A DNA stretch of 64,000 nt from Zoogloea sp. (GTDB lineage: Bacteria > Pseudomonadota > Gammaproteobacteria > Burkholderiales > Rhodocyclaceae). Below the pieces are notes generated by a model. The model was not told the origin of the DNA, did no database searches, and was given only the letters and a program-made list of their open reading frames with translations. The position numbers and the translations under genes were made by a program. Shown in pieces: positions 1 to 64,000 of this stretch. The stretch is from NCBI RefSeq assembly GCF_023150065.1, contig NZ_JAKLLN010000002.1, positions 248,001-312,000 on the forward strand. The letters run 5' to 3'. Each line of letters opens with the position of its first letter. Positions within the stretch are counted from its first letter, which is position 1.

Positions 1-2
1 TC

Positions 3-1550
3 AAGAGTCTCGGGCCGAAGTACAACATCCTCTTCCGGGACGACAAGTCCTACCCCTACATCGCCCTGTCGGGGGGCGACTTTCCGCAGATCTACTATCA
101 CCGGGGTGGCTTCCGGAAGGGCGTGCGCTATTTCGGGCCCTTTCCCAACAGCTGGGCGGTGCGCGAAAGCCTGCACCTGATGCAGAAGATCTTCCGTCTG
201 CGCACCTGTGAGGACAGCACTTTCAGCAACCGTTCGCGGCCCTGCCTGCTGCACCAGATCCAGCGCTGCACCGGGCCCTGTGTCGGCCTGATCGACAAGG
301 ACGCTTACGCCGCCGACGTGCAGCTCGCCAGCCTGTTCCTCAACGGGCGTCATGGGGACGTGGTGGACGATCTGTCCCGGCGCATGCAGGAGGCCTCCGA
401 CGCGCTGGCCTTCGAGAAGGCCGTCGTCTATCGCGACCAGATCCGCAACCTGCAGGCGGTACTCCACAAGCAGTTCGTCGAAAGCGCCCGGGCCGAGGAC
501 GTGGACGTGCTGGCTTCGGTGGAGCGGGGAGGGCTGGTGTGCGTCAACCTCGCCATGATCCGCGGCGGGCGCCACCTGGGTGATCGGCCGCTGTTCCCCA
601 GCAATGCCCAGGGCTGCACGCCCCTGGACGCGCTGGTGGCTTTCGTCGAGCAGCACTACCTGGATCACCCCCTGCCGGGCAAGATTCTCGTCAACGTAGA
701 CCCGGCTGCCATCAAGGAGGCCCTCGACGAGGTGGTTGAGGGCAAGGTCGGCGTGATGGCTGCCCGTTACGAGAACGAACGGGCGTGGATGGGCATGGCC
801 GAGAACAATGCCGGCCTGGCCCTGATGGTGAGGGAGCAGGAGTCCAGCCGCGGCGAGCAGCGCCTCGAGGCGCTGCGGGACGCCCTCGGCCTGGCCGACA
901 CGCCGAACCGCATCGAATGTTTTGACATCTCCCACACCATGGGTGAGTCCACTGTGGCCTCCTGTGTGGTGTGGGACGGCAAGGCCATGAAGAAATCGGA
1001 GTACCGGCGCTACAACATCGCCGGCATTACCGCCGGTGATGACTACGCCGCCATGCGCCAGGCCCTGACCCGGCGCTACGAGAAGGTGGCCGCGGGGGAG
1101 GGGGTGCGTCCCGACCTGATCCTCATCGATGGTGGCAAGGGGCAGATGGGCGTGGCTCGGGAGGTGCTGGCAGAGCTGGGGCTGGAGGCCATCACCATGT
1201 TTGGTGTGGCCAAGGGCGAGAGCCGCAAACCGGGGCTGGAAGAGCTGGTCTTTCCCGACGGGCGCGAGCCGGTGCACATGCGTCCCGATGCACCGGCCCT
1301 GCATCTGATCCAGGAGATCCGTGACGAAGCGCACCGCTTTGCCATCACCGGCCACCGGGCCCGGCGGGCCAAGACCCGCAACACCTCGCGCCTGGAGGAC
1401 ATCGCCGGGGTCGGGCCGACGCGGCGGAAAAAGCTGCTGGCGGCCTTTGGCGGCATCGACGGTGTGCGAAAGGCCACGATCGAGGACCTGTGCCGGGTGG
1501 AAGGCATCAACCGGCACCTTGCCGAACAGATATACAATGCGATGCGATAG
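3..1550 (+). CDS. uvrC: UvrABC excinuclease subunit C (5' end outside window)
   Basis: UvrC makes the dual incisions flanking a DNA lesion after UvrAB loading in nucleotide excision repair. The reading frame is open from the first bases, so the N-terminal part of the GIY-YIG nuclease domain lies upstream of the window. Visible parts in order are the rest of the GIY-YIG region (YFGPFPNSW), a UVR domain that contacts UvrB (around ALAFEKAVVYRDQIRNLQ), the RNase H-like second nuclease domain (ECFDISHTMGEST and LILIDGGKGQ, which hold acidic catalytic residues), and a C-terminal helix-hairpin-helix pair (IAGVGPTRRKKLL, VEGINRHLAEQIY). pgsA follows 15 bp downstream, the uvrC-pgsA order also seen in E. 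coli. No disruption is seen in the visible portion. Confidence 0.98.
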   Translation, partial: KSLGPKYNILFRDDKSYPYIALSGGDFPQIYYHRGGFRKGVRYFGPFPNSWAVRESLHLMQKIFRLRTCEDSTFSNRSRPCLLHQIQRCTGPCVGLIDKDAYAADVQLASLFLNGRHGDVVDDLSRRMQEASDALAFEKAVVYRDQIRNLQAVLHKQFVESARAEDVDVLASVERGGLVCVNLAMIRGGRHLGDRPLFPSNAQGCTPLDALVAFVEQHYLDHPLPGKILVNVDPAAIKEALDEVVEGKVGVMAARYENERAWMGMAENNAGLALMVREQESSRGEQRLEALRDALGLADTPNRIECFDISHTMGESTVASCVVWDGKAMKKSEYRRYNIAGITAGDDYAAMRQALTRRYEKVAAGEGVRPDLILIDGGKGQMGVAREVLAELGLEAITMFGVAKGESRKPGLEELVFPDGREPVHMRPDAPALHLIQEIRDEAHRFAITGHRARRAKTRNTSRLEDIAGVGPTRRKKLLAAFGGIDGVRKATIEDLCRVEGINRHLAEQIYNAMR

Positions 1551-1565
1551 CCCGCAAACGCCGAC

Positions 1566-2138
1566 ATGCTTTTCAATATCCCCAACTCCCTGACCTGGGC
1601 GCGCATCGCCCTGATCCCCTTTTTCGTCGGCATCTACTACCTTCCGGACTCCACCATTTCTGCGGAAGACAAGAACCTGGTGGCCACGCTGACCTTCATC
1701 GCCGCCGCGGTGACCGACTGGTTTGATGGCTACCTTGCGCGCACCCTCGGTCAGACCTCGGCCTTCGGCGCCTTCCTCGATCCGGTGGCCGACAAGCTGA
1801 TGGTGGCCGCCGCCCTGATCGTGCTGGTGCACCTGGGCCGGGTGGATTCCCTGATTGCGCTGGTCATCATCGGTCGCGAAATCACCATCTCGGCCCTGCG
1901 TGAGTGGATGGCCAAGGTCGGGGCGGCGGGCAGCGTGGCCGTGGCCTTTGTCGGCAAGCTCAAGACGGCGGCCCAGATGTCGGCGATTCCCCTGCTGCTC
2001 TATCAGGCGCCGGTGTTCGGTTTTGACGGGATGGCCCTTGGCACCGTGCTGATCTACGTGGCTGCAGTGCTGACCCTGTGGTCCATGGGTTACTACATGC
2101 GCTGTGCCTGGCCCGAGCTGATGAAGCGCAGCCGTTGA
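1566..2138 (+). CDS. pgsA: CDP-diacylglycerol-glycerol-3-phosphate 3-phosphatidyltransferase
   Basis: PgsA transfers the phosphatidyl group from CDP-diacylglycerol to glycerol-3-phosphate, the committed step to phosphatidylglycerol and cardiolipin, in the inner membrane. At 190 aa it has normal family length and several hydrophobic segments. The CDP-alcohol phosphotransferase signature D-G-x2-A-R-x8-G-x3-D-x3-D is intact (DGYLARTLG, then GAFLDPVADK). The start MLFNIPNSLTWAR is the usual N-terminus for this enzyme. It follows uvrC closely and is probably cotranscribed with it. The tRNA array begins about 57 bp after its stop under its own promoter. Confidence 0.98.
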   Translation: MLFNIPNSLTWARIALIPFFVGIYYLPDSTISAEDKNLVATLTFIAAAVTDWFDGYLARTLGQTSAFGAFLDPVADKLMVAAALIVLVHLGRVDSLIALVIIGREITISALREWMAKVGAAGSVAVAFVGKLKTAAQMSAIPLLLYQAPVFGFDGMALGTVLIYVAAVLTLWSMGYYMRCAWPELMKRSR

Positions 2139-2154
2139 AAGCGGCAATCCGGAT

Positions 2155-2182
2155 TTGACATCCCGAAATTTTTGCCTATAAT
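2155..2182 (+). promoter_or_regulatory. Consensus sigma-70 promoter of the tRNA Gly/Cys array
   Basis: A perfect -35 TTGACA (2155-2160) and a perfect -10 TATAAT (2177-2182) are separated by 16 bp. The -10 is followed by a GC-rich stretch (GGCGG), the kind of discriminator typical of stringently controlled stable-RNA promoters. The first tRNA begins 14 bp after the -10. Confidence 0.9.
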
Positions 2183-2195
2183 GGCGGTCTGTCGA

Positions 2196-2271
2196 GCGGC
2201 AGTAGCTCAGTTGGTAGAGCGCAACCTTGCCAAGGTTGAGGTCGAGAGTTCGAGACTCTTCTGCCGCTCCA
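2196..2271 (+). tRNA. tRNA-Gly (anticodon GCC), copy 1
   Basis: A 76-nt cloverleaf with encoded CCA. The acceptor GCGGCAG pairs with CTGCCGC; the anticodon loop TTGCCAA gives GCC. It is the first gene of the array behind a consensus promoter and sits directly after pgsA, as glyW does in E. coli. Confidence 0.97.
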
Positions 2272-2280
2272 AAGAATTCC

Positions 2281-2304
2281 CGGGGAAGCCTAGCTTCCCC
2301 GTTT
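2281..2304 (+). terminator. Terminator-like hairpin between tRNA-Gly and tRNA-Cys, copy 1
   Basis: Arms CGGGGAAGC (2281-2289) and GCTTCCCCG (2293-2301) form a perfect 9-bp stem with a 3-nt loop, followed by TTTAGATTT. It resembles a weak Rho-independent terminator or a processing hairpin lying inside the tRNA operon. Confidence 0.6.
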
Positions 2305-2312
2305 AGATTTAC

Positions 2313-2386
2313 GGCGCGATAGCAAAGCGGTTATGCACCGGATTGCAAATCCGTGTAGGTCGGTTCGACTCCGGCTCGCGCCTCCA
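2313..2386 (+). tRNA. tRNA-Cys (anticodon GCA), copy 1
   Basis: A 74-nt tRNA with encoded CCA. The acceptor GGCGCGA pairs with TCGCGCC, and the anticodon is GCA. It lies 41 bp after tRNA-Gly copy 1. Confidence 0.96.
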
Positions 2387-2399
2387 GGTGTAGATCCAA

Positions 2400-2475
2400 G
2401 CGGCAGTAGCTCAGTTGGTAGAGCGCAACCTTGCCAAGGTTGAGGTCGAGAGTTCGAGACTCTTCTGCCGCTCCA
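2400..2475 (+). tRNA. tRNA-Gly (anticodon GCC), copy 2
   Basis: Identical to the copy at 2196-2271 and part of the second 204-bp repeat unit. Confidence 0.97.
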
Positions 2476-2484
2476 AAGAATTCC

Positions 2485-2508
2485 CGGGGAAGCCTAGCTT
2501 CCCCGTTT
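2485..2508 (+). terminator. Terminator-like hairpin between tRNA-Gly and tRNA-Cys, copy 2
   Basis: Exact copy of the hairpin at 2281-2304, carried along by the tandem duplication: 9-bp stem, CTA loop, T-rich tail. Confidence 0.6.
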
Positions 2509-2516
2509 AGATTTAC

Positions 2517-2590
2517 GGCGCGATAGCAAAGCGGTTATGCACCGGATTGCAAATCCGTGTAGGTCGGTTCGACTCCGGCTCGCGCCTCCA
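2517..2590 (+). tRNA. tRNA-Cys (anticodon GCA), copy 2
   Basis: Identical to the copy at 2313-2386 and part of the second 204-bp repeat unit. Confidence 0.96.
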
Positions 2591-2603
2591 GGTGTAGATC
2601 CAA

Positions 2604-2679
2604 GCGGCAGTAGCTCAGTTGGTAGAGCGCAACCTTGCCAAGGTTGAGGTCGAGAGTTCGAGACTCTTCTGCCGCTCCA
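2604..2679 (+). tRNA. tRNA-Gly (anticodon GCC), copy 3
   Basis: The third identical tRNA-Gly gene and the last gene of the array. A strong terminator follows 8 bp later. No third tRNA-Cys is present. Confidence 0.97.
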
Positions 2680-2687
2680 GAATGCGA

Positions 2688-2735
2688 CGGGGAAAACGAT
2701 GATTCGAAAGAATCCGTTTTCCCCGTTTTGTTTTT
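2688..2735 (+). terminator. Rho-independent terminator of the tRNA array
   Basis: Arm CGGGGAAAACG (2688-2698), a 2-nt bulge, inner stem GATTC/GAATC closed by a GAAA tetraloop (2706-2709), return arm CGTTTTCCCCG (2715-2725), then TTTTGTTTTT. This is a textbook terminator. Confidence 0.93.
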
Positions 2736-2945
2736 CCGGCCCATCTGCCCTTCCCTGGTGTGACGGTTCCGTTTTCGCTTCTGTTCGTTCTCTTCGCGCA
2801 CCGCCCCGGGTGTCCGAATCCCGTTCCCCCGCGGTGTAGCCTGCGTGACAAGCTGTTGTCGTCAGCGTGTCACGGTGCTGACTCAGGATTGGCCCCGTCG
2901 ACAGTGATGTCGGCCCACCCTGGGCCGGACCGACGGGAGATCCGG

Positions 2946-3137
2946 ATGAAGCAAGTTCTCGATGCGCTCGCCAGAAAGCTGTGCCACACCGCCTTTGGTC
3001 CGGAGGTGACGGCTTTTCTCATGGATGGTCAGTGGCAGGCTCCCCTGTTTGTGCCGGATACCTTGGACGCGGCGGAGCGTGGTGTGCTTGAACTCCCCGA
3101 AATTGTCGCTGGCACGCCGGAGTTTCTCCGCTGCTGA
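2946..3137 (+). CDS. Possible small hypothetical protein (63 aa)
   Basis: A short open frame starting MKQVLDALARKL, with GGGAG a few bases upstream of the ATG and codon use compatible with neighbouring genes. It is soluble in appearance, with an acidic C-terminal half (DTLDAAERGVLELPEIV) and no motif I recognise. It lies alone between the tRNA terminator and the glycosyltransferase. It could be a real small protein or chance; the flanking stretches 2736-2945 and 3138-3364 show nothing else I can support. Confidence 0.35.
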   Translation: MKQVLDALARKLCHTAFGPEVTAFLMDGQWQAPLFVPDTLDAAERGVLELPEIVAGTPEFLRC

Positions 3138-3364
3138 GGCCCGCGGCAGGCGTCTTTCTGCTCCTCCCTTCTCTCAAGCCTGGGTCATTGATCTGTCCGG
3201 CTGGCCTGCCCGGCTCGGGCCGGGTGTGACTGTTCCGGCTGCTTTCTAGTACCATTCAACGGTTTACGCCGATGTCCGCATCGGTCTGGCCCGATTCCCG
3301 AGGGGATCGGGCCTTTACGCGTTCTCCGCGTCGGCGCGGGGCTGGCAGGGTTGAAAGGTCTGGT

Positions 3365-4201
3365 TTGAGCGGTACGGAATTCTCGGTTCTGATGGCGACC
3401 TATGGGCGCGACGATGCGACGCATCTCGAGCAGGCTCTGGCGAGTCTGGCCAGCCAGACCCTCGCGGCTTCGGAAGTGGTGCTGGTTGAAGACGGCCCGA
3501 TCGGCGAGGCGGCGCGGGCCGTGATCGAGCGCTACCGTGCCGCGCTCAACATCCAGTCAGTGGTGATGCCCCGCAATGTCGGCCTGGCGACCTCCCTCAA
3601 CGCCGGGCTGCAGCGCTGCCGTCACGAGCTTGTGTTTCGCTTTGATAGTGACGACCTGGCACTGCCGGAACGCTTCGCCCGACAGATCGCCGCCTTCGCT
3701 GCCAGTCCGGCGGTGGATGTCGTGGGCGGCTTTGCCCAGGAGATGGACAGCACTGGCAGGATGGGGCGGATCCGTTCGATGCCGGTGTCCCACGAGGACA
3801 TTCTCGCCAAGCTGTGGGCCTGTCCCGTCATTCACCCCACGGTGGCCTACCGGCGTAGCCGGATTCTGGCCATTGGCGGCTACCGCACCGATCTGCGGCG
3901 CAGTGAGGACTACGATCTGTGGTTTCGCTGCGCCAAGGCCGGCATGCGCTTCGGCAATCTGCCGGAGGCGCTGATCCTCCATCGTTTCGATGAAACCAGC
4001 CACCTGCGCCATGCTTTCCGGGATGCCCTGGAGCGGGCCTTGAGCGGCTACCGGGGAGCCTGTCTGCTCGGTATGCCCCTCTGGAAGCGCCTGGCCTGCT
4101 TTGTGCCATTGATCCGTGCGGTGCTGCCCACGCCTCTGCGCCACCCGGTCTATCGTCTGCTGTCGCGCTTTGACCCCCGGCGCTCCGGCTCGCCGGATTA
4201 G
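3365..4201 (+). CDS. Glycosyltransferase, family 2 (GT-A fold)
   Basis: Likely transfers a sugar from a nucleotide donor onto a surface polysaccharide or glycolipid; the acceptor cannot be told. The protein (278 aa) starts with the usual beta strand FSVLMATYGRDD, has the metal-binding DSDD at residues 94-97 and the catalytic-base region EDYDLW at 181-186, all typical of GT2 enzymes. The TTG start at 3365 is chosen because GAAAGG lies 6 nt upstream and the GT2 fold begins at once; an ATG at 3272 would add 31 residues of low-quality sequence. The C-terminal third is basic with hydrophobic patches. It stands alone, convergent with the DUF1178 gene, so the pathway is unknown. Confidence 0.88.
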   Translation: MSGTEFSVLMATYGRDDATHLEQALASLASQTLAASEVVLVEDGPIGEAARAVIERYRAALNIQSVVMPRNVGLATSLNAGLQRCRHELVFRFDSDDLALPERFARQIAAFAASPAVDVVGGFAQEMDSTGRMGRIRSMPVSHEDILAKLWACPVIHPTVAYRRSRILAIGGYRTDLRRSEDYDLWFRCAKAGMRFGNLPEALILHRFDETSHLRHAFRDALERALSGYRGACLLGMPLWKRLACFVPLIRAVLPTPLRHPVYRLLSRFDPRRSGSPD

Positions 4202-4220
4202 CCCCTGCGGGCCGCAGGCT

Positions 4221-4643
4221 TCAGTGCATGTCGTCCTTGTCCGGGGGAACCGGCAGGATGGGAATGCCCTCGTCGATCAGCTCGATCATCTCCTCCCGGC
4301 CGGCTTTGCCCCGGATGGCCCTTTCCTCGCTGTCGCCGTAGTGGATGCGGCGGGCTTCCTCCGCGAAGCGCTCCCCCACGTCTTCGGATCTGGCAGCGGC
4401 GCTGCGCAGGGCTTCCATCAGGCGGGTGGCAATGGCCTGCGGGTCGGGAGATGCGGGGGCGGCAGGGGCGGAATGGGACGAGGTTTGCACGTAAGGGGCT
4501 GAGGGCAGGCGCCGTATGTCGCTGCTGCCGCAATGGGGGCAGGTCACCAGGTGGGTGGAGCGCTGGGTTTCGAAGGCTTCGCTGGAGGCAAACCAGGCTT
4601 CGAAGCGGTGCTCCCTGTCACAGCACAGGTCGAGGACGATCAT
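4221..4643 (-). CDS. DUF1178 family protein (zinc-ribbon-like)
   Basis: A 140-aa soluble protein. The N-terminus MIVLDLCCDREHRFEAWF and the following CPHCGSSDIRRLPSAP are hallmarks of the DUF1178 family. Two Cys pairs (CC near residue 7 and CPHC near residue 35) suggest a small zinc-binding domain. The C-terminal half is helical and acidic (GERFAEEARRIHYGD). The function is unknown; in other proteobacteria members occur near amino-acid or nitrogen metabolism genes, but nothing of that kind is here. It converges with the glycosyltransferase with 19 bp between the stops. Confidence 0.88.
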   Translation of the reverse strand: MIVLDLCCDREHRFEAWFASSEAFETQRSTHLVTCPHCGSSDIRRLPSAPYVQTSSHSAPAAPASPDPQAIATRLMEALRSAAARSEDVGERFAEEARRIHYGDSEERAIRGKAGREEMIELIDEGIPILPVPPDKDDMH

Positions 4644-4933
4644 GGTGAAGAGCTTGCATCGTTCAGCTGGGCATGGAATGAAGGCGAGGGCGCGCGTATT
4701 GCCAATACTGGCCCGGCGGGCCGCAGGATCGTATGGAAATCGATGCGCGTCGTGAATGCTATGAAATCTGAAGCGGATATGTTATCAATCCAGCCTCACA
4801 AGCAGGCCTGCGGCCGCCTGCAAAAGTGTAGTCTGTTTTCTTTTGATCCAAGATATTCTTTCCCCTTTCCTGCTTTCAGAGGAAAGGTCTTGACGACGAT
4901 TCTTTGCCCAATCCGGGTGATGGGGCGGTGGGG

Positions 4934-5989
4934 GTGAGTGTGAATCTGGACGTATTGCTGGAACCCACGCCGGGCGATCTGCCTTGTGGTCCGAATCTGG
5001 AATACGACGACGATTTTCGTGAGCTGGAGAAGGCCGCGAATGGCACCCCCGAACTGGAGTTCGGTGCCGGCAACGGTGATGGTGTCACCCGAATCGAGGG
5101 CGTGGGGCCGGATTGGGCCAAGGTGCGCAAGCTGTCGGAGGCGCTCTTCTCCCGCAGCAAGGATCTCCGCGTTGCCGTCTTCCTGACCCGGGCGCTGACG
5201 CATTCTGACGGCCTGGCCGGTCTGGAGACCGGGCTGCAGCTCACTCTCTCCCTCCTCGAGCGTTTCTGGGACCACGTTCACCCCATGCTTGATCGGGATG
5301 ACAACGACGACCCCACCGAGCGGATCAACGCCCTGGCCGGGTTGGCCTCTGAGGGCATGGTGGGTGCCGTTCGCGATGCCTGGGTGCTGCGCTCCCGCCA
5401 GATCGGCACGCTTGCCGTCCGTGACGTGGAGGTGGCCGCGGGGCGGCTGCAGCCGAGGAGCGGTACCGAGGCCCTTTCAGAGGGGCAGGTCATCGGGCTG
5501 ATCACGGCCGGCCTGGGGGAGGACCCCGGGCTTGCTTTCCGGGTACGGAGCGTCGAAGGCCTGCTCAAGAGCATCGACGTGCTTGTCTCCGAGCGGGTTG
5601 GCGCGGGTGAGGGCATCGATTTCAAGCCGCTTCAGACCGTCCTGTACCCGGTCCGGCAGTTCGTCGAGCGTTGCACGGGGGGCGTTCAAGACAACGCCAC
5701 ACCCATCGATGATGCACTACCCGACGCTGCTGTCCCCGGCGCGGGGCCACTCAAGGCGTCAGCCGCTCCAGGCGAAATCAGCTCCCGTGCCGACGTGCTC
5801 CAGACGCTCGACCGGCTATGCGATTTCCTGGCCCGTACCGAACCGGGCAGCCCGGTTCCAATGGTCTTGCGGCGGGCCCAAAAAATGATGAACATGAATT
5901 TCCTCGAGCTCATGAATGATCTTGCGCCTGATGGCCTGAGCCAGGCAGAAAAGGTCGTCGGAGCGCGTTTCGAATATCCGGAGTCGTGA
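4934..5989 (+). CDS. tssA: T6SS protein TssA (ImpA N-terminal domain)
   Basis: TssA caps or primes assembly of the T6SS sheath and tail tube at the baseplate. The ImpA N-terminal domain is clear at the start (LLEPTPGDLPCGPNLEYD, residues about 7-25, followed by helices around GPDWAKVRKLSEALFSRSKDLR). The C-terminal part (FLARTEPGSPVPMVLRRAQK) is the short conserved tail of this TssA class. GTG starts are possible at 4928, 4934 and 4940; 4934 is chosen because the conserved LDVLLEP segment follows and G-rich sequence precedes it. The length, about 351 aa, is normal. It is the first gene of the rightward T6SS block and lies 51 bp before tssB. Confidence 0.93.
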   Translation: MSVNLDVLLEPTPGDLPCGPNLEYDDDFRELEKAANGTPELEFGAGNGDGVTRIEGVGPDWAKVRKLSEALFSRSKDLRVAVFLTRALTHSDGLAGLETGLQLTLSLLERFWDHVHPMLDRDDNDDPTERINALAGLASEGMVGAVRDAWVLRSRQIGTLAVRDVEVAAGRLQPRSGTEALSEGQVIGLITAGLGEDPGLAFRVRSVEGLLKSIDVLVSERVGAGEGIDFKPLQTVLYPVRQFVERCTGGVQDNATPIDDALPDAAVPGAGPLKASAAPGEISSRADVLQTLDRLCDFLARTEPGSPVPMVLRRAQKMMNMNFLELMNDLAPDGLSQAEKVVGARFEYPES

Positions 5990-6040
5990 TATCGGCGAAT
6001 TGCGCAGTGCAATATCGCCACCCCCACAAGGAGGCACAAG

Positions 6041-6541
6041 ATGGCAGACAGCAGTCAGAAGTTCATTGCCCGTAATCGGGCGCCGCGGGTTCAGATCGAA
6101 TACGACGTGGAGCTGTATGGTGCCGAGAAGAAGATCCAGCTGCCTTTCGTCATGGGGGTGCTGTCGGATTTGTCCGGTAACCCCGCCGAGCCCCAGGCGC
6201 CGATTGCCGAGCGCAAGTTTCTCGAGATCGATGTGGATAATTTCGACAGCCGCATGAAGTCGATGAAGCCACGGGCGGCTTTCCAGGTTCCCAATACCCT
6301 GACGGGCGAGGGCAATCTCAATGTCGAGCTGACTTTTGAAAGCATGGACGACTTTACGCCGGCGGCCATTGCCCGCAAGGTCGATGCGCTTAACAAGCTG
6401 CTTGAGGCCCGTCAGCAATTGTCCAACCTGATCACCTACATGGACGGCAAGACCGGCGCGGAAGAGCTGGTGGGGCGCTTGCTCAACGACCCTGCCTTGT
6501 TGCAGACCCTTGCCTCGGCGCCCAAGCCTTCCGAAGGCTGA
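6041..6541 (+). CDS. tssB: T6SS contractile sheath small subunit TssB (VipA)
   Basis: TssB pairs with TssC to build the cytoplasmic contractile sheath. The protein is 166 aa, normal for the family, and shows conserved segments: an N-terminal strand followed by APRVQIEYDVELYGAEKKI, LPFVMGVLSDLSG, and the C-terminal helix LSNLITYMDGKTGAEELVG. A strong ribosome binding site (AAGGAGG) precedes the ATG. tssC follows 48 bp later. Confidence 0.98.
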   Translation: MADSSQKFIARNRAPRVQIEYDVELYGAEKKIQLPFVMGVLSDLSGNPAEPQAPIAERKFLEIDVDNFDSRMKSMKPRAAFQVPNTLTGEGNLNVELTFESMDDFTPAAIARKVDALNKLLEARQQLSNLITYMDGKTGAEELVGRLLNDPALLQTLASAPKPSEG

Positions 6542-6589
6542 GCGGGTGACAACCCCGCCGCGCGTCACTACCAATAACAACCGGAGAAT

Positions 6590-8089
6590 ATGAGCATGGT
6601 CGATCCGCAACTTCAGGCCGACGCCAAGGGCGTTGCCGGGGCAGAAGGCAGCGAGTTCTCATCGCTGCTGCAGAAGGAATTCAAGCCGAAGTCCGAAGAA
6701 GCACGGGATGCCGTCGTCAAGGCCGTCGAGACCCTCGCGAAACAGGCGCTCTCCCAGACCCAACTGGTGGGCAACGATGTCGTCAAGTCCATCGAGGCGA
6801 TGATTGCCCAGCTCGACAAGAAGCTCTCGGAACAGATCAACCTGATCATGCACAACCCCAGCTTCCAGAAGCTCGAGGGGGCATGGCGCGGGCTTCATTA
6901 CCTCGTCAATAACACCGAAACCGACGAGATGCTGAAGATCCGGGTGATGAACATCACCAAGTCGGAACTGCATAAAAACCTGAAGCGCTTCAAGGGTACG
7001 GCCTGGGACCAGAGTCCGGTGTTCAAGCGCATTTATGAAGAAGAGTACGGTCAGTTTGGCGGTGAGCCCTTTGGCTGCCTGGTCGGCGATTACTATTTCG
7101 ACCAGACGCCGCCCGATGTGGAGCTGCTCGGGGAAATGGCCAAGATCTCGGCGTCCGCCCACGCCCCCTTCATCGCCGCTGCCAGCCCGGCATTGATGCA
7201 GATGGATTCGTGGCAGGAGCTGGCCAACCCCCGGGATCTCACCAAGATCTTCGGCACCCCCGAATATGCCGCCTGGCGCTCCCTGCGCGAAAGTGACGAC
7301 GCACGCTACATCGGCCTTGCCGCGCCCCGTTTCCTGGCCCGGGTGCCTTATGGCGCACGGACCAATCCGGTGGACGAGTTCGCCTTCGAGGAAGATACCG
7401 GGGCCGCCGATCACAGCAAGTACACCTGGGCCAATTCGGCGTATGCCATGGCGGTCAATATCAACCGCTCGTTCAAGTACTACGGCTGGTGTTCGCGGAT
7501 CCGCGGCATCGAGTCCGGTGGGGCGGTCGAGGGCTTGCCGGTGCATTCCTTCCCCACCGATGACGGCGGCGTGGACATGAAGTGCCCCACCGAGATCGCC
7601 ATCAGCGACCGGCGCGAAGCGGAGCTGGCCAAGAACGGCTTCATGCCGCTGGTGCACAAGAAGAATTCCGACTTTGCCGCCTTCATTGGCGCCCAGTCGT
7701 TGCACAAGCCGGCCGAATACGACGATCCCGATGCCACGGCCAACGCCAATCTGGCGGCGCGTCTTCCCTATCTGTTCGCCTGCTGTCGCTTTGCCCACTA
7801 TCTGAAGTGCATCGTGCGCGACAAGATCGGTTCGTTCAAGGAGCGCGACGACATGGAGCGCTGGCTGAAGGACTGGATCATGAATTACGTGGATGGCGAT
7901 CCGGCCCATTCGTCGGAGGAGACCAAGGCCCGGCGCCCCCTGGCTGCGGCGGAGATCGTGGTGGAGGAGGTGGAGGGCAATCCGGGTTACTACACCTCTA
8001 AGTTCTTCCTCCGTCCGCATTACCAGCTGGAAGGCCTGACCGTATCCCTCAGGCTGGTGTCCAAGCTGCCCTCACAAAAGGCGGCTTGA
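6590..8089 (+). CDS. tssC: T6SS contractile sheath large subunit TssC (VipB)
   Basis: TssC is the large sheath protein recycled by ClpV. The 499-aa length and segments such as LEGAWRGLHYLVNNTETDE, the GEPFGCLVGDYYFDQ stretch, NRSFKYYGWCSRIRG and the C-terminal PGYYTSKFFLRPHYQLEGL are diagnostic. The ATG at 6590 has a CGGAGA binding site; a second in-frame ATG lies 6 bp downstream. The gene is followed by a 134-bp gap with a GC-rich hairpin before the first hcp. Confidence 0.98.
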   Translation: MSMVDPQLQADAKGVAGAEGSEFSSLLQKEFKPKSEEARDAVVKAVETLAKQALSQTQLVGNDVVKSIEAMIAQLDKKLSEQINLIMHNPSFQKLEGAWRGLHYLVNNTETDEMLKIRVMNITKSELHKNLKRFKGTAWDQSPVFKRIYEEEYGQFGGEPFGCLVGDYYFDQTPPDVELLGEMAKISASAHAPFIAAASPALMQMDSWQELANPRDLTKIFGTPEYAAWRSLRESDDARYIGLAAPRFLARVPYGARTNPVDEFAFEEDTGAADHSKYTWANSAYAMAVNINRSFKYYGWCSRIRGIESGGAVEGLPVHSFPTDDGGVDMKCPTEIAISDRREAELAKNGFMPLVHKKNSDFAAFIGAQSLHKPAEYDDPDATANANLAARLPYLFACCRFAHYLKCIVRDKIGSFKERDDMERWLKDWIMNYVDGDPAHSSEETKARRPLAAAEIVVEEVEGNPGYYTSKFFLRPHYQLEGLTVSLRLVSKLPSQKAA

Positions 8090-8101
8090 CCGAACTCGAG
8101 A

Positions 8102-8119
8102 GGCGGGGGCGTCCCCGCC
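8102..8119 (+). other. GC-rich hairpin between tssC and hcp
   Basis: Arms GGCGGGG (8102-8108) and CCCCGCC (8113-8119) with a 4-nt loop and no T-run. A hairpin here could block RNA decay or set the relative output of the sheath and Hcp genes. Direction and effect are inference. Confidence 0.5.
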
Positions 8120-8223
8120 CAAGGGGTGAAGCGAGAGGCGGATGCCGGATCGGGCGGAAAGCGGGTTCCGTCTGCATCCTGGCTTTTTGTGGATCACAAT
8201 TTAGCGGAGCGCGGAGGTAGATC

Positions 8224-8709
8224 ATGGCAGTTGATATGTTTTTCAAACTCACTGGCATCGAGGGTGAGTCCAAGGATTCCAAGCACGAGAAGGAAATCGA
8301 CGTGCTGGCATGGAGTTGGGGCCTTTCCCAGAGTGGCAACACCCATGTGAGTACCGGCAGCGGTGCCGGCAAGGTGAATGTACAGAACCTGAGCTTCACC
8401 AAATGGGTGGACTCGGCATCCACGCCGCTCATCATTTCCTGCTGCAAGGGCACTCACATCACGGAAGCCAAGCTTACGGTGCGCAAGGCGGGGGATCAGC
8501 CCCTCGAGTACATCAAGATCACCCTCAATGATGTGCTGGTGTCTTCCGTGCAGACGGGAGGCAGCGGTGGAGAAGACCGTCTGACCGAAAACGTGACCTT
8601 GAACTTCGGCAAGTTCAAGGTTGAATACACTCCGCAGGATGCCAAGGGCGGCGGCGGAAGCACCAAGACAGCGGCCTGGGACATCCCCGCCAACAAGCCG
8701 GTTGGTTGA
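8224..8709 (+). CDS. hcp: T6SS tube protein Hcp (TssD), paralog 1
   Basis: Hcp hexamers stack into the inner tube that is expelled by sheath contraction and can carry small effectors in the lumen. This 161-aa protein has the family pattern: MAVDMFFKLTGIEGES at the N-terminus, EIDVLAWSWGLSQ, the TKWVDSASTPLI loop, and FGKFKVEYTPQ near the end. A GGAGG binding site lies 5-10 nt before the ATG. It is separated from tssC by a hairpin-bearing gap and is followed by a second, divergent Hcp. Confidence 0.97.
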   Translation: MAVDMFFKLTGIEGESKDSKHEKEIDVLAWSWGLSQSGNTHVSTGSGAGKVNVQNLSFTKWVDSASTPLIISCCKGTHITEAKLTVRKAGDQPLEYIKITLNDVLVSSVQTGGSGGEDRLTENVTLNFGKFKVEYTPQDAKGGGGSTKTAAWDIPANKPVG

Positions 8710-8805
8710 TCGGGTTGCCCCGGTTCAATCTGATCCGGGGCTCGACCGGCGGTCATTGCGGCCGCTCCATAGCTTCAGTAGTCAGACCAGAGTGTGGGAG
8801 CGGCC

Positions 8806-9300
8806 ATGGCCATCTGCGACATGTTCTTGAAGGTCGAGTCTGCCCGTCAGGGGCCGATCAAGGGTGAAAGCGGCGACTCGAAGCACGCTGGAGAGATCGA
8901 GGTGATCGCCTGGTCCTGGGGCATGGAGTGCGAGGGGGACTGGTACCAGAACAAGGCTTCCCGGGAAGGGGGGCGTACAACCATCCATGAGCTGCAGATC
9001 ACCAAGCGCGTGGATACGGCTTCCACCGGCCTGATGGCCGCCCTGCGCAAGAACGATCCGATCAAGAAGGCGGTGCTGAGCGTGCGCAAGGCATCCGGCG
9101 AAACCGGCCTGGATTACCTCACCGTCACCATCGAGCGGGGGCGTGTCACTTCGCACCGGATTGTCGGCTCCGGCTCGCCGGAGCTGATTGAAGAGGTCCG
9201 CTTCGCCTTTCAGAAGGTCAATGTGGAATACCGGCAGCAGGATCGCGGCGGCTCCGGCAAGGGGACCTGCACCTTCGAAACCGAGATCGACCAGGCCTGA
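8806..9300 (+). CDS. hcp: T6SS tube protein Hcp (TssD), divergent paralog 2
   Basis: A second Hcp-family protein (164 aa) in tandem with the first. It shares the motif order (CDMFLKVESARQGPIKGES, EIEVIAWSWGMEC, TKRVDTASTGLM, FAFQKVNVEYRQQD) but differs throughout, so this is an old duplication or independent acquisition, not a recent copy. The ATG at 8806 with GGGAG 5 nt upstream is chosen over an upstream GTG at 8794 because the Hcp fold starts there. It may form a distinct tube, cap the tube or carry a particular effector; the sequence does not decide. Confidence 0.94.
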   Translation: MAICDMFLKVESARQGPIKGESGDSKHAGEIEVIAWSWGMECEGDWYQNKASREGGRTTIHELQITKRVDTASTGLMAALRKNDPIKKAVLSVRKASGETGLDYLTVTIERGRVTSHRIVGSGSPELIEEVRFAFQKVNVEYRQQDRGGSGKGTCTFETEIDQA

Positions 9301-9359
9301 GCCTGCCTGGAGGCTCGGTTTTCTGCCGACGTCATCGTTCATATTTCAGGAGCGCCTCA

Positions 9360-10193
9360 ATGAATGCAGTCAAGAATGCCGAGAGTGCTCTTCATCAGGG
9401 AGAGCCGGCACAGGCGCTCAAGTTGTTGCAGGACGGTGTCCGCGCCAATCCTGCCGACCCGCGCCTGCGTGTTTTCCTGTTTCAGCTCCTGTCCGTTCTC
9501 GGGCAGTGGGAGCGGGCGCTCAATCAGCTGAGCGTGGCGGCCGAGCTGGATGCGGCGGCCTTGCCCATGGCCCAGACCTACCGGGAGGCCATCCAGTGCG
9601 AGTCCTTGCGCAACGAGGTGTTCGCGGGGCGAAAGGTGCCGATGATCTTCGGCCAGCCCGATACCTGGCTGGCACTGCTGATCGAATCCCTGCTCACCGC
9701 CGGCAAGGGGGATCAGGCGGGGGCCGAGCGCTTGCGGCAACAGGCGTTTGACGCCGCACCGGCGAGTGCGGGCAGCCTTGATGGTGAGGCTTTCAGCTGG
9801 CTGGCCGATGCCGACATGCGGCTGGGGCCGGTGTGCGAGGCCGTCATCAATGGCCGCTATTACTGGCTGCCCTTTGCCAATCTTCGGCGCATCCAGTTCG
9901 AGGCACCGGCCGACCTGCGTGACGTGGTGTGGACGCCGGTTCATTTCGAGTTCGTCAATGGCGGCGAAAGCGTCGGTCTGATCCCGACCCGCTACCCGGG
10001 CAGTGAATTGTCCGCCGAGCCCCTCGTCCAGCTTGCCCGTCGCACCGAATGGATTGAAGCCCTGCCGGGCGTGTTCCATGGCAGCGGTCAGCGCATCCTG
10101 AGCACCGATGGCGGTGACAAGGCCCTGATGGATGTGCGCCTGATCGAGTTTGCGGCCGTGCCGGAAGAGGGTGCGGAGCCGGCGGATGACTGA
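9360..10193 (+). CDS. tagJ: T6SS accessory protein TagJ (ImpE/SciE family)
   Basis: TagJ is an accessory protein known to bind the N-terminus of TssB-type sheath proteins and to modulate ClpV-sheath contact. The 277-aa sequence starts with a TPR-like region (ALHQGEPAQALKLLQDGVRANP) and has the ImpE/SciE signatures MRLGPVCEAVINGRYYWLPF and VWTPVHFEFVNGGES. It lies between hcp2 and tssE; its last 8 bases overlap the tssE start, suggesting translational coupling. Its presence fits the T6SS lineage that includes Pseudomonas HSI-I. Confidence 0.93.
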   Translation: MNAVKNAESALHQGEPAQALKLLQDGVRANPADPRLRVFLFQLLSVLGQWERALNQLSVAAELDAAALPMAQTYREAIQCESLRNEVFAGRKVPMIFGQPDTWLALLIESLLTAGKGDQAGAERLRQQAFDAAPASAGSLDGEAFSWLADADMRLGPVCEAVINGRYYWLPFANLRRIQFEAPADLRDVVWTPVHFEFVNGGESVGLIPTRYPGSELSAEPLVQLARRTEWIEALPGVFHGSGQRILSTDGGDKALMDVRLIEFAAVPEEGAEPADD

Positions 10194-10695
10194 ACTGGTT
10201 CCGCGGGAGCGGCTCCAGCCGTCCTTGCTGGATCGACTGAGCGATGACGATCCGGGGAACGCACAGGAGCCGGTCGAGCGCCGTGTGCTGAGCAGAAGCC
10301 AGATGCGTGCGGCCGTCCTGCGGGATCTGACGGCGCTGTTGAATTGCACCCGCCTGAGCGACAAGGACAAGCTTCTCGCCGCTGCGCCCCATGCCGGGAA
10401 CTCGGTACTCAACTACGGCGTGCCTTCGTTCTCCGGAGAAACGGCGGCCTCCATTGAGGTCAGTGACATTGAACGGGCCGTCAGGGACGCCATTGTCCGT
10501 TTCGAGCCGCGCATCCTGCCGGACTCCCTGTCGGTCACGGCGATTCTCGACGACAACATGCTCGACTGGCACAACCTCGTCAGCCTGAAGATTTCGGGTC
10601 TCCTGTGGGCCCAGCCCGTCCCCCTCGAGATGCTCATCAGGACCACGCTGGATCTGGAAACCGGACAGGTTGAACTGTTCGAACTGAGCAAATGA
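10186..10695 (+). CDS. tssE: T6SS baseplate protein TssE (gp25-like)
   Basis: TssE is the gp25-like baseplate component that nucleates the sheath. The 169-aa protein carries the conserved region LRDLTALLNCTRL, NSVLNYGVPSFSGET, and AIVRFEPRILPDSLSV, in which the EPR triad is the gp25 core motif. The start MTELVPRERLQPSLLDRL at 10186 is the usual TssE N-terminus and overlaps the end of tagJ. tssF follows 7 bp later. Confidence 0.97.
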   Translation: MTELVPRERLQPSLLDRLSDDDPGNAQEPVERRVLSRSQMRAAVLRDLTALLNCTRLSDKDKLLAAAPHAGNSVLNYGVPSFSGETAASIEVSDIERAVRDAIVRFEPRILPDSLSVTAILDDNMLDWHNLVSLKISGLLWAQPVPLEMLIRTTLDLETGQVELFELSK

Positions 10696-10702
10696 AGTCC
10701 GC

Positions 10703-12577
10703 ATGAATCCTCGCCTGCTGCATCTCTACAATCAGGAACTCCGGCATCTGCGGGAGATGGGAAGCGAGTTCGCGGAGGAATTCCCGAAGATTGCCAGCCG
10801 TCTGTCGATGGATGGCATCGAGGTTGCAGACCCTTACGTCGAGCGCCTGCTCGAAGGGGCGGCCTTCCTTGCCGCGCGTGTCCAGCTCAAGCTGGAGGCT
10901 GAATTTCCGCGTTTCACCCATCACCTGCTGGAGATGGTGCATCCGCATTTCCTGTCGCCGACGCCGGCCATGGCGATTGCCCAGTTCCAGCCTATCCTGT
11001 CCGACGCGAATCTGGCCGAGGGCTTCGTCATCAAGCGGGGGAGTGCGCTGCAGACCGCCTCGGCCGCACGGGATGGCAGCGCCTGTACGTTCACCACGGC
11101 CCAGGATGTCAGCCTGTGGCCCATCGAGGTGGCGGAGGCACGCTATTTCAGTGCCGCCACCGACTTGCCCCTGGCATCCCCGGATATCGCCCGCAAGTTC
11201 CGCGGCGGTGTGCGCCTCCGCCTGCGCTGCACCGCCGGCCTGCGCTTCGATCAGCTTGGGGTGGAGCGCCTGCGTTTCTGTCTGGGCGGCACCGACGAAA
11301 CGGCCTACCGGCTCCTGGAGTGCATCGGAGGCAAGCCGCTGGGCGTCATGGTCACGGGCGTCGACCGCCCCATCCGCACCCGCCATTTTCTGCCGGGCTC
11401 CTGTATCACCCTGGCGGGTTACGCAGACGATGAAGCCCTGCTGCCCTCGACGCCCAGGGGCTTCAGCGGTCATCGCCTGATCCACGAATATTTCGCCTTC
11501 CCCCAGCGCTTCCTGTTCTTCGATATCTCGGGCCTTGCCGCGGTGCTGTCACGCATGCCGGTGAGCGAACTGGAGCTGCACCTGCTCTTCTCGAAGGGGG
11601 ATGCCTCCCTCGAAAGCCAGGTCGATGCCGGCCATTTCCTGCTCAACGCCACGCCGGTCATCAATCTCTTCAAGCGGCGGGCCGACCGGATTCATGTCAC
11701 CACGGGTGAATACGAGTTCCATGTGGTGCCCGATCGGACCCGGGCCATGGATTTCGAGGTCTACGACGTGCTGTCGCTCACCGGTTACAGCTCCGGTGCG
11801 GAAAGGGAGCAGAACTTCGTCAGCTTCTACGAAAGCCATCATGGCTGGGAGGCGGGCACCCAGGGCTATTTCACCCTCCGGCGCGAGCCACGGCTGCTGT
11901 CCGAGCGGCAGCGCCGCATTGGCACCCGGACCCGCTATACGGGCAGCGAGACCTTCGTTTCCATCGTCGACTCCGCCGAAGCGCCCTACAGTCCGGATCT
12001 GCGCCAGCTGGCGGCGAGCATCCTGTGTACCAACCGGGATCTGCCCATCCTGCTGAACCTGGGTGGGCAGGCCAGCGATTTCGCCCTGGACGTGTCGGCC
12101 CCCATCGAGGGCGTGCGCTGCGTGCGCGGGCCGTCCATGCCCACCGCGCCGGTGGCCGACGGGGCCCGGGCCTGGAAGTGCATCAGTCTGCTCTCCCTCA
12201 ATTACCTTTCTCTGCTGGACAGCGACAGCGCCCAGGGCGCGGCAGCCCTGCGGGAGATGCTCGGGCTGTACGGCGGCAGCCACGATCTCAGCGTCCGCCG
12301 GCAGATCGAGGGGTTGCGCTCGGTGCAGGCCGTGCCTTTTTCCACACGGCTCCCGATGGCCGGGCCGCCCTGTTTCGGGCGGGGCATCGACATCTCCGTC
12401 GAGGTGGATGAACTGGCCTTCGAGGGCGGCAGCGCCTTCCTGCTGGGCTCGGTGCTTGAGCATTTCTTTGCCCGATACGTATCCATCAACAGCTTCACGC
12501 GGACCAGGCTGCGAACTCTGACCCGTGGTGAGGTCATGAGCTGGGAGGTCCGATGCGGGCTTCGCCCGATCTTCTGA
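10703..12577 (+). CDS. tssF: T6SS baseplate protein TssF
   Basis: TssF forms the wedge of the T6SS baseplate with TssG and TssE. The length of 624 aa is typical. The N-terminus LLHLYNQELRHLREMGSEFA and the following FPKIASRLSMDG and PHFLSPTPAMAIAQF are strong TssF signatures. No frameshift is seen. The 3' end overlaps tssG by 25 bp, so the two are probably translated together. Confidence 0.98.
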   Translation: MNPRLLHLYNQELRHLREMGSEFAEEFPKIASRLSMDGIEVADPYVERLLEGAAFLAARVQLKLEAEFPRFTHHLLEMVHPHFLSPTPAMAIAQFQPILSDANLAEGFVIKRGSALQTASAARDGSACTFTTAQDVSLWPIEVAEARYFSAATDLPLASPDIARKFRGGVRLRLRCTAGLRFDQLGVERLRFCLGGTDETAYRLLECIGGKPLGVMVTGVDRPIRTRHFLPGSCITLAGYADDEALLPSTPRGFSGHRLIHEYFAFPQRFLFFDISGLAAVLSRMPVSELELHLLFSKGDASLESQVDAGHFLLNATPVINLFKRRADRIHVTTGEYEFHVVPDRTRAMDFEVYDVLSLTGYSSGAEREQNFVSFYESHHGWEAGTQGYFTLRREPRLLSERQRRIGTRTRYTGSETFVSIVDSAEAPYSPDLRQLAASILCTNRDLPILLNLGGQASDFALDVSAPIEGVRCVRGPSMPTAPVADGARAWKCISLLSLNYLSLLDSDSAQGAAALREMLGLYGGSHDLSVRRQIEGLRSVQAVPFSTRLPMAGPPCFGRGIDISVEVDELAFEGGSAFLLGSVLEHFFARYVSINSFTRTRLRTLTRGEVMSWEVRCGLRPIF

Positions 12578-13641
12578 CCCTGCTGGAGTCCATGACCCGG
12601 GAGCCCTGGGCGTGGGATTTCTACCAGGCGCTGCGCCGTCTCGATGCGGCCAATGGAGACGCGCCACGCATCGGCCTCGGGCGCAGCCCCGCCGACGAGC
12701 CGATACGCCTGGGGCAGGACCCCGACCTCAGCTTTGCGCCCGCGTCGCTGGCGGCGGTGGCCCCGCCCAAGGGGCGGCGGCCGAATCGTCTGGAGGTGCG
12801 GTTTTTCGGCATGCTCGGCCCCAATGGCCCCCTGCCGCGACACCTCACCGAGCACGCCCGCAACCGTCTGCTGCACGGTGGTGATGCGAGCTTCGCGCGT
12901 TTCCTGGACGTCTTCCATCACCGCTTCCTGAGCCTTTTCTACCGCGCCTGGGCGCAGGCCCAGCCCACCGTCAGCCTCGACCGGCCCGACGACGACCCCT
13001 TCGGGCGTTACCTCGGCGCCCTGGCCGGTATCGGCCTGTCCGAACTGCGCGACCGGGATGCGCTGCCCGACTTTGCCAAGCTGGCCCATACCGGCCACCT
13101 GAGTCGCCAGATCCGCAACGCCGAAGGGCTGGCCAAGCTGGTGGCGGCCTACTTCCGCTGCGAGGTGCAGGTCGAGCAGTTCGTCGGCCACTGGATCGTG
13201 CTCGAGGAGGGCGATCGACTGTCCCTCGGCGCCGGGCGCCAGGCCCTTGGCCGCGGTGCAGTGGTGGGCTGCCGAGTGTGGGACAGGCAGCACAAGTTTC
13301 GCCTGCGCATCGGCCCGCTGACCGGTGAGGTTTACGGATCGCTGCTGCCCGCCGGTAACGGCATCCGGGCGCTGGCGGCCTGTGTGCACAACTACGTGAA
13401 TCTGGAGTTTTTCTGGGATGTCCGCCTGGTGCTCGCCGCCGCGGACGTCCCGCAAGCGCAGCTCGATGGTCGGGTGCGTCTGGGCTACACGGCCTGGCTG
13501 GGCGGACGGGACACCTCCCGCGATGCCGACGACCTCGTGCTGGACGTGGAGCGGGTGCTGGGGCGCCCCGCTTCGCCGTCCGGTGGCAGCAGTCCACGCA
13601 GTGCCGCCACCGATCGAATCCCTGCAGCCCAGTCAGCCTAA
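12553..13641 (+). CDS. tssG: T6SS baseplate protein TssG
   Basis: TssG pairs with TssF in the baseplate wedge. The 362-aa protein begins with the typical segment LTLLESMTREPWAWDFYQAL and contains RPNRLEVRFFGMLGPNGPLP, DVFHHRFLSLFYRAWAQAQP and the HNYVNLEFFWDVRLVL stretch near the end. It overlaps tssF by 25 bp and precedes tssH by 13 bp. Confidence 0.97.
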   Translation: MRASPDLLTLLESMTREPWAWDFYQALRRLDAANGDAPRIGLGRSPADEPIRLGQDPDLSFAPASLAAVAPPKGRRPNRLEVRFFGMLGPNGPLPRHLTEHARNRLLHGGDASFARFLDVFHHRFLSLFYRAWAQAQPTVSLDRPDDDPFGRYLGALAGIGLSELRDRDALPDFAKLAHTGHLSRQIRNAEGLAKLVAAYFRCEVQVEQFVGHWIVLEEGDRLSLGAGRQALGRGAVVGCRVWDRQHKFRLRIGPLTGEVYGSLLPAGNGIRALAACVHNYVNLEFFWDVRLVLAAADVPQAQLDGRVRLGYTAWLGGRDTSRDADDLVLDVERVLGRPASPSGGSSPRSAATDRIPAAQSA

Positions 13642-13654
13642 TTGAAAGGTCGGT

Positions 13655-16381
13655 ATGAGCGAGATCAGTCGTGTTGCGCTATTCGGCAAACTCAACAGCG
13701 TGGCCTACAAGGCCATCGAGGGTGCCACCGTGTTTTGCAAGCTGCGGGGCAACCCCTACGTGGAGCTCGTGCACTGGATCGCCCAGATCGTCCAGGCGGA
13801 AAACACCGACATCCACTGCATCGTGCGCCACTTCGAGATCGATGCGTCGCGCCTGTCGGCGGACATCACCGCGGCCCTGGACAAGCTGCCGCGGGGGGCG
13901 ACCGCCATTTCGGATCTCTCCGAACACGTGATGGACATCTGCGAGCGGGGCTGGGTCTATGGCTCGCTGATGTACGGTGAAGGCGCCATCCGCACCGGCC
14001 ATTTGATCGTCGGTGCCCTCAAGACGCCGCGCCTGTTCAACGTGCTGCTGGGCATCTCGCGCCAGTTCGAGCGCATCCGCGCCGACACCCTGGCCGAGGA
14101 GTTCGCCGCCATCGTCGCGTCCTCTGCCGAGGAGGCCCTGTCCGTGTCCGGCAGCACGGGTCAGCCCGGCGAGGCCAGCGACGCCCTGGCGCCGGCCTCC
14201 ATGGGCAAGCAGGAGGCCCTCAAGCGCTTCACCACCGACCTCACCGCCCAGGCGCGGGAGGCCAAGATGGACCCCATCGTCGGGCGTGACGAGGAGATCC
14301 GCCAGCTCATCGACATCCTGATGCGGCGGCGCCAGAACAACCCCATCCTGGTCGGCGAGGCCGGTGTGGGCAAGACCGCGGTGGTGGAGGGCTTCGCCCA
14401 GCGCATCGTGCGTGGCGACGTGCCGCCGTCCCTCAAGGACGTGGAGCTGCGTGCCCTCGACGTGGGCCTGCTGCAGGCCGGCGCCAGCATGAAGGGCGAG
14501 TTCGAGCAGCGCCTGCGGGCGGTGATCGACGAAGTCCAGGCCAGCCCCAAGGCCATCATCCTGTTCATCGACGAGACCCACACGCTGGTCGGCGCCGGGG
14601 GCGCGGCGGGCACCGGCGATGCGGCCAACCTGCTCAAGCCGGCCCTGGCCCGTGGCCAGCTGCGCACCATCGGTGCCACCACCTGGGCCGAGTACAAGAA
14701 ATACATCGAGAAAGACCCGGCCCTGACCCGGCGTTTCCAGGCCGTGCAGGTGGACGAGCCGGATGAGCGCCGCGCCATCCTGATGATGCGCGGGGTCGCC
14801 TCCACCATGGAGAAGCACCACAAGGTGCAGATCCTCGACGAGGCCCTGGAGGCGGCGGTGCGCCTGTCCCATCGCTACATTCCGGCGCGGCAGCTGCCCG
14901 ACAAGTCGGTCAGCCTGCTGGATACCGCCTGTGCCCGAGTGGCGATCAGCCTGCACGCCACGCCCGCCGAGGTGGACGACTGCCGCAAGCGTATCGAGGC
15001 CCTCGAAACCGAGGCGCAGATCATCGGCCGGGAGAAGGCCGTGGGCATCGAGGTGGGCCTGCGCGAAGCGGACGTGAATGGTGCCCTCGAGACGGAGCGG
15101 GCGCGTCTGGGGGAACTGGAAGCACGCTGGGCCCGCGAGAAAGCTTTGGTGGACGAGCTGCTGGCCCTGCGCGCCCGTCTGCGCGGAGGCGCCCAGCCGG
15201 TCGAAGGCACCGGCAGCGCCCTGGAGGCGGCAGCCGGCGAAGTGGCCGACGCCGATCCGGCGGCCCAGGCCGGTGCGCCGGACGAGGCCGAGCGGGGCGA
15301 GCTGCTGGCGCGGCTCGGCGAAGTGCAGACCGCCCTGGCCGAGGTACAGGGCGAAAATCCGCTGATCCTCGCCACTGTCGACTACCAGGCCACCGCCAGC
15401 GTGGTTGGTGACTGGACGGGCATCCCGGTCGGGCGCATGGCCCGCAACGAGGTCGAGACCATCCTCAAGCTGGCCTCCGCCCTGGGCGAACGGGTGGTCG
15501 GCCAGGATCACGCCATGGAGATGATCGCCAAGCGCATCCAGACCTCCCGCGCCGGGCTCGACAACCCGAGCAAGCCGATCGGTGTCTTCATGCTCGCCGG
15601 CACCTCCGGGGTCGGCAAGACCGAAACCGCGCTGGCCCTGGCCGAGGCCCTGTACGGCGGCGAGCAGAACCTCATCACCATCAACATGAGCGAGTACCAG
15701 GAGGCGCATACCGTCTCCACCCTCAAGGGCGCGCCGCCGGGCTACGTGGGCTACGGCGAGGGCGGCGTCCTCACCGAGGCGGTGCGGCGCAAACCTTATT
15801 CGGTGGTGCTGTTGGACGAGGTGGAGAAAGCCCACCCGGACGTGCACGAGATCTTCTTCCAGGTCTTCGACAAGGGCTTCATGGAAGACGGGGAGGGGCG
15901 CTTCATCGATTTCAAGAACACCCTGATCCTGCTCACCACCAACGCCGGCACCGAGCTGATCGCATCCATGTGCCGCGATCCGGAACTGATGCCCGAGCCC
16001 GACGGCCTGGCCAAGAGCCTCCGTGAGCCACTGCTCAAGATCTTCCCGCCGGCCCTGCTCGGCCGCCTGGTCGTGATTCCCTACTACCCCTTGTCGGACG
16101 AAATGCTCGGGCGCATCGTCAGCCTGCAGCTCAAGCGCATCAAGGCCCGGGTCGAGGCGCGCTACAAGATCCCCTTCGAGTACACCGACGAGGTGCGCAA
16201 GCTGGTGGTGTCGCGCTGCACCGAGAGCGAGTCGGGCGGCCGCATGATCGATGCCATCCTCACCAACACACTGTTGCCCGACCTGAGCCGGGAATTCCTG
16301 ACCCGCACCATGGAAGGCCGCCCCGTGGCGGCCGTGCGGATCGGGGTGGCGGATGGTGGCTTCAGTTACGCGTTTGAATGA
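13655..16381 (+). CDS. tssH: T6SS sheath-recycling AAA+ ATPase ClpV (TssH)
   Basis: ClpV disassembles contracted TssBC sheaths so that subunits can be reused. The 908-aa protein has a ClpV N-domain, then two AAA+ modules: Walker A GEAGVGKT at about 234-241 with Walker B ILFIDETH, and Walker A GTSGVGKT at about 649-656 with Walker B VVLLDEVEKAH. A coiled-coil middle domain lies between them. Within it is an Ala/Gly/Glu-rich stretch (residues about 510-555) that looks like a disordered insert. The start ATG is preceded by GAAAGG. The gene lies between tssG and the TPR-methyltransferase in the same direction. Confidence 0.98.
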   Translation: MSEISRVALFGKLNSVAYKAIEGATVFCKLRGNPYVELVHWIAQIVQAENTDIHCIVRHFEIDASRLSADITAALDKLPRGATAISDLSEHVMDICERGWVYGSLMYGEGAIRTGHLIVGALKTPRLFNVLLGISRQFERIRADTLAEEFAAIVASSAEEALSVSGSTGQPGEASDALAPASMGKQEALKRFTTDLTAQAREAKMDPIVGRDEEIRQLIDILMRRRQNNPILVGEAGVGKTAVVEGFAQRIVRGDVPPSLKDVELRALDVGLLQAGASMKGEFEQRLRAVIDEVQASPKAIILFIDETHTLVGAGGAAGTGDAANLLKPALARGQLRTIGATTWAEYKKYIEKDPALTRRFQAVQVDEPDERRAILMMRGVASTMEKHHKVQILDEALEAAVRLSHRYIPARQLPDKSVSLLDTACARVAISLHATPAEVDDCRKRIEALETEAQIIGREKAVGIEVGLREADVNGALETERARLGELEARWAREKALVDELLALRARLRGGAQPVEGTGSALEAAAGEVADADPAAQAGAPDEAERGELLARLGEVQTALAEVQGENPLILATVDYQATASVVGDWTGIPVGRMARNEVETILKLASALGERVVGQDHAMEMIAKRIQTSRAGLDNPSKPIGVFMLAGTSGVGKTETALALAEALYGGEQNLITINMSEYQEAHTVSTLKGAPPGYVGYGEGGVLTEAVRRKPYSVVLLDEVEKAHPDVHEIFFQVFDKGFMEDGEGRFIDFKNTLILLTTNAGTELIASMCRDPELMPEPDGLAKSLREPLLKIFPPALLGRLVVIPYYPLSDEMLGRIVSLQLKRIKARVEARYKIPFEYTDEVRKLVVSRCTESESGGRMIDAILTNTLLPDLSREFLTRTMEGRPVAAVRIGVADGGFSYAFE

Positions 16382-16409
16382 ACACCTGCGAGCGTGAATC
16401 CGGAGAACC

Positions 16410-17750
16410 ATGACTGACGACATTCAGACGGCGCTGGAGGAGACCCCCGAGCTGAGCCTGGGTGAGGCCTTGGGCCTCGCCCTGCAGCTGCATCGGGAGA
16501 AAGCCCATGAGGGGGCCGAGGCGCTGTATCGGCGCATCATCGAGGCGGCTCCCGACATGGCGGATGCCTATCATTTCCTTGGCGTGCTGTGCCATGAGCG
16601 TGGTCGCAGCGCCGAGGGGGTGGCCATGATCCGGCGGGCGATCGAGCTGGTGCCCGACTTCCCTGGGTTCTACAACAACCTCGGCAACATCCATGTCCAG
16701 TGCGGGCAGTTGGGTGAGGCCACGGCCTGCTACGGGCGTGCCATCGAGCTCGCTCCGGATGACGCCAACCTCCACAACAACTACGGTGCGTTGCTCAAGG
16801 CCGAGGGGCGCTTCGAAGAGGCTGCCGCCCGCTTTCGGCATTCCATGGCCCTCGATCCGCACAATGCCCGGGCCTACAACAACATGGGGCTGCTGCACGC
16901 TGCCCTGGGGCAGACCGCGGAAGCGATCCGCTATTACTGCGAGTCGATCAACCGGATTCCGGGGCACCCGGAAGCGCACAAGCTGCTGGGCCTGACCTAC
17001 TACTCCCTCGGCCGTCACGAGGAAGCGGCCGAAGTGTTCCGGCAGTGGGTCGAGGTGGCGCCCGACCATCCGGTGGCGCGGCACCTGCATGCGGCGTGTT
17101 CGGGGCAGGGGGTGCCGGATCGCGCTGCCGACGACTACGTGGAATACACCTTCGACCGCTTCGCTTCGAGTTTCGAGGAGCAGCTCAATCTCAAACTGTC
17201 TTACCAGGCCCCCCAGCTGTGTGCCGCGGCGCTGAGCCGTCACGTGGGGGCTCGTCGCGGCCTGGATCTGCTTGATGCGGGCTGCGGTACCGGCCTGTGC
17301 GGCCCCTTGGTTGCGCCCCTGTGTGCTCGTCTGGCCGGTGTGGACCTCTCCGGCGGCATGCTGGATCTGGCCGCCACCAAGGGCGTTTATACCGAGCTGG
17401 AAAAGGCCGAGCTGACCCAGTTCCTGCTCGGGCAGGCAGCGGTGTGGGACGTGATCATGTCGGCCGACACCCTGTGCTATTTCGGCGACCTGCAGCAGGT
17501 TGCCGCGGCCGCCGCGGGGGCGCTGAAGAAAGAGGGATTGCTGGTGTTCACCGTCGAGCAGGCGGACGATGAGGCCGCGCCCGACGGCTTCCGCATCAAT
17601 CCCCATGGCCGCTACAGCCATACCCGCAGGCACGTGCAGGAAGTGATCCGGGCCGCCGGGCTCGATCTGCTCGAGGCGGGCGAGGATAGCCTGCGGACCG
17701 AAGGAGGCAAGCCGGTGCGGGGGCTGGTCGTGGTGGCCCGCAAGCCTTGA
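16410..17750 (+). CDS. TPR repeat protein fused to a SAM-dependent methyltransferase
   Basis: A 446-aa cytoplasmic protein. The first 220 residues hold about six tetratricopeptide repeats (for example AYHFLGVLCHERGRSAEG, FYNNLGNIHVQCGQLGEA, AYNNMGLLHAALGQTAEA). The C-terminal half is a class I methyltransferase with motif I LDLLDAGCGTGLCGP and an acidic motif VAGVDLSGGMLDLA. TPRs suggest it docks on a protein partner, so it may methylate a protein rather than a metabolite. It sits 28 bp after tssH and 10 bp before vgrG, which implies a T6SS role, but the target is unknown. Confidence 0.88.
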   Translation: MTDDIQTALEETPELSLGEALGLALQLHREKAHEGAEALYRRIIEAAPDMADAYHFLGVLCHERGRSAEGVAMIRRAIELVPDFPGFYNNLGNIHVQCGQLGEATACYGRAIELAPDDANLHNNYGALLKAEGRFEEAAARFRHSMALDPHNARAYNNMGLLHAALGQTAEAIRYYCESINRIPGHPEAHKLLGLTYYSLGRHEEAAEVFRQWVEVAPDHPVARHLHAACSGQGVPDRAADDYVEYTFDRFASSFEEQLNLKLSYQAPQLCAAALSRHVGARRGLDLLDAGCGTGLCGPLVAPLCARLAGVDLSGGMLDLAATKGVYTELEKAELTQFLLGQAAVWDVIMSADTLCYFGDLQQVAAAAAGALKKEGLLVFTVEQADDEAAPDGFRINPHGRYSHTRRHVQEVIRAAGLDLLEAGEDSLRTEGGKPVRGLVVVARKP

Positions 17751-17760
17751 GGGAGATGTC

Positions 17761-19824
17761 ATGGAACAACTGATGGAGATCACGTCCCCCTTCGGGGACG
17801 CCGTGCGCTTCGAGACGATGCAGGCCCGGGAAGAGCTGGGGCGTCTGGCGGAGTACGACATCACGGTGCTGTCCGCCAAGGAAACCCTGCTGCCCAAGGA
17901 CATCCTCGGGCAGGGCGTGACGGTGATCCACAACGGCCTGGAGGCCGGTCCGCGGCATTTCAATGCCTGCGTGACCCGCTTCGGGCTGGTTGGTGTGGAA
18001 GGGCGCTATTTCCGTTACCGCATCGTGGCCCATGCCTGGCTGTGGTTGCTGACGCGCAGCGCCGACTGCCGGATCTTCCAGAACAAGTCGGTGCCCGATA
18101 TCGTCAAGGAGATCTTCGGCAAGTACCCGGATGCGAGCTTCGAGCTTCGCCTGACCGGCAGTTACGCGCCGCTGGAGTACTGCGTCCAGTACCGGGAGAG
18201 CGATTTCGATTTCGTCAGCCGGCTGCTGGAAACCGAGGGCATCTATTATTTTCTCAAGCACGCGCCGGGCAAGCACACGGTGGTGCTGTGTGACTCCATC
18301 AGCGCCCACAAGCCGGTCGTCGGGCACCCGTCCATCCGCTTCCTGCCCGAAGGTGGCCGGGGGCGGGCCGAGAACAAGACCATCGGCCAGTGGATGAGCG
18401 CGCGCGAGATCCGCACCGGCATGACCGAGCTGGATGACTATGATTTCGAGCGTCCTTCCCTGGACCTGAAAAAGTCCAGCAAGGTGTCCTCCAGCGACGG
18501 GGGCGCGAAGTTCGAGGTCTACGACTACCCGGGCGACTATCTGCGCACCGCCGATGGCGAGCGCTATGTGAAGACCCGCCTGGAGGCGCTGCGCGTCCCC
18601 TACGAGCTGATGGAGGGGCGTAGCGGCGTGGTGGAGATCGCCAGTGGCGCCACCTTTACGCTGCAGGAGCACCCCCGCGATGACCAGAACCGGGAATACC
18701 TGGTGGTGTCGGCGGAGTACGACATGGTGCACGGGGGCCACGAAACCGGCCCGGGGCGTGGCTCAAGCCATAGCTGCCGCTTCACCGTGATGCCCACCGC
18801 CGAAGTCTTCCGCCCGGAGCGCCGGACGCCCCGGGCCATCGTGCGGGGGCCCCAGACCGCGGTGGTGGTGGGGCCGGCCGGCGAGGAGATCTACACCGAC
18901 AAGTACGGGCGGGTGAAGGTCCAGTTCCACTGGGACCGCCTTGGCCGCAAGGACGAGAACGCCTCCTGCTGGGTGCGGGTGTCCCACCCCTGGGCGGGCA
19001 AGAACTGGGGCATGGTGGCGCTGCCGCGCATCGGCCAGGAGGTCATCGTGGACTTCCTGGAGGGCAACCCGGACCGGCCGATCATCACCGGCCGGGTCTA
19101 CAACGCGGAGCAGATGCCGCCCTACGCCCTGCCGGCCAACATGACCCAGACCGGTATCAAGACCCGCTCCAGCAAGGGCGGCTCCCCGGCCAACTTCAAC
19201 GAGCTGCGCTTCGAGGACAAGAAGGGCGAGGAGCAGGTCTATGTGCACGCCGAGCGCAATTTCGACGGCGTCATCGAGAACTGCGAGACGCGCTCCATCG
19301 GGGTGGACCGGTCCAAGACCGTCGGCCATGACGAGACCGTGTCGGTGGGCCACGACCGCAGCGAGTCGGTGCAGAACAACGAATCCATCACCATCGGCGT
19401 CAATCGGGATCTGACTGTGGGGGCCGATTCCAGCACCGCCGTGGGCTCCAACCGCAGCATCACCGTGGGGGCCAACGAGAGCCATGATGTGGGCGGGCGC
19501 CGCACCCGCAGCGTGGGCGGGGACGAGCGCGTGGATATCGGCGCCAATCTCAACGAGACCATCAGCAAGAGCGTCACCCTCAGCATCGGCGAGAACCAGT
19601 CGGTTACGGTGGGCAAGGACGGGCGGGTCCAGCTCGGCAAGACCTATTACCTCGAGGCCGCCGACGCCATCACCTTCAAGACCGGTGATGCCTCCATCAC
19701 CCTCAAGAAAGACGGCACCATCACCATCCAGGGGCGCGACATCACGCTCAAGGGCAGTGGCAAGGTGAGCGTCAAGGCCTCGGGCGATGTGGTCCTCAAG
19801 GGTTCGAAGATCGCCAGCAACTGA
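17761..19824 (+). CDS. vgrG: T6SS spike protein VgrG (TssI)
   Basis: VgrG trimers form the puncturing spike on the Hcp tube. The 687-aa protein has a gp27-like region (MEITSPFGDAVRFE to about residue 370), a gp5 OB-fold with the Rhs/Vgr signature (YTDKYGRVKVQFHWDRLG and SCWVRVSHPWAGKNWG), and a needle of short VG-type repeats from about residue 510 (VSVGHDRSESV, ITIGVNRDLTV, ITVGANESHDV). It ends in a DUF2345-like beta tail (DITLKGSGKVSVKASGDVV) rather than an enzymatic domain. It heads the cargo cassette and probably carries the PAAR-like tip protein and the AHH nuclease encoded downstream. Confidence 0.97.
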   Translation: MEQLMEITSPFGDAVRFETMQAREELGRLAEYDITVLSAKETLLPKDILGQGVTVIHNGLEAGPRHFNACVTRFGLVGVEGRYFRYRIVAHAWLWLLTRSADCRIFQNKSVPDIVKEIFGKYPDASFELRLTGSYAPLEYCVQYRESDFDFVSRLLETEGIYYFLKHAPGKHTVVLCDSISAHKPVVGHPSIRFLPEGGRGRAENKTIGQWMSAREIRTGMTELDDYDFERPSLDLKKSSKVSSSDGGAKFEVYDYPGDYLRTADGERYVKTRLEALRVPYELMEGRSGVVEIASGATFTLQEHPRDDQNREYLVVSAEYDMVHGGHETGPGRGSSHSCRFTVMPTAEVFRPERRTPRAIVRGPQTAVVVGPAGEEIYTDKYGRVKVQFHWDRLGRKDENASCWVRVSHPWAGKNWGMVALPRIGQEVIVDFLEGNPDRPIITGRVYNAEQMPPYALPANMTQTGIKTRSSKGGSPANFNELRFEDKKGEEQVYVHAERNFDGVIENCETRSIGVDRSKTVGHDETVSVGHDRSESVQNNESITIGVNRDLTVGADSSTAVGSNRSITVGANESHDVGGRRTRSVGGDERVDIGANLNETISKSVTLSIGENQSVTVGKDGRVQLGKTYYLEAADAITFKTGDASITLKKDGTITIQGRDITLKGSGKVSVKASGDVVLKGSKIASN

Positions 19825-19829
19825 GCCCG

Positions 19830-20846
19830 ATGCTCCAGGTCGTCAATACCACTCCCTATCCGGCCACGCTGGCGGTCTTTCCCTCGCCGAGCGGGGTCGA
19901 GTGCGCCTACGCCGCGGTGAAGATCAGCTACGACCTGTCCACCGGCGTGCCGCAGCTGGCCGCCAGCCAGGCCATGTTCCTCGCCAGTGACGTGTATTGG
20001 GGCGATCCGGCCAGCACGTCCCTGCGCGCCGCGGCGGATCTGACCCTGCTCAAGCCCTCCACCGACGTGCTGCTGCTTGGCCGCGCGGTGGCGCCCGCCG
20101 GGCCGGTGCCGTCCATGGAGGTGGCCTTGCGCGTCGGTACGTTGAGCCGGCGCCTGCGCATCTTTGGCGAGCGCACCTGGCAGCGGGAGGGGGAAGGCTG
20201 GCGGCCCAGCGCACCCCAGCCCTTCGAACGCCTGCCCCTGCGCTGGGAGCTGGCCTTCGGCGGGACGTCCCGGGCCCATCCCGAACACCCACCCGAATGC
20301 GAGCAGCGCAACCCGGTGGGGCGCGGCTTTGTGGCGAGCTGGGACACCGATCCGGCAGGCCTGCCGCTGCCCTGCATCGAAGACCCGGACGCCCTGCTGC
20401 GCCACCCCCATGAGCGCCCCGAGCCGGCCGGCATGGCGCCGGTGGCGGCGGGCTGGCTGGGCCGCGCCCGCCATGCCGGCACCTACGATGCCGCCTGGCA
20501 GAAAACGCGGGCCCCCTATCTTCCCCTCGACTTCGACCCCCGCTTCTTCCAGGTCGCGCCGCCCGGGCTGGTTGCGCCGGTGCGCCTGACCGGGGGCGAG
20601 GATGTCGAACTGGAGGGGGTGACCGGAGGAGGGCGGGTCGGCTTTGCCTTGCCTCGCCCCGATCTCCAGATGGCCTTCGATTTTGCCGGGCGTCACATGG
20701 CGGCCGCGCCGCTGCTGGATACGGTTCTCATCGAGCCGGACATGGCCCGCCTGCAGATGGTGTGGCGGGCGGAGCTGGCGGTGGACAAGCACCTGCTCAA
20801 GCTGCGTGCCCTGCATGTGTCCGGCCACGGGGAGCAGGCCCCGTGA
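19830..20846 (+). CDS. DUF2169 domain protein (T6SS effector-loading factor)
   Basis: DUF2169 proteins are linked to T6SS loci and are regarded as adaptors that help load PAAR-linked effectors on VgrG. The 338-aa sequence has the family features: MLQVVNTTPYPATLAVF at the N-terminus, a KISYDLSTGVPQL strand, and the ELAFGGTSRAHPEHPPECEQ segment with NPVGRGFV. It starts 5 bp after vgrG, and its last codons overlap the next gene by 4 bp, so the cassette is translationally coupled. A role with the DUF4150 tip protein is inferred from position. Confidence 0.88.
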   Translation: MLQVVNTTPYPATLAVFPSPSGVECAYAAVKISYDLSTGVPQLAASQAMFLASDVYWGDPASTSLRAAADLTLLKPSTDVLLLGRAVAPAGPVPSMEVALRVGTLSRRLRIFGERTWQREGEGWRPSAPQPFERLPLRWELAFGGTSRAHPEHPPECEQRNPVGRGFVASWDTDPAGLPLPCIEDPDALLRHPHERPEPAGMAPVAAGWLGRARHAGTYDAAWQKTRAPYLPLDFDPRFFQVAPPGLVAPVRLTGGEDVELEGVTGGGRVGFALPRPDLQMAFDFAGRHMAAAPLLDTVLIEPDMARLQMVWRAELAVDKHLLKLRALHVSGHGEQAP

Positions 20847-21898
20847 GCGCCGTCATCGCCGCCGCCGGACTGGTATGCCCGGCAGGTCTCGGGCTGGCGG
20901 AGAGTACGGCCGGTGCCCGGGCCAGGCTGTCGGCCCTGCGTGAGATCGACTGGTGCGACCGGCGCCTGGAGCGCTTCATCGTCGGCAGCGTGCCCGACCA
21001 GGGCTTGCCGGTCCTCGCGCCGGCGCTGGCTGCTGCACCCCTGCAGGCCCGGGAGGGGCGCATGCTGCGCCTGGCCCATGCCGCCCTGGCCGATATGTAC
21101 GCGGGGCTGCCCGCCGATCTGCCCGCGCCGCCGTTGCTCCTTGGCCTGCCCGAACACCACACCACCCGGCCGATCGATCCCGAACGCTTTCTCAAGCTGC
21201 TGGCCAATCAGGCGGGGGCGTGCTTCGACCCGGCGCTCAGCATCGCCGCGCCCCGCGGTCGGGCCAGCGGTCTGATGGCCTTGTCCCAGGCGGCGGCGCG
21301 GATTGCCGCGGGGGAGGCCGGCCTGATCCTGGTGGGCGGGCTGGATTCCCTGGTCGATCTTTACGTACTGGCGGCGCTGGACCGAGCCGGGCGGGTCCGT
21401 GGGGAGACGGTCAGTGATGGCTTCAGCCCGGCGGAGGGCGCCGCCTTCCTGCTGGTGGCCAGTGAATCGGAGGCCCGTCGCCATGGCCTGCCCGTGCTGG
21501 CGCGGGTTGCGGCGACGGGGATCGGCTTCGAGCCGGGGCATCTGTATGCCGATGAGCCCTACCTCGGGGACGGCCTGGCGGGCGTGGTCTCGGCCTGCCT
21601 CGACAGCGCCGGTCTGGCCGCGCCGCTGCAGAGCGTTTATTGCAGTTTCAACGGCGAGCGTTATTGGGCGCGGGAGTTTGGCGTTGCACGCATCCGCAAT
21701 GCGGCGGCCTTTGCCGACGAGGCCCGGATGGAGCATCCGGCCGAGTGCTTTGGCGATCTCGGGGCGGCCCACGGCGTGGCGCTGGCGGCGCTGGCCTGTC
21801 ACGGCCTGGCCGGGGGCTATCGACCCGGCCCGGCTTTGGTCTATGCTTCCTCCGACAAGGGAGACCGGGCCGCGGTCATCTTCGAGCGCAGCACCTGA
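20843..21898 (+). CDS. Degenerate beta-ketoacyl-synthase-fold protein
   Basis: A 351-aa thiolase-fold protein related to 3-oxoacyl-ACP synthases, recognisable from GRASGLMALSQAAARIAAGE, LILVGGLDSLVD and DGFSPAEGAAFLLVASE. The nucleophile Cys region reads SIAAPRGRASG (residues about 133-143) with no Cys. The position of the second active-site His (G-H-x2-G) reads GDLGAAHG (about 304-311), with Asp in place of His. It is therefore probably not a condensing enzyme. Such homologues occur in T6SS cargo clusters beside DUF2169 and DUF4150 genes. The GTG start at 20843 overlaps the DUF2169 stop. A structural or chaperone role is inference. Confidence 0.82.
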   Translation: MSAVIAAAGLVCPAGLGLAESTAGARARLSALREIDWCDRRLERFIVGSVPDQGLPVLAPALAAAPLQAREGRMLRLAHAALADMYAGLPADLPAPPLLLGLPEHHTTRPIDPERFLKLLANQAGACFDPALSIAAPRGRASGLMALSQAAARIAAGEAGLILVGGLDSLVDLYVLAALDRAGRVRGETVSDGFSPAEGAAFLLVASESEARRHGLPVLARVAATGIGFEPGHLYADEPYLGDGLAGVVSACLDSAGLAAPLQSVYCSFNGERYWAREFGVARIRNAAAFADEARMEHPAECFGDLGAAHGVALAALACHGLAGGYRPGPALVYASSDKGDRAAVIFERST

Positions 21899-21908
21899 GG
21901 GTCGATCG

Positions 21909-22289
21909 ATGCCATGCAGTGTTCATAATATTGCCGGATTTGCGCACAAGACCAGCGGCGGCATGAGCATGGTCTTTCCCGATGTCTGCAAGACTCCGGT
22001 GCCGTCGGCGCCGCCGGTGCCCATTCCCTATCCGAACATCGGCAAGTCGTCCGACACCATCTCCGGCACCACCACGGTCAAGGCCGACGGCTCGATGGTG
22101 ATGGTGAAGGGGGCCAAGTACATGATGAGCTCGGGGGACGAGCCGGGGACGCTGGGAGGGGTCATCAGCAGCACTTTCAAGCAGGAGTGCGAGTTTCTGA
22201 TGTACTCCTTCAATGTGATGCTCGACGGGAAGAACGTCTGCCGTCTTGGCGACCCCCTCTGGCACAACAAGAAGAACATCCTCGGGTGA
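21909..22289 (+). CDS. PAAR-like DUF4150 tip protein
   Basis: A 126-aa PAAR-like protein expected to cap the VgrG spike and link it to the effector. It shows the DUF4150 pattern: MSMVFPDVCKTPVP, PIPYPNIGKSSDT, DGSMVMVKGAKYMMSSGDEPGTLGG and the C-terminal NVCRLGDPLWHNKKN. It has no C-terminal toxin extension; the toxin is the separate gene 4 bp downstream. The ATG at 21909 is the first in-frame start after the preceding stop. Confidence 0.93.
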   Translation: MPCSVHNIAGFAHKTSGGMSMVFPDVCKTPVPSAPPVPIPYPNIGKSSDTISGTTTVKADGSMVMVKGAKYMMSSGDEPGTLGGVISSTFKQECEFLMYSFNVMLDGKNVCRLGDPLWHNKKNILG

Positions 22290-22293
22290 GGGC

Positions 22294-23196
22294 ATGACCG
22301 AGCTCGCAGAATCCGTGATGATCGGCCTGATTGCCGATGGCGGCGATGTGCCTTGCCCCTTCGATCACGATGCCCCCGCCCCCGAGAAGGTGAATAACCA
22401 GCTGGTCGGCAACGGCGGCACCCTCGGTGACTGCATGGAGGCGGGGACAGGCACGGCCCTGTATCCACCGCTGAAGCGCAAGCTCAGGCCCGTGCCCTAT
22501 CCCGAGCAGGCGGAGCGGGAGGTCACGGTCGGCGAGCACAGCTATCCGGTATGGTGCGCGGCCCATCACCTCATCCCGGCCCAAGCCTCCCTCAAGAAAG
22601 CCACCCAGCTCAAGCGCCTCATGCAGAAGGGGAGTGGCGCCAGCAAGCTGTGGAGCGATATCGGCTACGACGTTAACGGGCTGCAGAACGGCGTCTGGCT
22701 GCCGGGCAACTATGCCGTGGGCGGCATGGGCACGGGGGACTGGGTGGGCGCGCCCAGCGCCATGGACGGGGATTCCGAAGAAGCCAGCGTGCGCCGCCGG
22801 GCGGCCCGCCGCAGCGCGTCGAGCACCAAGCTCGACGGCCTGCGCCACGAGATCGATCCGGACAACCGCAAGTGGCTTTACGTGGACAAGGCGACGCGCC
22901 TCGTGAATGCCCAGTTCCACGACGCCCACGTGGATTACAACAAGTTCGTGCTGGGCATCCTCAACAAGATTGGCGCGTCCCTGCAGGAGCGCAAGAAGAA
23001 GAACGTTGATGGTCTCTCCTGCCACAAATGTGCCAAGCGCGAGGAGAAGATCGCCGAATATGGCATCCCCCCACCCTTCAGCCTGATCAAGCGCCTGGAT
23101 GGCGTGTCGGCGCGCCTGCGGTCCTACCTGAAGGGCCGGCGTGGGCATGCAATGGTGTTCACGTCGCGCTGGGGAAAGCTGATTGGCAAACGCTGA
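22294..23196 (+). CDS. T6SS effector: AHH-family (HNH/Endo VII superfamily) nuclease
   Basis: A 300-aa putative DNase toxin. The AHH signature is A90-H91-H92 within WCAAHHLIPAQASLKK, followed by LWSDIGYDVNGLQNGVWLP (119-137) and the second half of the metal-binding fold HDAHVDYNKFV (209-219), which matches the AHH nuclease layout. The N-terminal 60 residues (VPCPFDHDAPAP) could be the docking part. A Cys pair SCHKC (242-246) near the C-terminus may bind metal. It starts 4 bp after the PAAR-like gene and is followed by an Imm11-type gene, the arrangement of the Myxococcus MXAN_0050/MXAN_0049 effector-immunity pair. No signal peptide is seen. Confidence 0.9.
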   Translation: MTELAESVMIGLIADGGDVPCPFDHDAPAPEKVNNQLVGNGGTLGDCMEAGTGTALYPPLKRKLRPVPYPEQAEREVTVGEHSYPVWCAAHHLIPAQASLKKATQLKRLMQKGSGASKLWSDIGYDVNGLQNGVWLPGNYAVGGMGTGDWVGAPSAMDGDSEEASVRRRAARRSASSTKLDGLRHEIDPDNRKWLYVDKATRLVNAQFHDAHVDYNKFVLGILNKIGASLQERKKKNVDGLSCHKCAKREEKIAEYGIPPPFSLIKRLDGVSARLRSYLKGRRGHAMVFTSRWGKLIGKR

Positions 23197-23218
23197 GTCA
23201 CCATATCCGGAGACGCCG

Positions 23219-23794
23219 ATGACCGAAGCCTCCGCTGCGTATTTCATGCTGGCCTGTTACAGCCCCGATGAGGGCGACCATGCCCAATACACCTACGAGC
23301 CCGATGACGAGGAGCGCAGCTGGATCATCGGCCTGCCCTTCGAGCAGCCGCCTCCCGTGCCGGTGCCGGTGAGCATCGAGCGCGGTGAGGAAGGCCTGCA
23401 GCCGGAGCTGACCGACGTGCCGCTGCCCCTCATGTCGCGCCGGCTGGCCGAATGCCTGACGGCGGCGGGGGTGTCCAACATCGACTTCTACCCCGCCCGG
23501 GTGACCGAGCAGGCCAGCGGGCGCAGCCACGACGGGCTGCTGGCCTTCAACCTCATCGGCCTGGTGGCCGCGGCGGATTTGTCCCGCTCCACCTTCTCGG
23601 CGCCAGACGGCCCGCTGCTGTCGGTGGATTTTGACGGCCTGGCCATCGACCCCGCCAGGGTGGGGGCGGCCGACATGTTTCGCCTCGCCGAGTCGGTGAA
23701 TGGCATCGTGGTGAGCCGGCGTGTCCGGCAGGCGATCCTCGATGCCGGCATCACCACCCTGGAGTTCATTCTGCCGGAGGACTGGGTCGGTTGA
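23219..23794 (+). CDS. Probable immunity protein, Imm11 (MXAN_0049/DUF1629-like)
   Basis: A 191-aa soluble acidic protein directly downstream of the AHH nuclease. The C-terminal half looks like the Imm11 fold: SVDFDGLAIDPARVGAADMF, FRLAESVNGIVVSRRVRQAI and TTLEFILPEDWVG. By gene order and family it should bind and neutralise the upstream nuclease. The ATG at 23219 follows a CCGGAGA site. Family assignment is by eye from moderate similarity; the immunity role rests mainly on position. Confidence 0.75.
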   Translation: MTEASAAYFMLACYSPDEGDHAQYTYEPDDEERSWIIGLPFEQPPPVPVPVSIERGEEGLQPELTDVPLPLMSRRLAECLTAAGVSNIDFYPARVTEQASGRSHDGLLAFNLIGLVAAADLSRSTFSAPDGPLLSVDFDGLAIDPARVGAADMFRLAESVNGIVVSRRVRQAILDAGITTLEFILPEDWVG

Positions 23795-23839
23795 GCCTGG
23801 CTCATCGGCCCGTATCCGTTTTGCTGTCTGGAGTTGCCC

Positions 23840-24268
23840 ATGTCTGAAGCCGCACGTGTCCTGGCCTTGCCCCATGAAGTCGACCCGCAGCCCCAGCGGG
23901 CCGAAGTGGCCGCCCTGCTGGAAGGGGGGCTGATACGGGTGCGCCTGTCGGGGGGGCGCGAATGGGATGCGGCCTGGCTCCAGGCGGGCAGCAACGGCTC
24001 GGTGGCGCTGGCAGTCCATGACTGGGTCATCGTGCTACCCCCCGCCGGCGGGCATCCCGCCGTGGTGATGGGGCGCATCGGCCCCTACAGCCCTCCGGCG
24101 CCGCCGGCGCGGCTGTGTCTTGAGGCAACCGAGGTGCTGACCCTCAAGTGCGGCGATGCCGTGCTTGATCTGCGCGCCGATGGCAAGGCCGTGCTGCGCG
24201 GGGAGGACGTGCTGATCCGTGCCCGGGGCCTGCAACGCATCAAGGCCGGCAGCGTTTCCATCAATTAG
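23840..24268 (+). CDS. DUF6484-like protein of the T6SS cargo cassette
   Basis: A 142-aa protein rich in beta strands. It resembles small OB/needle-like proteins found beside TIGR02270 genes in T6SS loci (DUF6484 by recollection): GSVALAVHDWVIVLPPAGG, VVMGRIGPYSPPAPP, then a C-terminal tail TLKCGDAVLDLRADGKAVL and LIRARGLQRIKAGSVSIN that looks like the VgrG needle repeat. It may be a mini spike or adaptor. It lies 45 bp after the immunity gene and 3 bp before the next gene. Confidence 0.65.
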   Translation: MSEAARVLALPHEVDPQPQRAEVAALLEGGLIRVRLSGGREWDAAWLQAGSNGSVALAVHDWVIVLPPAGGHPAVVMGRIGPYSPPAPPARLCLEATEVLTLKCGDAVLDLRADGKAVLRGEDVLIRARGLQRIKAGSVSIN

Positions 24269-24271
24269 GCG

Positions 24272-25492
24272 ATGCCCGCCGTCGCTCCTCTCACCCGCGC
24301 CTGGCGCTTCATCCCGGAGCGGGCCCTCATCCATCTGGAAGAGCTGGCCTACCTGTGGCAACGGCGCCGCGCGTCGCTGCGCTCCGACAGCCTGACCCTG
24401 CAGGATTTCGCCTACCTCACCGAGAGAATCGAGGCGCATGGGCAGGGGGCCATGGTGGCCGGCGATGCCCTCGATGACATTGCCGGGGGCGGGCTGGAGT
24501 CCGCTGACCGGGACGAGGTCTTTGCCATTGCGTGGGCGCTCCTGCGCTGCGCCGCCGATCACCAGGTCGCCCGCGTGCTCGAGGCCTTTCAGCAGGCCAG
24601 GGGGCCTGCCCTGGCCGGGCTCGGGGAGGCTCTCACCCTCGTGCCCCTGGCGTCGACGGAGGCCGCCTTGCGCGCCGCGCTCTCCCACGGGAATGCACAC
24701 CAGATGGCGTGGGCCAACCTTGCCCTGGCCCAGCAAGGGCGCCTTGACGCCGATGCGGCCGGGCTGGCCGGCCTGCTGGTCCATGACCAGGGCGGCGTGG
24801 CCGAAGTGGCCTGGCGGGCGGTCCGGTGTGTCGACACCCGTCATGCGGCAAGGCCGCGGCCCTATGCCGAGGCGCTCCGCCACGCGGACCCGGGTGTGGT
24901 CGAGGCGGCTGTCGAAGCGGCCATCTGGACCGGGCAGCCCTGGGTGCTGGACTCACTCTGGCGTCTCGCCGAGGTGCCGGAGCGACAGCCCTGGGCCTTG
25001 GGCTGGCTTGCGGCGCTGGCGCCCGCCGAGGGGCAGGCGGCCGTGCTTGCCCGGATCGGCGCGCAGCCCGCCGTGCAGCGGGGCCCGCTGGCGGCACGCC
25101 TGGGTTCCTGGCCGGCGCTGGAGAGTGTGCACGCCTGGATGGCGTCGGACGACCCCGTGCTGGCCGCGTCGGCCCTGCGCGGGTGGAGCCGGATGACGGG
25201 CCTGAGTGCGGATGGCACCCGGATCACCGCCCCCGCCGCCGGAGGGGACGATCCGGCCTTGGAGGATCTCCGCGAGGAACTCGTCCTGCCCGACCTTGCC
25301 AGGGTCCGCCAGCACCGGGACGAGCACGGCAAACGCTGGCAGGGTGGAGTACGCTGGTGCCGGGGGCACGACATCCGGGACAGCCTGAGCCGTGAGGCCC
25401 AGCGCTGGATCGACCTCGAAGCCCGCTGGGATTTTGGTGCCCGGGCCGCACTGGCAGGGCAGGGGGTCATTCCGCCGCCGCCGTCTGTCTGA
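24272..25492 (+). CDS. TIGR02270 family protein (T6SS-associated, HEAT-like)
   Basis: A 406-aa Ala/Leu/Trp-rich helical protein with repeated helix pairs of HEAT type (for example SHGNAHQMAWANLALAQQ, LVHDQGGVAEVAWRAVRC, HADPGVVEAAVEAAIWTG). N-terminal ALIHLEELAYLWQRRR and C-terminal WQGGVRWCRGHDIRDSLS match the TIGR02270 family, which is found almost only near T6SS genes. The function is unknown; a scaffolding role for cargo is a guess. It is 3 bp from the DUF6484 gene, and 38 bp separate it from tagH. Confidence 0.85.
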   Translation: MPAVAPLTRAWRFIPERALIHLEELAYLWQRRRASLRSDSLTLQDFAYLTERIEAHGQGAMVAGDALDDIAGGGLESADRDEVFAIAWALLRCAADHQVARVLEAFQQARGPALAGLGEALTLVPLASTEAALRAALSHGNAHQMAWANLALAQQGRLDADAAGLAGLLVHDQGGVAEVAWRAVRCVDTRHAARPRPYAEALRHADPGVVEAAVEAAIWTGQPWVLDSLWRLAEVPERQPWALGWLAALAPAEGQAAVLARIGAQPAVQRGPLAARLGSWPALESVHAWMASDDPVLAASALRGWSRMTGLSADGTRITAPAAGGDDPALEDLREELVLPDLARVRQHRDEHGKRWQGGVRWCRGHDIRDSLSREAQRWIDLEARWDFGARAALAGQGVIPPPPSV

Positions 25493-25530
25493 CACAATCG
25501 GATCTATCAGGATTAATCGAGCATTTGCTT

Positions 25531-27357
25531 ATGCGCATCGTCGTGACGACTTTCAAGGGCGCTCCGCTGGCTGAGCCCATCCAGGCGGAGTTCGGTGCCG
25601 GCGGCGGAACCATCGGGCGCGAGGCGGGGAACCGTCTCATGCTGCCTGACCCCGAGCGCCACATCTCCCGGGTCCAGGCGCGGGTTCTCGTCGAAGGCGG
25701 GAGCTACATGCTGGAGGATCTGGGGGGCAATCCGACCCTCGTCAATGATCGCCCCGTGGGGCGTGGAACCCGTGTGCGGCTCAACGATGGTGACCGGGTC
25801 TGCGTCGGGCAGTATGAGATGCGCGTTGATCAGAGCCGTGCCCAACAGGCTGCAGCCGGCGAGGGCGTCCGGTCTGCCGGCAGCGACCCGCTCGGGCTGT
25901 TTGGCGGGGCTTCGTCGGGTGGCCTGGACCCCTTCGGGGCGCCGCCCCGCAGCCCGTCCCTGATGCCTCCTCCGGCCGAGGATCCGTTCGGGGTGTTCTT
26001 CAATGCGGCGGCAGCCCCGCCCGAGCCGCCGCGGTCCGCTGCGTCCCTGCCCGATCCCTTTGCCCCGGCGCCACGTCCGGTGGCCCCGCCTCCTGCCGTG
26101 ATGGGGAGCGTGCCCGGGCTGGATGCGAGCGTCGACACCCTGTTCGGCATCCGCACGGGAGAGGGCGGCAAGGACCCTTTCGCGGGCACCTCCCTTTCGG
26201 GCAATGCTGCGCCGTCCCTGGGTCAGGCGTCCGTCGTCGATGATCCCCTGGCGCTTTTTGGTGGTGCGGTCCGGGAAGCAGTACCCAACCCGGTGCGCGA
26301 CGATGCGTCGCTGCTCGCCGAGAACATCGGGCTGCCCCGGCCCCTTGCCACGCCGGTGTCGCCTCCGGCTCCCGAGCGGGTTGCGGAAGTGCCGCCTGCG
26401 CCGGCCCAGGCCCCTGCGGCAGTGACGCTCTCGCCCGAGCCGCCGGTGCGTGATGTGGCCGGCGCCACGCCACCGGGGGCGGGCATCGTGCTGTCCTGGT
26501 CCGCCAGTGAAGGCGCCAATGGCGCACCTGCACCGGCCCGGGAGATGGGGGCGCTGCCCCAGACGGAGATCTACGAGCGCCGCAAGGATGCGCCGCCCTC
26601 GACGCCCCGCCCGCCGCGGGCTGCCGGTGCGCAGGCCTTTGACGTGGTCCTCACGCCGCCGCCGTCCCTGTCGCCGGCCGCCGCGCCCACTGATCCGATA
26701 CCCGAGCCGGCTGCGCCCGCTGCTGCCGCGCCCGTTGCGCCCGCCGCACCGGATATCCAGGCGGCGCTGCTGGCCGCCTTCCAGCGCGGTCTGGGCATGC
26801 CGATCTACGCCCACGGGGGGCTGACCCCCGAGCGCATGGAGCAACTGGGGGTGGTGGTGCGGGAGTCCGTGGCCGGCACCATGGGCCTGCTCAAGGCCAG
26901 GGCCCTGACCAAACGCGAGTTCCGGGCCGACATGACGATGATCGTCAGCCGCGAGAACAACCCCCTCAAGTTCGCGCCGGACCTGGAGTTCGCCTTGTTC
27001 CAGCTGCTCGAGCCCAAGGGCGGCGGCTTCCTGGCGGCGGAGCCGGCGATGCGCGACGCCTATCTCGACCTGCGTTCCCATCAGTTCGGCTTTCTGGCCG
27101 GCATGCGGGCGGCGATCGGCGGGCTGATCGAGCGCTTCAAGCCCGAGGTGCTGGAGAAGCGCATCAGCCATGGCGGCTTCCTGGCCAGCGTGCTGCCGGG
27201 GGCGCGCAAGGCCCGCCTGTGGGATCTCTACGAGCAGCACTATGCGGCGATTTCCCAGGAGGCCGAGGACGATTTCGATGCGCTGTTCGGACGGGAGTTT
27301 CTGAAGGCCTACGAGGCGCAGATCGAGCGTCTCAGGGACGAGGCGGAGGAGCAGTGA
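25531..27357 (+). CDS. tagH: T6SS FHA-domain protein TagH (Fha)
   Basis: Fha is the phospho-threonine-binding scaffold of T6SS post-translational control; it is the substrate of PpkA and PppA in Pseudomonas. Of the 608 residues, the first 90 are an FHA domain (GTIGREAGNRLMLPDPE, HISRVQARVL, NPTLVNDRPVGRG). A long Pro/Ala-rich linker follows (about 100-410). The C-terminal VI_FHA domain includes LLKARALTKREFRADM and NNPLKFAPDLEFALFQLL. The ATG at 25531 is chosen over a TTG two codons upstream. The stop codon overlaps the start of the phosphatase gene, showing coupling. Confidence 0.94.
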   Translation: MRIVVTTFKGAPLAEPIQAEFGAGGGTIGREAGNRLMLPDPERHISRVQARVLVEGGSYMLEDLGGNPTLVNDRPVGRGTRVRLNDGDRVCVGQYEMRVDQSRAQQAAAGEGVRSAGSDPLGLFGGASSGGLDPFGAPPRSPSLMPPPAEDPFGVFFNAAAAPPEPPRSAASLPDPFAPAPRPVAPPPAVMGSVPGLDASVDTLFGIRTGEGGKDPFAGTSLSGNAAPSLGQASVVDDPLALFGGAVREAVPNPVRDDASLLAENIGLPRPLATPVSPPAPERVAEVPPAPAQAPAAVTLSPEPPVRDVAGATPPGAGIVLSWSASEGANGAPAPAREMGALPQTEIYERRKDAPPSTPRPPRAAGAQAFDVVLTPPPSLSPAAAPTDPIPEPAAPAAAAPVAPAAPDIQAALLAAFQRGLGMPIYAHGGLTPERMEQLGVVVRESVAGTMGLLKARALTKREFRADMTMIVSRENNPLKFAPDLEFALFQLLEPKGGGFLAAEPAMRDAYLDLRSHQFGFLAGMRAAIGGLIERFKPEVLEKRISHGGFLASVLPGARKARLWDLYEQHYAAISQEAEDDFDALFGREFLKAYEAQIERLRDEAEEQ

Positions 27358-28151
27358 TGGACCGGTCTATCGCCCTCGAAACGGCCTATCTCTCGAAGCC
27401 CGGCGGCAGGGGCTATAACGAGGATGCCTGCGGCTTCTGGAGCAACGACAGTGCGGCTTGCTGGGTCGTCTCGGATGGGGCGGGGGGGCATGGCAGCGGT
27501 GACATCGCGTCGCGGCTGGTGGTCAGCAGCATCCTCGAGGCGTTCTCCGCCAACCCGTCGGTCAGTTCGGACCGGGCCATCGAGCTCCTGCGCCACGCCA
27601 ATGACGCGGTGATCAACGCCAAGCAGAGCGGCGTGACCAAGGACGACATGCACGCCACGGTGGCCCTGCTGATGGTGGATCGGGCCACGGAATCGGCGAT
27701 CTGGGGGCACGTGGGGGATACCCGGATCTACCTGTTCCGCGACGGCGACATTGCCTACCGCACCCGTGACCACAGCCTGGTGCAGAGTTTCATCGATGCG
27801 GGCTACAGCAGCCCGAGCGATCTCCGCACCCATCCCCAGCGCAGTCTGCTCACCTCCGCCATCGGCTCCGCCGAGACCATCGAGCTGTCGGTGGCCGGGT
27901 CGCTGGTGGGGCTGAAGCAGGGCGACGCCTTCCTGATCTGCACCGATGGATGGTGGGAGTATGTGGACGAGAACTGCATGCTGTCCCAGCTGGCGGGGTC
28001 GATCGAGGCCAATGACTGGCTGGTGAGCATGGCCCTGCAGGTGGAGCGGGTTGCCAAGGCCGAGAACGACAACTTCAGTGCGGTGGGGGTGTTCTACGGA
28101 GCCCGGCCTGCCACCACCACCGTCATCCGGCCCTATCCTTCGGGCCAGTGA
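27357..28151 (+). CDS. pppA: PP2C-family protein phosphatase PppA (T6SS regulation)
   Basis: Removes phosphate from the FHA protein and so turns secretion off. The 264-aa PP2C domain has the metal-binding motifs in order: NEDAC (about 21-25), SDGAGGHGSG (about 39-48), WGHVGDTRIYLF, CTDGWWEYV and AENDNFSAV. The ATG overlaps the tagH stop by 1 bp. It is the last gene of the rightward block, convergent with tagF 36 bp away. The matching kinase is encoded 15 kb further right. Confidence 0.93.
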   Translation: MDRSIALETAYLSKPGGRGYNEDACGFWSNDSAACWVVSDGAGGHGSGDIASRLVVSSILEAFSANPSVSSDRAIELLRHANDAVINAKQSGVTKDDMHATVALLMVDRATESAIWGHVGDTRIYLFRDGDIAYRTRDHSLVQSFIDAGYSSPSDLRTHPQRSLLTSAIGSAETIELSVAGSLVGLKQGDAFLICTDGWWEYVDENCMLSQLAGSIEANDWLVSMALQVERVAKAENDNFSAVGVFYGARPATTTVIRPYPSGQ

Positions 28152-28187
28152 GCGGCGGCCTGCGCGTGGCCTTGAGGGCGCGGCCGG

Positions 28188-28859
28188 TCAGGCTCCGCCA
28201 CTGCCCTGGAGCATGTCCACGAAGGCCGGACCGGATGGCAGATGGGTGTGGGCGATGGCCTGTTGTCCGTCACTGTCCCACCACAGGCTGTACCCCCCCA
28301 GCAGTTCATTGAGCGCTTCGCCGGCCAGCCCGTCCAGGGCCGGCGCCTGGCCCGGGTGGCGGGGCAGCGGGCAGGCCCGGTTGCGGGCCTTCAGCATGGC
28401 GAGGGCTGCGCCGCCGGCGGGGGAGGGCCCCAGGTCGAGGGGGCCGGCCGCCGTCAGGGCGGCCTCGAAGCCCGCCACCGTGGCCTCGTGGGTCAGGCAG
28501 GCCCGGGCGGCATCCTCAAGGCGGTTCAGCCACGCGTCCAGCGCCGCTGCGTGGGGTGCGGACCAGCTGAAGGGTGGGAGTGCTGTGCATACCGTGAGCG
28601 GAAAGTAGCGCCCGACCCGATCCACGGAGGGGAGCAGGATGCCGCTCCAGCTGCGGCCGTCCACCACCCCCGGGGCGAGCACGAAACGCCAGACCGGCGC
28701 CCGCAGGTAGGCGGACAGCCAGTTTCCTCCCAGTGCGCGCTGACTGTCGACGATCACCCCCTGCAGCCAGGTGTCCCAGCCGGTGATGAATTCCTGTTCC
28801 AGCCGGCGCTGGGCAAAATCACCCAGCGCGGGCAGCTTCCCGTACCAGCCTGCGGTCAT
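28188..28859 (-). CDS. tagF: T6SS negative regulator TagF (ImpM family)
   Basis: TagF represses T6SS assembly after translation, in Pseudomonas through Fha. The 223-aa protein opens with the family hallmark GWYGKLPALGDFAQRRL and shows FITGWDTWLQ, WSGILLPSVDRVGRYFPLT and the C-terminal YSLWWDSDG. It is the last gene of the leftward tssJKLM-tagF block, 46 bp after tssM. Confidence 0.95.
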   Translation of the reverse strand: MTAGWYGKLPALGDFAQRRLEQEFITGWDTWLQGVIVDSQRALGGNWLSAYLRAPVWRFVLAPGVVDGRSWSGILLPSVDRVGRYFPLTVCTALPPFSWSAPHAAALDAWLNRLEDAARACLTHEATVAGFEAALTAAGPLDLGPSPAGGAALAMLKARNRACPLPRHPGQAPALDGLAGEALNELLGGYSLWWDSDGQQAIAHTHLPSGPAFVDMLQGSGGA

Positions 28860-28905
28860 CGTCGGGCTCCTGTGTGACGGTTCCGGTTATCCCGCCCCTG
28901 CGGGG

Positions 28906-31900
28906 CTAGAGGCCCCCGGGGCAGCGGAACTCGGCGAGCTCGCGCAGCCGGAAGGGGTTCTGGACACTCCCCGCGGTGACTTCGAAACTTGCGCTGCGGC
29001 CGTCCACGTCGAAGCTCACGCGGAATTTCTCCGGCGCCCCCAGGCTTTCGATGCGGGCCTTGTCGAAGAGCCGGAACAGCGCCCACGGGCCTTCGGTGGA
29101 GAAGCCGGAGTTGCCTCCGGCAGAGGGCGGATTGACCTGCACCCGGGCGCTGAGGCCGCCCTTGGCGCCGGGCCACTGCACCGACTGGAGCACCTGCGGG
29201 CCGTGGGCGTAGCGGATCAGCTGGCCATCCACGTCGAGGGTGATCTGGGTGAGCGCCGGGTCCATCTCGAGGGGCTTGAAGTCGAGGCGCAGGGTGCCGC
29301 CGCTGCGGAAGAACACGTCCCGGATGACGGCTGCCCGCTGGAACTGCACCAGGCTGCCCGGGTCGCCCAGGGACTGTTCCTGGACCTTCTTGAAGGTCCA
29401 TTGGCGGGTGGAGGTGTCCACGTACTGGGCCAGGTTCTTCTGGAAGAAGTCGTCGATGACGCCGCCGGGGGCGAACAGGCGGGCGAAGTCTTCCCGGGTG
29501 ACATCGCGGCTGCTGCCCCGGGTGAAGGGGTAGCGGCCCTCGATAGCGCGCTGGCAGAACTGGCCGACCTGGCCGCCCACATTGGCCGACAGGTTTTCGC
29601 GGGTGGCCGAGAGGGCCTGGCTGACACCGGCGCTGGAGATCTGCTGCAGCATCGAGCGCAGGGGCTCGGGCATGCGCGCGCCTTCGGCCTTCACCTTGGC
29701 GGCGGTGCCGCCCGGCGGTGGCGCCACCTTGTCGCGCAGGGCGGTCTCGGTGGCGGTGAGATTGACGTAGACCTCGTTGAGCAGGGCCATCACGCCGTCG
29801 ATGGGGGCGGTCTTGCCGTCGCCGCTGTCCACCAGGTTGCGGATCGGCGCGAAGTGCTCGTCCACCATGCTCTCCTGGGACGGGCCCTGGGGGCCGCGCA
29901 CGCTGGCGACGGGGTCGAAGCCGAGGATCTTGCCCAGCTCCTGGCGGGCGCCGGAGATCTTCTCCTTGGCGGCGTCCACCACGGTCTTGTCCTCGGGCTT
30001 GCGGCTCAGGGAGGTCTCCCGGGCCACCGCCTTCAGGAAGCGCGGCAGGGGCGAGTCCGGGGCCGACAGGGTGCGGGCCTGCTGGATGCTCTGTTGCAGG
30101 CTGGCGGAGCGGATCAGGGTCACGTCCCGCAGATACTCGTCCCACACCGCGATGTAGTCCGCCAGGTAGAGCCGGCGGACGTCCTCGATGAGGCGGGCGG
30201 CGTCGGGCGGGGTGCCCGCAGCGCTGCCCAGTACCCAGGTCTCCTCGCCGGCCAGCTGCTTGGTGACGCGTCCGACTTCCCGGTCGAAGCCCTTGTAGTA
30301 GCCGTCGTGGGTGTACAGGCCGGCGATGCCCTTGGTCAGGGGCTGGCCGCTCTTGCGCACGAAGACCAGCGCGGCGGACGGCCCGGCGGCCCGGTCGAGG
30401 GCGAAGTCGGGGATGTCCCGGCCAACGCCCTGGCGCTTGAGGCGGCTATACACGCGCGCCGGCAGCGAGAAACGCAGCAGCTGGTTGCGGGCCTGGGCGA
30501 CCAGGGCACTGTCGGTGGCCACCGGCGAATTGACGGCGCCATCGGCGAACAGATTGTCCAGGTGCTGGTTGAGGGCGCTGCGCTGGTCGGTGGTGGCGCC
30601 GGCGGGGAGGGTCCGCTCCCAGTCACTGGTGATCCAGGCCTTCAGCGCCTCGGCGTTGAAGCGGGCCGGGTCCTGGAGCATGAGGTAGGCCTTGAGGGCT
30701 TCGTAGGTGAACTCCAGGTTGCCCCGGGACAGGCTGTCGCGCAGCTGGGTGTCAATGCGTTGGGCGATGCGGGGCATCAGCGCGTCCCGCAGGAGGTTGT
30801 GATAGGCCTGCCCGGCCGCCGCATCAAGCTTTTCATCCTGGGCCAGGCCGAAGCCCAGGGATATGGGCGTGTTGCCATTGGGGCGGGCGGCGGTGACGGA
30901 CACGCCCTGCACCGCATCGATCACCGGCAGCAGTCCGAGCAGATCGTCGAGGGGTAGGTCCGAGGCCTGGACCGTGACGGGCTTCAGCTCGGCCACCCGG
31001 GCATTCACCTCGTCGATGTAGCCGCGGTTGCCGATGTAGGAGAGGGTCCAGGCCAGCAGCAGCCCCACCGACACCAGGCCGATGGCGGCAAAGGCGGCCA
31101 GGCGGATCAGCCCGCGGCGGCGCTCCCAGGCGAGGTTGGCCTTGCCGATGCCCTGCTCGGCAAAGATCACCTCGCGCAGCAGGCGCGTCATGAAGAAGCT
31201 CTTGCCCGAGCCGAACTGGGGCGGAAGGACACGCCGCTCCAGGCTGAAGGCGCCGCCCAGGGTGGCCAGCACGCGGTCGATGGGGCTGCCTTCCTGGGTG
31301 CCGCTGGTGAAATAGACGCCGCGCACGAGGGCGTCGTGCTTGAAGCCCGACGAGGCGAAGATCTGCTCGATGAAGCTGCCGAGCAGGCGGGTGGCGCCGG
31401 CAAACTGGTGGGGAAAGGCGGCAATGGCCTCGCGCCGGGACAGGTCGCGCTCGGTCTGCAGGCGCTCCAGCAGCTGGCCATCGATGCGTGCCTGGAGGCC
31501 GGCAAAGCGCGCACCCAGGCCGGCCAGGGGCTTGGCGTCATCGTCCAGGGGCAGGGTGGTGCCCCATACCTGGTCGCGGGCGTCCTTGCCCAGGTTGCCG
31601 AAGAACTCCTGGAAGCCGGCGATCAGGTCGGACTTGGTGACCAGCACGTAGATCGGCAGGCGCACGCCGAGCTCGGTGTAGAGCTCGTGGATGCGCTCGC
31701 GCAGGGCGGCGGCGTGGGCGCTGGCGGCGGCTTCGTTCTGGGTGAGCAGGTCGCTCAGGGAGATGGTCAGCAGGACACCGTTGAGGGGCTGGCGGGGGCG
31801 GGATTTTTTGAGCAGGGCCAGGAATTCACGCCACGCCCCCTTGTCGGTCTCCCGGTCGGAGTCCTGGGTGGTGTAGCGGCCGGCGGTGTCCAGCAGCACG

Positions 31901-32463
31901 GCTTCGTCGGAAAACCACCAGTCGCAGTTGCGGGTGCCGCCCACGCCCTTGACCTGATGCCCGCCGCTGCCTTCGGCCAGGGGAAAGCGCAGGCCGGAGT
32001 TGATCAGCGCGGTGGTCTTGCCGGAGCCGGGGGCGCCGATGAAGACGTACCAGGGCAGCTCGTAGAGATAGCGGCTCGAGCCCATGGCGGCGAGCTTGTC
32101 GAGAGCGCCGCCCTTGGTTTCGCCGCCCATCCGGCGCTGCTTGAGCACGGCGGTGCCGTCGGCAAAGCGCTGGCGCAGGATCTGCAGCTCCGGGGATTCT
32201 TCCTTCTGGGCGGGCTTGCCGGCGATGCCGTCGATCAGTTCGGCGTTCTTCTTGCGCGCTTTCCAGCCCCGGTAGGCCAGGTGGCCGACGATGGCCAGCA
32301 CGCACAGCACGATGAGCACCAGCCGGGCGGTGTCCGACTCGAGGGGGGCATGGCCGGCGATGGCGATGAGGGGCCCCACGTACCAGATCACCAGGCTTAG
32401 GGCGATGAGGCCGACGATGGTGATGGCGACGGGGTGAAGGAGGGCCTTGAAAAAGCTTTTCAT
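28906..32463 (-). CDS. tssM: T6SS inner-membrane complex protein TssM (IcmF family)
   Basis: TssM spans the inner membrane and links TssL to the outer-membrane lipoprotein TssJ. The 1185-aa protein has an N-terminal transmembrane hairpin (about 11-37 and 46-64), a cytoplasmic NTPase-like domain with Walker A GAPGSGKT at 143-150 and a Walker-B-like EAVLLDTAGRY at 187-197, a third membrane span near 453-477, and a long periplasmic part. The start MKSFFKALLHPVAI at 32463 gives the correct N-terminal hairpin; the frame stays open further upstream but only as an out-of-frame overlap with tssL. It begins 16 bp after the tssL stop. Confidence 0.97.
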   Translation of the reverse strand: MKSFFKALLHPVAITIVGLIALSLVIWYVGPLIAIAGHAPLESDTARLVLIVLCVLAIVGHLAYRGWKARKKNAELIDGIAGKPAQKEESPELQILRQRFADGTAVLKQRRMGGETKGGALDKLAAMGSSRYLYELPWYVFIGAPGSGKTTALINSGLRFPLAEGSGGHQVKGVGGTRNCDWWFSDEAVLLDTAGRYTTQDSDRETDKGAWREFLALLKKSRPRQPLNGVLLTISLSDLLTQNEAAASAHAAALRERIHELYTELGVRLPIYVLVTKSDLIAGFQEFFGNLGKDARDQVWGTTLPLDDDAKPLAGLGARFAGLQARIDGQLLERLQTERDLSRREAIAAFPHQFAGATRLLGSFIEQIFASSGFKHDALVRGVYFTSGTQEGSPIDRVLATLGGAFSLERRVLPPQFGSGKSFFMTRLLREVIFAEQGIGKANLAWERRRGLIRLAAFAAIGLVSVGLLLAWTLSYIGNRGYIDEVNARVAELKPVTVQASDLPLDDLLGLLPVIDAVQGVSVTAARPNGNTPISLGFGLAQDEKLDAAAGQAYHNLLRDALMPRIAQRIDTQLRDSLSRGNLEFTYEALKAYLMLQDPARFNAEALKAWITSDWERTLPAGATTDQRSALNQHLDNLFADGAVNSPVATDSALVAQARNQLLRFSLPARVYSRLKRQGVGRDIPDFALDRAAGPSAALVFVRKSGQPLTKGIAGLYTHDGYYKGFDREVGRVTKQLAGEETWVLGSAAGTPPDAARLIEDVRRLYLADYIAVWDEYLRDVTLIRSASLQQSIQQARTLSAPDSPLPRFLKAVARETSLSRKPEDKTVVDAAKEKISGARQELGKILGFDPVASVRGPQGPSQESMVDEHFAPIRNLVDSGDGKTAPIDGVMALLNEVYVNLTATETALRDKVAPPPGGTAAKVKAEGARMPEPLRSMLQQISSAGVSQALSATRENLSANVGGQVGQFCQRAIEGRYPFTRGSSRDVTREDFARLFAPGGVIDDFFQKNLAQYVDTSTRQWTFKKVQEQSLGDPGSLVQFQRAAVIRDVFFRSGGTLRLDFKPLEMDPALTQITLDVDGQLIRYAHGPQVLQSVQWPGAKGGLSARVQVNPPSAGGNSGFSTEGPWALFRLFDKARIESLGAPEKFRVSFDVDGRSASFEVTAGSVQNPFRLRELAEFRCPGGL

Positions 32464-32479
32464 GGGGGTGTCCAGCGGA

Positions 32480-33793
32480 TCAGTTGCCCGGAGCCGGGGG
32501 GAACACGACGATCTCGACGCGCCGGTTGCGGGCGCGCCCTTCGGGCGAGTCGTTGGAGGCGACCGGCACGCTCTCGGCCATGCCCTCGGCCTTGATGCCG
32601 CCGTTGCCCGGCAGGCGCGCGGCCAGCAGGGCCGCCACTGCGTCGGCGCGGGCCTTGGAGAGGTGCCAGTTGGACGGGAAGCGCGCCGAGCGGATCGGCT
32701 GGTTGTCGGTGTGGCCGCGGACCACCACGCTGCCGCCCAGCTTGCCGATGGCGGTGCCGATGTGGTCGAGCAGTTCGATGAAGGTGGCCGAGGGGGTGGC
32801 GCTGCCCGGGTCGAAGAGCCCGTCGCCTTGGGTGAGCACGATGCTCCGGTCGGCCAGGTCCTGCACCACCAGGCGGCCCGAGCGCACATCGGCGGCCAGC
32901 TGGCCGGCCAGCCGGTCGGGGGCCGGGGCGGTGGGCGGCGGCGCCTTGGCGACGGCGCTGCGGGGCGTCACGGTGAGGGCCAGGATGTCGGAGAAGGTCG
33001 GGTCGGACTGGCGGTTGAGGGCGAAGGAGGCGCCGACATACACCAGGCCGGTGAGCGCTGCGGCCACGGCCGCCACCGCCCACACGGGCAGGCTGTCGCG
33101 CAGGGGTTTGCGCTGGCTGGCGCTGGTGCGCCAGTCGGGGGAGAGCTCCCGGTCGGGTTCGCTGCGCACCCGGCTGAGCATGGCGTAAAGGCGCTCGCGC
33201 ACCTGTTCGAGCTGGGCCGCGCCGTTCTGCAGGACGCGGTAACGGCCCTCGAAGCCGAGGCTGATGATGAGATAGAAGAGCTCCAGCAGGTGGCGGTGGG
33301 TGTCGGGCTGCTCGGCCACCTTGCCCATCAGCTGGAAGAATTTTTCACCGCCCCAGGCTTCGTTGTGGAACTGGATCAGCAGGCTGTTCTGGGCCCAGAT
33401 CCGTTCGCCCCAGGGGGTGTTGGCGGCGGCTTCGTCGAGAAAGGTGCACAGGGCGTAGCGGGCTGCCACCACGTGCTCGTTGGGGCTGCCGGAGGCGCGG
33501 GCGCGCCGCTCGAATTCCTGTACCGCCTGGGCCAGGGTGGTGCGCAGGCCGCTGGGGTCGGGCGGGGCCACCTGGCGCAGCTGGGGGGCGAGGTTGAGCA
33601 GGGGGCTGGCGGCTGCGACGAGGGGGTTGAGCCCGGTTTCCCAGTCGAGGGCGCTCAGGTCGGTGTGTTCGAAGCGCCCTCCGCCGGGCGGCGGCGGGGG
33701 CGAGCCGGCCTGGGGGGCCGGGCGGGCGCCCGGGGACGGAATGATCAGGGTGCGATCGGCGGGCATCTGCCCGAACGGATCATCGTGTGCCAT
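32480..33793 (-). CDS. tssL: T6SS protein TssL with C-terminal OmpA domain
   Basis: TssL (DotU family) is the inner-membrane partner of TssM. The 437-aa protein has a Pro-rich cytoplasmic start, a DotU domain (YALCTFLDEAAANTPWG, HNEAWGGEKFFQLM, LELFYLIISLGFEGRYR), one membrane span (about 233-255) and a periplasmic OmpA-like domain (VVRGHTDNQPIRS) that should grip peptidoglycan. So this is the evolved TssL that needs no separate peptidoglycan anchor such as TagL. It is 65 bp downstream of tssK and 16 bp upstream of tssM. Confidence 0.97.
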   Translation of the reverse strand: MAHDDPFGQMPADRTLIIPSPGARPAPQAGSPPPPPGGGRFEHTDLSALDWETGLNPLVAAASPLLNLAPQLRQVAPPDPSGLRTTLAQAVQEFERRARASGSPNEHVVAARYALCTFLDEAAANTPWGERIWAQNSLLIQFHNEAWGGEKFFQLMGKVAEQPDTHRHLLELFYLIISLGFEGRYRVLQNGAAQLEQVRERLYAMLSRVRSEPDRELSPDWRTSASQRKPLRDSLPVWAVAAVAAALTGLVYVGASFALNRQSDPTFSDILALTVTPRSAVAKAPPPTAPAPDRLAGQLAADVRSGRLVVQDLADRSIVLTQGDGLFDPGSATPSATFIELLDHIGTAIGKLGGSVVVRGHTDNQPIRSARFPSNWHLSKARADAVAALLAARLPGNGGIKAEGMAESVPVASNDSPEGRARNRRVEIVVFPPAPGN

Positions 33794-33858
33794 GGGGCAA
33801 ACCTCTCAATGGCACCCCCGCGCCGGCGGGAGTGGAACGATTGCGCCGGGGCCCGCGC

Positions 33859-35199
33859 CTAGGCGCGGATGGCCCACAGGGAAAGATCAAGGCCGGGAAA
33901 GTCGCCGGTGACATAGATGCCGAGGGCGCCGGAGGCATCCAGCTGCTGCCAGAGGTCGCCGGTGTTGTCGAGTTCGAAGTAGGAGAAACCCGCGTGGTAG
34001 GGGATCTGCCGCGGGGCCACCGGCAGCGGACGCAGGGCGATGCCGGGCAGCTGCAGGTTGACCAGGTCGCGCATGCGCTCCAGCGGGCCGAGCTTGGCCT
34101 GGGCCGGGAAGCGGGTGCGCAGCATCTCGCCGGGGAGCTGGGCATTGACGGCCAGGATGAAGCCGGCGTTGCGCAGCAGGCTGCGGTCGATGATGTGGCC
34201 CACGTAGCGCCCCTGCTTGTGGTCCTGCAGGTCGATGGCGATGGCGTTCTGGTCGAGCAGGGTGGTGAGCCCCAGGCGGATGGCGCGGATCAGGGGCAGG
34301 AAGCACAGGTCGAGTTCGTCGTGGCAATACACCGGGAAATCCCCGGGACGGCGCTCGGTGGTGGCGAGGGTGGACAGCTCGCCGGCCACTTCGAGCAGGC
34401 GCTCGAACAGGTGGTGGGGGTGCAGCGGGCGGTCGGAGCGGAACTGGTCGAACAGCGGCTGGTAGCGGTTGACGGTCATCAGGAACAGGAAATCGGCCAC
34501 CTCGGCCACGCCACCGGCGCCCGGATGGGCCAGTCGCGAGGCCAGGGCGTCGCCGCGCTGGTGGAGCAGGGCGCTGACTTCCTTGATGTAGCCCTCGAGC
34601 ACCGGTGAGGTGGCGCTGTCGAGTACCGGGGGGATGTAGCCCCGGTCGAGGAGCAGGCTGTTGTCGGCGCGCTTTTCGGTGACACGGACCACGCCGATCC
34701 GGGTGTAGGCATCGGTGAGCGGGTCGCTCAGGGCCAGGCGCAGCTTGGGCTGCCCCACCTGGATGCCGACGGTGCCGCCTTTTTCGGTGTGGGCGTCGCT
34801 GAGTTCGAAATCCACCGGCTCATAGCGGGCCAGGCGGGCGGTGGCGTCGGCGGAATCGGGGCTGACCTCGAGGCCCTGGGCCCGTCGCAGGGGCAGCGCC
34901 AGGCAGACGATCTGGTCCTTGGCGTCCTTGGGGAAATCCAGTGCCGGCGGCGGGAGGTCGATGCCCGGAATGTCGAAGGGGGTGCCGTCGGGCAGCACGC
35001 CCCGGGCTTCGACGATGGCGAGCTTGCCGGCCAGCAGGGCGGCCTCGTCGATGACCAGGTGGGAGAAGCCCCAATGGTTGCCGAACAGGGGCGCCACGCG
35101 GGATTCGACCCACCAGGCGGCGTGGCGGTCCTGCTGCTGAAAATGCTGGGGTTGGAGAAACAGGCCTTCCGACCAGACAACCCGACTGAACCAAGACAT
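33859..35199 (-). CDS. tssK: T6SS baseplate protein TssK
   Basis: TssK trimers connect the baseplate to the TssJLM membrane complex. The 446-aa protein starts MSWFSRVVWSEGLFLQPQHF, the classic TssK N-terminus, so the start is set at 35199 even though the frame is open further upstream. Other conserved parts are LPGIALRPLPVAPRQIPYH and FSYFELDNTGDLW near the C-terminus. It begins 28 bp after the tssJ stop. Confidence 0.97.
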   Translation of the reverse strand: MSWFSRVVWSEGLFLQPQHFQQQDRHAAWWVESRVAPLFGNHWGFSHLVIDEAALLAGKLAIVEARGVLPDGTPFDIPGIDLPPPALDFPKDAKDQIVCLALPLRRAQGLEVSPDSADATARLARYEPVDFELSDAHTEKGGTVGIQVGQPKLRLALSDPLTDAYTRIGVVRVTEKRADNSLLLDRGYIPPVLDSATSPVLEGYIKEVSALLHQRGDALASRLAHPGAGGVAEVADFLFLMTVNRYQPLFDQFRSDRPLHPHHLFERLLEVAGELSTLATTERRPGDFPVYCHDELDLCFLPLIRAIRLGLTTLLDQNAIAIDLQDHKQGRYVGHIIDRSLLRNAGFILAVNAQLPGEMLRTRFPAQAKLGPLERMRDLVNLQLPGIALRPLPVAPRQIPYHAGFSYFELDNTGDLWQQLDASGALGIYVTGDFPGLDLSLWAIRA

Positions 35200-35227
35200 T
35201 GTGATGATCTCCAGGGCCGGAGGCCGG

Positions 35228-35707
35228 TCAGCGTTGGGGAGCGATGCTGACCGTATCCCGCCCGACTTTCGCCTGCAGGGTATTGAGCGTGTTTCGCTGG
35301 ATGGGGGCCACGGCCCGCCAGACTGTTCGATTGGGGTCACGGTAGGCCACGAAGACACCGATGGACTTGACCTCGGCGCCTGGTCGCAGGAGCGTCTTGA
35401 CGCTCTCACCCGGCCGCAGGGTGATCTCCTCCCGCTGCACGCTGGTGGCGCCGAGGGTCTTCTCGTCGGCATCGAAGAGCGAGAAGAAATCGGCCGCCTC
35501 GAAGGAGGCCGGGTGGGACAGCAGGTAGTAGCGCACCACCACCGGGGTGGAGCGGCCGCGGCTGTCCTGATTGACGGTCGTATCTGCCTGGAGTGTCAGC
35601 TGAACCAGCGTGGGCGGAAGCTCCGGAACTTGCGGCTTGCTGCCGCCACAGGCGGCCAGCGCAATGCACAGGCCTGCCCAGCAACTGGTCTTGAATGGCT
35701 TCCACAT
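35228..35707 (-). CDS. tssJ: T6SS outer-membrane lipoprotein TssJ
   Basis: TssJ anchors TssM to the outer membrane. The 159-aa precursor has a signal peptide and lipobox ALAAC with the lipidated Cys at residue 20. The mature domain has the TssJ sandwich strands (LVQLTLQADTTVNQD, PVVVRYYLLSHPASFEAADF, IGVFVAYRDPNRTVWRA). The ATG at 35707 yields a normal 20-residue signal peptide; upstream in-frame starts would put an unlikely extension before it. It heads the leftward block and is divergent from the heme lipoprotein gene, with a 195-bp shared promoter region. Confidence 0.93.
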   Translation of the reverse strand: MWKPFKTSCWAGLCIALAACGGSKPQVPELPPTLVQLTLQADTTVNQDSRGRSTPVVVRYYLLSHPASFEAADFFSLFDADEKTLGATSVQREEITLRPGESVKTLLRPGAEVKSIGVFVAYRDPNRTVWRAVAPIQRNTLNTLQAKVGRDTVSIAPQR

Positions 35708-35902
35708 GAATCGGGGTCCGCGAGTCGACGACCGCAGCAGTTTATCCTGTAACCACAGCGCTTGAGCGCCGGATAAAAGGCCACGAAGCATTATCATTTT
35801 TGCTAAGGTGAGCGAATAAGGACGTCGGCGCGCGGTGCCCTCCCAGGGTTGGGCGCGACCAGGCATCAAGCCACAACGTCATCACCGCAGAGGGAGCCTC
35901 AC

Positions 35903-38137
35903 ATGCGCGTTTCGCTTGTCTCGAAAGTGTCCGTCGCGTCTGTTGTCTGCTCGTTTGTCATGGTGCTTGTTGCCGGCTGCGGCGGTTCGGGCAGCGCCGA
36001 TGGTGTCAAGAAAGGCACGGGCGCAACGCTCACCTCCCTGCAGGTGGAGGGGCGCGACGGGGATGGCGACAGCCTGAACTACCAGTGGCGGGTGACGGCC
36101 GGCAGCATCGACAACCGCAATGCCAGCGCCACCACCTGGACCCTTCCCGACGGCCCCGGCATGCACTTCGCCTATGTGCTGGTCGGCGATGGCAAAGGGG
36201 GCTACGTCGAGCAGCAATACGCCGTCTCCAGCGATGCCTTCCGCATCCCCGCCCCGCAGGCTGCGCCGGCAAGCTATACCGCGCCGGCCGTGGCGGCCAG
36301 TGATGAGGTGAAGGGCGGAACCGTGCGGCTCCGCTTCATCGCGGATTTCGACACCACCTTCCACGACGGGGCCGCTTCGGGGGCCCGTAACGTCTATCTG
36401 CCCGACGTTCGGGTGAGCGTGACCAGGGCCGGCACGGGTGAGGCGGTGTATTCCGGTACCAGCAACCTCGGCGGCGAGCTGACGCTTCCGGCCCTGAACG
36501 GGGGCGAGCAATTCAACATCGTCTGCAGCGGCCCCCAGGGAAACATCCTCGAGGGCTGCAGCACGCTGACGGGCGCGGCGGTCTCGCAAGGGCTGCAACT
36601 GGCCGTCAAGGCGCCGTCGAACGTGCACAACCTGCGCCTGTACGGGCATGTCGGGCTGGCGGATGGTGGCCTCTGCGGCGTGGACAACGCGTTTTTCGGG
36701 GCCCAGTCCACCGCCACCGTCCAGGCACTGCAGGCGGATGGCAGCAGCATCACCGCGCCGGTCCGGGTGAACCGCTTTGGTGACTACGTGCTGGACGCTG
36801 CGGTGCTGGTGAATGCCCGCCTCAAGCTCCGCATCCGCTGCGAGGCTTACTCGGCGACCCTCGACCTGCCCACCCCGACGGGGGGCTATCTGGGCAATGC
36901 CATCGAGTTCTCCCACGTCATTCCCAACAGCCGGCCGGCCATGGTCAGGATGCTGGCCAACGGCCCGGACGGCAATGTGCGGGGCCAGATGGTGGTGCCG
37001 GTGGCGGGGGCCTTTTCGGTGGCACAGCCCCGTTCCGACCACTTCCTGACCTACAAGGGCGCCGACAGCCGGGTAGGGGCCTGCAACTATTACCGGGCCT
37101 TCGGGGCGGTGAAGGACTGTGACGCCCAGGGCAACATGGTGGGCGCCATCACCCTGGAGGACTGGAAGCGCGAGAACAGGATAGGCAGCTACCGGGCCGG
37201 CAACGAGGAGGTCTCGGCCACCTATGTGAATCAGCGCGACCTCAACCTGGTCCGGCGCATGGTGGCCACGCAGAGCGCCCCGGACCGGATCGCCTTTGTC
37301 GTCTGCAACCACCCCGGCCCGGACGGTGACACCCAGCGCGAGACCAATGAGGTGATCGACACGGCCCTTGCCGACGAGAAGCAGGTTGCCTGCGTCGCCA
37401 TGGAGTATTCGCCGGCCGCGGGGCGGAGCGATGGCAAGCCCTTCACCAAGTTCCTGACCTTCGGCCCTGACGGCAAGCTGGTGTTGTCGGTCAATCTGGA
37501 CGGGCGCGGCGAGAAATACATGCCTGGCGCCTGCGTGGCTTGCCACGGTGGGGCAAATTACCTGGGGCGCTTCCCGGAAGCGGGGCATCCCAGCCCGGAC
37601 CTGAAAGCGAACTTCCTGCCCTTCGATACGGGCAACTACCTGTTCTCGACCCGCCGGGGTTTTTCCGAGGCCGAGCAGGCCGCCGCCATCCGCAAGCTCA
37701 ACGATCTGGTCGTCGCAACCCAGCCCGCCACCGCCACCCGCAAGCTGGTCCAGGGCTGGTACGCCAAGTCGGCCCTGAACCTGGACAAGGCTTACGTGCC
37801 GCCGGCCTGGGTCAGCTACGACACGGTCAGGCCCGGTGCCGCGCGCTTCTACCGGGAAGTGGTGGGCACCTCATGCCGGACTTGCCACGCCTCCATGCAG
37901 GACGACTTCGACTGGGATTCAGGGGCGGCCCAACCCCTGCTGCTGAGCCGCGTGGCCCTGCCCCATGTCTGCGGCGGCAAGGCCGACTTGTATGCAAACG
38001 CCTCCATGCCGAACGCCCTGATGTCCCTGGACAAGCTCCAGGCCCACATCCAGGCCGACCCCTCCCTGGCGACGCTGGTGAAGGATTTCCTGGGCTGCAT
38101 CACCCCCGCCCCGGATCCGGTCTATCCCCGTCGCTGA
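35903..38137 (+). CDS. Lipoprotein with Ig-like N-terminal region and two c-type heme motifs
   Basis: A 744-aa exported protein. The signal peptide ends in a VAGC lipobox (Cys26), so it is lipid-anchored. The first 100 mature residues look like an Ig/cadherin-like strand domain (DGDGDSLNYQWRVTAGS). A region with VRVSVTRAGTGEAVYSGTS and repeats resembles a Gram-negative carboxypeptidase-regulatory fold. The C-terminal third has two heme-attachment motifs, CVACH at about 544-548 and CRTCH at about 658-662, with CHGGANYLGRF after the first. This suggests a periplasmic or surface diheme protein. A GGGAG site precedes the ATG. It starts an operon-like run ending with mrtJ and a porin. The specific function is unknown. 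Confidence 0.85.
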   Translation: MRVSLVSKVSVASVVCSFVMVLVAGCGGSGSADGVKKGTGATLTSLQVEGRDGDGDSLNYQWRVTAGSIDNRNASATTWTLPDGPGMHFAYVLVGDGKGGYVEQQYAVSSDAFRIPAPQAAPASYTAPAVAASDEVKGGTVRLRFIADFDTTFHDGAASGARNVYLPDVRVSVTRAGTGEAVYSGTSNLGGELTLPALNGGEQFNIVCSGPQGNILEGCSTLTGAAVSQGLQLAVKAPSNVHNLRLYGHVGLADGGLCGVDNAFFGAQSTATVQALQADGSSITAPVRVNRFGDYVLDAAVLVNARLKLRIRCEAYSATLDLPTPTGGYLGNAIEFSHVIPNSRPAMVRMLANGPDGNVRGQMVVPVAGAFSVAQPRSDHFLTYKGADSRVGACNYYRAFGAVKDCDAQGNMVGAITLEDWKRENRIGSYRAGNEEVSATYVNQRDLNLVRRMVATQSAPDRIAFVVCNHPGPDGDTQRETNEVIDTALADEKQVACVAMEYSPAAGRSDGKPFTKFLTFGPDGKLVLSVNLDGRGEKYMPGACVACHGGANYLGRFPEAGHPSPDLKANFLPFDTGNYLFSTRRGFSEAEQAAAIRKLNDLVVATQPATATRKLVQGWYAKSALNLDKAYVPPAWVSYDTVRPGAARFYREVVGTSCRTCHASMQDDFDWDSGAAQPLLLSRVALPHVCGGKADLYANASMPNALMSLDKLQAHIQADPSLATLVKDFLGCITPAPDPVYPRR

Positions 38138-38172
38138 TCCCCGAACATCCCGCCGGACCCCAGGAAAACCCG

Positions 38173-39492
38173 ATGAAATCATCCACCCCCACCCTCAAGA
38201 TCCTGACCGCGCTGCTGCTGAGCGTGGGGCTCGCCGCGTGCAGCAGCGTCAAGGGGCCCGCCGCTGCGGGCGGTGCCCGTAACGCTCCGGAGGCGGCCCA
38301 GGGCGCAGCCGGCGGTGGCGATCCGGACTACACCGCAGAGCTTGCCCCGCAATCGACCCCCCGGTCTCCGCGCAAGCCCCTGGTCGCACCGTCACCGATC
38401 AAGTTCGAGGACGCCATCACCCGGGCTGGCGACAAGCTCTTCGAGGATGCCCTGGCCGAGGTGGGCAGCGGCAAGCGGGCCGTGGTCATCGACCCCCTGA
38501 TCGATGCCAATACCGGTGCCCAGACCGTCAGCACGGTCAAGATGGGGCAGCAGCTCCAGGCCCTGCTCAAGCAGCGCCGCTACAACAATTTCACCGTCAA
38601 GCCGCTGACCCGGCAGACCCTGGCGGAGCAGCCCCTGCTGCTGATCGGCACCCTCACGCCGGTCAATGTCGAGCGGGCCGTCGACACGCCTCCCGATGCG
38701 TTCCGGGTCTGGCTCACGGTCATCGACCTTAAGACCCGGCGGGTGGTCGCCAAGCAGATCGACCGGGCCACCGTGGGCTCGGTGAATCCCGAGCCGCTGC
38801 CTTACTTCCGTGACAGCCCCAGCTGGCACAAGGACAAGACGGTGATGGGCTACATCAACTCCTGCCAGGTCAATACCCAGGTTGGCGACCCGGCAGACCC
38901 GGACTACCTGTCCCGCCTGCCCGCCGCCGCCGTCATCAACGAAGCCATGCTGGCCTACAACGACGGCAAGATCGGCGATGCCAACGCCCTCTACAAGGAG
39001 GCATCCCAACTGGCCGACCGGGGTGACCTGCGCGTCCTCAACGGCCTTTACCTGACCAGCTGGCAGCTGGGCCAGCGGGACGCGGCGCAGGACGCCTTCG
39101 GCCGGCTGGTGGCCTCGGGTCTGGAGGCCAAGCGCCTGCCCATGAAGCTGCTTTTCAAGCCCGGCACGGTCAACTTCAACGACCTGGGCGACCTTCCCAC
39201 CCAGTACCAGCTGTGGCTCGCCACCATGGCCAGGGAAGCCGGCAAGACGCCCGCCTGCATGAAGGTGGTCGGGCATACCAGCCGTACCGGCAGTGCCAGT
39301 GCCAACGAGCGTCTGTCCCTGCGCCGTGCCGAGGCGGTGAGCAAGCTGCTGGAAGGGCGTGACCGTTCGCTGCGGTCCCGGCTGTCGGTAGGCGGCGTCG
39401 GCTCCCGGGAGGCCCTGATCGGGCTGGGTACGGACGATCAGCGGGATGCACTGGACAGGCGGGTGGAGTTTCGGGTCGTCGACTGCATCTAG
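38173..39492 (+). CDS. OmpA-like lipoprotein
   Basis: A 439-aa lipoprotein with signal peptide and lipobox GLAAC (Cys23). Residues 80-230 form a domain with RAVVIDPLIDANTGAQT and LLLIGTLTPVN that resembles FlgO/LPP20-type outer-membrane domains. A TPR-like helical stretch follows (YNDGKIGDANALYKEASQLA). The C-terminus is an OmpA-type peptidoglycan-binding fold (VVGHTSRTGSASANERLSLRRA and DQRDALDRRVEFRVVDC). It begins 36 bp after the heme lipoprotein and precedes the JDVT-CTERM gene by 63 bp. It could anchor that complex to peptidoglycan. No T6SS core role is left open for it, since TssL already carries an OmpA domain. Confidence 0.82.
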   Translation: MKSSTPTLKILTALLLSVGLAACSSVKGPAAAGGARNAPEAAQGAAGGGDPDYTAELAPQSTPRSPRKPLVAPSPIKFEDAITRAGDKLFEDALAEVGSGKRAVVIDPLIDANTGAQTVSTVKMGQQLQALLKQRRYNNFTVKPLTRQTLAEQPLLLIGTLTPVNVERAVDTPPDAFRVWLTVIDLKTRRVVAKQIDRATVGSVNPEPLPYFRDSPSWHKDKTVMGYINSCQVNTQVGDPADPDYLSRLPAAAVINEAMLAYNDGKIGDANALYKEASQLADRGDLRVLNGLYLTSWQLGQRDAAQDAFGRLVASGLEAKRLPMKLLFKPGTVNFNDLGDLPTQYQLWLATMAREAGKTPACMKVVGHTSRTGSASANERLSLRRAEAVSKLLEGRDRSLRSRLSVGGVGSREALIGLGTDDQRDALDRRVEFRVVDCI

Positions 39493-39555
39493 GCGTCGGT
39501 CTCACAGCCGGCCCGGCAAGGGCCGGATACGCGCATTCTTGGGGGGCACATCGGC

Positions 39556-41736
39556 ATGTTCAGGAATCTTCGGAATGCAGGACGGGTCGCGCTGGCCTTG
39601 TCCGGACTTGCCATGGCGGGTGCGGCCCTGTCCGCAGGCACCCCAAGCTCGGCACTCTGGACGACCGTCTGCCAGACCTGCCACCAGGGGAAGGACCACC
39701 CCGGCTTTGTGTCCACGCCGTCGAACCCTCCCTTGACGGTCACCTACCCGCCGATCCTCAACTCGGCCGATCGACTTGACTATACCTGGCTGGATTCGCT
39801 GGCCGGCTTGCAGGCCCACATCGCGAGTGTCGCCACGTCGACCTCCACCATGAAGTCGTATTACGACACCTACATCGTTGGTGGCACGACCGATGTGGAT
39901 GAGTTGCGTGTCTTCCTGCTGGCCGCCCTGGATGGCGCCTTCGACAAGATGGGTGTCAGTTTCGGCAGCAGTGACATCAATGTTGCAAAGACCGACAGCG
40001 TCACCATTACGAACCTGCGGGCAAGCAATCTGGTGGTCAATACGGGGTCGGTCAGCGTGACTGACGCGACGAATTACCTGATCAATCCGGCGTCGAGCAC
40101 CTGCTTTAGTCAGCCGAGCCTGAATCCGGGCGACTCATGCACCCTTTCGGTTTCCTTCAAACCGGCGAGCGCCGGCCTGAAATCCGCCACCCTCGAGGTT
40201 CCGCTCACCCCAGCCGGTGGTGACCCCACCCCGAAGGTGGCAAGCATTGCGTTGTCGGGGACGGGGAGCGCGCCGCCGCCGATCCCTGTCCCCATCCTCA
40301 GCTCCGGCAACATTGCCGCGCTGATGGATCGTCCGGTGGGGGAGAGCAGCACCGCAGATCTGACACTGGCCAATGTCGGTAACGCTCCGGTCACCCAACT
40401 GGCCGTCGCCATCCAGGGGGCTGCCGCGGCCGATTACACCTTCACCGAAGACTGCTCCACGAATCCTCCGGCGCCCGGTGGTGTCCAGACCTGCGCGGTC
40501 CACATCAGTTTCAAGCCCACAGCCCTGGGGGTTCGGGAGGGCTCCGTGGTGGTCAGCTACTCGGGCGGTACGCCGACGCAGAATTTCTCCCTGCCGGTGG
40601 TGATGAACTTCAGGGGCATCGTCCCGCCGAAGCCCACGGCCACTTTCACCGCGTCCACCGACTTCGGCAGCCAGGGGGTTGGTAACGTGTATCCGCCCCG
40701 GCGGCTCACCTACACCAACTCCGGAGTGGTCACGATCGCCAATGTTGCCGTGTCGATCTCCGGCGAGGGCTTCTCGGTGCTCAGCCCCGCCTGCCCGGCC
40801 ACGCTGGCGCCGGGGGCCAAGTGCAATATCGACGTGCAGTTCATGCCTGCGCTGGCGGACAGCAGCTACGCGGGTGTGGTGAGCGTGGCGAGTAACGCCG
40901 ACGGCGCGCCCCACAAGGCCACCCTGAGCGGTCGCGGGGTGAATGAGCCGACCCCCGTGCTGGCCTGGTCTGCCGCCGGTGGCGCGGTCGATTTCGGCGC
41001 TGTTGCGGTCGGCGCGAGCCGCGATCTGGAGGTGACGCTCACCAACCCGGGGCCGGCGGCGGTGATACTCCGGGTCGCCAACATCCTTGGTGCACAGGCT
41101 CAGTCCTTCCTCGTGGTGCCGGTCTCGTGCCAGTTCGGCGACTATCTCACCGCAGGGCAGTCCTGCAAGTTCAGGCTCAGCTTCAAGCCCGGTTCGTCCG
41201 GCACCAAGGTCGCCGATGTCCAGGCCGGCACGACGGGGAGCGCACCGGGCCTGCTGACGGTCACGGGCATCGGGCTCAGCGGGCCGGAGCCCCGGGCCGC
41301 GCTCTCTGCGACGGCCTTGAGCTATACGGCGGTCCGGGTCGGCTCCAGTTCGGCACCGCAGCTCATCACCCTGCGCAGCAATGGCTCGGCGTCCCTGCAG
41401 ATCAACGATATTGCGGTCAGCGGTGCCTTCGTGATCAGCGCGCAGACCTGTGCGGCACCGCCTTTCAGCCTGGAACCGGGCTTCGAGTGCACCCTCTCGG
41501 TGAGCTTCAAGCCCACCACGGAAGGCGTGCTTGCGGGAAGCGTGAAGATCGCCTCCAACGCGGCAGACCCTGCGGAATGGCAGGTCAGCCTGAGCGGCAC
41601 GGCCGACCCGGCGCCCAAGACCTCGGGGGGCGGCGGCTGCTCCCTGGCGCAGGGCGATTCACCCGTCGATCCGACCCTGTGGCTGCTGGCCGCTGCCGCC
41701 CTGGGCGTGCTGTGGTGGCGTGGGCGCAGGGCATGA
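39556..41736 (+). CDS. JDVT-CTERM surface protein with one c-type heme motif and choice-of-anchor D repeats
   Basis: A 726-aa exported protein. A signal peptide (about 1-27) precedes a heme motif CQTCH at 39-43. The bulk is about six Ig-like choice-of-anchor-D repeats, each ending in phrases such as CTLSVSFKPASAG, CAVHISFKPTALG, CNIDVQFMPALAD, CKFRLSFKPGSSG. The C-terminus is a three-part sorting signal: GGGGCSLAQGD with the invariant Cys at 695, a hydrophobic helix (about 708-721) and an Arg cluster RGRRA. This matches JDVT-CTERM, whose predicted processing protease MrtJ is the next gene. It is expected to be cleaved near Cys695 and left on the cell surface, probably lipidated; that last step is inference. 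Confidence 0.9.
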   Translation: MFRNLRNAGRVALALSGLAMAGAALSAGTPSSALWTTVCQTCHQGKDHPGFVSTPSNPPLTVTYPPILNSADRLDYTWLDSLAGLQAHIASVATSTSTMKSYYDTYIVGGTTDVDELRVFLLAALDGAFDKMGVSFGSSDINVAKTDSVTITNLRASNLVVNTGSVSVTDATNYLINPASSTCFSQPSLNPGDSCTLSVSFKPASAGLKSATLEVPLTPAGGDPTPKVASIALSGTGSAPPPIPVPILSSGNIAALMDRPVGESSTADLTLANVGNAPVTQLAVAIQGAAAADYTFTEDCSTNPPAPGGVQTCAVHISFKPTALGVREGSVVVSYSGGTPTQNFSLPVVMNFRGIVPPKPTATFTASTDFGSQGVGNVYPPRRLTYTNSGVVTIANVAVSISGEGFSVLSPACPATLAPGAKCNIDVQFMPALADSSYAGVVSVASNADGAPHKATLSGRGVNEPTPVLAWSAAGGAVDFGAVAVGASRDLEVTLTNPGPAAVILRVANILGAQAQSFLVVPVSCQFGDYLTAGQSCKFRLSFKPGSSGTKVADVQAGTTGSAPGLLTVTGIGLSGPEPRAALSATALSYTAVRVGSSSAPQLITLRSNGSASLQINDIAVSGAFVISAQTCAAPPFSLEPGFECTLSVSFKPTTEGVLAGSVKIASNAADPAEWQVSLSGTADPAPKTSGGGGCSLAQGDSPVDPTLWLLAAAALGVLWWRGRRA

Positions 41737-42140
41737 GCCGCTTGCCAGACCTTGCCGTCCGGCCGGCAGCGGGCCTGCTGCTGCAGTCTGCCGCGGTGCT
41801 CGCCCTGGCCGTCGGTGCCGCGGGCCTGAGCGGCACGGCGTGGCGGGGGCTTGTCCTGCTGCTGTTTGCCCCCGTGGTCGAGGAGATCATCTTCCGCCGG
41901 GGGCTGCAGGAGGCGCTGTTGTCGCGCCGCTGGCCCCGCTGGCAGGCCAACCTGGCCGTGGCGCTGCTGTTTGCCCTGGCCCACTGGGCCCTGAGGGGCC
42001 AGGTGGAAGCCGTTGCCGTGGTGCTTCCGGCCCTGCTGCTTGGCGCCCTCTACGGGCGGTGGCGGCGGCTGGCACCCTGCGTGCTGGCCCATGCCCTGAT
42101 GAATGGCATCTGGCTGCTGGCTGTACCGACCCTCCCTTGA
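41733..42140 (+). CDS. mrtJ: JDVT-CTERM glutamic-type intramembrane sorting protease (CPBP/Rce1 family)
   Basis: A 135-aa integral membrane protein of the CPBP (Rce1/CAAX protease-like) family. The catalytic motifs are present: EEIIFR (E50-E51 to R55), a membrane His in ALAHW (H84), and the C-terminal HALMN (H120, N124). The length is short, only the protease core, as described for MrtJ enzymes dedicated to JDVT-CTERM tails. Its ATG overlaps the stop of the JDVT-CTERM gene (ATGA), so substrate and protease are made together. The predicted role is to cut the tail of the upstream protein near its Cys in the inner membrane. Confidence 0.88.
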   Translation: MSRLPDLAVRPAAGLLLQSAAVLALAVGAAGLSGTAWRGLVLLLFAPVVEEIIFRRGLQEALLSRRWPRWQANLAVALLFALAHWALRGQVEAVAVVLPALLLGALYGRWRRLAPCVLAHALMNGIWLLAVPTLP

Positions 42141-42197
42141 ATCGACCCCAGGCATTGCGTCCCGCCGACACTCAGGAGCAGACACAGGCTGAACACC

Positions 42198-43208
42198 ATG
42201 AAAAAGACATCCACGATCCTGACGGCAGTCCTGGGCGGCCTGCTCTTCATCGGGGCCGACGCGGCCCGGGCCCAGGTGGATTACAGCGTCTATGGCGTTG
42301 CCGATCTCTCTTACGGCGCCTTCGGGCAGAGCGGGCTGGCCAGGGATGTGCGCTTCAACAGCAACTCCCTGTCGCCGAGCTTTGTCGGCTTCACCGGCAG
42401 CTACGGCTTTGAAGAGGGGTGGAGCGTGGCGGCGGTGGCCGAGACCTTCATCCGTTTCCATGATTTCAAGACCGGCCGGCGTGACTCCGACCCCCTGCTG
42501 TCGAGGAACGCCTTCATCGCCCTGCGCAACAATGACTACGGCGCCCTGCGCTTCGGCCGCCTGCAGACCCTGATCTTCGACACCACCAACCGCTTCAACG
42601 CGCTGGGCAATTCGCCCCTGTCACCGGCGATCCGCCAGCTTTTCTTCAGCGGCAACATCGAAGGGGTGGACGGGGATTTCTACTGGGACAACGCCGTCGG
42701 CTACACCAGCCCCAACTTCGACGGACTGAGCTTCAACCTGATGCACGCAGTCCAGAAGCACGACGAACGGGGCAGCTACCAGGGGGGCAGCGTGGTGTGG
42801 TCCGTGGGCCTGCTGTCCCTTGAGGCGGCGGCCCAGAACGTGCATGTGAATGACGGCATCAAGGACCCGACCAGGGAGACCACCTGGCAGCTGGGGAGCA
42901 GCTACAACTTCGGCTTTGCCCGGGTGTTCGGCCTTTACTCCCAGGTGCGGGACCGTGCCCTGGATGCCAGAAGCAAGCTGGCCTCGGCGGGGGTCAGTCT
43001 GCCCCTGGGCCCGGGCTCACTGCTGTTCCAGGTCGGGTCGTCCACCACCGAAGGGGCTGCGATCGACCGCAAGCACACCACCATCAGCTCGGCCTACCTG
43101 TATGAATACGACAGCACGACGGATGTCTACGTGATCGGCATGGACGACCGGGTCCGCGGTCAGTCCAGCGGGCAGTCGGTGGCCCTGGGGGTGCGTTTCA
43201 AGTTCTGA
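42198..43208 (+). CDS. Gram-negative porin (Porin_4/Omp32-like)
   Basis: A 336-aa outer-membrane 16-stranded porin. A signal peptide (1-25, cut after ARAQ-like site) is followed by VDYSVYGVADLSYGAFG, then typical paired strands (ALRNNDYGALRFGRLQT, YTSPNFDGLSFNLMHAV) and the C-terminal Phe (SVALGVRFKF), which is the BAM recognition end. It lies 57 bp after mrtJ in the same direction and may be cotranscribed. Substrate is unknown. Confidence 0.9.
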   Translation: MKKTSTILTAVLGGLLFIGADAARAQVDYSVYGVADLSYGAFGQSGLARDVRFNSNSLSPSFVGFTGSYGFEEGWSVAAVAETFIRFHDFKTGRRDSDPLLSRNAFIALRNNDYGALRFGRLQTLIFDTTNRFNALGNSPLSPAIRQLFFSGNIEGVDGDFYWDNAVGYTSPNFDGLSFNLMHAVQKHDERGSYQGGSVVWSVGLLSLEAAAQNVHVNDGIKDPTRETTWQLGSSYNFGFARVFGLYSQVRDRALDARSKLASAGVSLPLGPGSLLFQVGSSTTEGAAIDRKHTTISSAYLYEYDSTTDVYVIGMDDRVRGQSSGQSVALGVRFKF

Positions 43209-43587
43209 CGGGGCGGGCGGCCCCAGGGGAGCAGAGATGACGGCATTGAACAGCTGTTACGTGGATCAGGGCGTTTGGGAGCATGCCGAACGTGGCATGC
43301 GTGTCGAGGGGGTGAACGATTTTTCGCCCGGTACGGTGCTCTTCCGGTTCGTCCAGCGGGCGGATGTGGCTGATGAGAGGATCGCTGACCAGGAAAGCGG
43401 TCAGCGTCATCTCCCGCACCAAGATGAAGCACAGTGAGGCCCTGGCGGACGGAGAAATCGAGGTCTTCCTGCGCAGCGTGGCGGCTTCCTGAAGCGGGCT
43501 GCAGGCCGTCATCCTGGCTTGATGGGTGCCCTCGCCCGGGGGCGAATTCACTCGACCTCGGACTTTGGTTGGCGTCGGCGTGTGGGG
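43209..43587. other. 379-bp gap with possible gene debris
   Basis: No convincing gene. Two short overlapping plus-strand frames (43237-43437 and 43373-43492) read as coherent but unmatched protein fragments; the second ends KMKHSEALADGEIEVFLRS. They could be two halves of a frameshifted old gene. No clear terminator separates the porin from the kinase, which converge here. Confidence 0.4.
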
Positions 43588-45132
43588 CTAGCGGCAGCGC
43601 GCCTTGTCGAAGCGGGCCAGGAGTTCGGGTGAGCTCTCGCCGAGGGAGATGCGCTGCAGGATGCTGGCGCACTCGGCGGAGCGGGGGGCGGCCGCTTTTT
43701 CGGGTTTGGCCGGTTTGGCGGTTGTCGTGGCTGCGGTTTCGACCGGTGCCTTGCGCACGGGGGCGGGCGTGGCCGGTGTCTCTCTGGGAGCGGGGCGGGC
43801 GACCGGGGCCGGGGATGGTGCTGCCCCTGGAGCGATGGTCGGGGGCGTCGATGGGGTGACTGACGGGGCCGGTTTTGCCGCTGCTTCGGTTGGCTCCGGG
43901 CGTGAAGGCGGGGGTGCGGCTTCTTGTGCTGCGGATGGGGTGGGGCGCGCTGCAGTGGGGGGCGTCGCTTCCACCGGACGTTCCCTGGTGCTCAGCCACC
44001 AGGCTGCCGCCATGGCACAGGCGAGGGCCAGACCGCCCGCCAGCGCGATGGGGGAGGCACGGCGTGGGGATGCCGCAGTGGCCTCGGCCGGCAGCGGGCT
44101 GACGCCGGGCGCGGGCGGGCTGCCCGGGGGCGGGGCGCTGGCCTTGTCCGGGTGCGATGATCGCCGTTCCAGGTCGTGGACGAGGTCGGCGATGGTCTGG
44201 GTACGGGCCTCGGGTCGGGCAGCCAGGGCCCGGTCGATGGCTTCCAGGAAGCCCGCGCTGAAGCCCGCCGGCGCACGCTCCGCCAGAGGGCGGTACTGGT
44301 CATTGAGCAGCCGACCCACCGAGGGCGGCGGGGTGCTGCCGGTGATGGCCCAGTGCATGGTGGCTGCCAGGGCGTAGATGTCGGTCCACGGCCCCTGCTT
44401 CATGTCGGGCAGTTCGGCGTATTGCTCGACCGGCGCGTAACCGGGCTTGAGGATGACGGTGAGGGCCTGGGTCATGTCGCCGATCACCCGGCGGGCCGCC
44501 CCGAAGTCGAGCAGCAGGGGGCGGCCAGTGCCTTCCAGCAGGATGATGTTGTCCGGGGCGATGTCCCGGTGGAAGCACTGTTCGCCGTGAATGAGCCGGA
44601 GGGCGTCACACAGGGGGGTGAGGATCCCGGTCAGCCAGGCCTCGCTGACCTTGGTCCGGCCTGCCTGGATGTGGTCCTTGAGGGTCTCCCCTTCGTAGAG
44701 GGGCATGACCATGTAGGCCGTGCCGTTTGCCTCCCAGAAGCGATACACCTTGACCAGCGAGGGATGGTCGAACTGGGCCAGGAGCTTTGCTTCATTCACG
44801 AAGCTCCGGAGGCCGGCCTCATAGGTGCCCCGATGGCGCTCGGAGCGGGGCGCCACGGTTGCCGGGCCCTTGCGCGAGGCGATCGAGGCGGGCATGTACT
44901 CCTTGAGCGCCACCTTGCGCTCCAGGGAGTGATCCCAGGCCAGATAGACGATACTGAAGCCGCCTTCACCGATTTTCGCCCGCAACTCGAATTCGCCGAT
45001 CAGGGTGCCCGCAGGCAGCGCCTGCCCGTCCCCTTCATCGTTGATCCGCGGGGCACCCCCCGGTGTGGCCGAGGTGTCATCGCCGGCAGCAGAGAGAATG
45101 GTGCGGTCGTCTTCTTCCGGTGCGTTGCTCAT
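43588..45132 (-). CDS. ppkA: Membrane Ser/Thr protein kinase, probable T6SS PpkA
   Basis: A 514-aa Hanks-type kinase, likely the partner of the pppA/tagH/tagF set. It has the glycine loop GEGGFSIVYLA (55-65), lysine K77 in VALKEYMP, the catalytic loop HRDIAPDN (188-195) in which the usual Lys is Ala, and LLLDFGAAR (206-214). One membrane helix (about 361-381) separates the kinase from a Pro/Ala-rich periplasmic part with a short conserved end (CASILQRISLGESSPELL). The Ala for Lys change is common in this bacterial subfamily, so activity is still likely. It is separated from the T6SS block by the JDVT-CTERM operon and transcribed toward it. Confidence 0.85.
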   Translation of the reverse strand: MSNAPEEDDRTILSAAGDDTSATPGGAPRINDEGDGQALPAGTLIGEFELRAKIGEGGFSIVYLAWDHSLERKVALKEYMPASIASRKGPATVAPRSERHRGTYEAGLRSFVNEAKLLAQFDHPSLVKVYRFWEANGTAYMVMPLYEGETLKDHIQAGRTKVSEAWLTGILTPLCDALRLIHGEQCFHRDIAPDNIILLEGTGRPLLLDFGAARRVIGDMTQALTVILKPGYAPVEQYAELPDMKQGPWTDIYALAATMHWAITGSTPPPSVGRLLNDQYRPLAERAPAGFSAGFLEAIDRALAARPEARTQTIADLVHDLERRSSHPDKASAPPPGSPPAPGVSPLPAEATAASPRRASPIALAGGLALACAMAAAWWLSTRERPVEATPPTAARPTPSAAQEAAPPPSRPEPTEAAAKPAPSVTPSTPPTIAPGAAPSPAPVARPAPRETPATPAPVRKAPVETAATTTAKPAKPEKAAAPRSAECASILQRISLGESSPELLARFDKARCR

Positions 45133-45272
45133 GGCCGATCAGGGGGCTGGGAAATGCGTCAGTCTTGTGCGTTCGGGCGAGGGAAGGTGGCGGCTGAACG
45201 GTGCGGGGGCCACACCCGAACCATCGTAGCATGCCCGGGTGGTGGCTTCGGTGCCTGTCCGTCTCTCCGCCG

Positions 45273-45311
45273 GAAAAGCAAACACCCTGCATCCGGAGAG
45301 TGCAGGGTGTT
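45273..45311 (-). terminator. Terminator of the ancestral tRNA-Leu, left end of the element
   Basis: Arms AACACCCTGCA (45281-45291) and TGCAGGGTGTT (45301-45311) form an 11-bp stem; on the minus strand it is followed by TGCTTTTCC. It lies just past the tRNA-Leu fragment, so it was probably the original tRNA-Leu terminator before an insertion pushed it away. Confidence 0.75.
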
Positions 45312-45323
45312 GATTTTCAGTGC

Positions 45324-45384
45324 TTTCTGGTGCCCGGAGCGGGACTTGAACCCGCAAGGCTTGCGCCGGCGGATTTTAAGTCCG
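45324..45384. repeat. 61-bp direct repeat, distal copy (attachment-site-like)
   Basis: Identical over 61 bp to 46288-46348 and in the same orientation, 964 bp apart. It covers the 3' part of a tRNA-Leu gene plus 4 bp beyond its CCA. This is the distal att site expected after integration at a tRNA 3' end. Confidence 0.88.
45328..45384 (-). pseudogene. tRNA-Leu(TAA) 3' fragment
   Basis: Carries only the CCA end, acceptor 3' strand, T arm, variable arm and the anticodon region (57 bases) of tRNA-Leu(TAA). Sequence diverges right after the anticodon stem (TTTCAAGG instead of CTGTGTAT). It cannot fold a full tRNA. Confidence 0.9.
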
Positions 45385-45445
45385 TTTCAAGGTCTGCCAT
45401 TGTTGCCCTTTGTTGGTCAGATCAATGGCTTAGGGTTGTAACGTT

Positions 45446-45832
45446 TCAAATCTTGATGATGGTGTCGCTGTAGAGCGCCACAAGGGGATCGTGGGTCATC
45501 AGCCGCATGGGCTCGACAAGCGCCTGAGCCACCAAGATGCGGTCAAATGGGTCCTGGTGGTGCGCAGCGATGTCTTCAACCGCCATTGCATGTTCTGCCT
45601 CGATTGCCAGGAAGCGATAGCCGGACTCGCCGAAGTAGCGCACGGCGTCCTGGCTGGATACGGGCATGTCGCCCCGGCCTAACGCGTGCTTGATTGCGAT
45701 TTCCCACACGCTGGCGGCGCTGATCCAGACGGTCGTCTTCGGAGACTGGATCAGTTCCCGTGCCTTCTGCGGCAGTTTCGGGCTGTCTGTGATCGCCCAC
45801 AGGGCAACATGGGTGTCCAGCAGCAGGTTCAA
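45446..45832 (-). CDS. Type II toxin, PIN-domain (VapC-like) ribonuclease
   Basis: A 128-aa PIN-domain protein, predicted RNA endonuclease toxin. The acidic active-site residues are visible: D6 in LLLDTHVALWA, E44 in SAASVWEIAIKHALG, and D94 in HHQDPFDRILVAQA, with a final MTHDPLVALYSD. The start overlaps the antitoxin stop by 4 bp (ATGA), the common antitoxin-first arrangement. The pair sits alone inside a tRNA-Leu-flanked insertion. Confidence 0.93.
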   Translation of the reverse strand: MNLLLDTHVALWAITDSPKLPQKARELIQSPKTTVWISAASVWEIAIKHALGRGDMPVSSQDAVRYFGESGYRFLAIEAEHAMAVEDIAAHHQDPFDRILVAQALVEPMRLMTHDPLVALYSDTIIKI

Positions 45833-46077
45833 GATTGCTCCCCGCCCATGAACAGCCGTGCCACTTCTTCGTTATGGGCGTCGATGGTATCCGGCACCTC
45901 GAACTTGCCCTTGGCAACCCCGATGCGCTGCCCGACCGGCACCGTATCTATTGGAACCAGCTTGGCGGCGGGACGACCATTGCGGGCAATGACGATTTCA
46001 CGCTCCTGACCTTGCTCGATGGCTTCCACCAAACGGGACAGCGAGGACTTGGCTTGCAGCATATTGACAGATTGCAT
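45829..46077 (-). CDS. Type II antitoxin, Phd/YefM family
   Basis: An 82-aa antitoxin with an N-terminal Phd/YefM DNA-binding fold (QAKSSLSRLVEAIEQGQE, IVIARNGRPAAKLVPI) and a flexible C-terminal part that should wrap the PIN toxin. A GGAG motif lies just upstream of the ATG. A palindrome 22 bp further upstream is the likely operator for autorepression. Confidence 0.92.
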   Translation of the reverse strand: MQSVNMLQAKSSLSRLVEAIEQGQEREIVIARNGRPAAKLVPIDTVPVGQRIGVAKGKFEVPDTIDAHNEEVARLFMGGEQS

Positions 46078-46098
46078 GGCATGCTCCAGAAACAGTGT

Positions 46099-46120
46099 AG
46101 TTAGCCTAGTCTAGCTAACT
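46099..46120. promoter_or_regulatory. Palindromic operator of the toxin-antitoxin operon
   Basis: AGTTAGC (46099-46105) and GCTAACT (46114-46120) are perfect inverted arms around an 8-bp spacer, 22 bp before the antitoxin start. Phd/YefM proteins bind such palindromes. A TACACT -10-like element overlaps it on the minus strand. Confidence 0.7.
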
Positions 46121-46234
46121 GCCAAGGACAAGCAAAGGGGGCTTCCATCCAAGAGCAGGTGAAGGTCAAGAAGAAAAGGCCGAAGTTCGAGGATGTGGCG
46201 ATGCGGCGGATGGTGTTGTCACCCCCTCACCACC

Positions 46235-46272
46235 AAAGAAAAACGCCCTGCGGTCAGTGATCGCAGAGCGTT
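46235..46272 (-). terminator. Terminator after the intact tRNA-Leu
   Basis: Arms 46242-46252 and 46262-46272 pair with one mismatch; on the minus strand the stem runs into TTTTTCTTT. Its sequence differs from the terminator at 45273-45311, as expected if this one came with the inserted element. Confidence 0.75.
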
Positions 46273-46287
46273 GTTTTCTAATAGCTA

Positions 46288-46348
46288 TTTCTGGTGCCCG
46301 GAGCGGGACTTGAACCCGCAAGGCTTGCGCCGGCGGATTTTAAGTCCG
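46288..46348. repeat. 61-bp direct repeat, tRNA-proximal copy (attachment-site-like)
   Basis: The other member of the 61-bp repeat pair; it lies within the 3' part of the intact tRNA-Leu gene. With the copy at 45324-45384 it brackets the toxin-antitoxin module. Confidence 0.88.
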
Positions 46349-46376
46349 CTGTGTATACCGATTTCACCATCCGGGC
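46292..46376 (-). tRNA. tRNA-Leu (anticodon TAA)
   Basis: An 85-nt class II tRNA with encoded CCA, acceptor GCCCGGA/TCCGGGC, anticodon loop CTTAAAA (TAA) and a long variable arm. In E. coli the equivalent leuZ lies in the glyW-cysT operon after pgsA; here it is instead upstream of the toxin-antitoxin element and downstream of minE. Confidence 0.96.
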
Positions 46377-46386
46377 GGGGAGGGCT

Positions 46387-46647
46387 TCAGCGCTGGGGCT
46401 GCTCCGGCAGGGTGATGTTGACCTCGAGGATCTCGCAGTTGTCCTGCTTTTCGAGCTGGACCTTGATGTCGTCGGGGCCGACATTGACGTACTTGGAGAT
46501 CACGGCGATCAGTTCGCGCTGCAGCTCGGGCAGGAAATCCGGTGCCCGGTTGGTGCCGCGCTCGTGGGCGATGATCAGGGACAGGCGTTCCTTGGCGACG
46601 GAGGCAGTCTTCTGCTTGGAGCCGAAGAAGTAGGAGAGGAGGGACAT
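46387..46647 (-). CDS. minE: Cell division topological specificity factor MinE
   Basis: MinE drives the pole-to-pole oscillation of MinD and confines division to midcell. The 86-aa protein has the membrane-targeting N-terminus MSLLSYFFG, the MinD-binding region ([16 protein letters not shown]) and the topological domain ([17 protein letters not shown]). It begins 1 bp after the minD stop and ends 10 bp before the tRNA-Leu gene. Confidence 0.98.
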
Positions 46648-46648
46648 C

Positions 46649-47464
46649 TCACTTGCCTCCGAAGATGCGCTTCAGCAGGCCGGGCTTTTCGTAGTTGACG
46701 AAGCGCAGGGGCCGTTCTTCTTCGAGAAAGCGGGCAATGACGTCCTGGTAGGCGGTGGCCACGTCGCTGTCCTTCAGGTGGATGGCCGGGGTGCCCTGGT
46801 TGGAGGCCTGGAGCACGTCGTCGGATTCGGGGATGACGCCGATCAGGGGCACGCGCAGCAGTTCCTGGACGTCCTTGTAGGAGAGCATCTCGCCGTCTTC
46901 GACACGCTTGGGGGCGTAGCGGGTGACCAGCAGGTGTTCCTTGACCGGCTCGCGGCCTTCCATGGCGCGACGGCTCTTGCTTTGCAGGATGCCGAGGATG
47001 CGGTCGGAGTCGCGTACGGAGGAGACTTCGGGGTTGGAGACCACGATGGCCTCGTCGGCGAAGGTGAGGGCCATCACGGCGCCCCGTTCGATGCCGGCGG
47101 GGGAGTCGCAGATGACGTAGTCGAAGCCCATGTGCTCGAGCTCCTTGAGCACCTTCTCGACGCCTTCTTCGGTCAGCGCGTCCTTGTCGCGGGTCTGGGA
47201 GGCCGGCAGGATGAAGAGGTTCTCGCAGTGCTTGTCCTTGATCAGGGCCTGGTGCAGGTTGGCTTCACCGTTCACCACGTTGATCAGGTCGTACACCACG
47301 CGGCGCTCGCAGCCCATGATGAGGTCGAGGTTGCGCAGGCCCACGTCGAAGTCGATGACGGCGGTCTTGTAGCCACGCAGGGCCAGACCGGTGGAAATGC
47401 TTGCGCTGGTGGTGGTCTTGCCGACGCCACCCTTGCCGGACGTTACTACGATGACGCGTGCCAC
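46649..47464 (-). CDS. minD: Septum-site ATPase MinD
   Basis: MinD is the membrane-associated ATPase that recruits MinC and is stimulated by MinE. The 271-aa protein has the deviant Walker [11 protein letters not shown] at about 10-19, the switch motif [13 protein letters not shown], and the C-terminal amphipathic helix for membrane binding ([10 protein letters not shown]). It lies between minC and minE with 30 and 1 bp gaps. Confidence 0.98.
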
Positions 47465-47494
47465 GATGTCCCCTTAAGTCTGTGAGTCGCTGCT

Positions 47495-48283
47495 TCAGTC
47501 GTTCTGAAGCGGCATGATTTCGAGAGTGTGCAGGTTGTCCGAGCCGCTCAGCCGCACCTGGGCGCTGCGCCCGGCGACGGCCTGCGGGATGCCCCGTTCG
47601 AAGGTGCGGTACACCCCGGCGATGGAGACCAGCTCGGGTCCGAAATTGGTGCTGAAGATGCGGGCGCTGGTGTCGCCCCGGGCGCCGGCGAGGGCGCGGC
47701 CGCGCAGGGGGCCATAGCAATGGATGCAGCCGTCGGCGATGACCTCGGAACCCGGGCTCATGCCGGCCAGCAGCACCAGGTCACCACCCTTGGCATAGAC
47801 CTGCTGGCCGGAACGCAGGGGGCGCTCGACGACCATGGTGGAGGGGGGGGCTGTGCTTGCTGCCGCGGCCGGCTGGGGTGCCGGTGCAGCTTCGGCAGGA
47901 GCGGGCGGCGGCGGGGTCTGGGGCTTGGGCGGGGCGATGGGGCGCTCGGCGGAGATGCCCTCCGGGCCGAGGATGGCCAGGTTGGCCCGGCGGGCACCGT
48001 CGTGCAGGTAGTCCGGCAGGTTGCGCACGCCGATGGGCTGCACCTGGTAGCGGCGCAGCAGGCTGATGATGGCGGTCCAGTCCACCCGGTCCGGGGTGCT
48101 GGCGAGCTGGGCGAAGTCGAGCACGGCGGGTTCGCCGGCGAAGAAGTCCGGCATGCCGCCCAGCATCATGTGCAGGGCATCGGCGAGACGCACGGCTTCG
48201 GTTTCACGGACGTGGGCGGTCATTACCGCCAGGCTGGCGCCTTTGAACTCGATCAGTTTGCCCTGCAGGGAAGCGTCGGCCAT
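47495..48283 (-). CDS. minC: Septum-site inhibitor MinC
   Basis: MinC blocks FtsZ polymerisation away from midcell. The 262-aa protein has an N-terminal FtsZ-inhibiting domain (about 1-105), a Pro/Ala-rich linker (about 115-145, longer than in E. coli), and the C-terminal beta-helix domain that binds MinD (LVLLAGMSPGSEVIADGCIH, GRALAGARGD). It is the first gene of minCDE; its promoter must lie in the 91-bp gap to hslO. Confidence 0.97.
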   Translation of the reverse strand: MADASLQGKLIEFKGASLAVMTAHVRETEAVRLADALHMMLGGMPDFFAGEPAVLDFAQLASTPDRVDWTAIISLLRRYQVQPIGVRNLPDYLHDGARRANLAILGPEGISAERPIAPPKPQTPPPPAPAEAAPAPQPAAAASTAPPSTMVVERPLRSGQQVYAKGGDLVLLAGMSPGSEVIADGCIHCYGPLRGRALAGARGDTSARIFSTNFGPELVSIAGVYRTFERGIPQAVAGRSAQVRLSGSDNLHTLEIMPLQND

Positions 48284-48374
48284 GGATATCGGGTGAGGGG
48301 TTAGCGGACTAAAACCGGTGAAGTCTACTTTTCAGCAGGGTTTCGGGCAAGTCCGCGTGCCAAATGCCTGAAGA

Positions 48375-49244
48375 TCAGTGCAGGGTGCGGGGTTCGGCGG
48401 GGGGCTCGGCGAACAGGGCGGCCACGTCGTCGGCATCGAAGCGGTATTCGTGGTTCGACAGGTCGTCGTGGATCAGGATCTCGCCGTGCTCGGCCAGCAT
48501 GGCGTCGAGCTCGGCCCGGCCCAGGGAGCGCAGCATGTCGCGCACCTTGTCCCAGTCCTGGGGCCACTCGTGGGTCACCTCGCGGGCATCCAGGAGGCGC
48601 ACGGTCTCCTGGTGGAACAGGCGGATCAGGATGTCTTCGGCAGAGAGCCCAAGGAGTTCATCCTCGCGGATCGTGGCGGCCAGGCGGGTGATCCGGTCCC
48701 AGCCGTCCGGGTCCTTGCGGTCGGCGTCGGGGAGCTTCTGCAGGAACAGGCAGGCGGCGCCGTGGGACGAGGCTGCGGTGTGCAGGGCGGCGGGCTGTTG
48801 CTCGGACTGGGTGAGGTAGTGCTCGAAGACTTCGGCCACGGAGTTGCCTTCGATGGGCACGTAGCTCTGGTAGGGCTGGCGCAGGCCAGGCATGTCCAGG
48901 GTCAGGAGGAGCTGGCCGTCACCCACCAGGTCGGCGATGCCGGCCTTGCCGGCGGCTTCGACGCTGGCCTTGGCGTAGCCGCGCAGGTTGAGGCCCTCGG
49001 TGACATCCACCACCAGCAGGCTCACCGGGCCGTGGCCCTGGAGCTGGATGGTGAGGCGGCCGGACTGCTTGAGGTTGCCGCCGATGACGCTGGCCACGGC
49101 GCTCATGGCGCCCAGCATGTCGCGCACCGGGGCGGGGTAGTCACGATTGACGAGCAGGGCCTGCCAGACGTCGTCGAGGCGCACGATGGCGCCGCGGATG
49201 TCGAGGTCTTCAAGGAGGAAGCGCTGGATTGTGGAGGTGCTCAT
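48375..49244 (-). CDS. hslO: Hsp33-family chaperone HslO lacking the zinc redox switch
   Basis: HslO is normally a redox-activated holdase that opens when a Zn-bound four-Cys switch is oxidised. The fold is clear over the 289 residues: QLQGHGPVSLLVVDVTEG, RGYAKASVE, YVPIEGNSVAEVFEHYL, and the LAEHGEILIH segment. But the C-terminal CxC and CxxC motifs are gone: the first site reads THEWPQD (224-230) and the second HDDLSNHEYRFD (259-270). The only Cys in the protein is C165. So this protein cannot bind zinc or respond to oxidants in the classical way. Its stop-start overlaps ATGA with the ArsC-like gene upstream. Confidence 0.95.
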   Translation of the reverse strand: MSTSTIQRFLLEDLDIRGAIVRLDDVWQALLVNRDYPAPVRDMLGAMSAVASVIGGNLKQSGRLTIQLQGHGPVSLLVVDVTEGLNLRGYAKASVEAAGKAGIADLVGDGQLLLTLDMPGLRQPYQSYVPIEGNSVAEVFEHYLTQSEQQPAALHTAASSHGAACLFLQKLPDADRKDPDGWDRITRLAATIREDELLGLSAEDILIRLFHQETVRLLDAREVTHEWPQDWDKVRDMLRSLGRAELDAMLAEHGEILIHDDLSNHEYRFDADDVAALFAEPPAEPRTLH

Positions 49245-49606
49245 TCTGTCGTCCCCGCAGGGCTGAGAAAGCTGGTGTAGAGGGCGGTGTCGAGGCCGAC
49301 CAGCAGTTGTCCGCTGTCCGTCTCGATGACCGGCCGGCGGATCACGCTGGGGAATTCCTGCATCAGCTGTACGGCGGCGCTCTGGGTGTCGATGGCCTGG
49401 CGCTCGGCGGGCAGCTTGCGCCAGGTGGTGCCGCGGGTGTTGATCAGGCTCTTCCAGCCGATGGCCTTGCTCCAGGCGTGCAGGCGGGCGGAGTCGATGC
49501 CGGATTTCTTGTAGTCGTGGAAGGTGAAGGCGACGCCGTGCTCGTCGAGCCAGGCGAAGGCCTTCTTCATGGTGTCGCAGTTCTTGATGCCGTAAATCGT
49601 CGTCAT
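49241..49606 (-). CDS. ArsC/YffB-family reductase-like protein
   Basis: A 121-aa thioredoxin-fold protein of the ArsC-like (YffB/Spx) family. It starts MTTIYGIKNCDTMKKAFAWL with a single active-site Cys (C10) and has the family segments HDYKKSGIDSARL, INTRGTTWRKL and PSVIRRPVIE. These small proteins are often annotated as arsenate reductase, but they usually are not; glutathione-linked reductase activity is more likely. The start at 49606 is fixed by the conserved N-terminus. Its stop overlaps hslO. Confidence 0.9.
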   Translation of the reverse strand: MTTIYGIKNCDTMKKAFAWLDEHGVAFTFHDYKKSGIDSARLHAWSKAIGWKSLINTRGTTWRKLPAERQAIDTQSAAVQLMQEFPSVIRRPVIETDSGQLLVGLDTALYTSFLSPAGTTE

Positions 49607-49621
49607 GGGGCTGGAAGCAGC

Positions 49622-49680
49622 GCGACGCCCCGGGAGGCGTCGCTGGAAAATCAAGGAGATGGGGCGGATTTTAGCCGCCC
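49622..49680 (-). terminator. Two hairpins downstream of tex
   Basis: GCGACGCC (49622-49629) with GGCGTCGC (49636-49643), and GGGCGG (49662-49667) with CCGCCC (49675-49680). Both lie in the 90-bp gap between tex and the ArsC-like gene. Neither has a T-run on the minus strand, so they may attenuate rather than end transcription. Confidence 0.45.
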
Positions 49681-49696
49681 GTGGGTGTCCCCGGGC

Positions 49697-52024
<2,328 letters not shown>

Positions 52025-52205
52025 GGACGGGCTGGCGCAAAAAAGGCCGCATGGTGCAGAAAGCTGGCCGCGCCTGCAAGCCCGTGGCCGACCCGGTTTC
52101 CGGTAAAATCAATCAATTGTCCGTGTCGCGATGCGGTCTGATTCCGCGCACATCCAGCCTGGCCGCCATTCTCGGCGAGTCCGGCCCAGCAGGAGATAAC
52201 ACCGA

Positions 52206-53462
52206 ATGAATCCATTTTTCGCTGCGTTGGCAGCGGTGGCGTTTGGCTTGACCGTGGTCGGGGCAGATGTCTCGGCGGCGCCCCAGCCATCCCATCCCGC
52301 TCCGGCCCGCAAGGCAGCACCGGCGGCCAAGGCGGCCGCCAAGCCCGTTTCGAAGCCTGTTTCAAAGCCCGCTGCCAAGGCGGCACCCAAGGCTGCGCCT
52401 GCCCGTGCCGCGGCGCCGGCCAAGGCCCCTGCGCCCAAGGCGGTCGTGATCAAGGGGGGCGCCACCAAGTCGATCCCGGCAAAGCCGGCGCCGGCGAAGG
52501 CCGCGGCTGCAATCGGCAAGCAGTCTGCCGGCAAGATGGCCGCCACCGGCAAGGCCGGACGCGGTGCCAAGGCTGTTGTGCAGGCGGCGCCTGTCGAGGT
52601 GGTGACCCGGGGCCGCAAGGGCCGGGCCGAGCCCGTCGTGGCGGCTGTCCGCGAACCTCGCGCCCAACGGCGTGGCCGGGGCGAGCCGCCGGCTCCCGCA
52701 CCAGTGGTGGAGCGCCAGCCCGTGGTCAGGGGCGGGGCCGCCCCCATCGGGCGTGAGGCCTTCGTTCCGAGTTCACCCCCGATCTCCCGTGCCGAGGCGG
52801 TGCGCCAGCTGCAGGGCAGGGTCGCTGCGCCGGCCGCGGCGCCTGTCGCTCCGCGTGCGGCCCTGACCATCCCGCCCCCGGCGGTGGAGGTCTCCCGGGC
52901 TGCATCCCGTTCGGCTGCTGCTGCGGAGGCGCCCCTGCAGGCGACCAGCGAGCTGCAGAGGCCGGTGGCACCGGTGGCCCGCTATACGCCGGCGACCTCC
53001 GAGTTGTCCGGCCCCGAGGCGGCTGCCGCAGCGGCGGCTGCCCTGAATACCTCACGCGCCGCCGAAGCGGCCCGTCCGGCTGCTCCTCCGCCGGCAGCGC
53101 CGGCGCCGGTTGAGCGCACCGTGGTGCCGGCCAGTCCGGCCGTCGTGCCCGCGCAGCCTGCCGCAGCGCCGGTGGCGGTGCCGGCTCAACCCCAGTCCCG
53201 TCCGGGGCGCGGGGTGGCGCGGGCGTATGCGATGGATGGGGCAACCTTCTATCAGAGTGGTCGCAAGATCCGCGTCCAGGGGCTGGATGCCCGTGAGCCG
53301 GGGATGAGCTCCGAGCATGCCACCCAGCGCCTGCAACGGGCGCTGGATGCGGGCAGCGTGTCGGTGGAGCCGGTGGAGGTGGATGGTTCCGGCCACACCG
53401 TGGCGGTGGTGCGGGTGAACGGCCGGAACGTGGCCGATGCCGTGCGGGCATCGACCAACTGA
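52206..53462 (+). CDS. Secreted Ala/Pro/Lys-rich protein with a degenerate nuclease-like (SNase) C-terminus
   Basis: A 418-aa protein with a signal peptide (about 1-24, ending ADVSAA). Residues 30-330 are low-complexity, very rich in Ala, Pro and Lys, with histone H1-like runs (KPAAKAAPKAAPARAAA). The last 80 residues look like a shortened staphylococcal-nuclease fold: DGATFYQSGRKIRVQGLDARE, HATQRLQRALDAG and DGSGHTVAVVRVNGRNVADAV. The Asp of the metal site is partly conserved, but the domain is small and enzyme activity is doubtful. It is divergent from tex and convergent with the mutarotase. Function unknown. Confidence 0.72.
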   Translation: MNPFFAALAAVAFGLTVVGADVSAAPQPSHPAPARKAAPAAKAAAKPVSKPVSKPAAKAAPKAAPARAAAPAKAPAPKAVVIKGGATKSIPAKPAPAKAAAAIGKQSAGKMAATGKAGRGAKAVVQAAPVEVVTRGRKGRAEPVVAAVREPRAQRRGRGEPPAPAPVVERQPVVRGGAAPIGREAFVPSSPPISRAEAVRQLQGRVAAPAAAPVAPRAALTIPPPAVEVSRAASRSAAAAEAPLQATSELQRPVAPVARYTPATSELSGPEAAAAAAAALNTSRAAEAARPAAPPPAAPAPVERTVVPASPAVVPAQPAAAPVAVPAQPQSRPGRGVARAYAMDGATFYQSGRKIRVQGLDAREPGMSSEHATQRLQRALDAGSVSVEPVEVDGSGHTVAVVRVNGRNVADAVRASTN

Positions 53463-53469
53463 TTCCGGT

Positions 53470-54318
53470 TTACATCGCTACCAGGGTCTGCCGGCCCCAC
53501 CAGGAGGCGCCGGCAGCCAGTTCCACAGGCTGACGCACGGCGGCGGCTTCCACGCAGAGCATGCGCCGGAAGCCGTCGGCGGGCATGTCGGCCAGCTGGC
53601 GACACTTCTCTTCCCAGGGGTTCCAGATCACCACGTCGGGAAAGTTCTCGGCGTGGATGCCCATCGCCCGGTGGTCTTCGCGCACCAGCAGGGTGGGGGG
53701 GGTGCCGTGGTAGATGCGGTCGGTCTCGTCCTCGATGAGCACGCCGACGCCGCTTTCCTTCTTGATCCTGTTGTCGTCCGCCGAGTCCCGGTAGTCGAGC
53801 CCGCGCAGACCTTCGATGCGCAGGGCTTCCACTTCGCGCACCTTGAGGTAGGTGTGCAGGGCAGCCGTGAAGCTGAAGGGGGCGTCGCCGGTATTGGTGA
53901 CTTCCAGCTCCATGTCCAGGCGTCCGCCGCCGATGGAAATGCTCATCTCCGCGGCAAAGGCGTGGGGCCACAGGGCGCGGGTGTCGGCGTCATCCACGAG
54001 CTGCAGGGTGGTGACGGCGAAATCCTTGCCGGCGCGGCTGCCGCTGACTGCCCACTGTTTGTTGCGGGCGAAGCCGTGCTTGGGCAGGGGGCCTTCGCCG
54101 GCAAACTGGGGAAAGCACAGGGGGACGCCACCACGAATGGCCGTTTGGCCATCGAAGACGGCTTTCGGGCTGAGGTAGAGGCGGTCTTCGCCGCCGGCCG
54201 GTGTCCATGACAGCAGCTGGGCGCCGAACAGGCTGATCAGGGCGACGGCGCCGTCGGGGGTTTGCAGTTTGATGACGGGCTGGCCGTGCAGCTCGGCCAT
54301 TTCGATCTGGTCGGTCAT
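53470..54318 (-). CDS. D-hexose-6-phosphate mutarotase (YeaD-like)
   Basis: A 282-aa aldose-1-epimerase-superfamily protein that interconverts anomers of hexose 6-phosphates. The conserved active-site region GGVPLCFPQFAGEGPLPKHGFAR contains the catalytic-type His (in HGFAR) with substrate-binding residues nearby; MELEVTNTGDAPFSFTAALHTYL follows. The C-terminus VELAAGASWWGRQTLVAM is typical. It lies 19 bp upstream of tag, reading the same way, likely part of a pat-tag-mutarotase unit. Confidence 0.93.
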   Translation of the reverse strand: MTDQIEMAELHGQPVIKLQTPDGAVALISLFGAQLLSWTPAGGEDRLYLSPKAVFDGQTAIRGGVPLCFPQFAGEGPLPKHGFARNKQWAVSGSRAGKDFAVTTLQLVDDADTRALWPHAFAAEMSISIGGGRLDMELEVTNTGDAPFSFTAALHTYLKVREVEALRIEGLRGLDYRDSADDNRIKKESGVGVLIEDETDRIYHGTPPTLLVREDHRAMGIHAENFPDVVIWNPWEEKCRQLADMPADGFRRMLCVEAAAVRQPVELAAGASWWGRQTLVAM

Positions 54319-54337
54319 GATTCCGGAGGGGGCGGGG

Positions 54338-54943
54338 TTACAGAGGGCGCGATGATAGCGCGGTCACTTCCCGATGGCGGAAACAGTCGATGGTGTGGTC
54401 GTTCACCAGGCCGGCGGCCTGCATGAAGGCATAGCAGATGGTGCTGCCGACGAAGCGGAAACCACGCTTCTTGAGGGCCTTGCTGAGCGCGTCGGAGAGG
54501 GGCGTGCTGGCCTGGGCGTCGGCCAGGCTGCGCAGGCTGTTGTGAATAGGCTGACCACCGACGAACTGCCACAGCCAGGCATCGAAACTGCCGAACTCCG
54601 CCTGGATGGCCAGGAAGGCGCGGGCGTTGTCGATGGTGGAGGAGATTTTGAGGCGGTTGCGGACGATGCCCGGGTTCTGCATCAGCGTGGCCTGGTCGGC
54701 CTCGGTGAAGGTGGCGACGACGGCCGGGTCGAAGCCGGCAAAGGCCTGCCGATAGGTTTCGCGCTTGCGCAGCACGGTGATCCACGACAGCCCGGCCTGG
54801 GCGCCTTCGAGGGTCAGGAGCTCGAACAGCGCCCGGTCGTCGTGGAGCGGCACGCCCCACTCGGTGTCATGGTAGGCCTGGTACAGGGGGTCATCCCCGC
54901 ACCAGGCGCAGCGCACGGCCTTGCTGGGTGTGTCGTTCATCAT
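54338..54943 (-). CDS. tag: DNA-3-methyladenine glycosylase I
   Basis: Tag removes 3-methyladenine from alkylated DNA in base excision repair. The 201-aa protein has the zinc-snap ligands (C12/C15 in CAWCG with H25 near YHDTEWG, and H183 near DHTIDCFRH), the substrate-pocket region TLEGAQAGLSWITVLRKRE and the GSTICYAFMQAAGLVNDH segment. The start at 54943 overlaps the pat stop codon (ATGA), so tag is coupled to it. Confidence 0.97.
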   Translation of the reverse strand: MMNDTPSKAVRCAWCGDDPLYQAYHDTEWGVPLHDDRALFELLTLEGAQAGLSWITVLRKRETYRQAFAGFDPAVVATFTEADQATLMQNPGIVRNRLKISSTIDNARAFLAIQAEFGSFDAWLWQFVGGQPIHNSLRSLADAQASTPLSDALSKALKKRGFRFVGSTICYAFMQAAGLVNDHTIDCFRHREVTALSSRPL

Positions 54944-57630
54944 CAGCCCTGCAGCATCAGGGCGCCGTGCTTGATGGTGTTGTCTTCCGGGTCGTTGGTG
55001 AGCACGAAGCCCAGGCTCTGGACGAACTTGAGCATGCGGTCGTTGTTGGACAGGAAGATGCCGGTCATGGCGTGGAGGCCGCGGTTGCGCGCGGTTTCGA
55101 TGAGCACGCCCATCAGCCGGCGGGCGAGGCCCCGGTGCTGCCAGTCTTCGGCCACGACGATGGCGAACTCACAGGTCTCCCCGTCGGGATTGACCGCATA
55201 GCGGGCCACCCCGATCTCCACCTCGGCGCCTTCCTCCTCGATGGTCGCCACGAAGGCCATCTCCCGGTCGTAGTCGATCTGGGTGAGGCGGGCGACCATG
55301 GCGGGCGGCAGCTCGCGCATGGTGTTCATGAAGCGCAGGTACTTGGTTTCGGGCGACAGCTTGCGCACGAACTCGATTTCCAGGTCCGCATCCTCGGGCT
55401 TGATCGGGCGGATGACGATCTCGCCCTCGGGCATCGAGATCTTGGTGATCAGGTGCGACGGGTAGGGGTGGATCGCCATGTGGTCGTAGCGGTCCGCCGT
55501 GGGGGCGATGTTGTCTACCACGATGCGGGCATCCACGGCCACGGCGCCGTGTTCGTCCACGATCAGCGGATTGATGTCCATCTCGCGGATCCACGGCAGC
55601 TCGCAGACCATCTCGGAGATGCGCAGCAGCACGAACTCCAGGGACTCCATGTTGATCGGCGGCATGTTGCGGTATTCGCCGAGCAGGGTGGCCACGCGGG
55701 TGGACTTGATCAGATCCTGCACCAGGTAGTTGTTGAGGGGCGGCAGGGCCACCGCGCGGTCCTTCTGGATCTCCACGTGGGCGCCGCCCTCGCCGAAGGT
55801 GATCACCGGGCCGAAGACCGGGTCGCGGAAGGCGCCGACCATCAGCTCGCGGCCGTAGGGCTTGATGATCATCGGCTCGATGGCGACACCGTTGATGATG
55901 GCGTCGGGGCGCTTCTTCTTCACCTCTTCCAGGATCTCCTGGTAGGCGGAGCGCACCGCGGCGAGGCCGCGCAGGTTGAGGCGAACGCCGCCCAGCTCGG
56001 CCTTGTGGGTGATGGAGGGGGAGTCGATCTTCATGGCCACCGGCAGGCCGAGCTCTTCGGCCAGCACCATGGCCTCGGTGGCGGAGCGGGCCACCACGGT
56101 CTGCGCGATGGGGATGCGGAAGGCCGCCAGCAGGGCCTTGGACTCCATCTCGTTGAGGTTCTTGCGGCGCTCGGAGAGGGCGGTCTCGATGACCAGGCGG
56201 GCGCTCTCGACCGACGGGGGGTTCAGGTCGGAGGACAGGGAGCTGGGGGTTTGCACCAGCAGCTTCTGGTTGCGGTAGTAGGCCGAGATGTGACCGAAGA
56301 GCTCGACGGCCGGCTCGGTGGTGCGGAAGGTGGGGATGCCGGCCGCTTCGAAGAGCTTGCGCCCCTCGCGGACCTGCTCCTCACCCATCCAGCAGGTGAA
56401 CACCGGCTTGTCGGCGGCGCGTTCGATTTCGATGACCTTCTGGGCTACCTCGGTGGGCCGGGTCATGGCCTGGGGTGTCAGTACGGTGAGCACGCCTTCC
56501 ACGTTCTCGTCGGCGAGGACGATCTCGAGGGCCTTGCCATAGCGCTCCGGATCGGCGTCGCCAATGATGTCGATCGGGTTGCAGTGGGACCAGTTGGGCG
56601 GGAGGATCTCGTTGAGCTTGGCGACGGTGCCGTCGGTGAGCTGGGCCATGGGGATGCGCAGGTCGGCGGCACGGTCGGCGGCCATCACGCCGGGCCCGCC
56701 ACCGTTGGTGATCACGGCCAGGCGGTTGCCCCGGGGGCGGAAGTGGGAGAACAGGGCGTTGGCGGCGGCAAACAGCTGGCCCATGTTGTACAGGCGGATC
56801 ACGCCGGCACGGCGCAGGGCGGCGTCGAACACCGCGTCCTCACCCACCATGGCGCCGGAGTGGAGCAGGGCGGCCTGGGAACCGGCCGGGTGACGGCCCA
56901 CCTTGATCAGCAGCACCGGCTTGACCCGGGCCGCGGCGCGCAGGGCGCTGACGAAGCGCCGGGCGTCCTTGATGCCTTCCACATACAGGAAGATACTCTC
57001 GGTGCGGGAGTCCGAGACCATGTATTCGAGGACTTCGCCGAAGTCGATATCCACCGAGGTGCCCAGGGACACCACCGACGAGAAGCCCACGTTGTTGGGG
57101 CGGGCCCAGTCGAGGATGGCCGAACAGAGGGCGCCGGACTGGGAGATCAGGCCGATGGAGCCCTTGATGGCGCCGCCGTCGGCAAAGCTGGCGTTGAGGC
57201 CGAGCTCGGGGCGGAGCACGCCCAGACAGTTGGGGCCGAGCAGGCGAATGCGGTGGCGGCGGGCGTTCTCGAAAGTGTTCTTTTCGAGCATGCGGCCTCT
57301 CGGGCCGGCGTCGGAGAAGCCGGAGGGCAGTACCACCACCGACTTGGTGCCGGCGCGGCCACAGGCGTCGACAATGGCCGGGACCCGGTCGGCCTTGGTG
57401 GTGATGACCGCCAGATCAAGCCGTTGGGGGATTTCTTCGACGCTCTTGTAACAGGGGACACCCAGTACCTGTTCGTACTTGGGATTCACGGCGAACAGCT
57501 TGCCCTTGAATCCTGCCTCCAGCATGTTGCGGACGAGGATGTTGCCCAGGGACATTTCCCTTTCGCTGGCGCCGATGATGGCCACTGAGCGGGGCTCGAA
57601 GAGGGGCGTGAGGTAATGCTGTTCGTTCAT
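54943..57630 (-). CDS. pat: Pat-type acyl-CoA synthetase (ADP-forming)/GNAT acetyltransferase fusion
   Basis: An 895-aa fusion related to Pat/YfiQ, the protein lysine acetyltransferase that silences acetyl-CoA synthetase in other bacteria. Order of domains: CoA-binding (FEPRSVAIIGASEREMSLG), succinyl-CoA-ligase-like (IGLISQSGALCSAILDWA), ATP-grasp (KIDSPSITHKAELGG, LMVGAFRDPVFGPV), and a C-terminal GNAT domain (about 720-895) with the acetyl-CoA motif WQHRGLARRLMG. The synthetase half is usually catalytically inactive in this family; whether that holds here was not tested. It is the first gene of a likely pat-tag-mutarotase operon. Confidence 0.93.
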   Translation of the reverse strand: MNEQHYLTPLFEPRSVAIIGASEREMSLGNILVRNMLEAGFKGKLFAVNPKYEQVLGVPCYKSVEEIPQRLDLAVITTKADRVPAIVDACGRAGTKSVVVLPSGFSDAGPRGRMLEKNTFENARRHRIRLLGPNCLGVLRPELGLNASFADGGAIKGSIGLISQSGALCSAILDWARPNNVGFSSVVSLGTSVDIDFGEVLEYMVSDSRTESIFLYVEGIKDARRFVSALRAAARVKPVLLIKVGRHPAGSQAALLHSGAMVGEDAVFDAALRRAGVIRLYNMGQLFAAANALFSHFRPRGNRLAVITNGGGPGVMAADRAADLRIPMAQLTDGTVAKLNEILPPNWSHCNPIDIIGDADPERYGKALEIVLADENVEGVLTVLTPQAMTRPTEVAQKVIEIERAADKPVFTCWMGEEQVREGRKLFEAAGIPTFRTTEPAVELFGHISAYYRNQKLLVQTPSSLSSDLNPPSVESARLVIETALSERRKNLNEMESKALLAAFRIPIAQTVVARSATEAMVLAEELGLPVAMKIDSPSITHKAELGGVRLNLRGLAAVRSAYQEILEEVKKKRPDAIINGVAIEPMIIKPYGRELMVGAFRDPVFGPVITFGEGGAHVEIQKDRAVALPPLNNYLVQDLIKSTRVATLLGEYRNMPPINMESLEFVLLRISEMVCELPWIREMDINPLIVDEHGAVAVDARIVVDNIAPTADRYDHMAIHPYPSHLITKISMPEGEIVIRPIKPEDADLEIEFVRKLSPETKYLRFMNTMRELPPAMVARLTQIDYDREMAFVATIEEEGAEVEIGVARYAVNPDGETCEFAIVVAEDWQHRGLARRLMGVLIETARNRGLHAMTGIFLSNNDRMLKFVQSLGFVLTNDPEDNTIKHGALMLQG

Positions 57631-57782
57631 GATGGGTACTCGGCTGAGTGCATTCGTGCGGCTATTTTTCTGCCGTTGTCACGGGGACGTCGATCGATTT
57701 GGGGTCGGGGCGGATTTTACCCTGAGGGCCTTGCCTGCGTGTCGGGAAGAGTACTGACGTATTGCGATGCACAATCCCCGCT

Positions 57783-57796
57783 GTGACATATATCAA
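57783..57796. promoter_or_regulatory. Possible FNR/CRP-type half-palindromic site upstream of pat
   Basis: GTGAC-ATAT-ATCAA matches the FNR pattern TTGAT-N4-ATCAA in its right half exactly and 3 of 5 bases on the left. It lies about 150 bp upstream of the pat start in the 222-bp gap to the PAS kinase stop. A single imperfect site, so treat with caution. Confidence 0.3.
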
Positions 57797-57852
57797 GGCT
57801 TTTTAATTCAAAGTGTTGCACGGCAGCAACGGTTTGGTGCGGGCACAACGGA

Positions 57853-60708
57853 TCAGTGGCTGAGCGTGAAGAAAAAGCTGGCGCCTTCATCCGGAGTGGA
57901 TTCCGCCCAGACCTTGCCTTCATGGCGCTGGATGACCCGCTGGACGGTGGCCAGCCCGATGCCGGTGCCATCGAACTCGCTGATGCCGTGCAGGCGATGG
58001 AAGGGCAGGAACAGCTTGGAGGCGAAGCTCATGTCGAAGCCGGCGCCGTTGTCTGACACGCAGTAGACGATCTGCCGGTCGCGCATCTCGGCATGGAAGC
58101 GGATCTGGGCCACCTCCCGGCGGTTGGTGAACTTCCAGGCATTGCGCAGCAGGTTGTCTAGGGCCACCCGCATCAGCGCCCGGTCGGCGGCCACGACGAG
58201 GTCGGGTTCGACGCTGGTCTCCACATTGCGCTCCGGGTCTTCCTGGCGCAGCTCGCCGAGGATCTGCTCCACCAGCTGGCTGAGGTTCACCGACTCCCGC
58301 CGCATGCTCTGGCGGGTCAGGCGTGCCAGGTCGATCAGATCGTCGATCAGGCGCGCCATGCGCTGGGTGGCCACGCGGATGCGCTGCAGGTATTCACGGC
58401 CGATGTCGTCCAGGCGCGGGGCGTAGTCTTCGGCGACGATCTGGGCAAAGCCGTCGATGGCCCGCAGGGGCGCGCGCAGGTCGTGGGAGACGGAGTAGGA
58501 GAAGGCCTCGAGCTCACGGTTGGAGGCCTCCAGCTCGGCGGTGCGGACCCGCACCCGGGACTCCAGCTCCCGGTTGAGGTTGCGCTGGGTCTGCTCGGTT
58601 TCCTTGCGGGCCGTGATGTCGTCGAGGGTGCCGGAGCTGCCCACGATGCGCTCGTAAGTGTCCCGCAGGGGGCGGATTGTGGCTTCGACCCAGCGTGGGC
58701 CGCTGGCCTGGGTGCGCAGGCGGAACTCGAACTGGCCGATCTCTTCGTAACCTTCGCGGATCGCTCCGAGGCAATGGCCCACCCGGCCCCGGTCATCCTC
58801 CGCCACGAAATCGAGCAGGTTCTGGCCGATGCTCAGGCGGGTGTCGAAGCCGGTGGTGTTGCGCCAGGCCCGGTTGAGGAAGGTGAGGCGGCCCTCTGCA
58901 TCGGTCTGGAAGAGGATCTCATTGACCGATTCGACCACGTCCCGGTACATGGCCTGGCTCTCGCGCAGCACCTGTTCGGCGAGCAGCCAGCGGGCCACGT
59001 CGCGGAGCACATAGAGCATGGCCGGGCGGCCTTCGAAGTCGAGTCGTACGCCGGTGGCCTCGGCATTGATCGTCTCGCCGTCGAGCCGGCGGTAGCGCAG
59101 GGGGAGCGGTGCCAGGCGCTGCTGCCGGGGCGCTGCATCGAAATCCGCGAGACGCGCGGCCTCCATGGCCCGATCATCCGGGTGGATCAGGTTGAGGAGT
59201 TCGACCCCCTCCAGCTCGGCGGGCCTGTCGCCGCCGAACAGCTGCCGGCAGGCGGCATTGACCAGCCGGATCTGCCCGCCAACCACCACCAGGGTGGCCT
59301 CGGGGGAGTGTTCAAAGAGCGCCTGGTGGCGCTTTCCGGCGGCCTCCCGATTGGCGAGGGCTGCACGCAAGGGGGTGATGTCCTGGCGCACGAGCAACAG
59401 GCTCGGCGGGCCGCCGTCCGGGGCGTCGATGCGCCGTACCGTGTCGAGGCTCCAGCCTTGGCTGCCATCGGCGCGCCGATAGGGGGTTTCGCGGGAGAAC
59501 TCTGCCATCTCGCCAGCCAGACAGCGCTGGCGCAGGGACTGGCTGGCTGCCGCGTCGTCCTCCGCCAGGGCAGTGGCGACAGGCTGCATGATCAGCTCGG
59601 TGGCCGGCCGCCCCAGCATGGCCGCCAGGGCCGGATTGGCCTGCACGAGATGACCGTCGGCGGAGATCCGGCCGATGCCGACCGGCGCCTCGGCGAACAG
59701 GCTGCGGAAGAGGGCTTCGTCACTGTGGAGCTGGTGCCGGGATTCGATCTCAGCGGTCACGTTGCGGGTGGTGCCGCAGTAGCCTGCAAACACGCCTCGC
59801 CGGTCGAACACCGGGATGCCCGACTCCTTCAGCCACACCGGGCGCCCCTGGGGGCCGGGGCGGCAGAACAGGAAGTCCGAGAAGGGTTCGATCTGGCGCA
59901 GCCGCGCGATGTGGGCGGCCCAGGGGGGCGCCGTGGGGGACACGCCGGGCAGGTCCCAGCGCCGGCTGCCGATGGCGTCCTCGGCGGCCAGGTCGGCGAG
60001 ATGCCCGGAACTGGCCGTGAGGGTGGTGTAGCGCAGGTCTGCGTCCTGTTCCCAGTAGCCGTCGTGACCATAGGCGATCAGTGCGGCGATGCGCTCTTCG
60101 CTGCGTTCGAGGTCGGCAGCAAGACGTGCCCGTTCGGTGACTTCGCGGCCAATCCCCCGATAGCCGGAAAAATGGCCGTCCGCATCGAACGTCGGTCGGC
60201 CCTTCAGTTCCAGGTGGCGCGTCTCGCTGCCCGGAGTGCGACGCGGTAAGGTGGCAGCAAGGGGGCCGTGACGCGCCATGGTCTCTTCCAGGGCCACGGC
60301 AAAGTCGGCGGGCAGCTCCGGCAGGATCACATCCTTCCAGTGGCGGCCGATCACGTCCTGCGGCGCAATGCTGGGTGCCGGGGGAGCGTCGGGAATGGCG
60401 ACGAAGCGCAGTTCGGAATCGGTCTCCCAGAGCCAGTCGCCCGAGATCTCGATGAAATCCCGCCACAGGGGTTCTGCGGCCGCTCGGGCGATGCCGTGCG
60501 TCTGGGGCGGGTGCAGCAGACGCCTGAACATCAGTCCCGCTGCCAGGCCACCCACCCCGCCAAGCAGGTAGGGGGCGAGCGCCGCGTCGATCAGGCTGCC
60601 CAGGTCGGGGCCTGCCAGCGCGCCAAGGGGCGCGCAGATACCGCCCGCGAAAAGCATGCATGCGAGAACGGTCCGGCGCGGCCGCGAGGAGGTAGGGCGA
60701 GGAAGCAT
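57853..60708 (-). CDS. Multi-PAS sensor histidine kinase
   Basis: A 951-aa membrane-anchored sensor kinase. An N-terminal hydrophobic segment (about 15-65, including LLGGVGGLAAGLMFRRLL) is followed by about five PAS domains (for example DAPPAPSIAPQDVIGRHWKD, FAEAPVGIGRISADGHLV, SPEATLVVVGGQIRLVN). It ends with HisKA (SYSVSHDLRAPLRAIDGFA, H near residue 738) and HATPase (NLLRNAWKFTNRR, DNGAGFDM, GTGIGLATVQRV). No receiver domain and no adjacent response regulator, so its partner is elsewhere. The N-terminal sensory domain does not look like a known ligand-binding fold. Confidence 0.92.
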   Translation of the reverse strand: MLPRPTSSRPRRTVLACMLFAGGICAPLGALAGPDLGSLIDAALAPYLLGGVGGLAAGLMFRRLLHPPQTHGIARAAAEPLWRDFIEISGDWLWETDSELRFVAIPDAPPAPSIAPQDVIGRHWKDVILPELPADFAVALEETMARHGPLAATLPRRTPGSETRHLELKGRPTFDADGHFSGYRGIGREVTERARLAADLERSEERIAALIAYGHDGYWEQDADLRYTTLTASSGHLADLAAEDAIGSRRWDLPGVSPTAPPWAAHIARLRQIEPFSDFLFCRPGPQGRPVWLKESGIPVFDRRGVFAGYCGTTRNVTAEIESRHQLHSDEALFRSLFAEAPVGIGRISADGHLVQANPALAAMLGRPATELIMQPVATALAEDDAAASQSLRQRCLAGEMAEFSRETPYRRADGSQGWSLDTVRRIDAPDGGPPSLLLVRQDITPLRAALANREAAGKRHQALFEHSPEATLVVVGGQIRLVNAACRQLFGGDRPAELEGVELLNLIHPDDRAMEAARLADFDAAPRQQRLAPLPLRYRRLDGETINAEATGVRLDFEGRPAMLYVLRDVARWLLAEQVLRESQAMYRDVVESVNEILFQTDAEGRLTFLNRAWRNTTGFDTRLSIGQNLLDFVAEDDRGRVGHCLGAIREGYEEIGQFEFRLRTQASGPRWVEATIRPLRDTYERIVGSSGTLDDITARKETEQTQRNLNRELESRVRVRTAELEASNRELEAFSYSVSHDLRAPLRAIDGFAQIVAEDYAPRLDDIGREYLQRIRVATQRMARLIDDLIDLARLTRQSMRRESVNLSQLVEQILGELRQEDPERNVETSVEPDLVVAADRALMRVALDNLLRNAWKFTNRREVAQIRFHAEMRDRQIVYCVSDNGAGFDMSFASKLFLPFHRLHGISEFDGTGIGLATVQRVIQRHEGKVWAESTPDEGASFFFTLSH

Positions 60709-60845
60709 CGAATCCTATTATCGTTCGAGCCGATGGATTTGGTGCAGGGTCAACGGTGCCGACCATGTGCCATGACACGGAGACAACAAGAATATGTTCC
60801 TGTGCCCGGTTTTTCGAGGGCAAGTAAAAATTGTTGCGATCTTGT

Positions 60846-60874
60846 TTGACGAGATCGAAAGGGCTATGTATTAT
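60846..60874 (+). promoter_or_regulatory. Sigma-70 promoter of the Pro/Arg/His tRNA operon
   Basis: TTGACG (60846-60851) and TATTAT (60869-60874) with a 17-bp spacer, followed by a GC-rich discriminator, directly upstream of tRNA-Pro. Confidence 0.85.
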
Positions 60875-60884
60875 TCGCGCCTCT

Positions 60885-60961
60885 CGGGGTGTAGCGCAGT
60901 CCGGTAGCGCGCTTGCTTTGGGAGCAAGATGTCGGGAGTTCGAATCTCTCCACCCCGACCA
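60885..60961 (+). tRNA. tRNA-Pro (anticodon TGG)
   Basis: A 77-nt tRNA with encoded CCA. Acceptor CGGGGTG pairs with CACCCCG, anticodon loop TTTGGGA. First gene of a three-tRNA operon. Confidence 0.96.
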
Positions 60962-60988
60962 AAGCTTGACCCCGGTGCCCGCGGCAAT

Positions 60989-61062
60989 CTGCCCGTAGCT
61001 CAACTGGATAGAGCACCGGCCTTCTAAGCCGGGGGTTACAGGTTCGATTCCTGTCGGGCAGG
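60989..61062 (+). tRNA. tRNA-Arg (anticodon TCT)
   Basis: Acceptor CTGCCCG pairs with CGGGCAG; discriminator G; anticodon TCT within CCTTCTAAG. Unlike its two neighbours the CCA end is not encoded and must be added by tRNA nucleotidyltransferase. Confidence 0.95.
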
Positions 61063-61113
61063 CTCTGAAAAATTTGGTTTATAGGTTGGCGATGAAAATC
61101 GATGACCTGCAGT

Positions 61114-61190
61114 GGCGGCATTAGCTCAGTTGGTAGAGCACTGGATTGTGATTCCAGTGGTCACCGGTTCGAACCCGGTATGTCGCCCCA
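61114..61190 (+). tRNA. tRNA-His (anticodon GTG)
   Basis: Acceptor GCGGCAT/ATGTCGC with the extra G at position -1 opposite the discriminator C, as expected for tRNA-His; anticodon loop TTGTGAT; encoded CCA. Last tRNA of the operon. Confidence 0.96.
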
Positions 61191-61199
61191 AGCACTACA

Positions 61200-61240
61200 G
61201 CAGAAAGCCCTGAGAAATCAGGGCTTTCTGCATTTCTGCC
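61200..61240 (+). terminator. Terminator of the Pro/Arg/His tRNA operon
   Basis: GCAGAAAGCCCTGA (61200-61213), a GAAA loop, and TCAGGGCTTTCTGC (61218-61231) followed by ATTTCTGCC. Confidence 0.85.
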
Positions 61241-61250
61241 TTACCCCTGT

Positions 61251-62420
61251 TCAATGTTCATGGGCTTCGTCGCCGGCCTCCACCGGCTGTGCGCTGGCCG
61301 CGTCGCGTCTTTCGGCGATGGCGAAGCGGGGGTAGACCGTTGTTATCACCAGCTCTCCAAGCGCAGTCTTTTCCACCCCCAGGGTTTCCCCGTCGCTGCT
61401 GAGTACTGGGCGAGGGGCCGGTTTGAAGGCGGAGAAGGTGTCGCCGGCGCTGAGGCCCTGCTCGGCGCCCGAGTCCAGATAGATGCGTTCACCCTCGACC
61501 TTGAGCACCCGCGCGGAAAAAGGCAGGCAGCTGATGCTGCGCCGGGTCCACTCGGCCATCTCGTCGAGGGCGGCCGCGTAGGCCTGCCCGAACGCGCTGG
61601 CGTAATGGCCGGGGCTGCCGAACACCGTGCTCTCGGGAACGCGAACCCGGCCCCGGGCGCTGTGGGTGAAGCGCCTTCGAGCCACGCAGCTTCCGGTGGA
61701 TGCGTCGAGGATCTGCACGTCGAGGTCAAGCTCGCGCCGGGTTTCGTCGGCGCTCGCGGACAGGGAGCGGAAATGGCCGGTGATCAGGTACTGGGCCCGG
61801 TGCTTCCGCGCCGCCTGGCGGATCAGGTGCCAGGCCTGCTGCTCGGGTGGCGGAGCTGTGCCCACCCGCTCCGGTGCGCTGCTTCCGAGCATCAGATCGC
61901 CGTCGTGGTCGGCGAGCAGTTTGCCACCGTAAAGGCGACGGGCCAGCTCGCCGGCGGTCAGTTGGGCATAGCCGGACAGCTCGTTGAATTTGAGGTGTTC
62001 GGGGTGACTGACCGGAAAGCCGATGATCAGCACGCGCTTGGCGTGGCTTTCGCGACAGGCGGGTTGGTCGAAGGGCGAGGGGGCGTCGCTGGCGAGTTCC
62101 ACCCCCAGGGTGACCTGGTAGTGGTCACCCTGCACACCTTCCTGCAGGATGCGATGCTGCTGAACGCGTCCGGAAGATCTCACCATGACCTGATCGAAGG
62201 CCATGGCCTGGCCGGATGTTCCGAGGCGGGCTTCGACCTGAAGCGCGGACTGTCGGCTGGCGTCCGCCAGGGCATTGCGGATCGCCTCCTCGCGGGCAGC
62301 GGCGGTGCGCTCGCCATGGATCGGCGCCGAGCCTGTTGTGATCACGGGCTCGGCGGAGACGCCCGCGGCCGCCAGCAGCAGGGCGAAGACGGGCAGGTGG
62401 TGGAGGAGGTGTCGTCCCAT
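61251..62420 (-). CDS. flgT: FlgT-like flagellar assembly protein
   Basis: A 389-aa exported protein with a signal peptide (about 1-23). The three FlgT parts are visible: an N-terminal domain (APIHGERTAAAREEAIRNAL), a middle domain (AKRVLIIGFPVSHPEHLKFN; ARKHRAQYLITGHFRSL) and a C-terminal domain (LDSGAEQGLSAGDTFSAF). In Vibrio, FlgT builds the H ring of the flagellar basal body. Here the gene follows a FlgP-like gene but no other flagellar genes are in the window. Confidence 0.82.
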   Translation of the reverse strand: MGRHLLHHLPVFALLLAAAGVSAEPVITTGSAPIHGERTAAAREEAIRNALADASRQSALQVEARLGTSGQAMAFDQVMVRSSGRVQQHRILQEGVQGDHYQVTLGVELASDAPSPFDQPACRESHAKRVLIIGFPVSHPEHLKFNELSGYAQLTAGELARRLYGGKLLADHDGDLMLGSSAPERVGTAPPPEQQAWHLIRQAARKHRAQYLITGHFRSLSASADETRRELDLDVQILDASTGSCVARRRFTHSARGRVRVPESTVFGSPGHYASAFGQAYAAALDEMAEWTRRSISCLPFSARVLKVEGERIYLDSGAEQGLSAGDTFSAFKPAPRPVLSSDGETLGVEKTALGELVITTVYPRFAIAERRDAASAQPVEAGDEAHEH

Positions 62421-62423
62421 GCC

Positions 62424-62960
62424 TTATTGCGGGGAGTAGTAATAGGCGCTGGGCTGAACGCAGCCGGAGACGCCGCAGTAGCCTTCGCTGGCAACGGGTG
62501 GGGCGCACGGCGACTGTCCGGCACTGGCGATGCAGGAGAAGAAATGCGGGGTGAGGTCGAGTTCCACGGTGGCTTCGAAGTTGCCATCGGCGACGGCCGT
62601 CATGTTCACCAGGCGTGCGCCCCGGATGAAGGCGTCAACGTAGGTCCGGATGTTGTCGTTCTGGGTGGCAAAGGACGATACCGCCGTGTTGCCCCACACG
62701 CGGAAGCCATACACTTGCTCGGCCAGCGCCCGGTAGGCATCCACCCGGGCAGCCCGCATCGCCATGAGCTTTTGCTGGCCGAGGGTGTATTGGGAGGAGG
62801 TGCTGCCCAGGGCGCCGTAGCCGACGGCGAGGACCTTCTGCGGAGCCATGACGGCGGAGCGGGGGGCGACCGGGGTGCAGCACGGCGCGGTGACAGTGGT
62901 GCAGCCGCCCAGCAGAACAGACAGGGTGAGGCCAAGCGTGGCGAGTTTCAGGTGCGACAT
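62424..62960 (-). CDS. flgP: FlgP-like (LPP20 family) outer-membrane lipoprotein
   Basis: A 178-aa lipoprotein with lipobox LLGGC (Cys20) and a domain resembling LPP20/FlgP: LMAMRAARVDAYRALAEQVYG, SSFATQNDNIRTYVDAFI and GNFEATVELDLTP. FlgP forms outer rings of sheathed or high-torque flagella. The ATG at 62960 is preceded by GGAGAG; an upstream in-frame GTG adds only one residue. It lies 3 bp before flgT. Confidence 0.82.
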   Translation of the reverse strand: MSHLKLATLGLTLSVLLGGCTTVTAPCCTPVAPRSAVMAPQKVLAVGYGALGSTSSQYTLGQQKLMAMRAARVDAYRALAEQVYGFRVWGNTAVSSFATQNDNIRTYVDAFIRGARLVNMTAVADGNFEATVELDLTPHFFSCIASAGQSPCAPPVASEGYCGVSGCVQPSAYYYSPQ

Positions 62961-63119
62961 CACTACTCTCCTTTGAATTTGTCGATTTTAATGATTTCGA
63001 CAATAAAAAATAATTCTTTAGAGAATTTGATGTATTTGCCTGGCGGACTGCCGCGAGGGCTGGCGTCCGCCTGCAATGCGGCCTAAGCTGAGACAGAGTG
63101 ATCAGATAAGTCAGATGTC

Positions 63120-63659
63120 ATGATGTGCGCCAATGTCAGTGCGAATGAAACGGGAAATCGAAGCTTCGTCCAGCCTCGCGGGTGGCGCTTGTTGGCCTGC
63201 GTGGGGCTTTTCATGGCGGCCGGACACGCGGCCGCAGTGAATAAGTGCATTGGTGCCGATGGCCGGATCACCTACACCGATGGGCCTTGCGGTGGCGCCG
63301 TGCGTGCCGAGCGGATCGAGACCCCGCCTCCCCTGAGCCGGGCCGAGCAGGCGGCAGCCATGTGGCGGAGCGAGCGCCTGGTGGGCGAGGCGCGGGCGCT
63401 GGACGCCCGGCGTGCCCGGGAGCAGGAGTTGCGGAGGCTGCAGGACGAGGAACTGCGCCAGCAGGAGGCGATGCGCCAGCGGCAGATCGAGCGTGAAGAG
63501 ACCGAGCACGCTGCCCGCATGGCTGCCGTGCCCATGTATGCCGCACCGATTTATCCGGTGTACCCCAGATATCGGCCGCCGATTGTTGTGCCGGTGCCGC
63601 TGAGGCCGCAAGCACCCCCCCCGGCGCCAGCCCAGATGCGGCCCTATCCCTTCCGTTAA
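63120..63659 (+). CDS. DUF4124 family secreted protein
   Basis: A 179-aa exported protein. A hydrophobic signal segment (about 22-38, ending AAGHAAA) precedes the DUF4124-type motif NKCIGADGRITYTDGPCGG with two Cys. A charged helical stretch (RRAREQELRRLQDEELRQQE) and a Pro-rich tail follow. DUF4124 proteins are common in the periplasm of proteobacteria, function unknown. The start at 63120 is the first of two adjacent ATGs with no strong binding site. It converges with the next gene, overlapping 4 bp. Confidence 0.85.
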   Translation: MMCANVSANETGNRSFVQPRGWRLLACVGLFMAAGHAAAVNKCIGADGRITYTDGPCGGAVRAERIETPPPLSRAEQAAAMWRSERLVGEARALDARRAREQELRRLQDEELRQQEAMRQRQIEREETEHAARMAAVPMYAAPIYPVYPRYRPPIVVPVPLRPQAPPPAPAQMRPYPFR

Positions 63660-64000
63660 GCCGGCAGATCTTCTTCCAGCACGATCACACGTATCGCGTG
63701 TTCGGTACGGACGGCCGCGCCGGTCAGTGCCTCCAGCGTCGCGCTGGCCCGCGGGGCCGGGAGGTGCTGCAGCACGATGAGGGTGGGGCGCCTGGGCTGC
63801 CAGGCTCGCAGGGAAGCCAGCCGGGCATCGTCCACCTCTTCCAGCCAGGCGTCGTCCCAGGGCGTGTTGCTGTTTGCGCCTGTCTCGCTGGGCACAAACC
63901 ATAGAACCGGTCTGAACTGCACGCCGACGCGATAGGCCAGCCCGCCCAGGCGGCTGCGATCATCCAACTGGTGATAGCCCGCCAGCCGGTAGCCGAAGTG
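63656..64000 (-). CDS. Hypothetical protein (5' end outside window)
   Basis: An open minus-strand frame runs from the window edge to a stop at 63656, giving the last 114 residues of a protein (YRLAGYHQLDDRSRLGG at the left, VIVLEEDLPA at the end). No domain recognised; Trp/Pro-rich middle (DDAWLEEVDDARLA). It continues beyond base 64000, so the start and family cannot be determined here. Confidence 0.6.
   Translation of the reverse strand, partial: HFGYRLAGYHQLDDRSRLGGLAYRVGVQFRPVLWFVPSETGANSNTPWDDAWLEEVDDARLASLRAWQPRRPTLIVLQHLPAPRASATLEALTGAAVRTEHAIRVIVLEEDLPA

Follow-up and report, generated by a model that had tools for sequence, protein, structure and literature searches.

A JDVT-CTERM protein and its predicted sorting protease MrtJ in a five-gene block beside Zoogloea type VI secretion genes

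Two overlapping genes in a Zoogloea genome raise the question of whether a large protein with a tagged C-terminus and the small membrane protease encoded directly after it form a self-contained sorting pair. They lie in a stretch of 64,000 nucleotides, hereafter the window, whose relevant features are collected in Table 1. We find here a true instance of an already described sorting system, JDVT-CTERM with MrtJ, whose two-gene neighbourhood is in print (Haft 2024, as cited in a passage of PMC11980579). The two proteins show all decidable defining features of JDVT-CTERM and MrtJ; cleavage is predicted. We consider it highly probable that the locus encodes a JDVT-CTERM surface protein together with its own MrtJ sorting protease, acting through the steps proposed below.

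Table 1. Features of the locus, in window coordinates.
Feature	Position	Strand	Basis or detail
TssM, TssL, TssK, TssJ, left flank of block	28906..35716	-	NCBIfam TIGR03348, TIGR03349/TIGR03350, TIGR03353, TIGR03352, over cut-off
Putative lipoprotein, 744 aa, first gene of block	35903..38137	+	two CxxCH motifs (37532-37546, 37874-37888)
Lipoprotein-like protein with C-terminal OmpA domain, 439 aa	38173..39492	+	PF00691 31.9 bits, cut-off 27.2
JDVT-CTERM protein, 726 aa	39556..41736	+	NF033191 match; domain reading of sequence
CQTCH (residues 39-43), c-type haem attachment motif	39670..39684	+	sequence
JDVT-CTERM sorting signal, residues 690-725	41623..41730	+	invariant Cys695 at 41638-41640, short hydrophobic helix, Arg cluster
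ATGA, mrtJ start overlapping JDVT gene stop (4 nt)	41733..41736	+	sequence
MrtJ, glutamic intramembrane protease, 135 aa	41733..42140	+	NF033192 and PF02517 matches
MrtJ E50/E51	41880-41885	+	EExxxR motif
MrtJ R55	41895-41897	+	completes EExxxR motif
MrtJ H84	41982-41984	+	catalytic His column
MrtJ H120	42090-42092	+	HxxxN motif
MrtJ N124	42102-42104	+	HxxxN motif
Porin, 336 aa, last gene of block	42198..43208	+	PF13609 E=3.1e-29
Ser/Thr protein kinase, right flank of block	43588..45132	-	PF00069 E=4.8e-27

A tagged protein and a small CPBP protease

The larger protein carries a JDVT-CTERM sorting signal. The initial annotation had read its end as GGGGC followed by a helix and an arginine cluster, and the family model bears this out: residues 690–725 of 726 match NF033191 at 49.4 bits (E=3.1e-13, curated cut-off 27), with GGGGC, a short helix and RGRR in succession and the cysteine confirmed as residue 695. 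The helix is weakly hydrophobic. Its hydropathy maximum is 1.27 averaged over 19 residues and 1.77 over 15, inside both ranges of 32 other JDVT tails (0.86–2.05 and 1.21–2.55). Because the helix is short and peaks at 1.27, a 19-residue scan at 1.5 does not flag it, and the same scan misses 23 of the 32 other tails. MYXO-CTERM (TIGR03901) was not among the protein's NCBIfam matches when E values up to 10 were asked of HMMER, whose filters drop most matches above E 0.1. The protein also holds five choice-of-anchor D (ASH/HYDIN Ig-like) stretches (NF012200), and its N-terminus, hydrophobic over residues 11–29, would be a signal peptide.

The product of the overlapping gene is MrtJ. It matches the curated equivalog model NF033192 at 89.3 bits (E=2e-25, cut-off 75) and PF02517 at 70.3 bits. 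The CPBP motifs first noticed in the sequence hold up as well: E50, E51, R55, H84, H120 and N124 do not vary among 17 aligned CPBP sequences. A profile built on these sequences finds the CAAX protease MmRce1 (PDB 4cad) at E=1.6e-5, with no other solved relative appearing at E up to 0.1. The AlphaFold model of MrtJ is all-helical (pLDDT 82); a Foldseek search with it gave no match at E≤0.001, and its best ones (E 2.4 and worse) are unrelated. In a tree of 35 sequences, which left out the MrtJ of SB3 and that of G414, the window's short MrtJ falls outside the main MrtJ clade. Its branch has support of 98/95 and includes one long branch, L032_G264b, flagged as unsurely placed. Chance as the source of the tag and protease signature was rejected, both matches being over curated cut-offs and the pair conserved.

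Pairing of the two genes extends to their reading frames. They have a 4-nt ATGA in common at the coordinates first given, and each of the four Zoogloea copies of the pair that were found has the same overlap: the window, Zoogloea sp. STD2_9, Z. dura and Zoogloea sp. SB3 (for STD2_9 and Z. dura it was worked out from gene coordinates). Such an arrangement points to translational coupling of the JDVT gene and mrtJ, by which enzyme and substrate would be made together from one message. Across these copies conservation of the JDVT-CTERM protein is highest in the tail, with identities to the window of 95% in STD2_9 and 74% in both Z. dura and SB3, against 85%, 45% and 45% for the protein overall; DPAPKTSGGGGC is identical in all four copies of the pair. 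The outer tip, which is the N-terminal domain, is among the least conserved parts. Such a pattern is what one would expect of a tail in contact with the protease and a tip facing the surroundings.

MrtJ and JDVT-CTERM also travel together across the order. Among 399 genomes, MrtJ is over cut-off in 16 and JDVT-CTERM in at least 16, and at least 14 have both out of 18 with either, far above chance (Fisher p about 6e-22, uncorrected for relatedness). JDVT-CTERM counts here are lower bounds because at most 18 candidates per genome were scored. MrtJ alone is over cut-off in G014 and in G195, which has a 22.6-bit JDVT match; JDVT-CTERM alone is over cut-off in G389 and in G041, which has a 57.4-bit MrtJ match. 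In the genus, both families are over cut-off in the same three of 23 genomes (G000, G402, G409), and the SB3 metagenome-assembled genome holds the fourth copy of the pair.

One protease for one substrate, as the initial annotation proposed, holds for the window genome but not for the family at large. Searched whole (251 contigs, 97.85% complete), the window genome has one MrtJ and one JDVT-CTERM protein over cut-off. Two weaker JDVT hits, of 19.7 and 13.6 bits, were rejected as a second substrate because neither looks like a tail: one (L006) is internal to an unrelated-looking, non-tail frame, and the other (L007) lies inside a multi-pass membrane protein. With a single over-cut-off copy of each family and no tail among the weak hits, the one-to-one relation stands here. 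Other genomes of the order have up to at least five over-cut-off JDVT-CTERM proteins. Among the matches listed, with several assemblies fragmented, four of 17 over-cut-off MrtJ genes, the window's included, have a same-strand JDVT match no more than about 1 kb upstream, and the other 13 have none. The close pair is thus a minority arrangement in the order sample.

A five-gene block at a type VI secretion locus

The Zoogloea pair forms part of a block of five genes, arranged identically in the window, STD2_9 and Z. dura (CxxCH lipoprotein, OmpA lipoprotein, JDVT protein, MrtJ, porin); the SB3 contig starts just before the OmpA gene, and the last four genes are visible there. Four of the five genes were searched separately across the genus, the OmpA gene being left out, and the CxxCH lipoprotein (E≤1e-10) and porin (E≤1e-30) occur in the same three of 23 genomes as MrtJ and JDVT-CTERM. 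The whole 744-residue lipoprotein has no Pfam match at 0.01, and its C-terminal piece matches PF13442 at E=0.0028, below cut-off. The lipobox of the 439-residue OmpA protein was read by eye from the sequence. No gene or domain has dN/dS above 1, so positive selection was not found in this comparison, from which Z. dura TssJ was left out here and for synonymous divergence (12 codons aligned). A defence function was considered and rejected: at 0.001, PADLOC has no match for the JDVT protein, MrtJ, the CxxCH lipoprotein or the porin, while the similarity of the OmpA protein to ZorB is confined to its C-terminal OmpA/MotB part, and the models hit by the flanking kinase are those of kinases.

The block is set among type VI secretion genes. 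Besides the Tss genes, TagF, TagH and VgrG lie to its left over their NCBIfam cut-offs, as does a PP2C-type phosphatase below its own, and the Ser/Thr kinase on the right flank is PpkA-like by position. The block adjoins TssJ in all four copies. In the window and STD2_9 it points away from TssJ; in Z. dura and SB3 it is turned round, an inversion that puts the porin beside TssJ. We looked for an invertible element through inverted repeats in 35400–44000 and rejected it; none stands out among the 25 longest of 75 pairs, and the pair nearest both block edges (23 nt, 78%, 35851–35873 / 43515–43537) is no better than many others. The inversion is therefore taken as evolutionary.

Type VI loci also occur in the genus with no block in the stretch examined. 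TssK is matched in nine of 23 genomes, including the three with the block (95–100% identity); the other six (64–67%) have none of the five block proteins in their type VI stretch, one of which (contig L126) holds only 431 bases before TssJ. In block-free stretches that reach that far (5/6), the kinase follows TagF. A clean empty site was rejected on these grounds: distant TssK, kinase after TagF and the shortness of L126. Simple Nei–Gojobori estimates, uncorrected for codon bias or saturation, put the synonymous divergence of block genes from the window at 0.31–0.47 in STD2_9, against 0.19–0.23 in TssK, TssL and TssM and 0.32 in TssJ. The corresponding values are 0.52–0.91 against 0.26–0.27 in type VI genes for Z. 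dura and 0.55–1.26 against 0.26–0.38 for SB3. That block divergence mostly exceeds that of the type VI genes fits replacement of the block by recombination.

Proposed sorting route, alternatives and known relatives

The proposed route leads from the inner membrane to the cell surface. The JDVT protein would be exported by Sec and halted in the inner membrane by its C-terminal helix. Cys695 would be modified there, probably with a lipid added by a general enzyme, Lgt for example, as the published MrtX model suggests. MrtJ would then cut on the far side of Cys695 and free the helix, and the protein would most likely stay anchored by the modified cysteine. By analogy with the MrtX work, the anchored protein would then reach the outer surface through the type II secretion system. 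The window genome has GspD over cut-off, but with 20 others it makes 21 of 23 genus genomes that do, so the presence of this system says little by itself. At the surface, the rod of Ig-like domains would present the CxxCH tip, probably bearing a c-type haem, and the JDVT protein may work with the CxxCH lipoprotein, OmpA lipoprotein and porin, with which it is co-inherited.

The same cut could instead release the protein, leaving it free in the medium or matrix rather than anchored. We regard this as quite improbable. TraA and MXAN_4924 of Myxococcus xanthus are partly found in the medium, according to a passage of PMC11980579, and no lipidation enzyme was recognised among the genes of the block. 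Release would, however, leave the conserved cysteine of the tag with no clear role, and the same source describes mrtX mutants as defective in surface localisation (PMC11980579, relevant passage). It is more improbable again, to a degree that we hardly credit it, that MrtJ is a general CPBP protease that happens to lie near a JDVT gene. CPBP genes are common, and eight of 23 genus genomes carry others that match the MrtJ model; those matches are all below cut-off, though, and seven of the eight, placed in the tree, form a separate clade. The joint occurrence of the two families, in at least 14 of the 18 order genomes with either and in three of three in the genus, likewise argues against coincidence.

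A different possibility concerns the block as a whole, which might be a working type VI accessory, for instance one that senses contact or serves as an anchor in the envelope and is connected with the kinase alongside. We judge this unlikely. Its constant place beside TssJ in both orientations speaks for such a role, as does the inclusion of all three block-bearing genus genomes among the nine with a TssK match. Against this, the block is missing from the stretch examined in six genus genomes that carry a related TssK, the association is statistically weak (p about 0.05), and one ancestral insertion could explain it. The synonymous divergence of the block, mostly greater than that of its flanking genes, further suggests that their histories may differ. 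Sorting and anchoring of a JDVT-CTERM surface protein by its own MrtJ is the reading that we prefer.

The closest studied system to the Zoogloea pair is MYXO-CTERM/MrtX, which handles TraA in M. xanthus. As described in passages of PMC11980579, it has the same invariant cysteine, short helix, arginine tail and CPBP glutamic protease, and its TraB/MXAN_5598 architecture combines an OmpA protein with a beta-barrel, as the Zoogloea block does. MrtX cleaves its Cys-containing tag and anchors TraA, as tested experimentally in 2025 (same passages). The laboratory M. xanthus strain differs in having 35 MYXO-CTERM proteins (PMC11980579), whereas the window genome has one JDVT-CTERM protein, encoded beside its protease; the window tail matches JDVT-CTERM and has no MYXO-CTERM match in NCBIfam. 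The initial annotation had described JDVT-CTERM/MrtJ as known only from computational work. For JDVT/MrtJ itself this agrees with the literature found, in which our search met no experiment on any MrtJ, but with the related MrtX tested at the bench, the statement is true of JDVT/MrtJ alone.

Other relatives are more distant. GlyGly-CTERM/rhombosortase likewise combines a tripartite C-terminal tag, a cut by an intramembrane protease and type II export (passage in PMC11980579). It differs in that its protease is a serine rhomboid. The GlyGly-CTERM tag is also not known to have an invariant cysteine. MmRce1, found by the profile search, has the EExxxR and HxxxN motifs in common with MrtJ but acts on prenylated CAAX substrates, as a passage of PMC11980579 describes, and its chain has 271 residues against 135 in the Zoogloea protein. 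The neighbourhood of Haft 2024, compared here through the passage of PMC11980579 that cites it, resembles the window in a single JDVT-CTERM protein beside MrtJ in a proteobacterium. The Zoogloea pair differs in its five-gene block, type VI cluster and CxxCH substrate; none of the three appears in the two mentions of JDVT-CTERM in PMC11980579, Haft 2024 itself lying outside the comparison.

With one recognised substrate, one protease and overlapping genes, this is the simplest place to ask what becomes of the cysteine and where the cut falls, a question that extends to myxosortases in general (PMC11980579). Through its CxxCH motif the protein may come with a built-in readout, haem staining. Should the type VI setting prove functional, it would connect JDVT-type protein sorting with contact-dependent competition. 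Block context makes the pair somewhat more interesting than the pair alone. The initial annotation dealt with the pair, and the five-gene context, CxxCH motif and type VI neighbourhood are observations beyond it.

The CxxCH motif and a possible haem-sorting branch

All four Zoogloea copies of the JDVT protein carry a single CxxCH close to the N-terminus, although the domain around it is little conserved (34% identity between the window and either Z. dura or SB3). Among 32 other over-cut-off JDVT proteins of the order, all of them fetched, one has the motif, with N-termini set at the first ATG, some perhaps wrongly. Pfam cytochrome c models score the window's N-terminal domain below cut-off (PF13442 14.4 bits against 27, PF00034 14.8 against 21.3; E 0.05–0.07). 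None of the four Zoogloea N-termini reaches the cut-off of a Pfam cytochrome model: three score beneath it, and that of Z. dura has no match. The predicted structure of the domain is poor and unusable (pLDDT 56). Judged from the motif, the domain probably carries a c-type haem.

The window-type branch of MrtJ could be specialised for surface haem proteins. It would then serve a surface redox or contact module, an exchangeable cassette in the Zoogloea type VI locus whose parts would be the CxxCH domain on its choice-of-anchor D rod, the OmpA lipoprotein, the porin and the second CxxCH lipoprotein. We offer this joint reading as a tentative and rather doubtful one. It draws on the lone CxxCH-bearing JDVT protein outside Zoogloea among the 32, L131 (924 aa), whose N-terminal stretch reaches the Pfam cytochrome c cut-off (PF13442, 27.0 bits against 27). 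L131 combines five stretches of choice-of-anchor D with a thioredoxin domain and a JDVT-CTERM that lies internally, and its alignment with the window protein shows 30% identity across 546 columns. Its neighbours inside some 15 kb include a lytic polysaccharide monooxygenase (LPMO) with a borderline JDVT tail (27.4 bits in one search and 24.0 in another, cut-off 27), DsbD, ApbE and a further JDVT protein with choice-of-anchor D. This neighbourhood suggests envelope redox chemistry, as in the haem-sorting reading of the branch. In the 35-sequence tree the window's MrtJ is joined by a single MrtJ from outside Zoogloea, that of the flagged long branch; this gene also lies near L131, and the genome in question, from another family, has a second MrtJ in the main clade.

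Genes flanking the block

Directly after the porin gene lies a truncated ORF remnant, and Zoogloea STD2_9 (L081) carries a longer ORF at the equivalent site. Two small overlapping ORFs farther right in the window resemble a PIN-type toxin and its antitoxin. Adjoining the block in Z. dura (G409), two stretches match the Ser/Thr kinase, with identities of 61 and 88%.

JDVT-CTERM proteins elsewhere in the order

Among the 399 genomes of the order surveyed, one (G389) lacks an MrtJ match at 1e-12 and encodes two JDVT-CTERM proteins over the cut-off (loci L040 and L058). Their tails have Gly after the cysteine, and most other JDVT-CTERM tails differ. L131, a stretch from another family, holds a lytic polysaccharide monooxygenase gene (LPMO_10) near its window-type MrtJ; the product's JDVT-CTERM tail is borderline. 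Another L131 protein has its JDVT-CTERM signal mid-protein, followed by a TlpA/ResA-like thioredoxin domain, an arrangement resembling the internal MYXO-CTERM that MXAN_5598 carries according to PMC11980579.

Coordinates of the features described
Feature	Location	Strand	Source
Truncated ORF remnant	window ~43238-43480		
Two small overlapping ORFs	window 45446-46077	-	ORF listing
Kinase-matching stretch, Z. dura	L108:10075-10974		
Kinase-matching stretch, Z. dura	L108:13123-14082		
LPMO_10 gene	L131:15629-16606		
Internal JDVT-CTERM protein	L131:8084-10855	-
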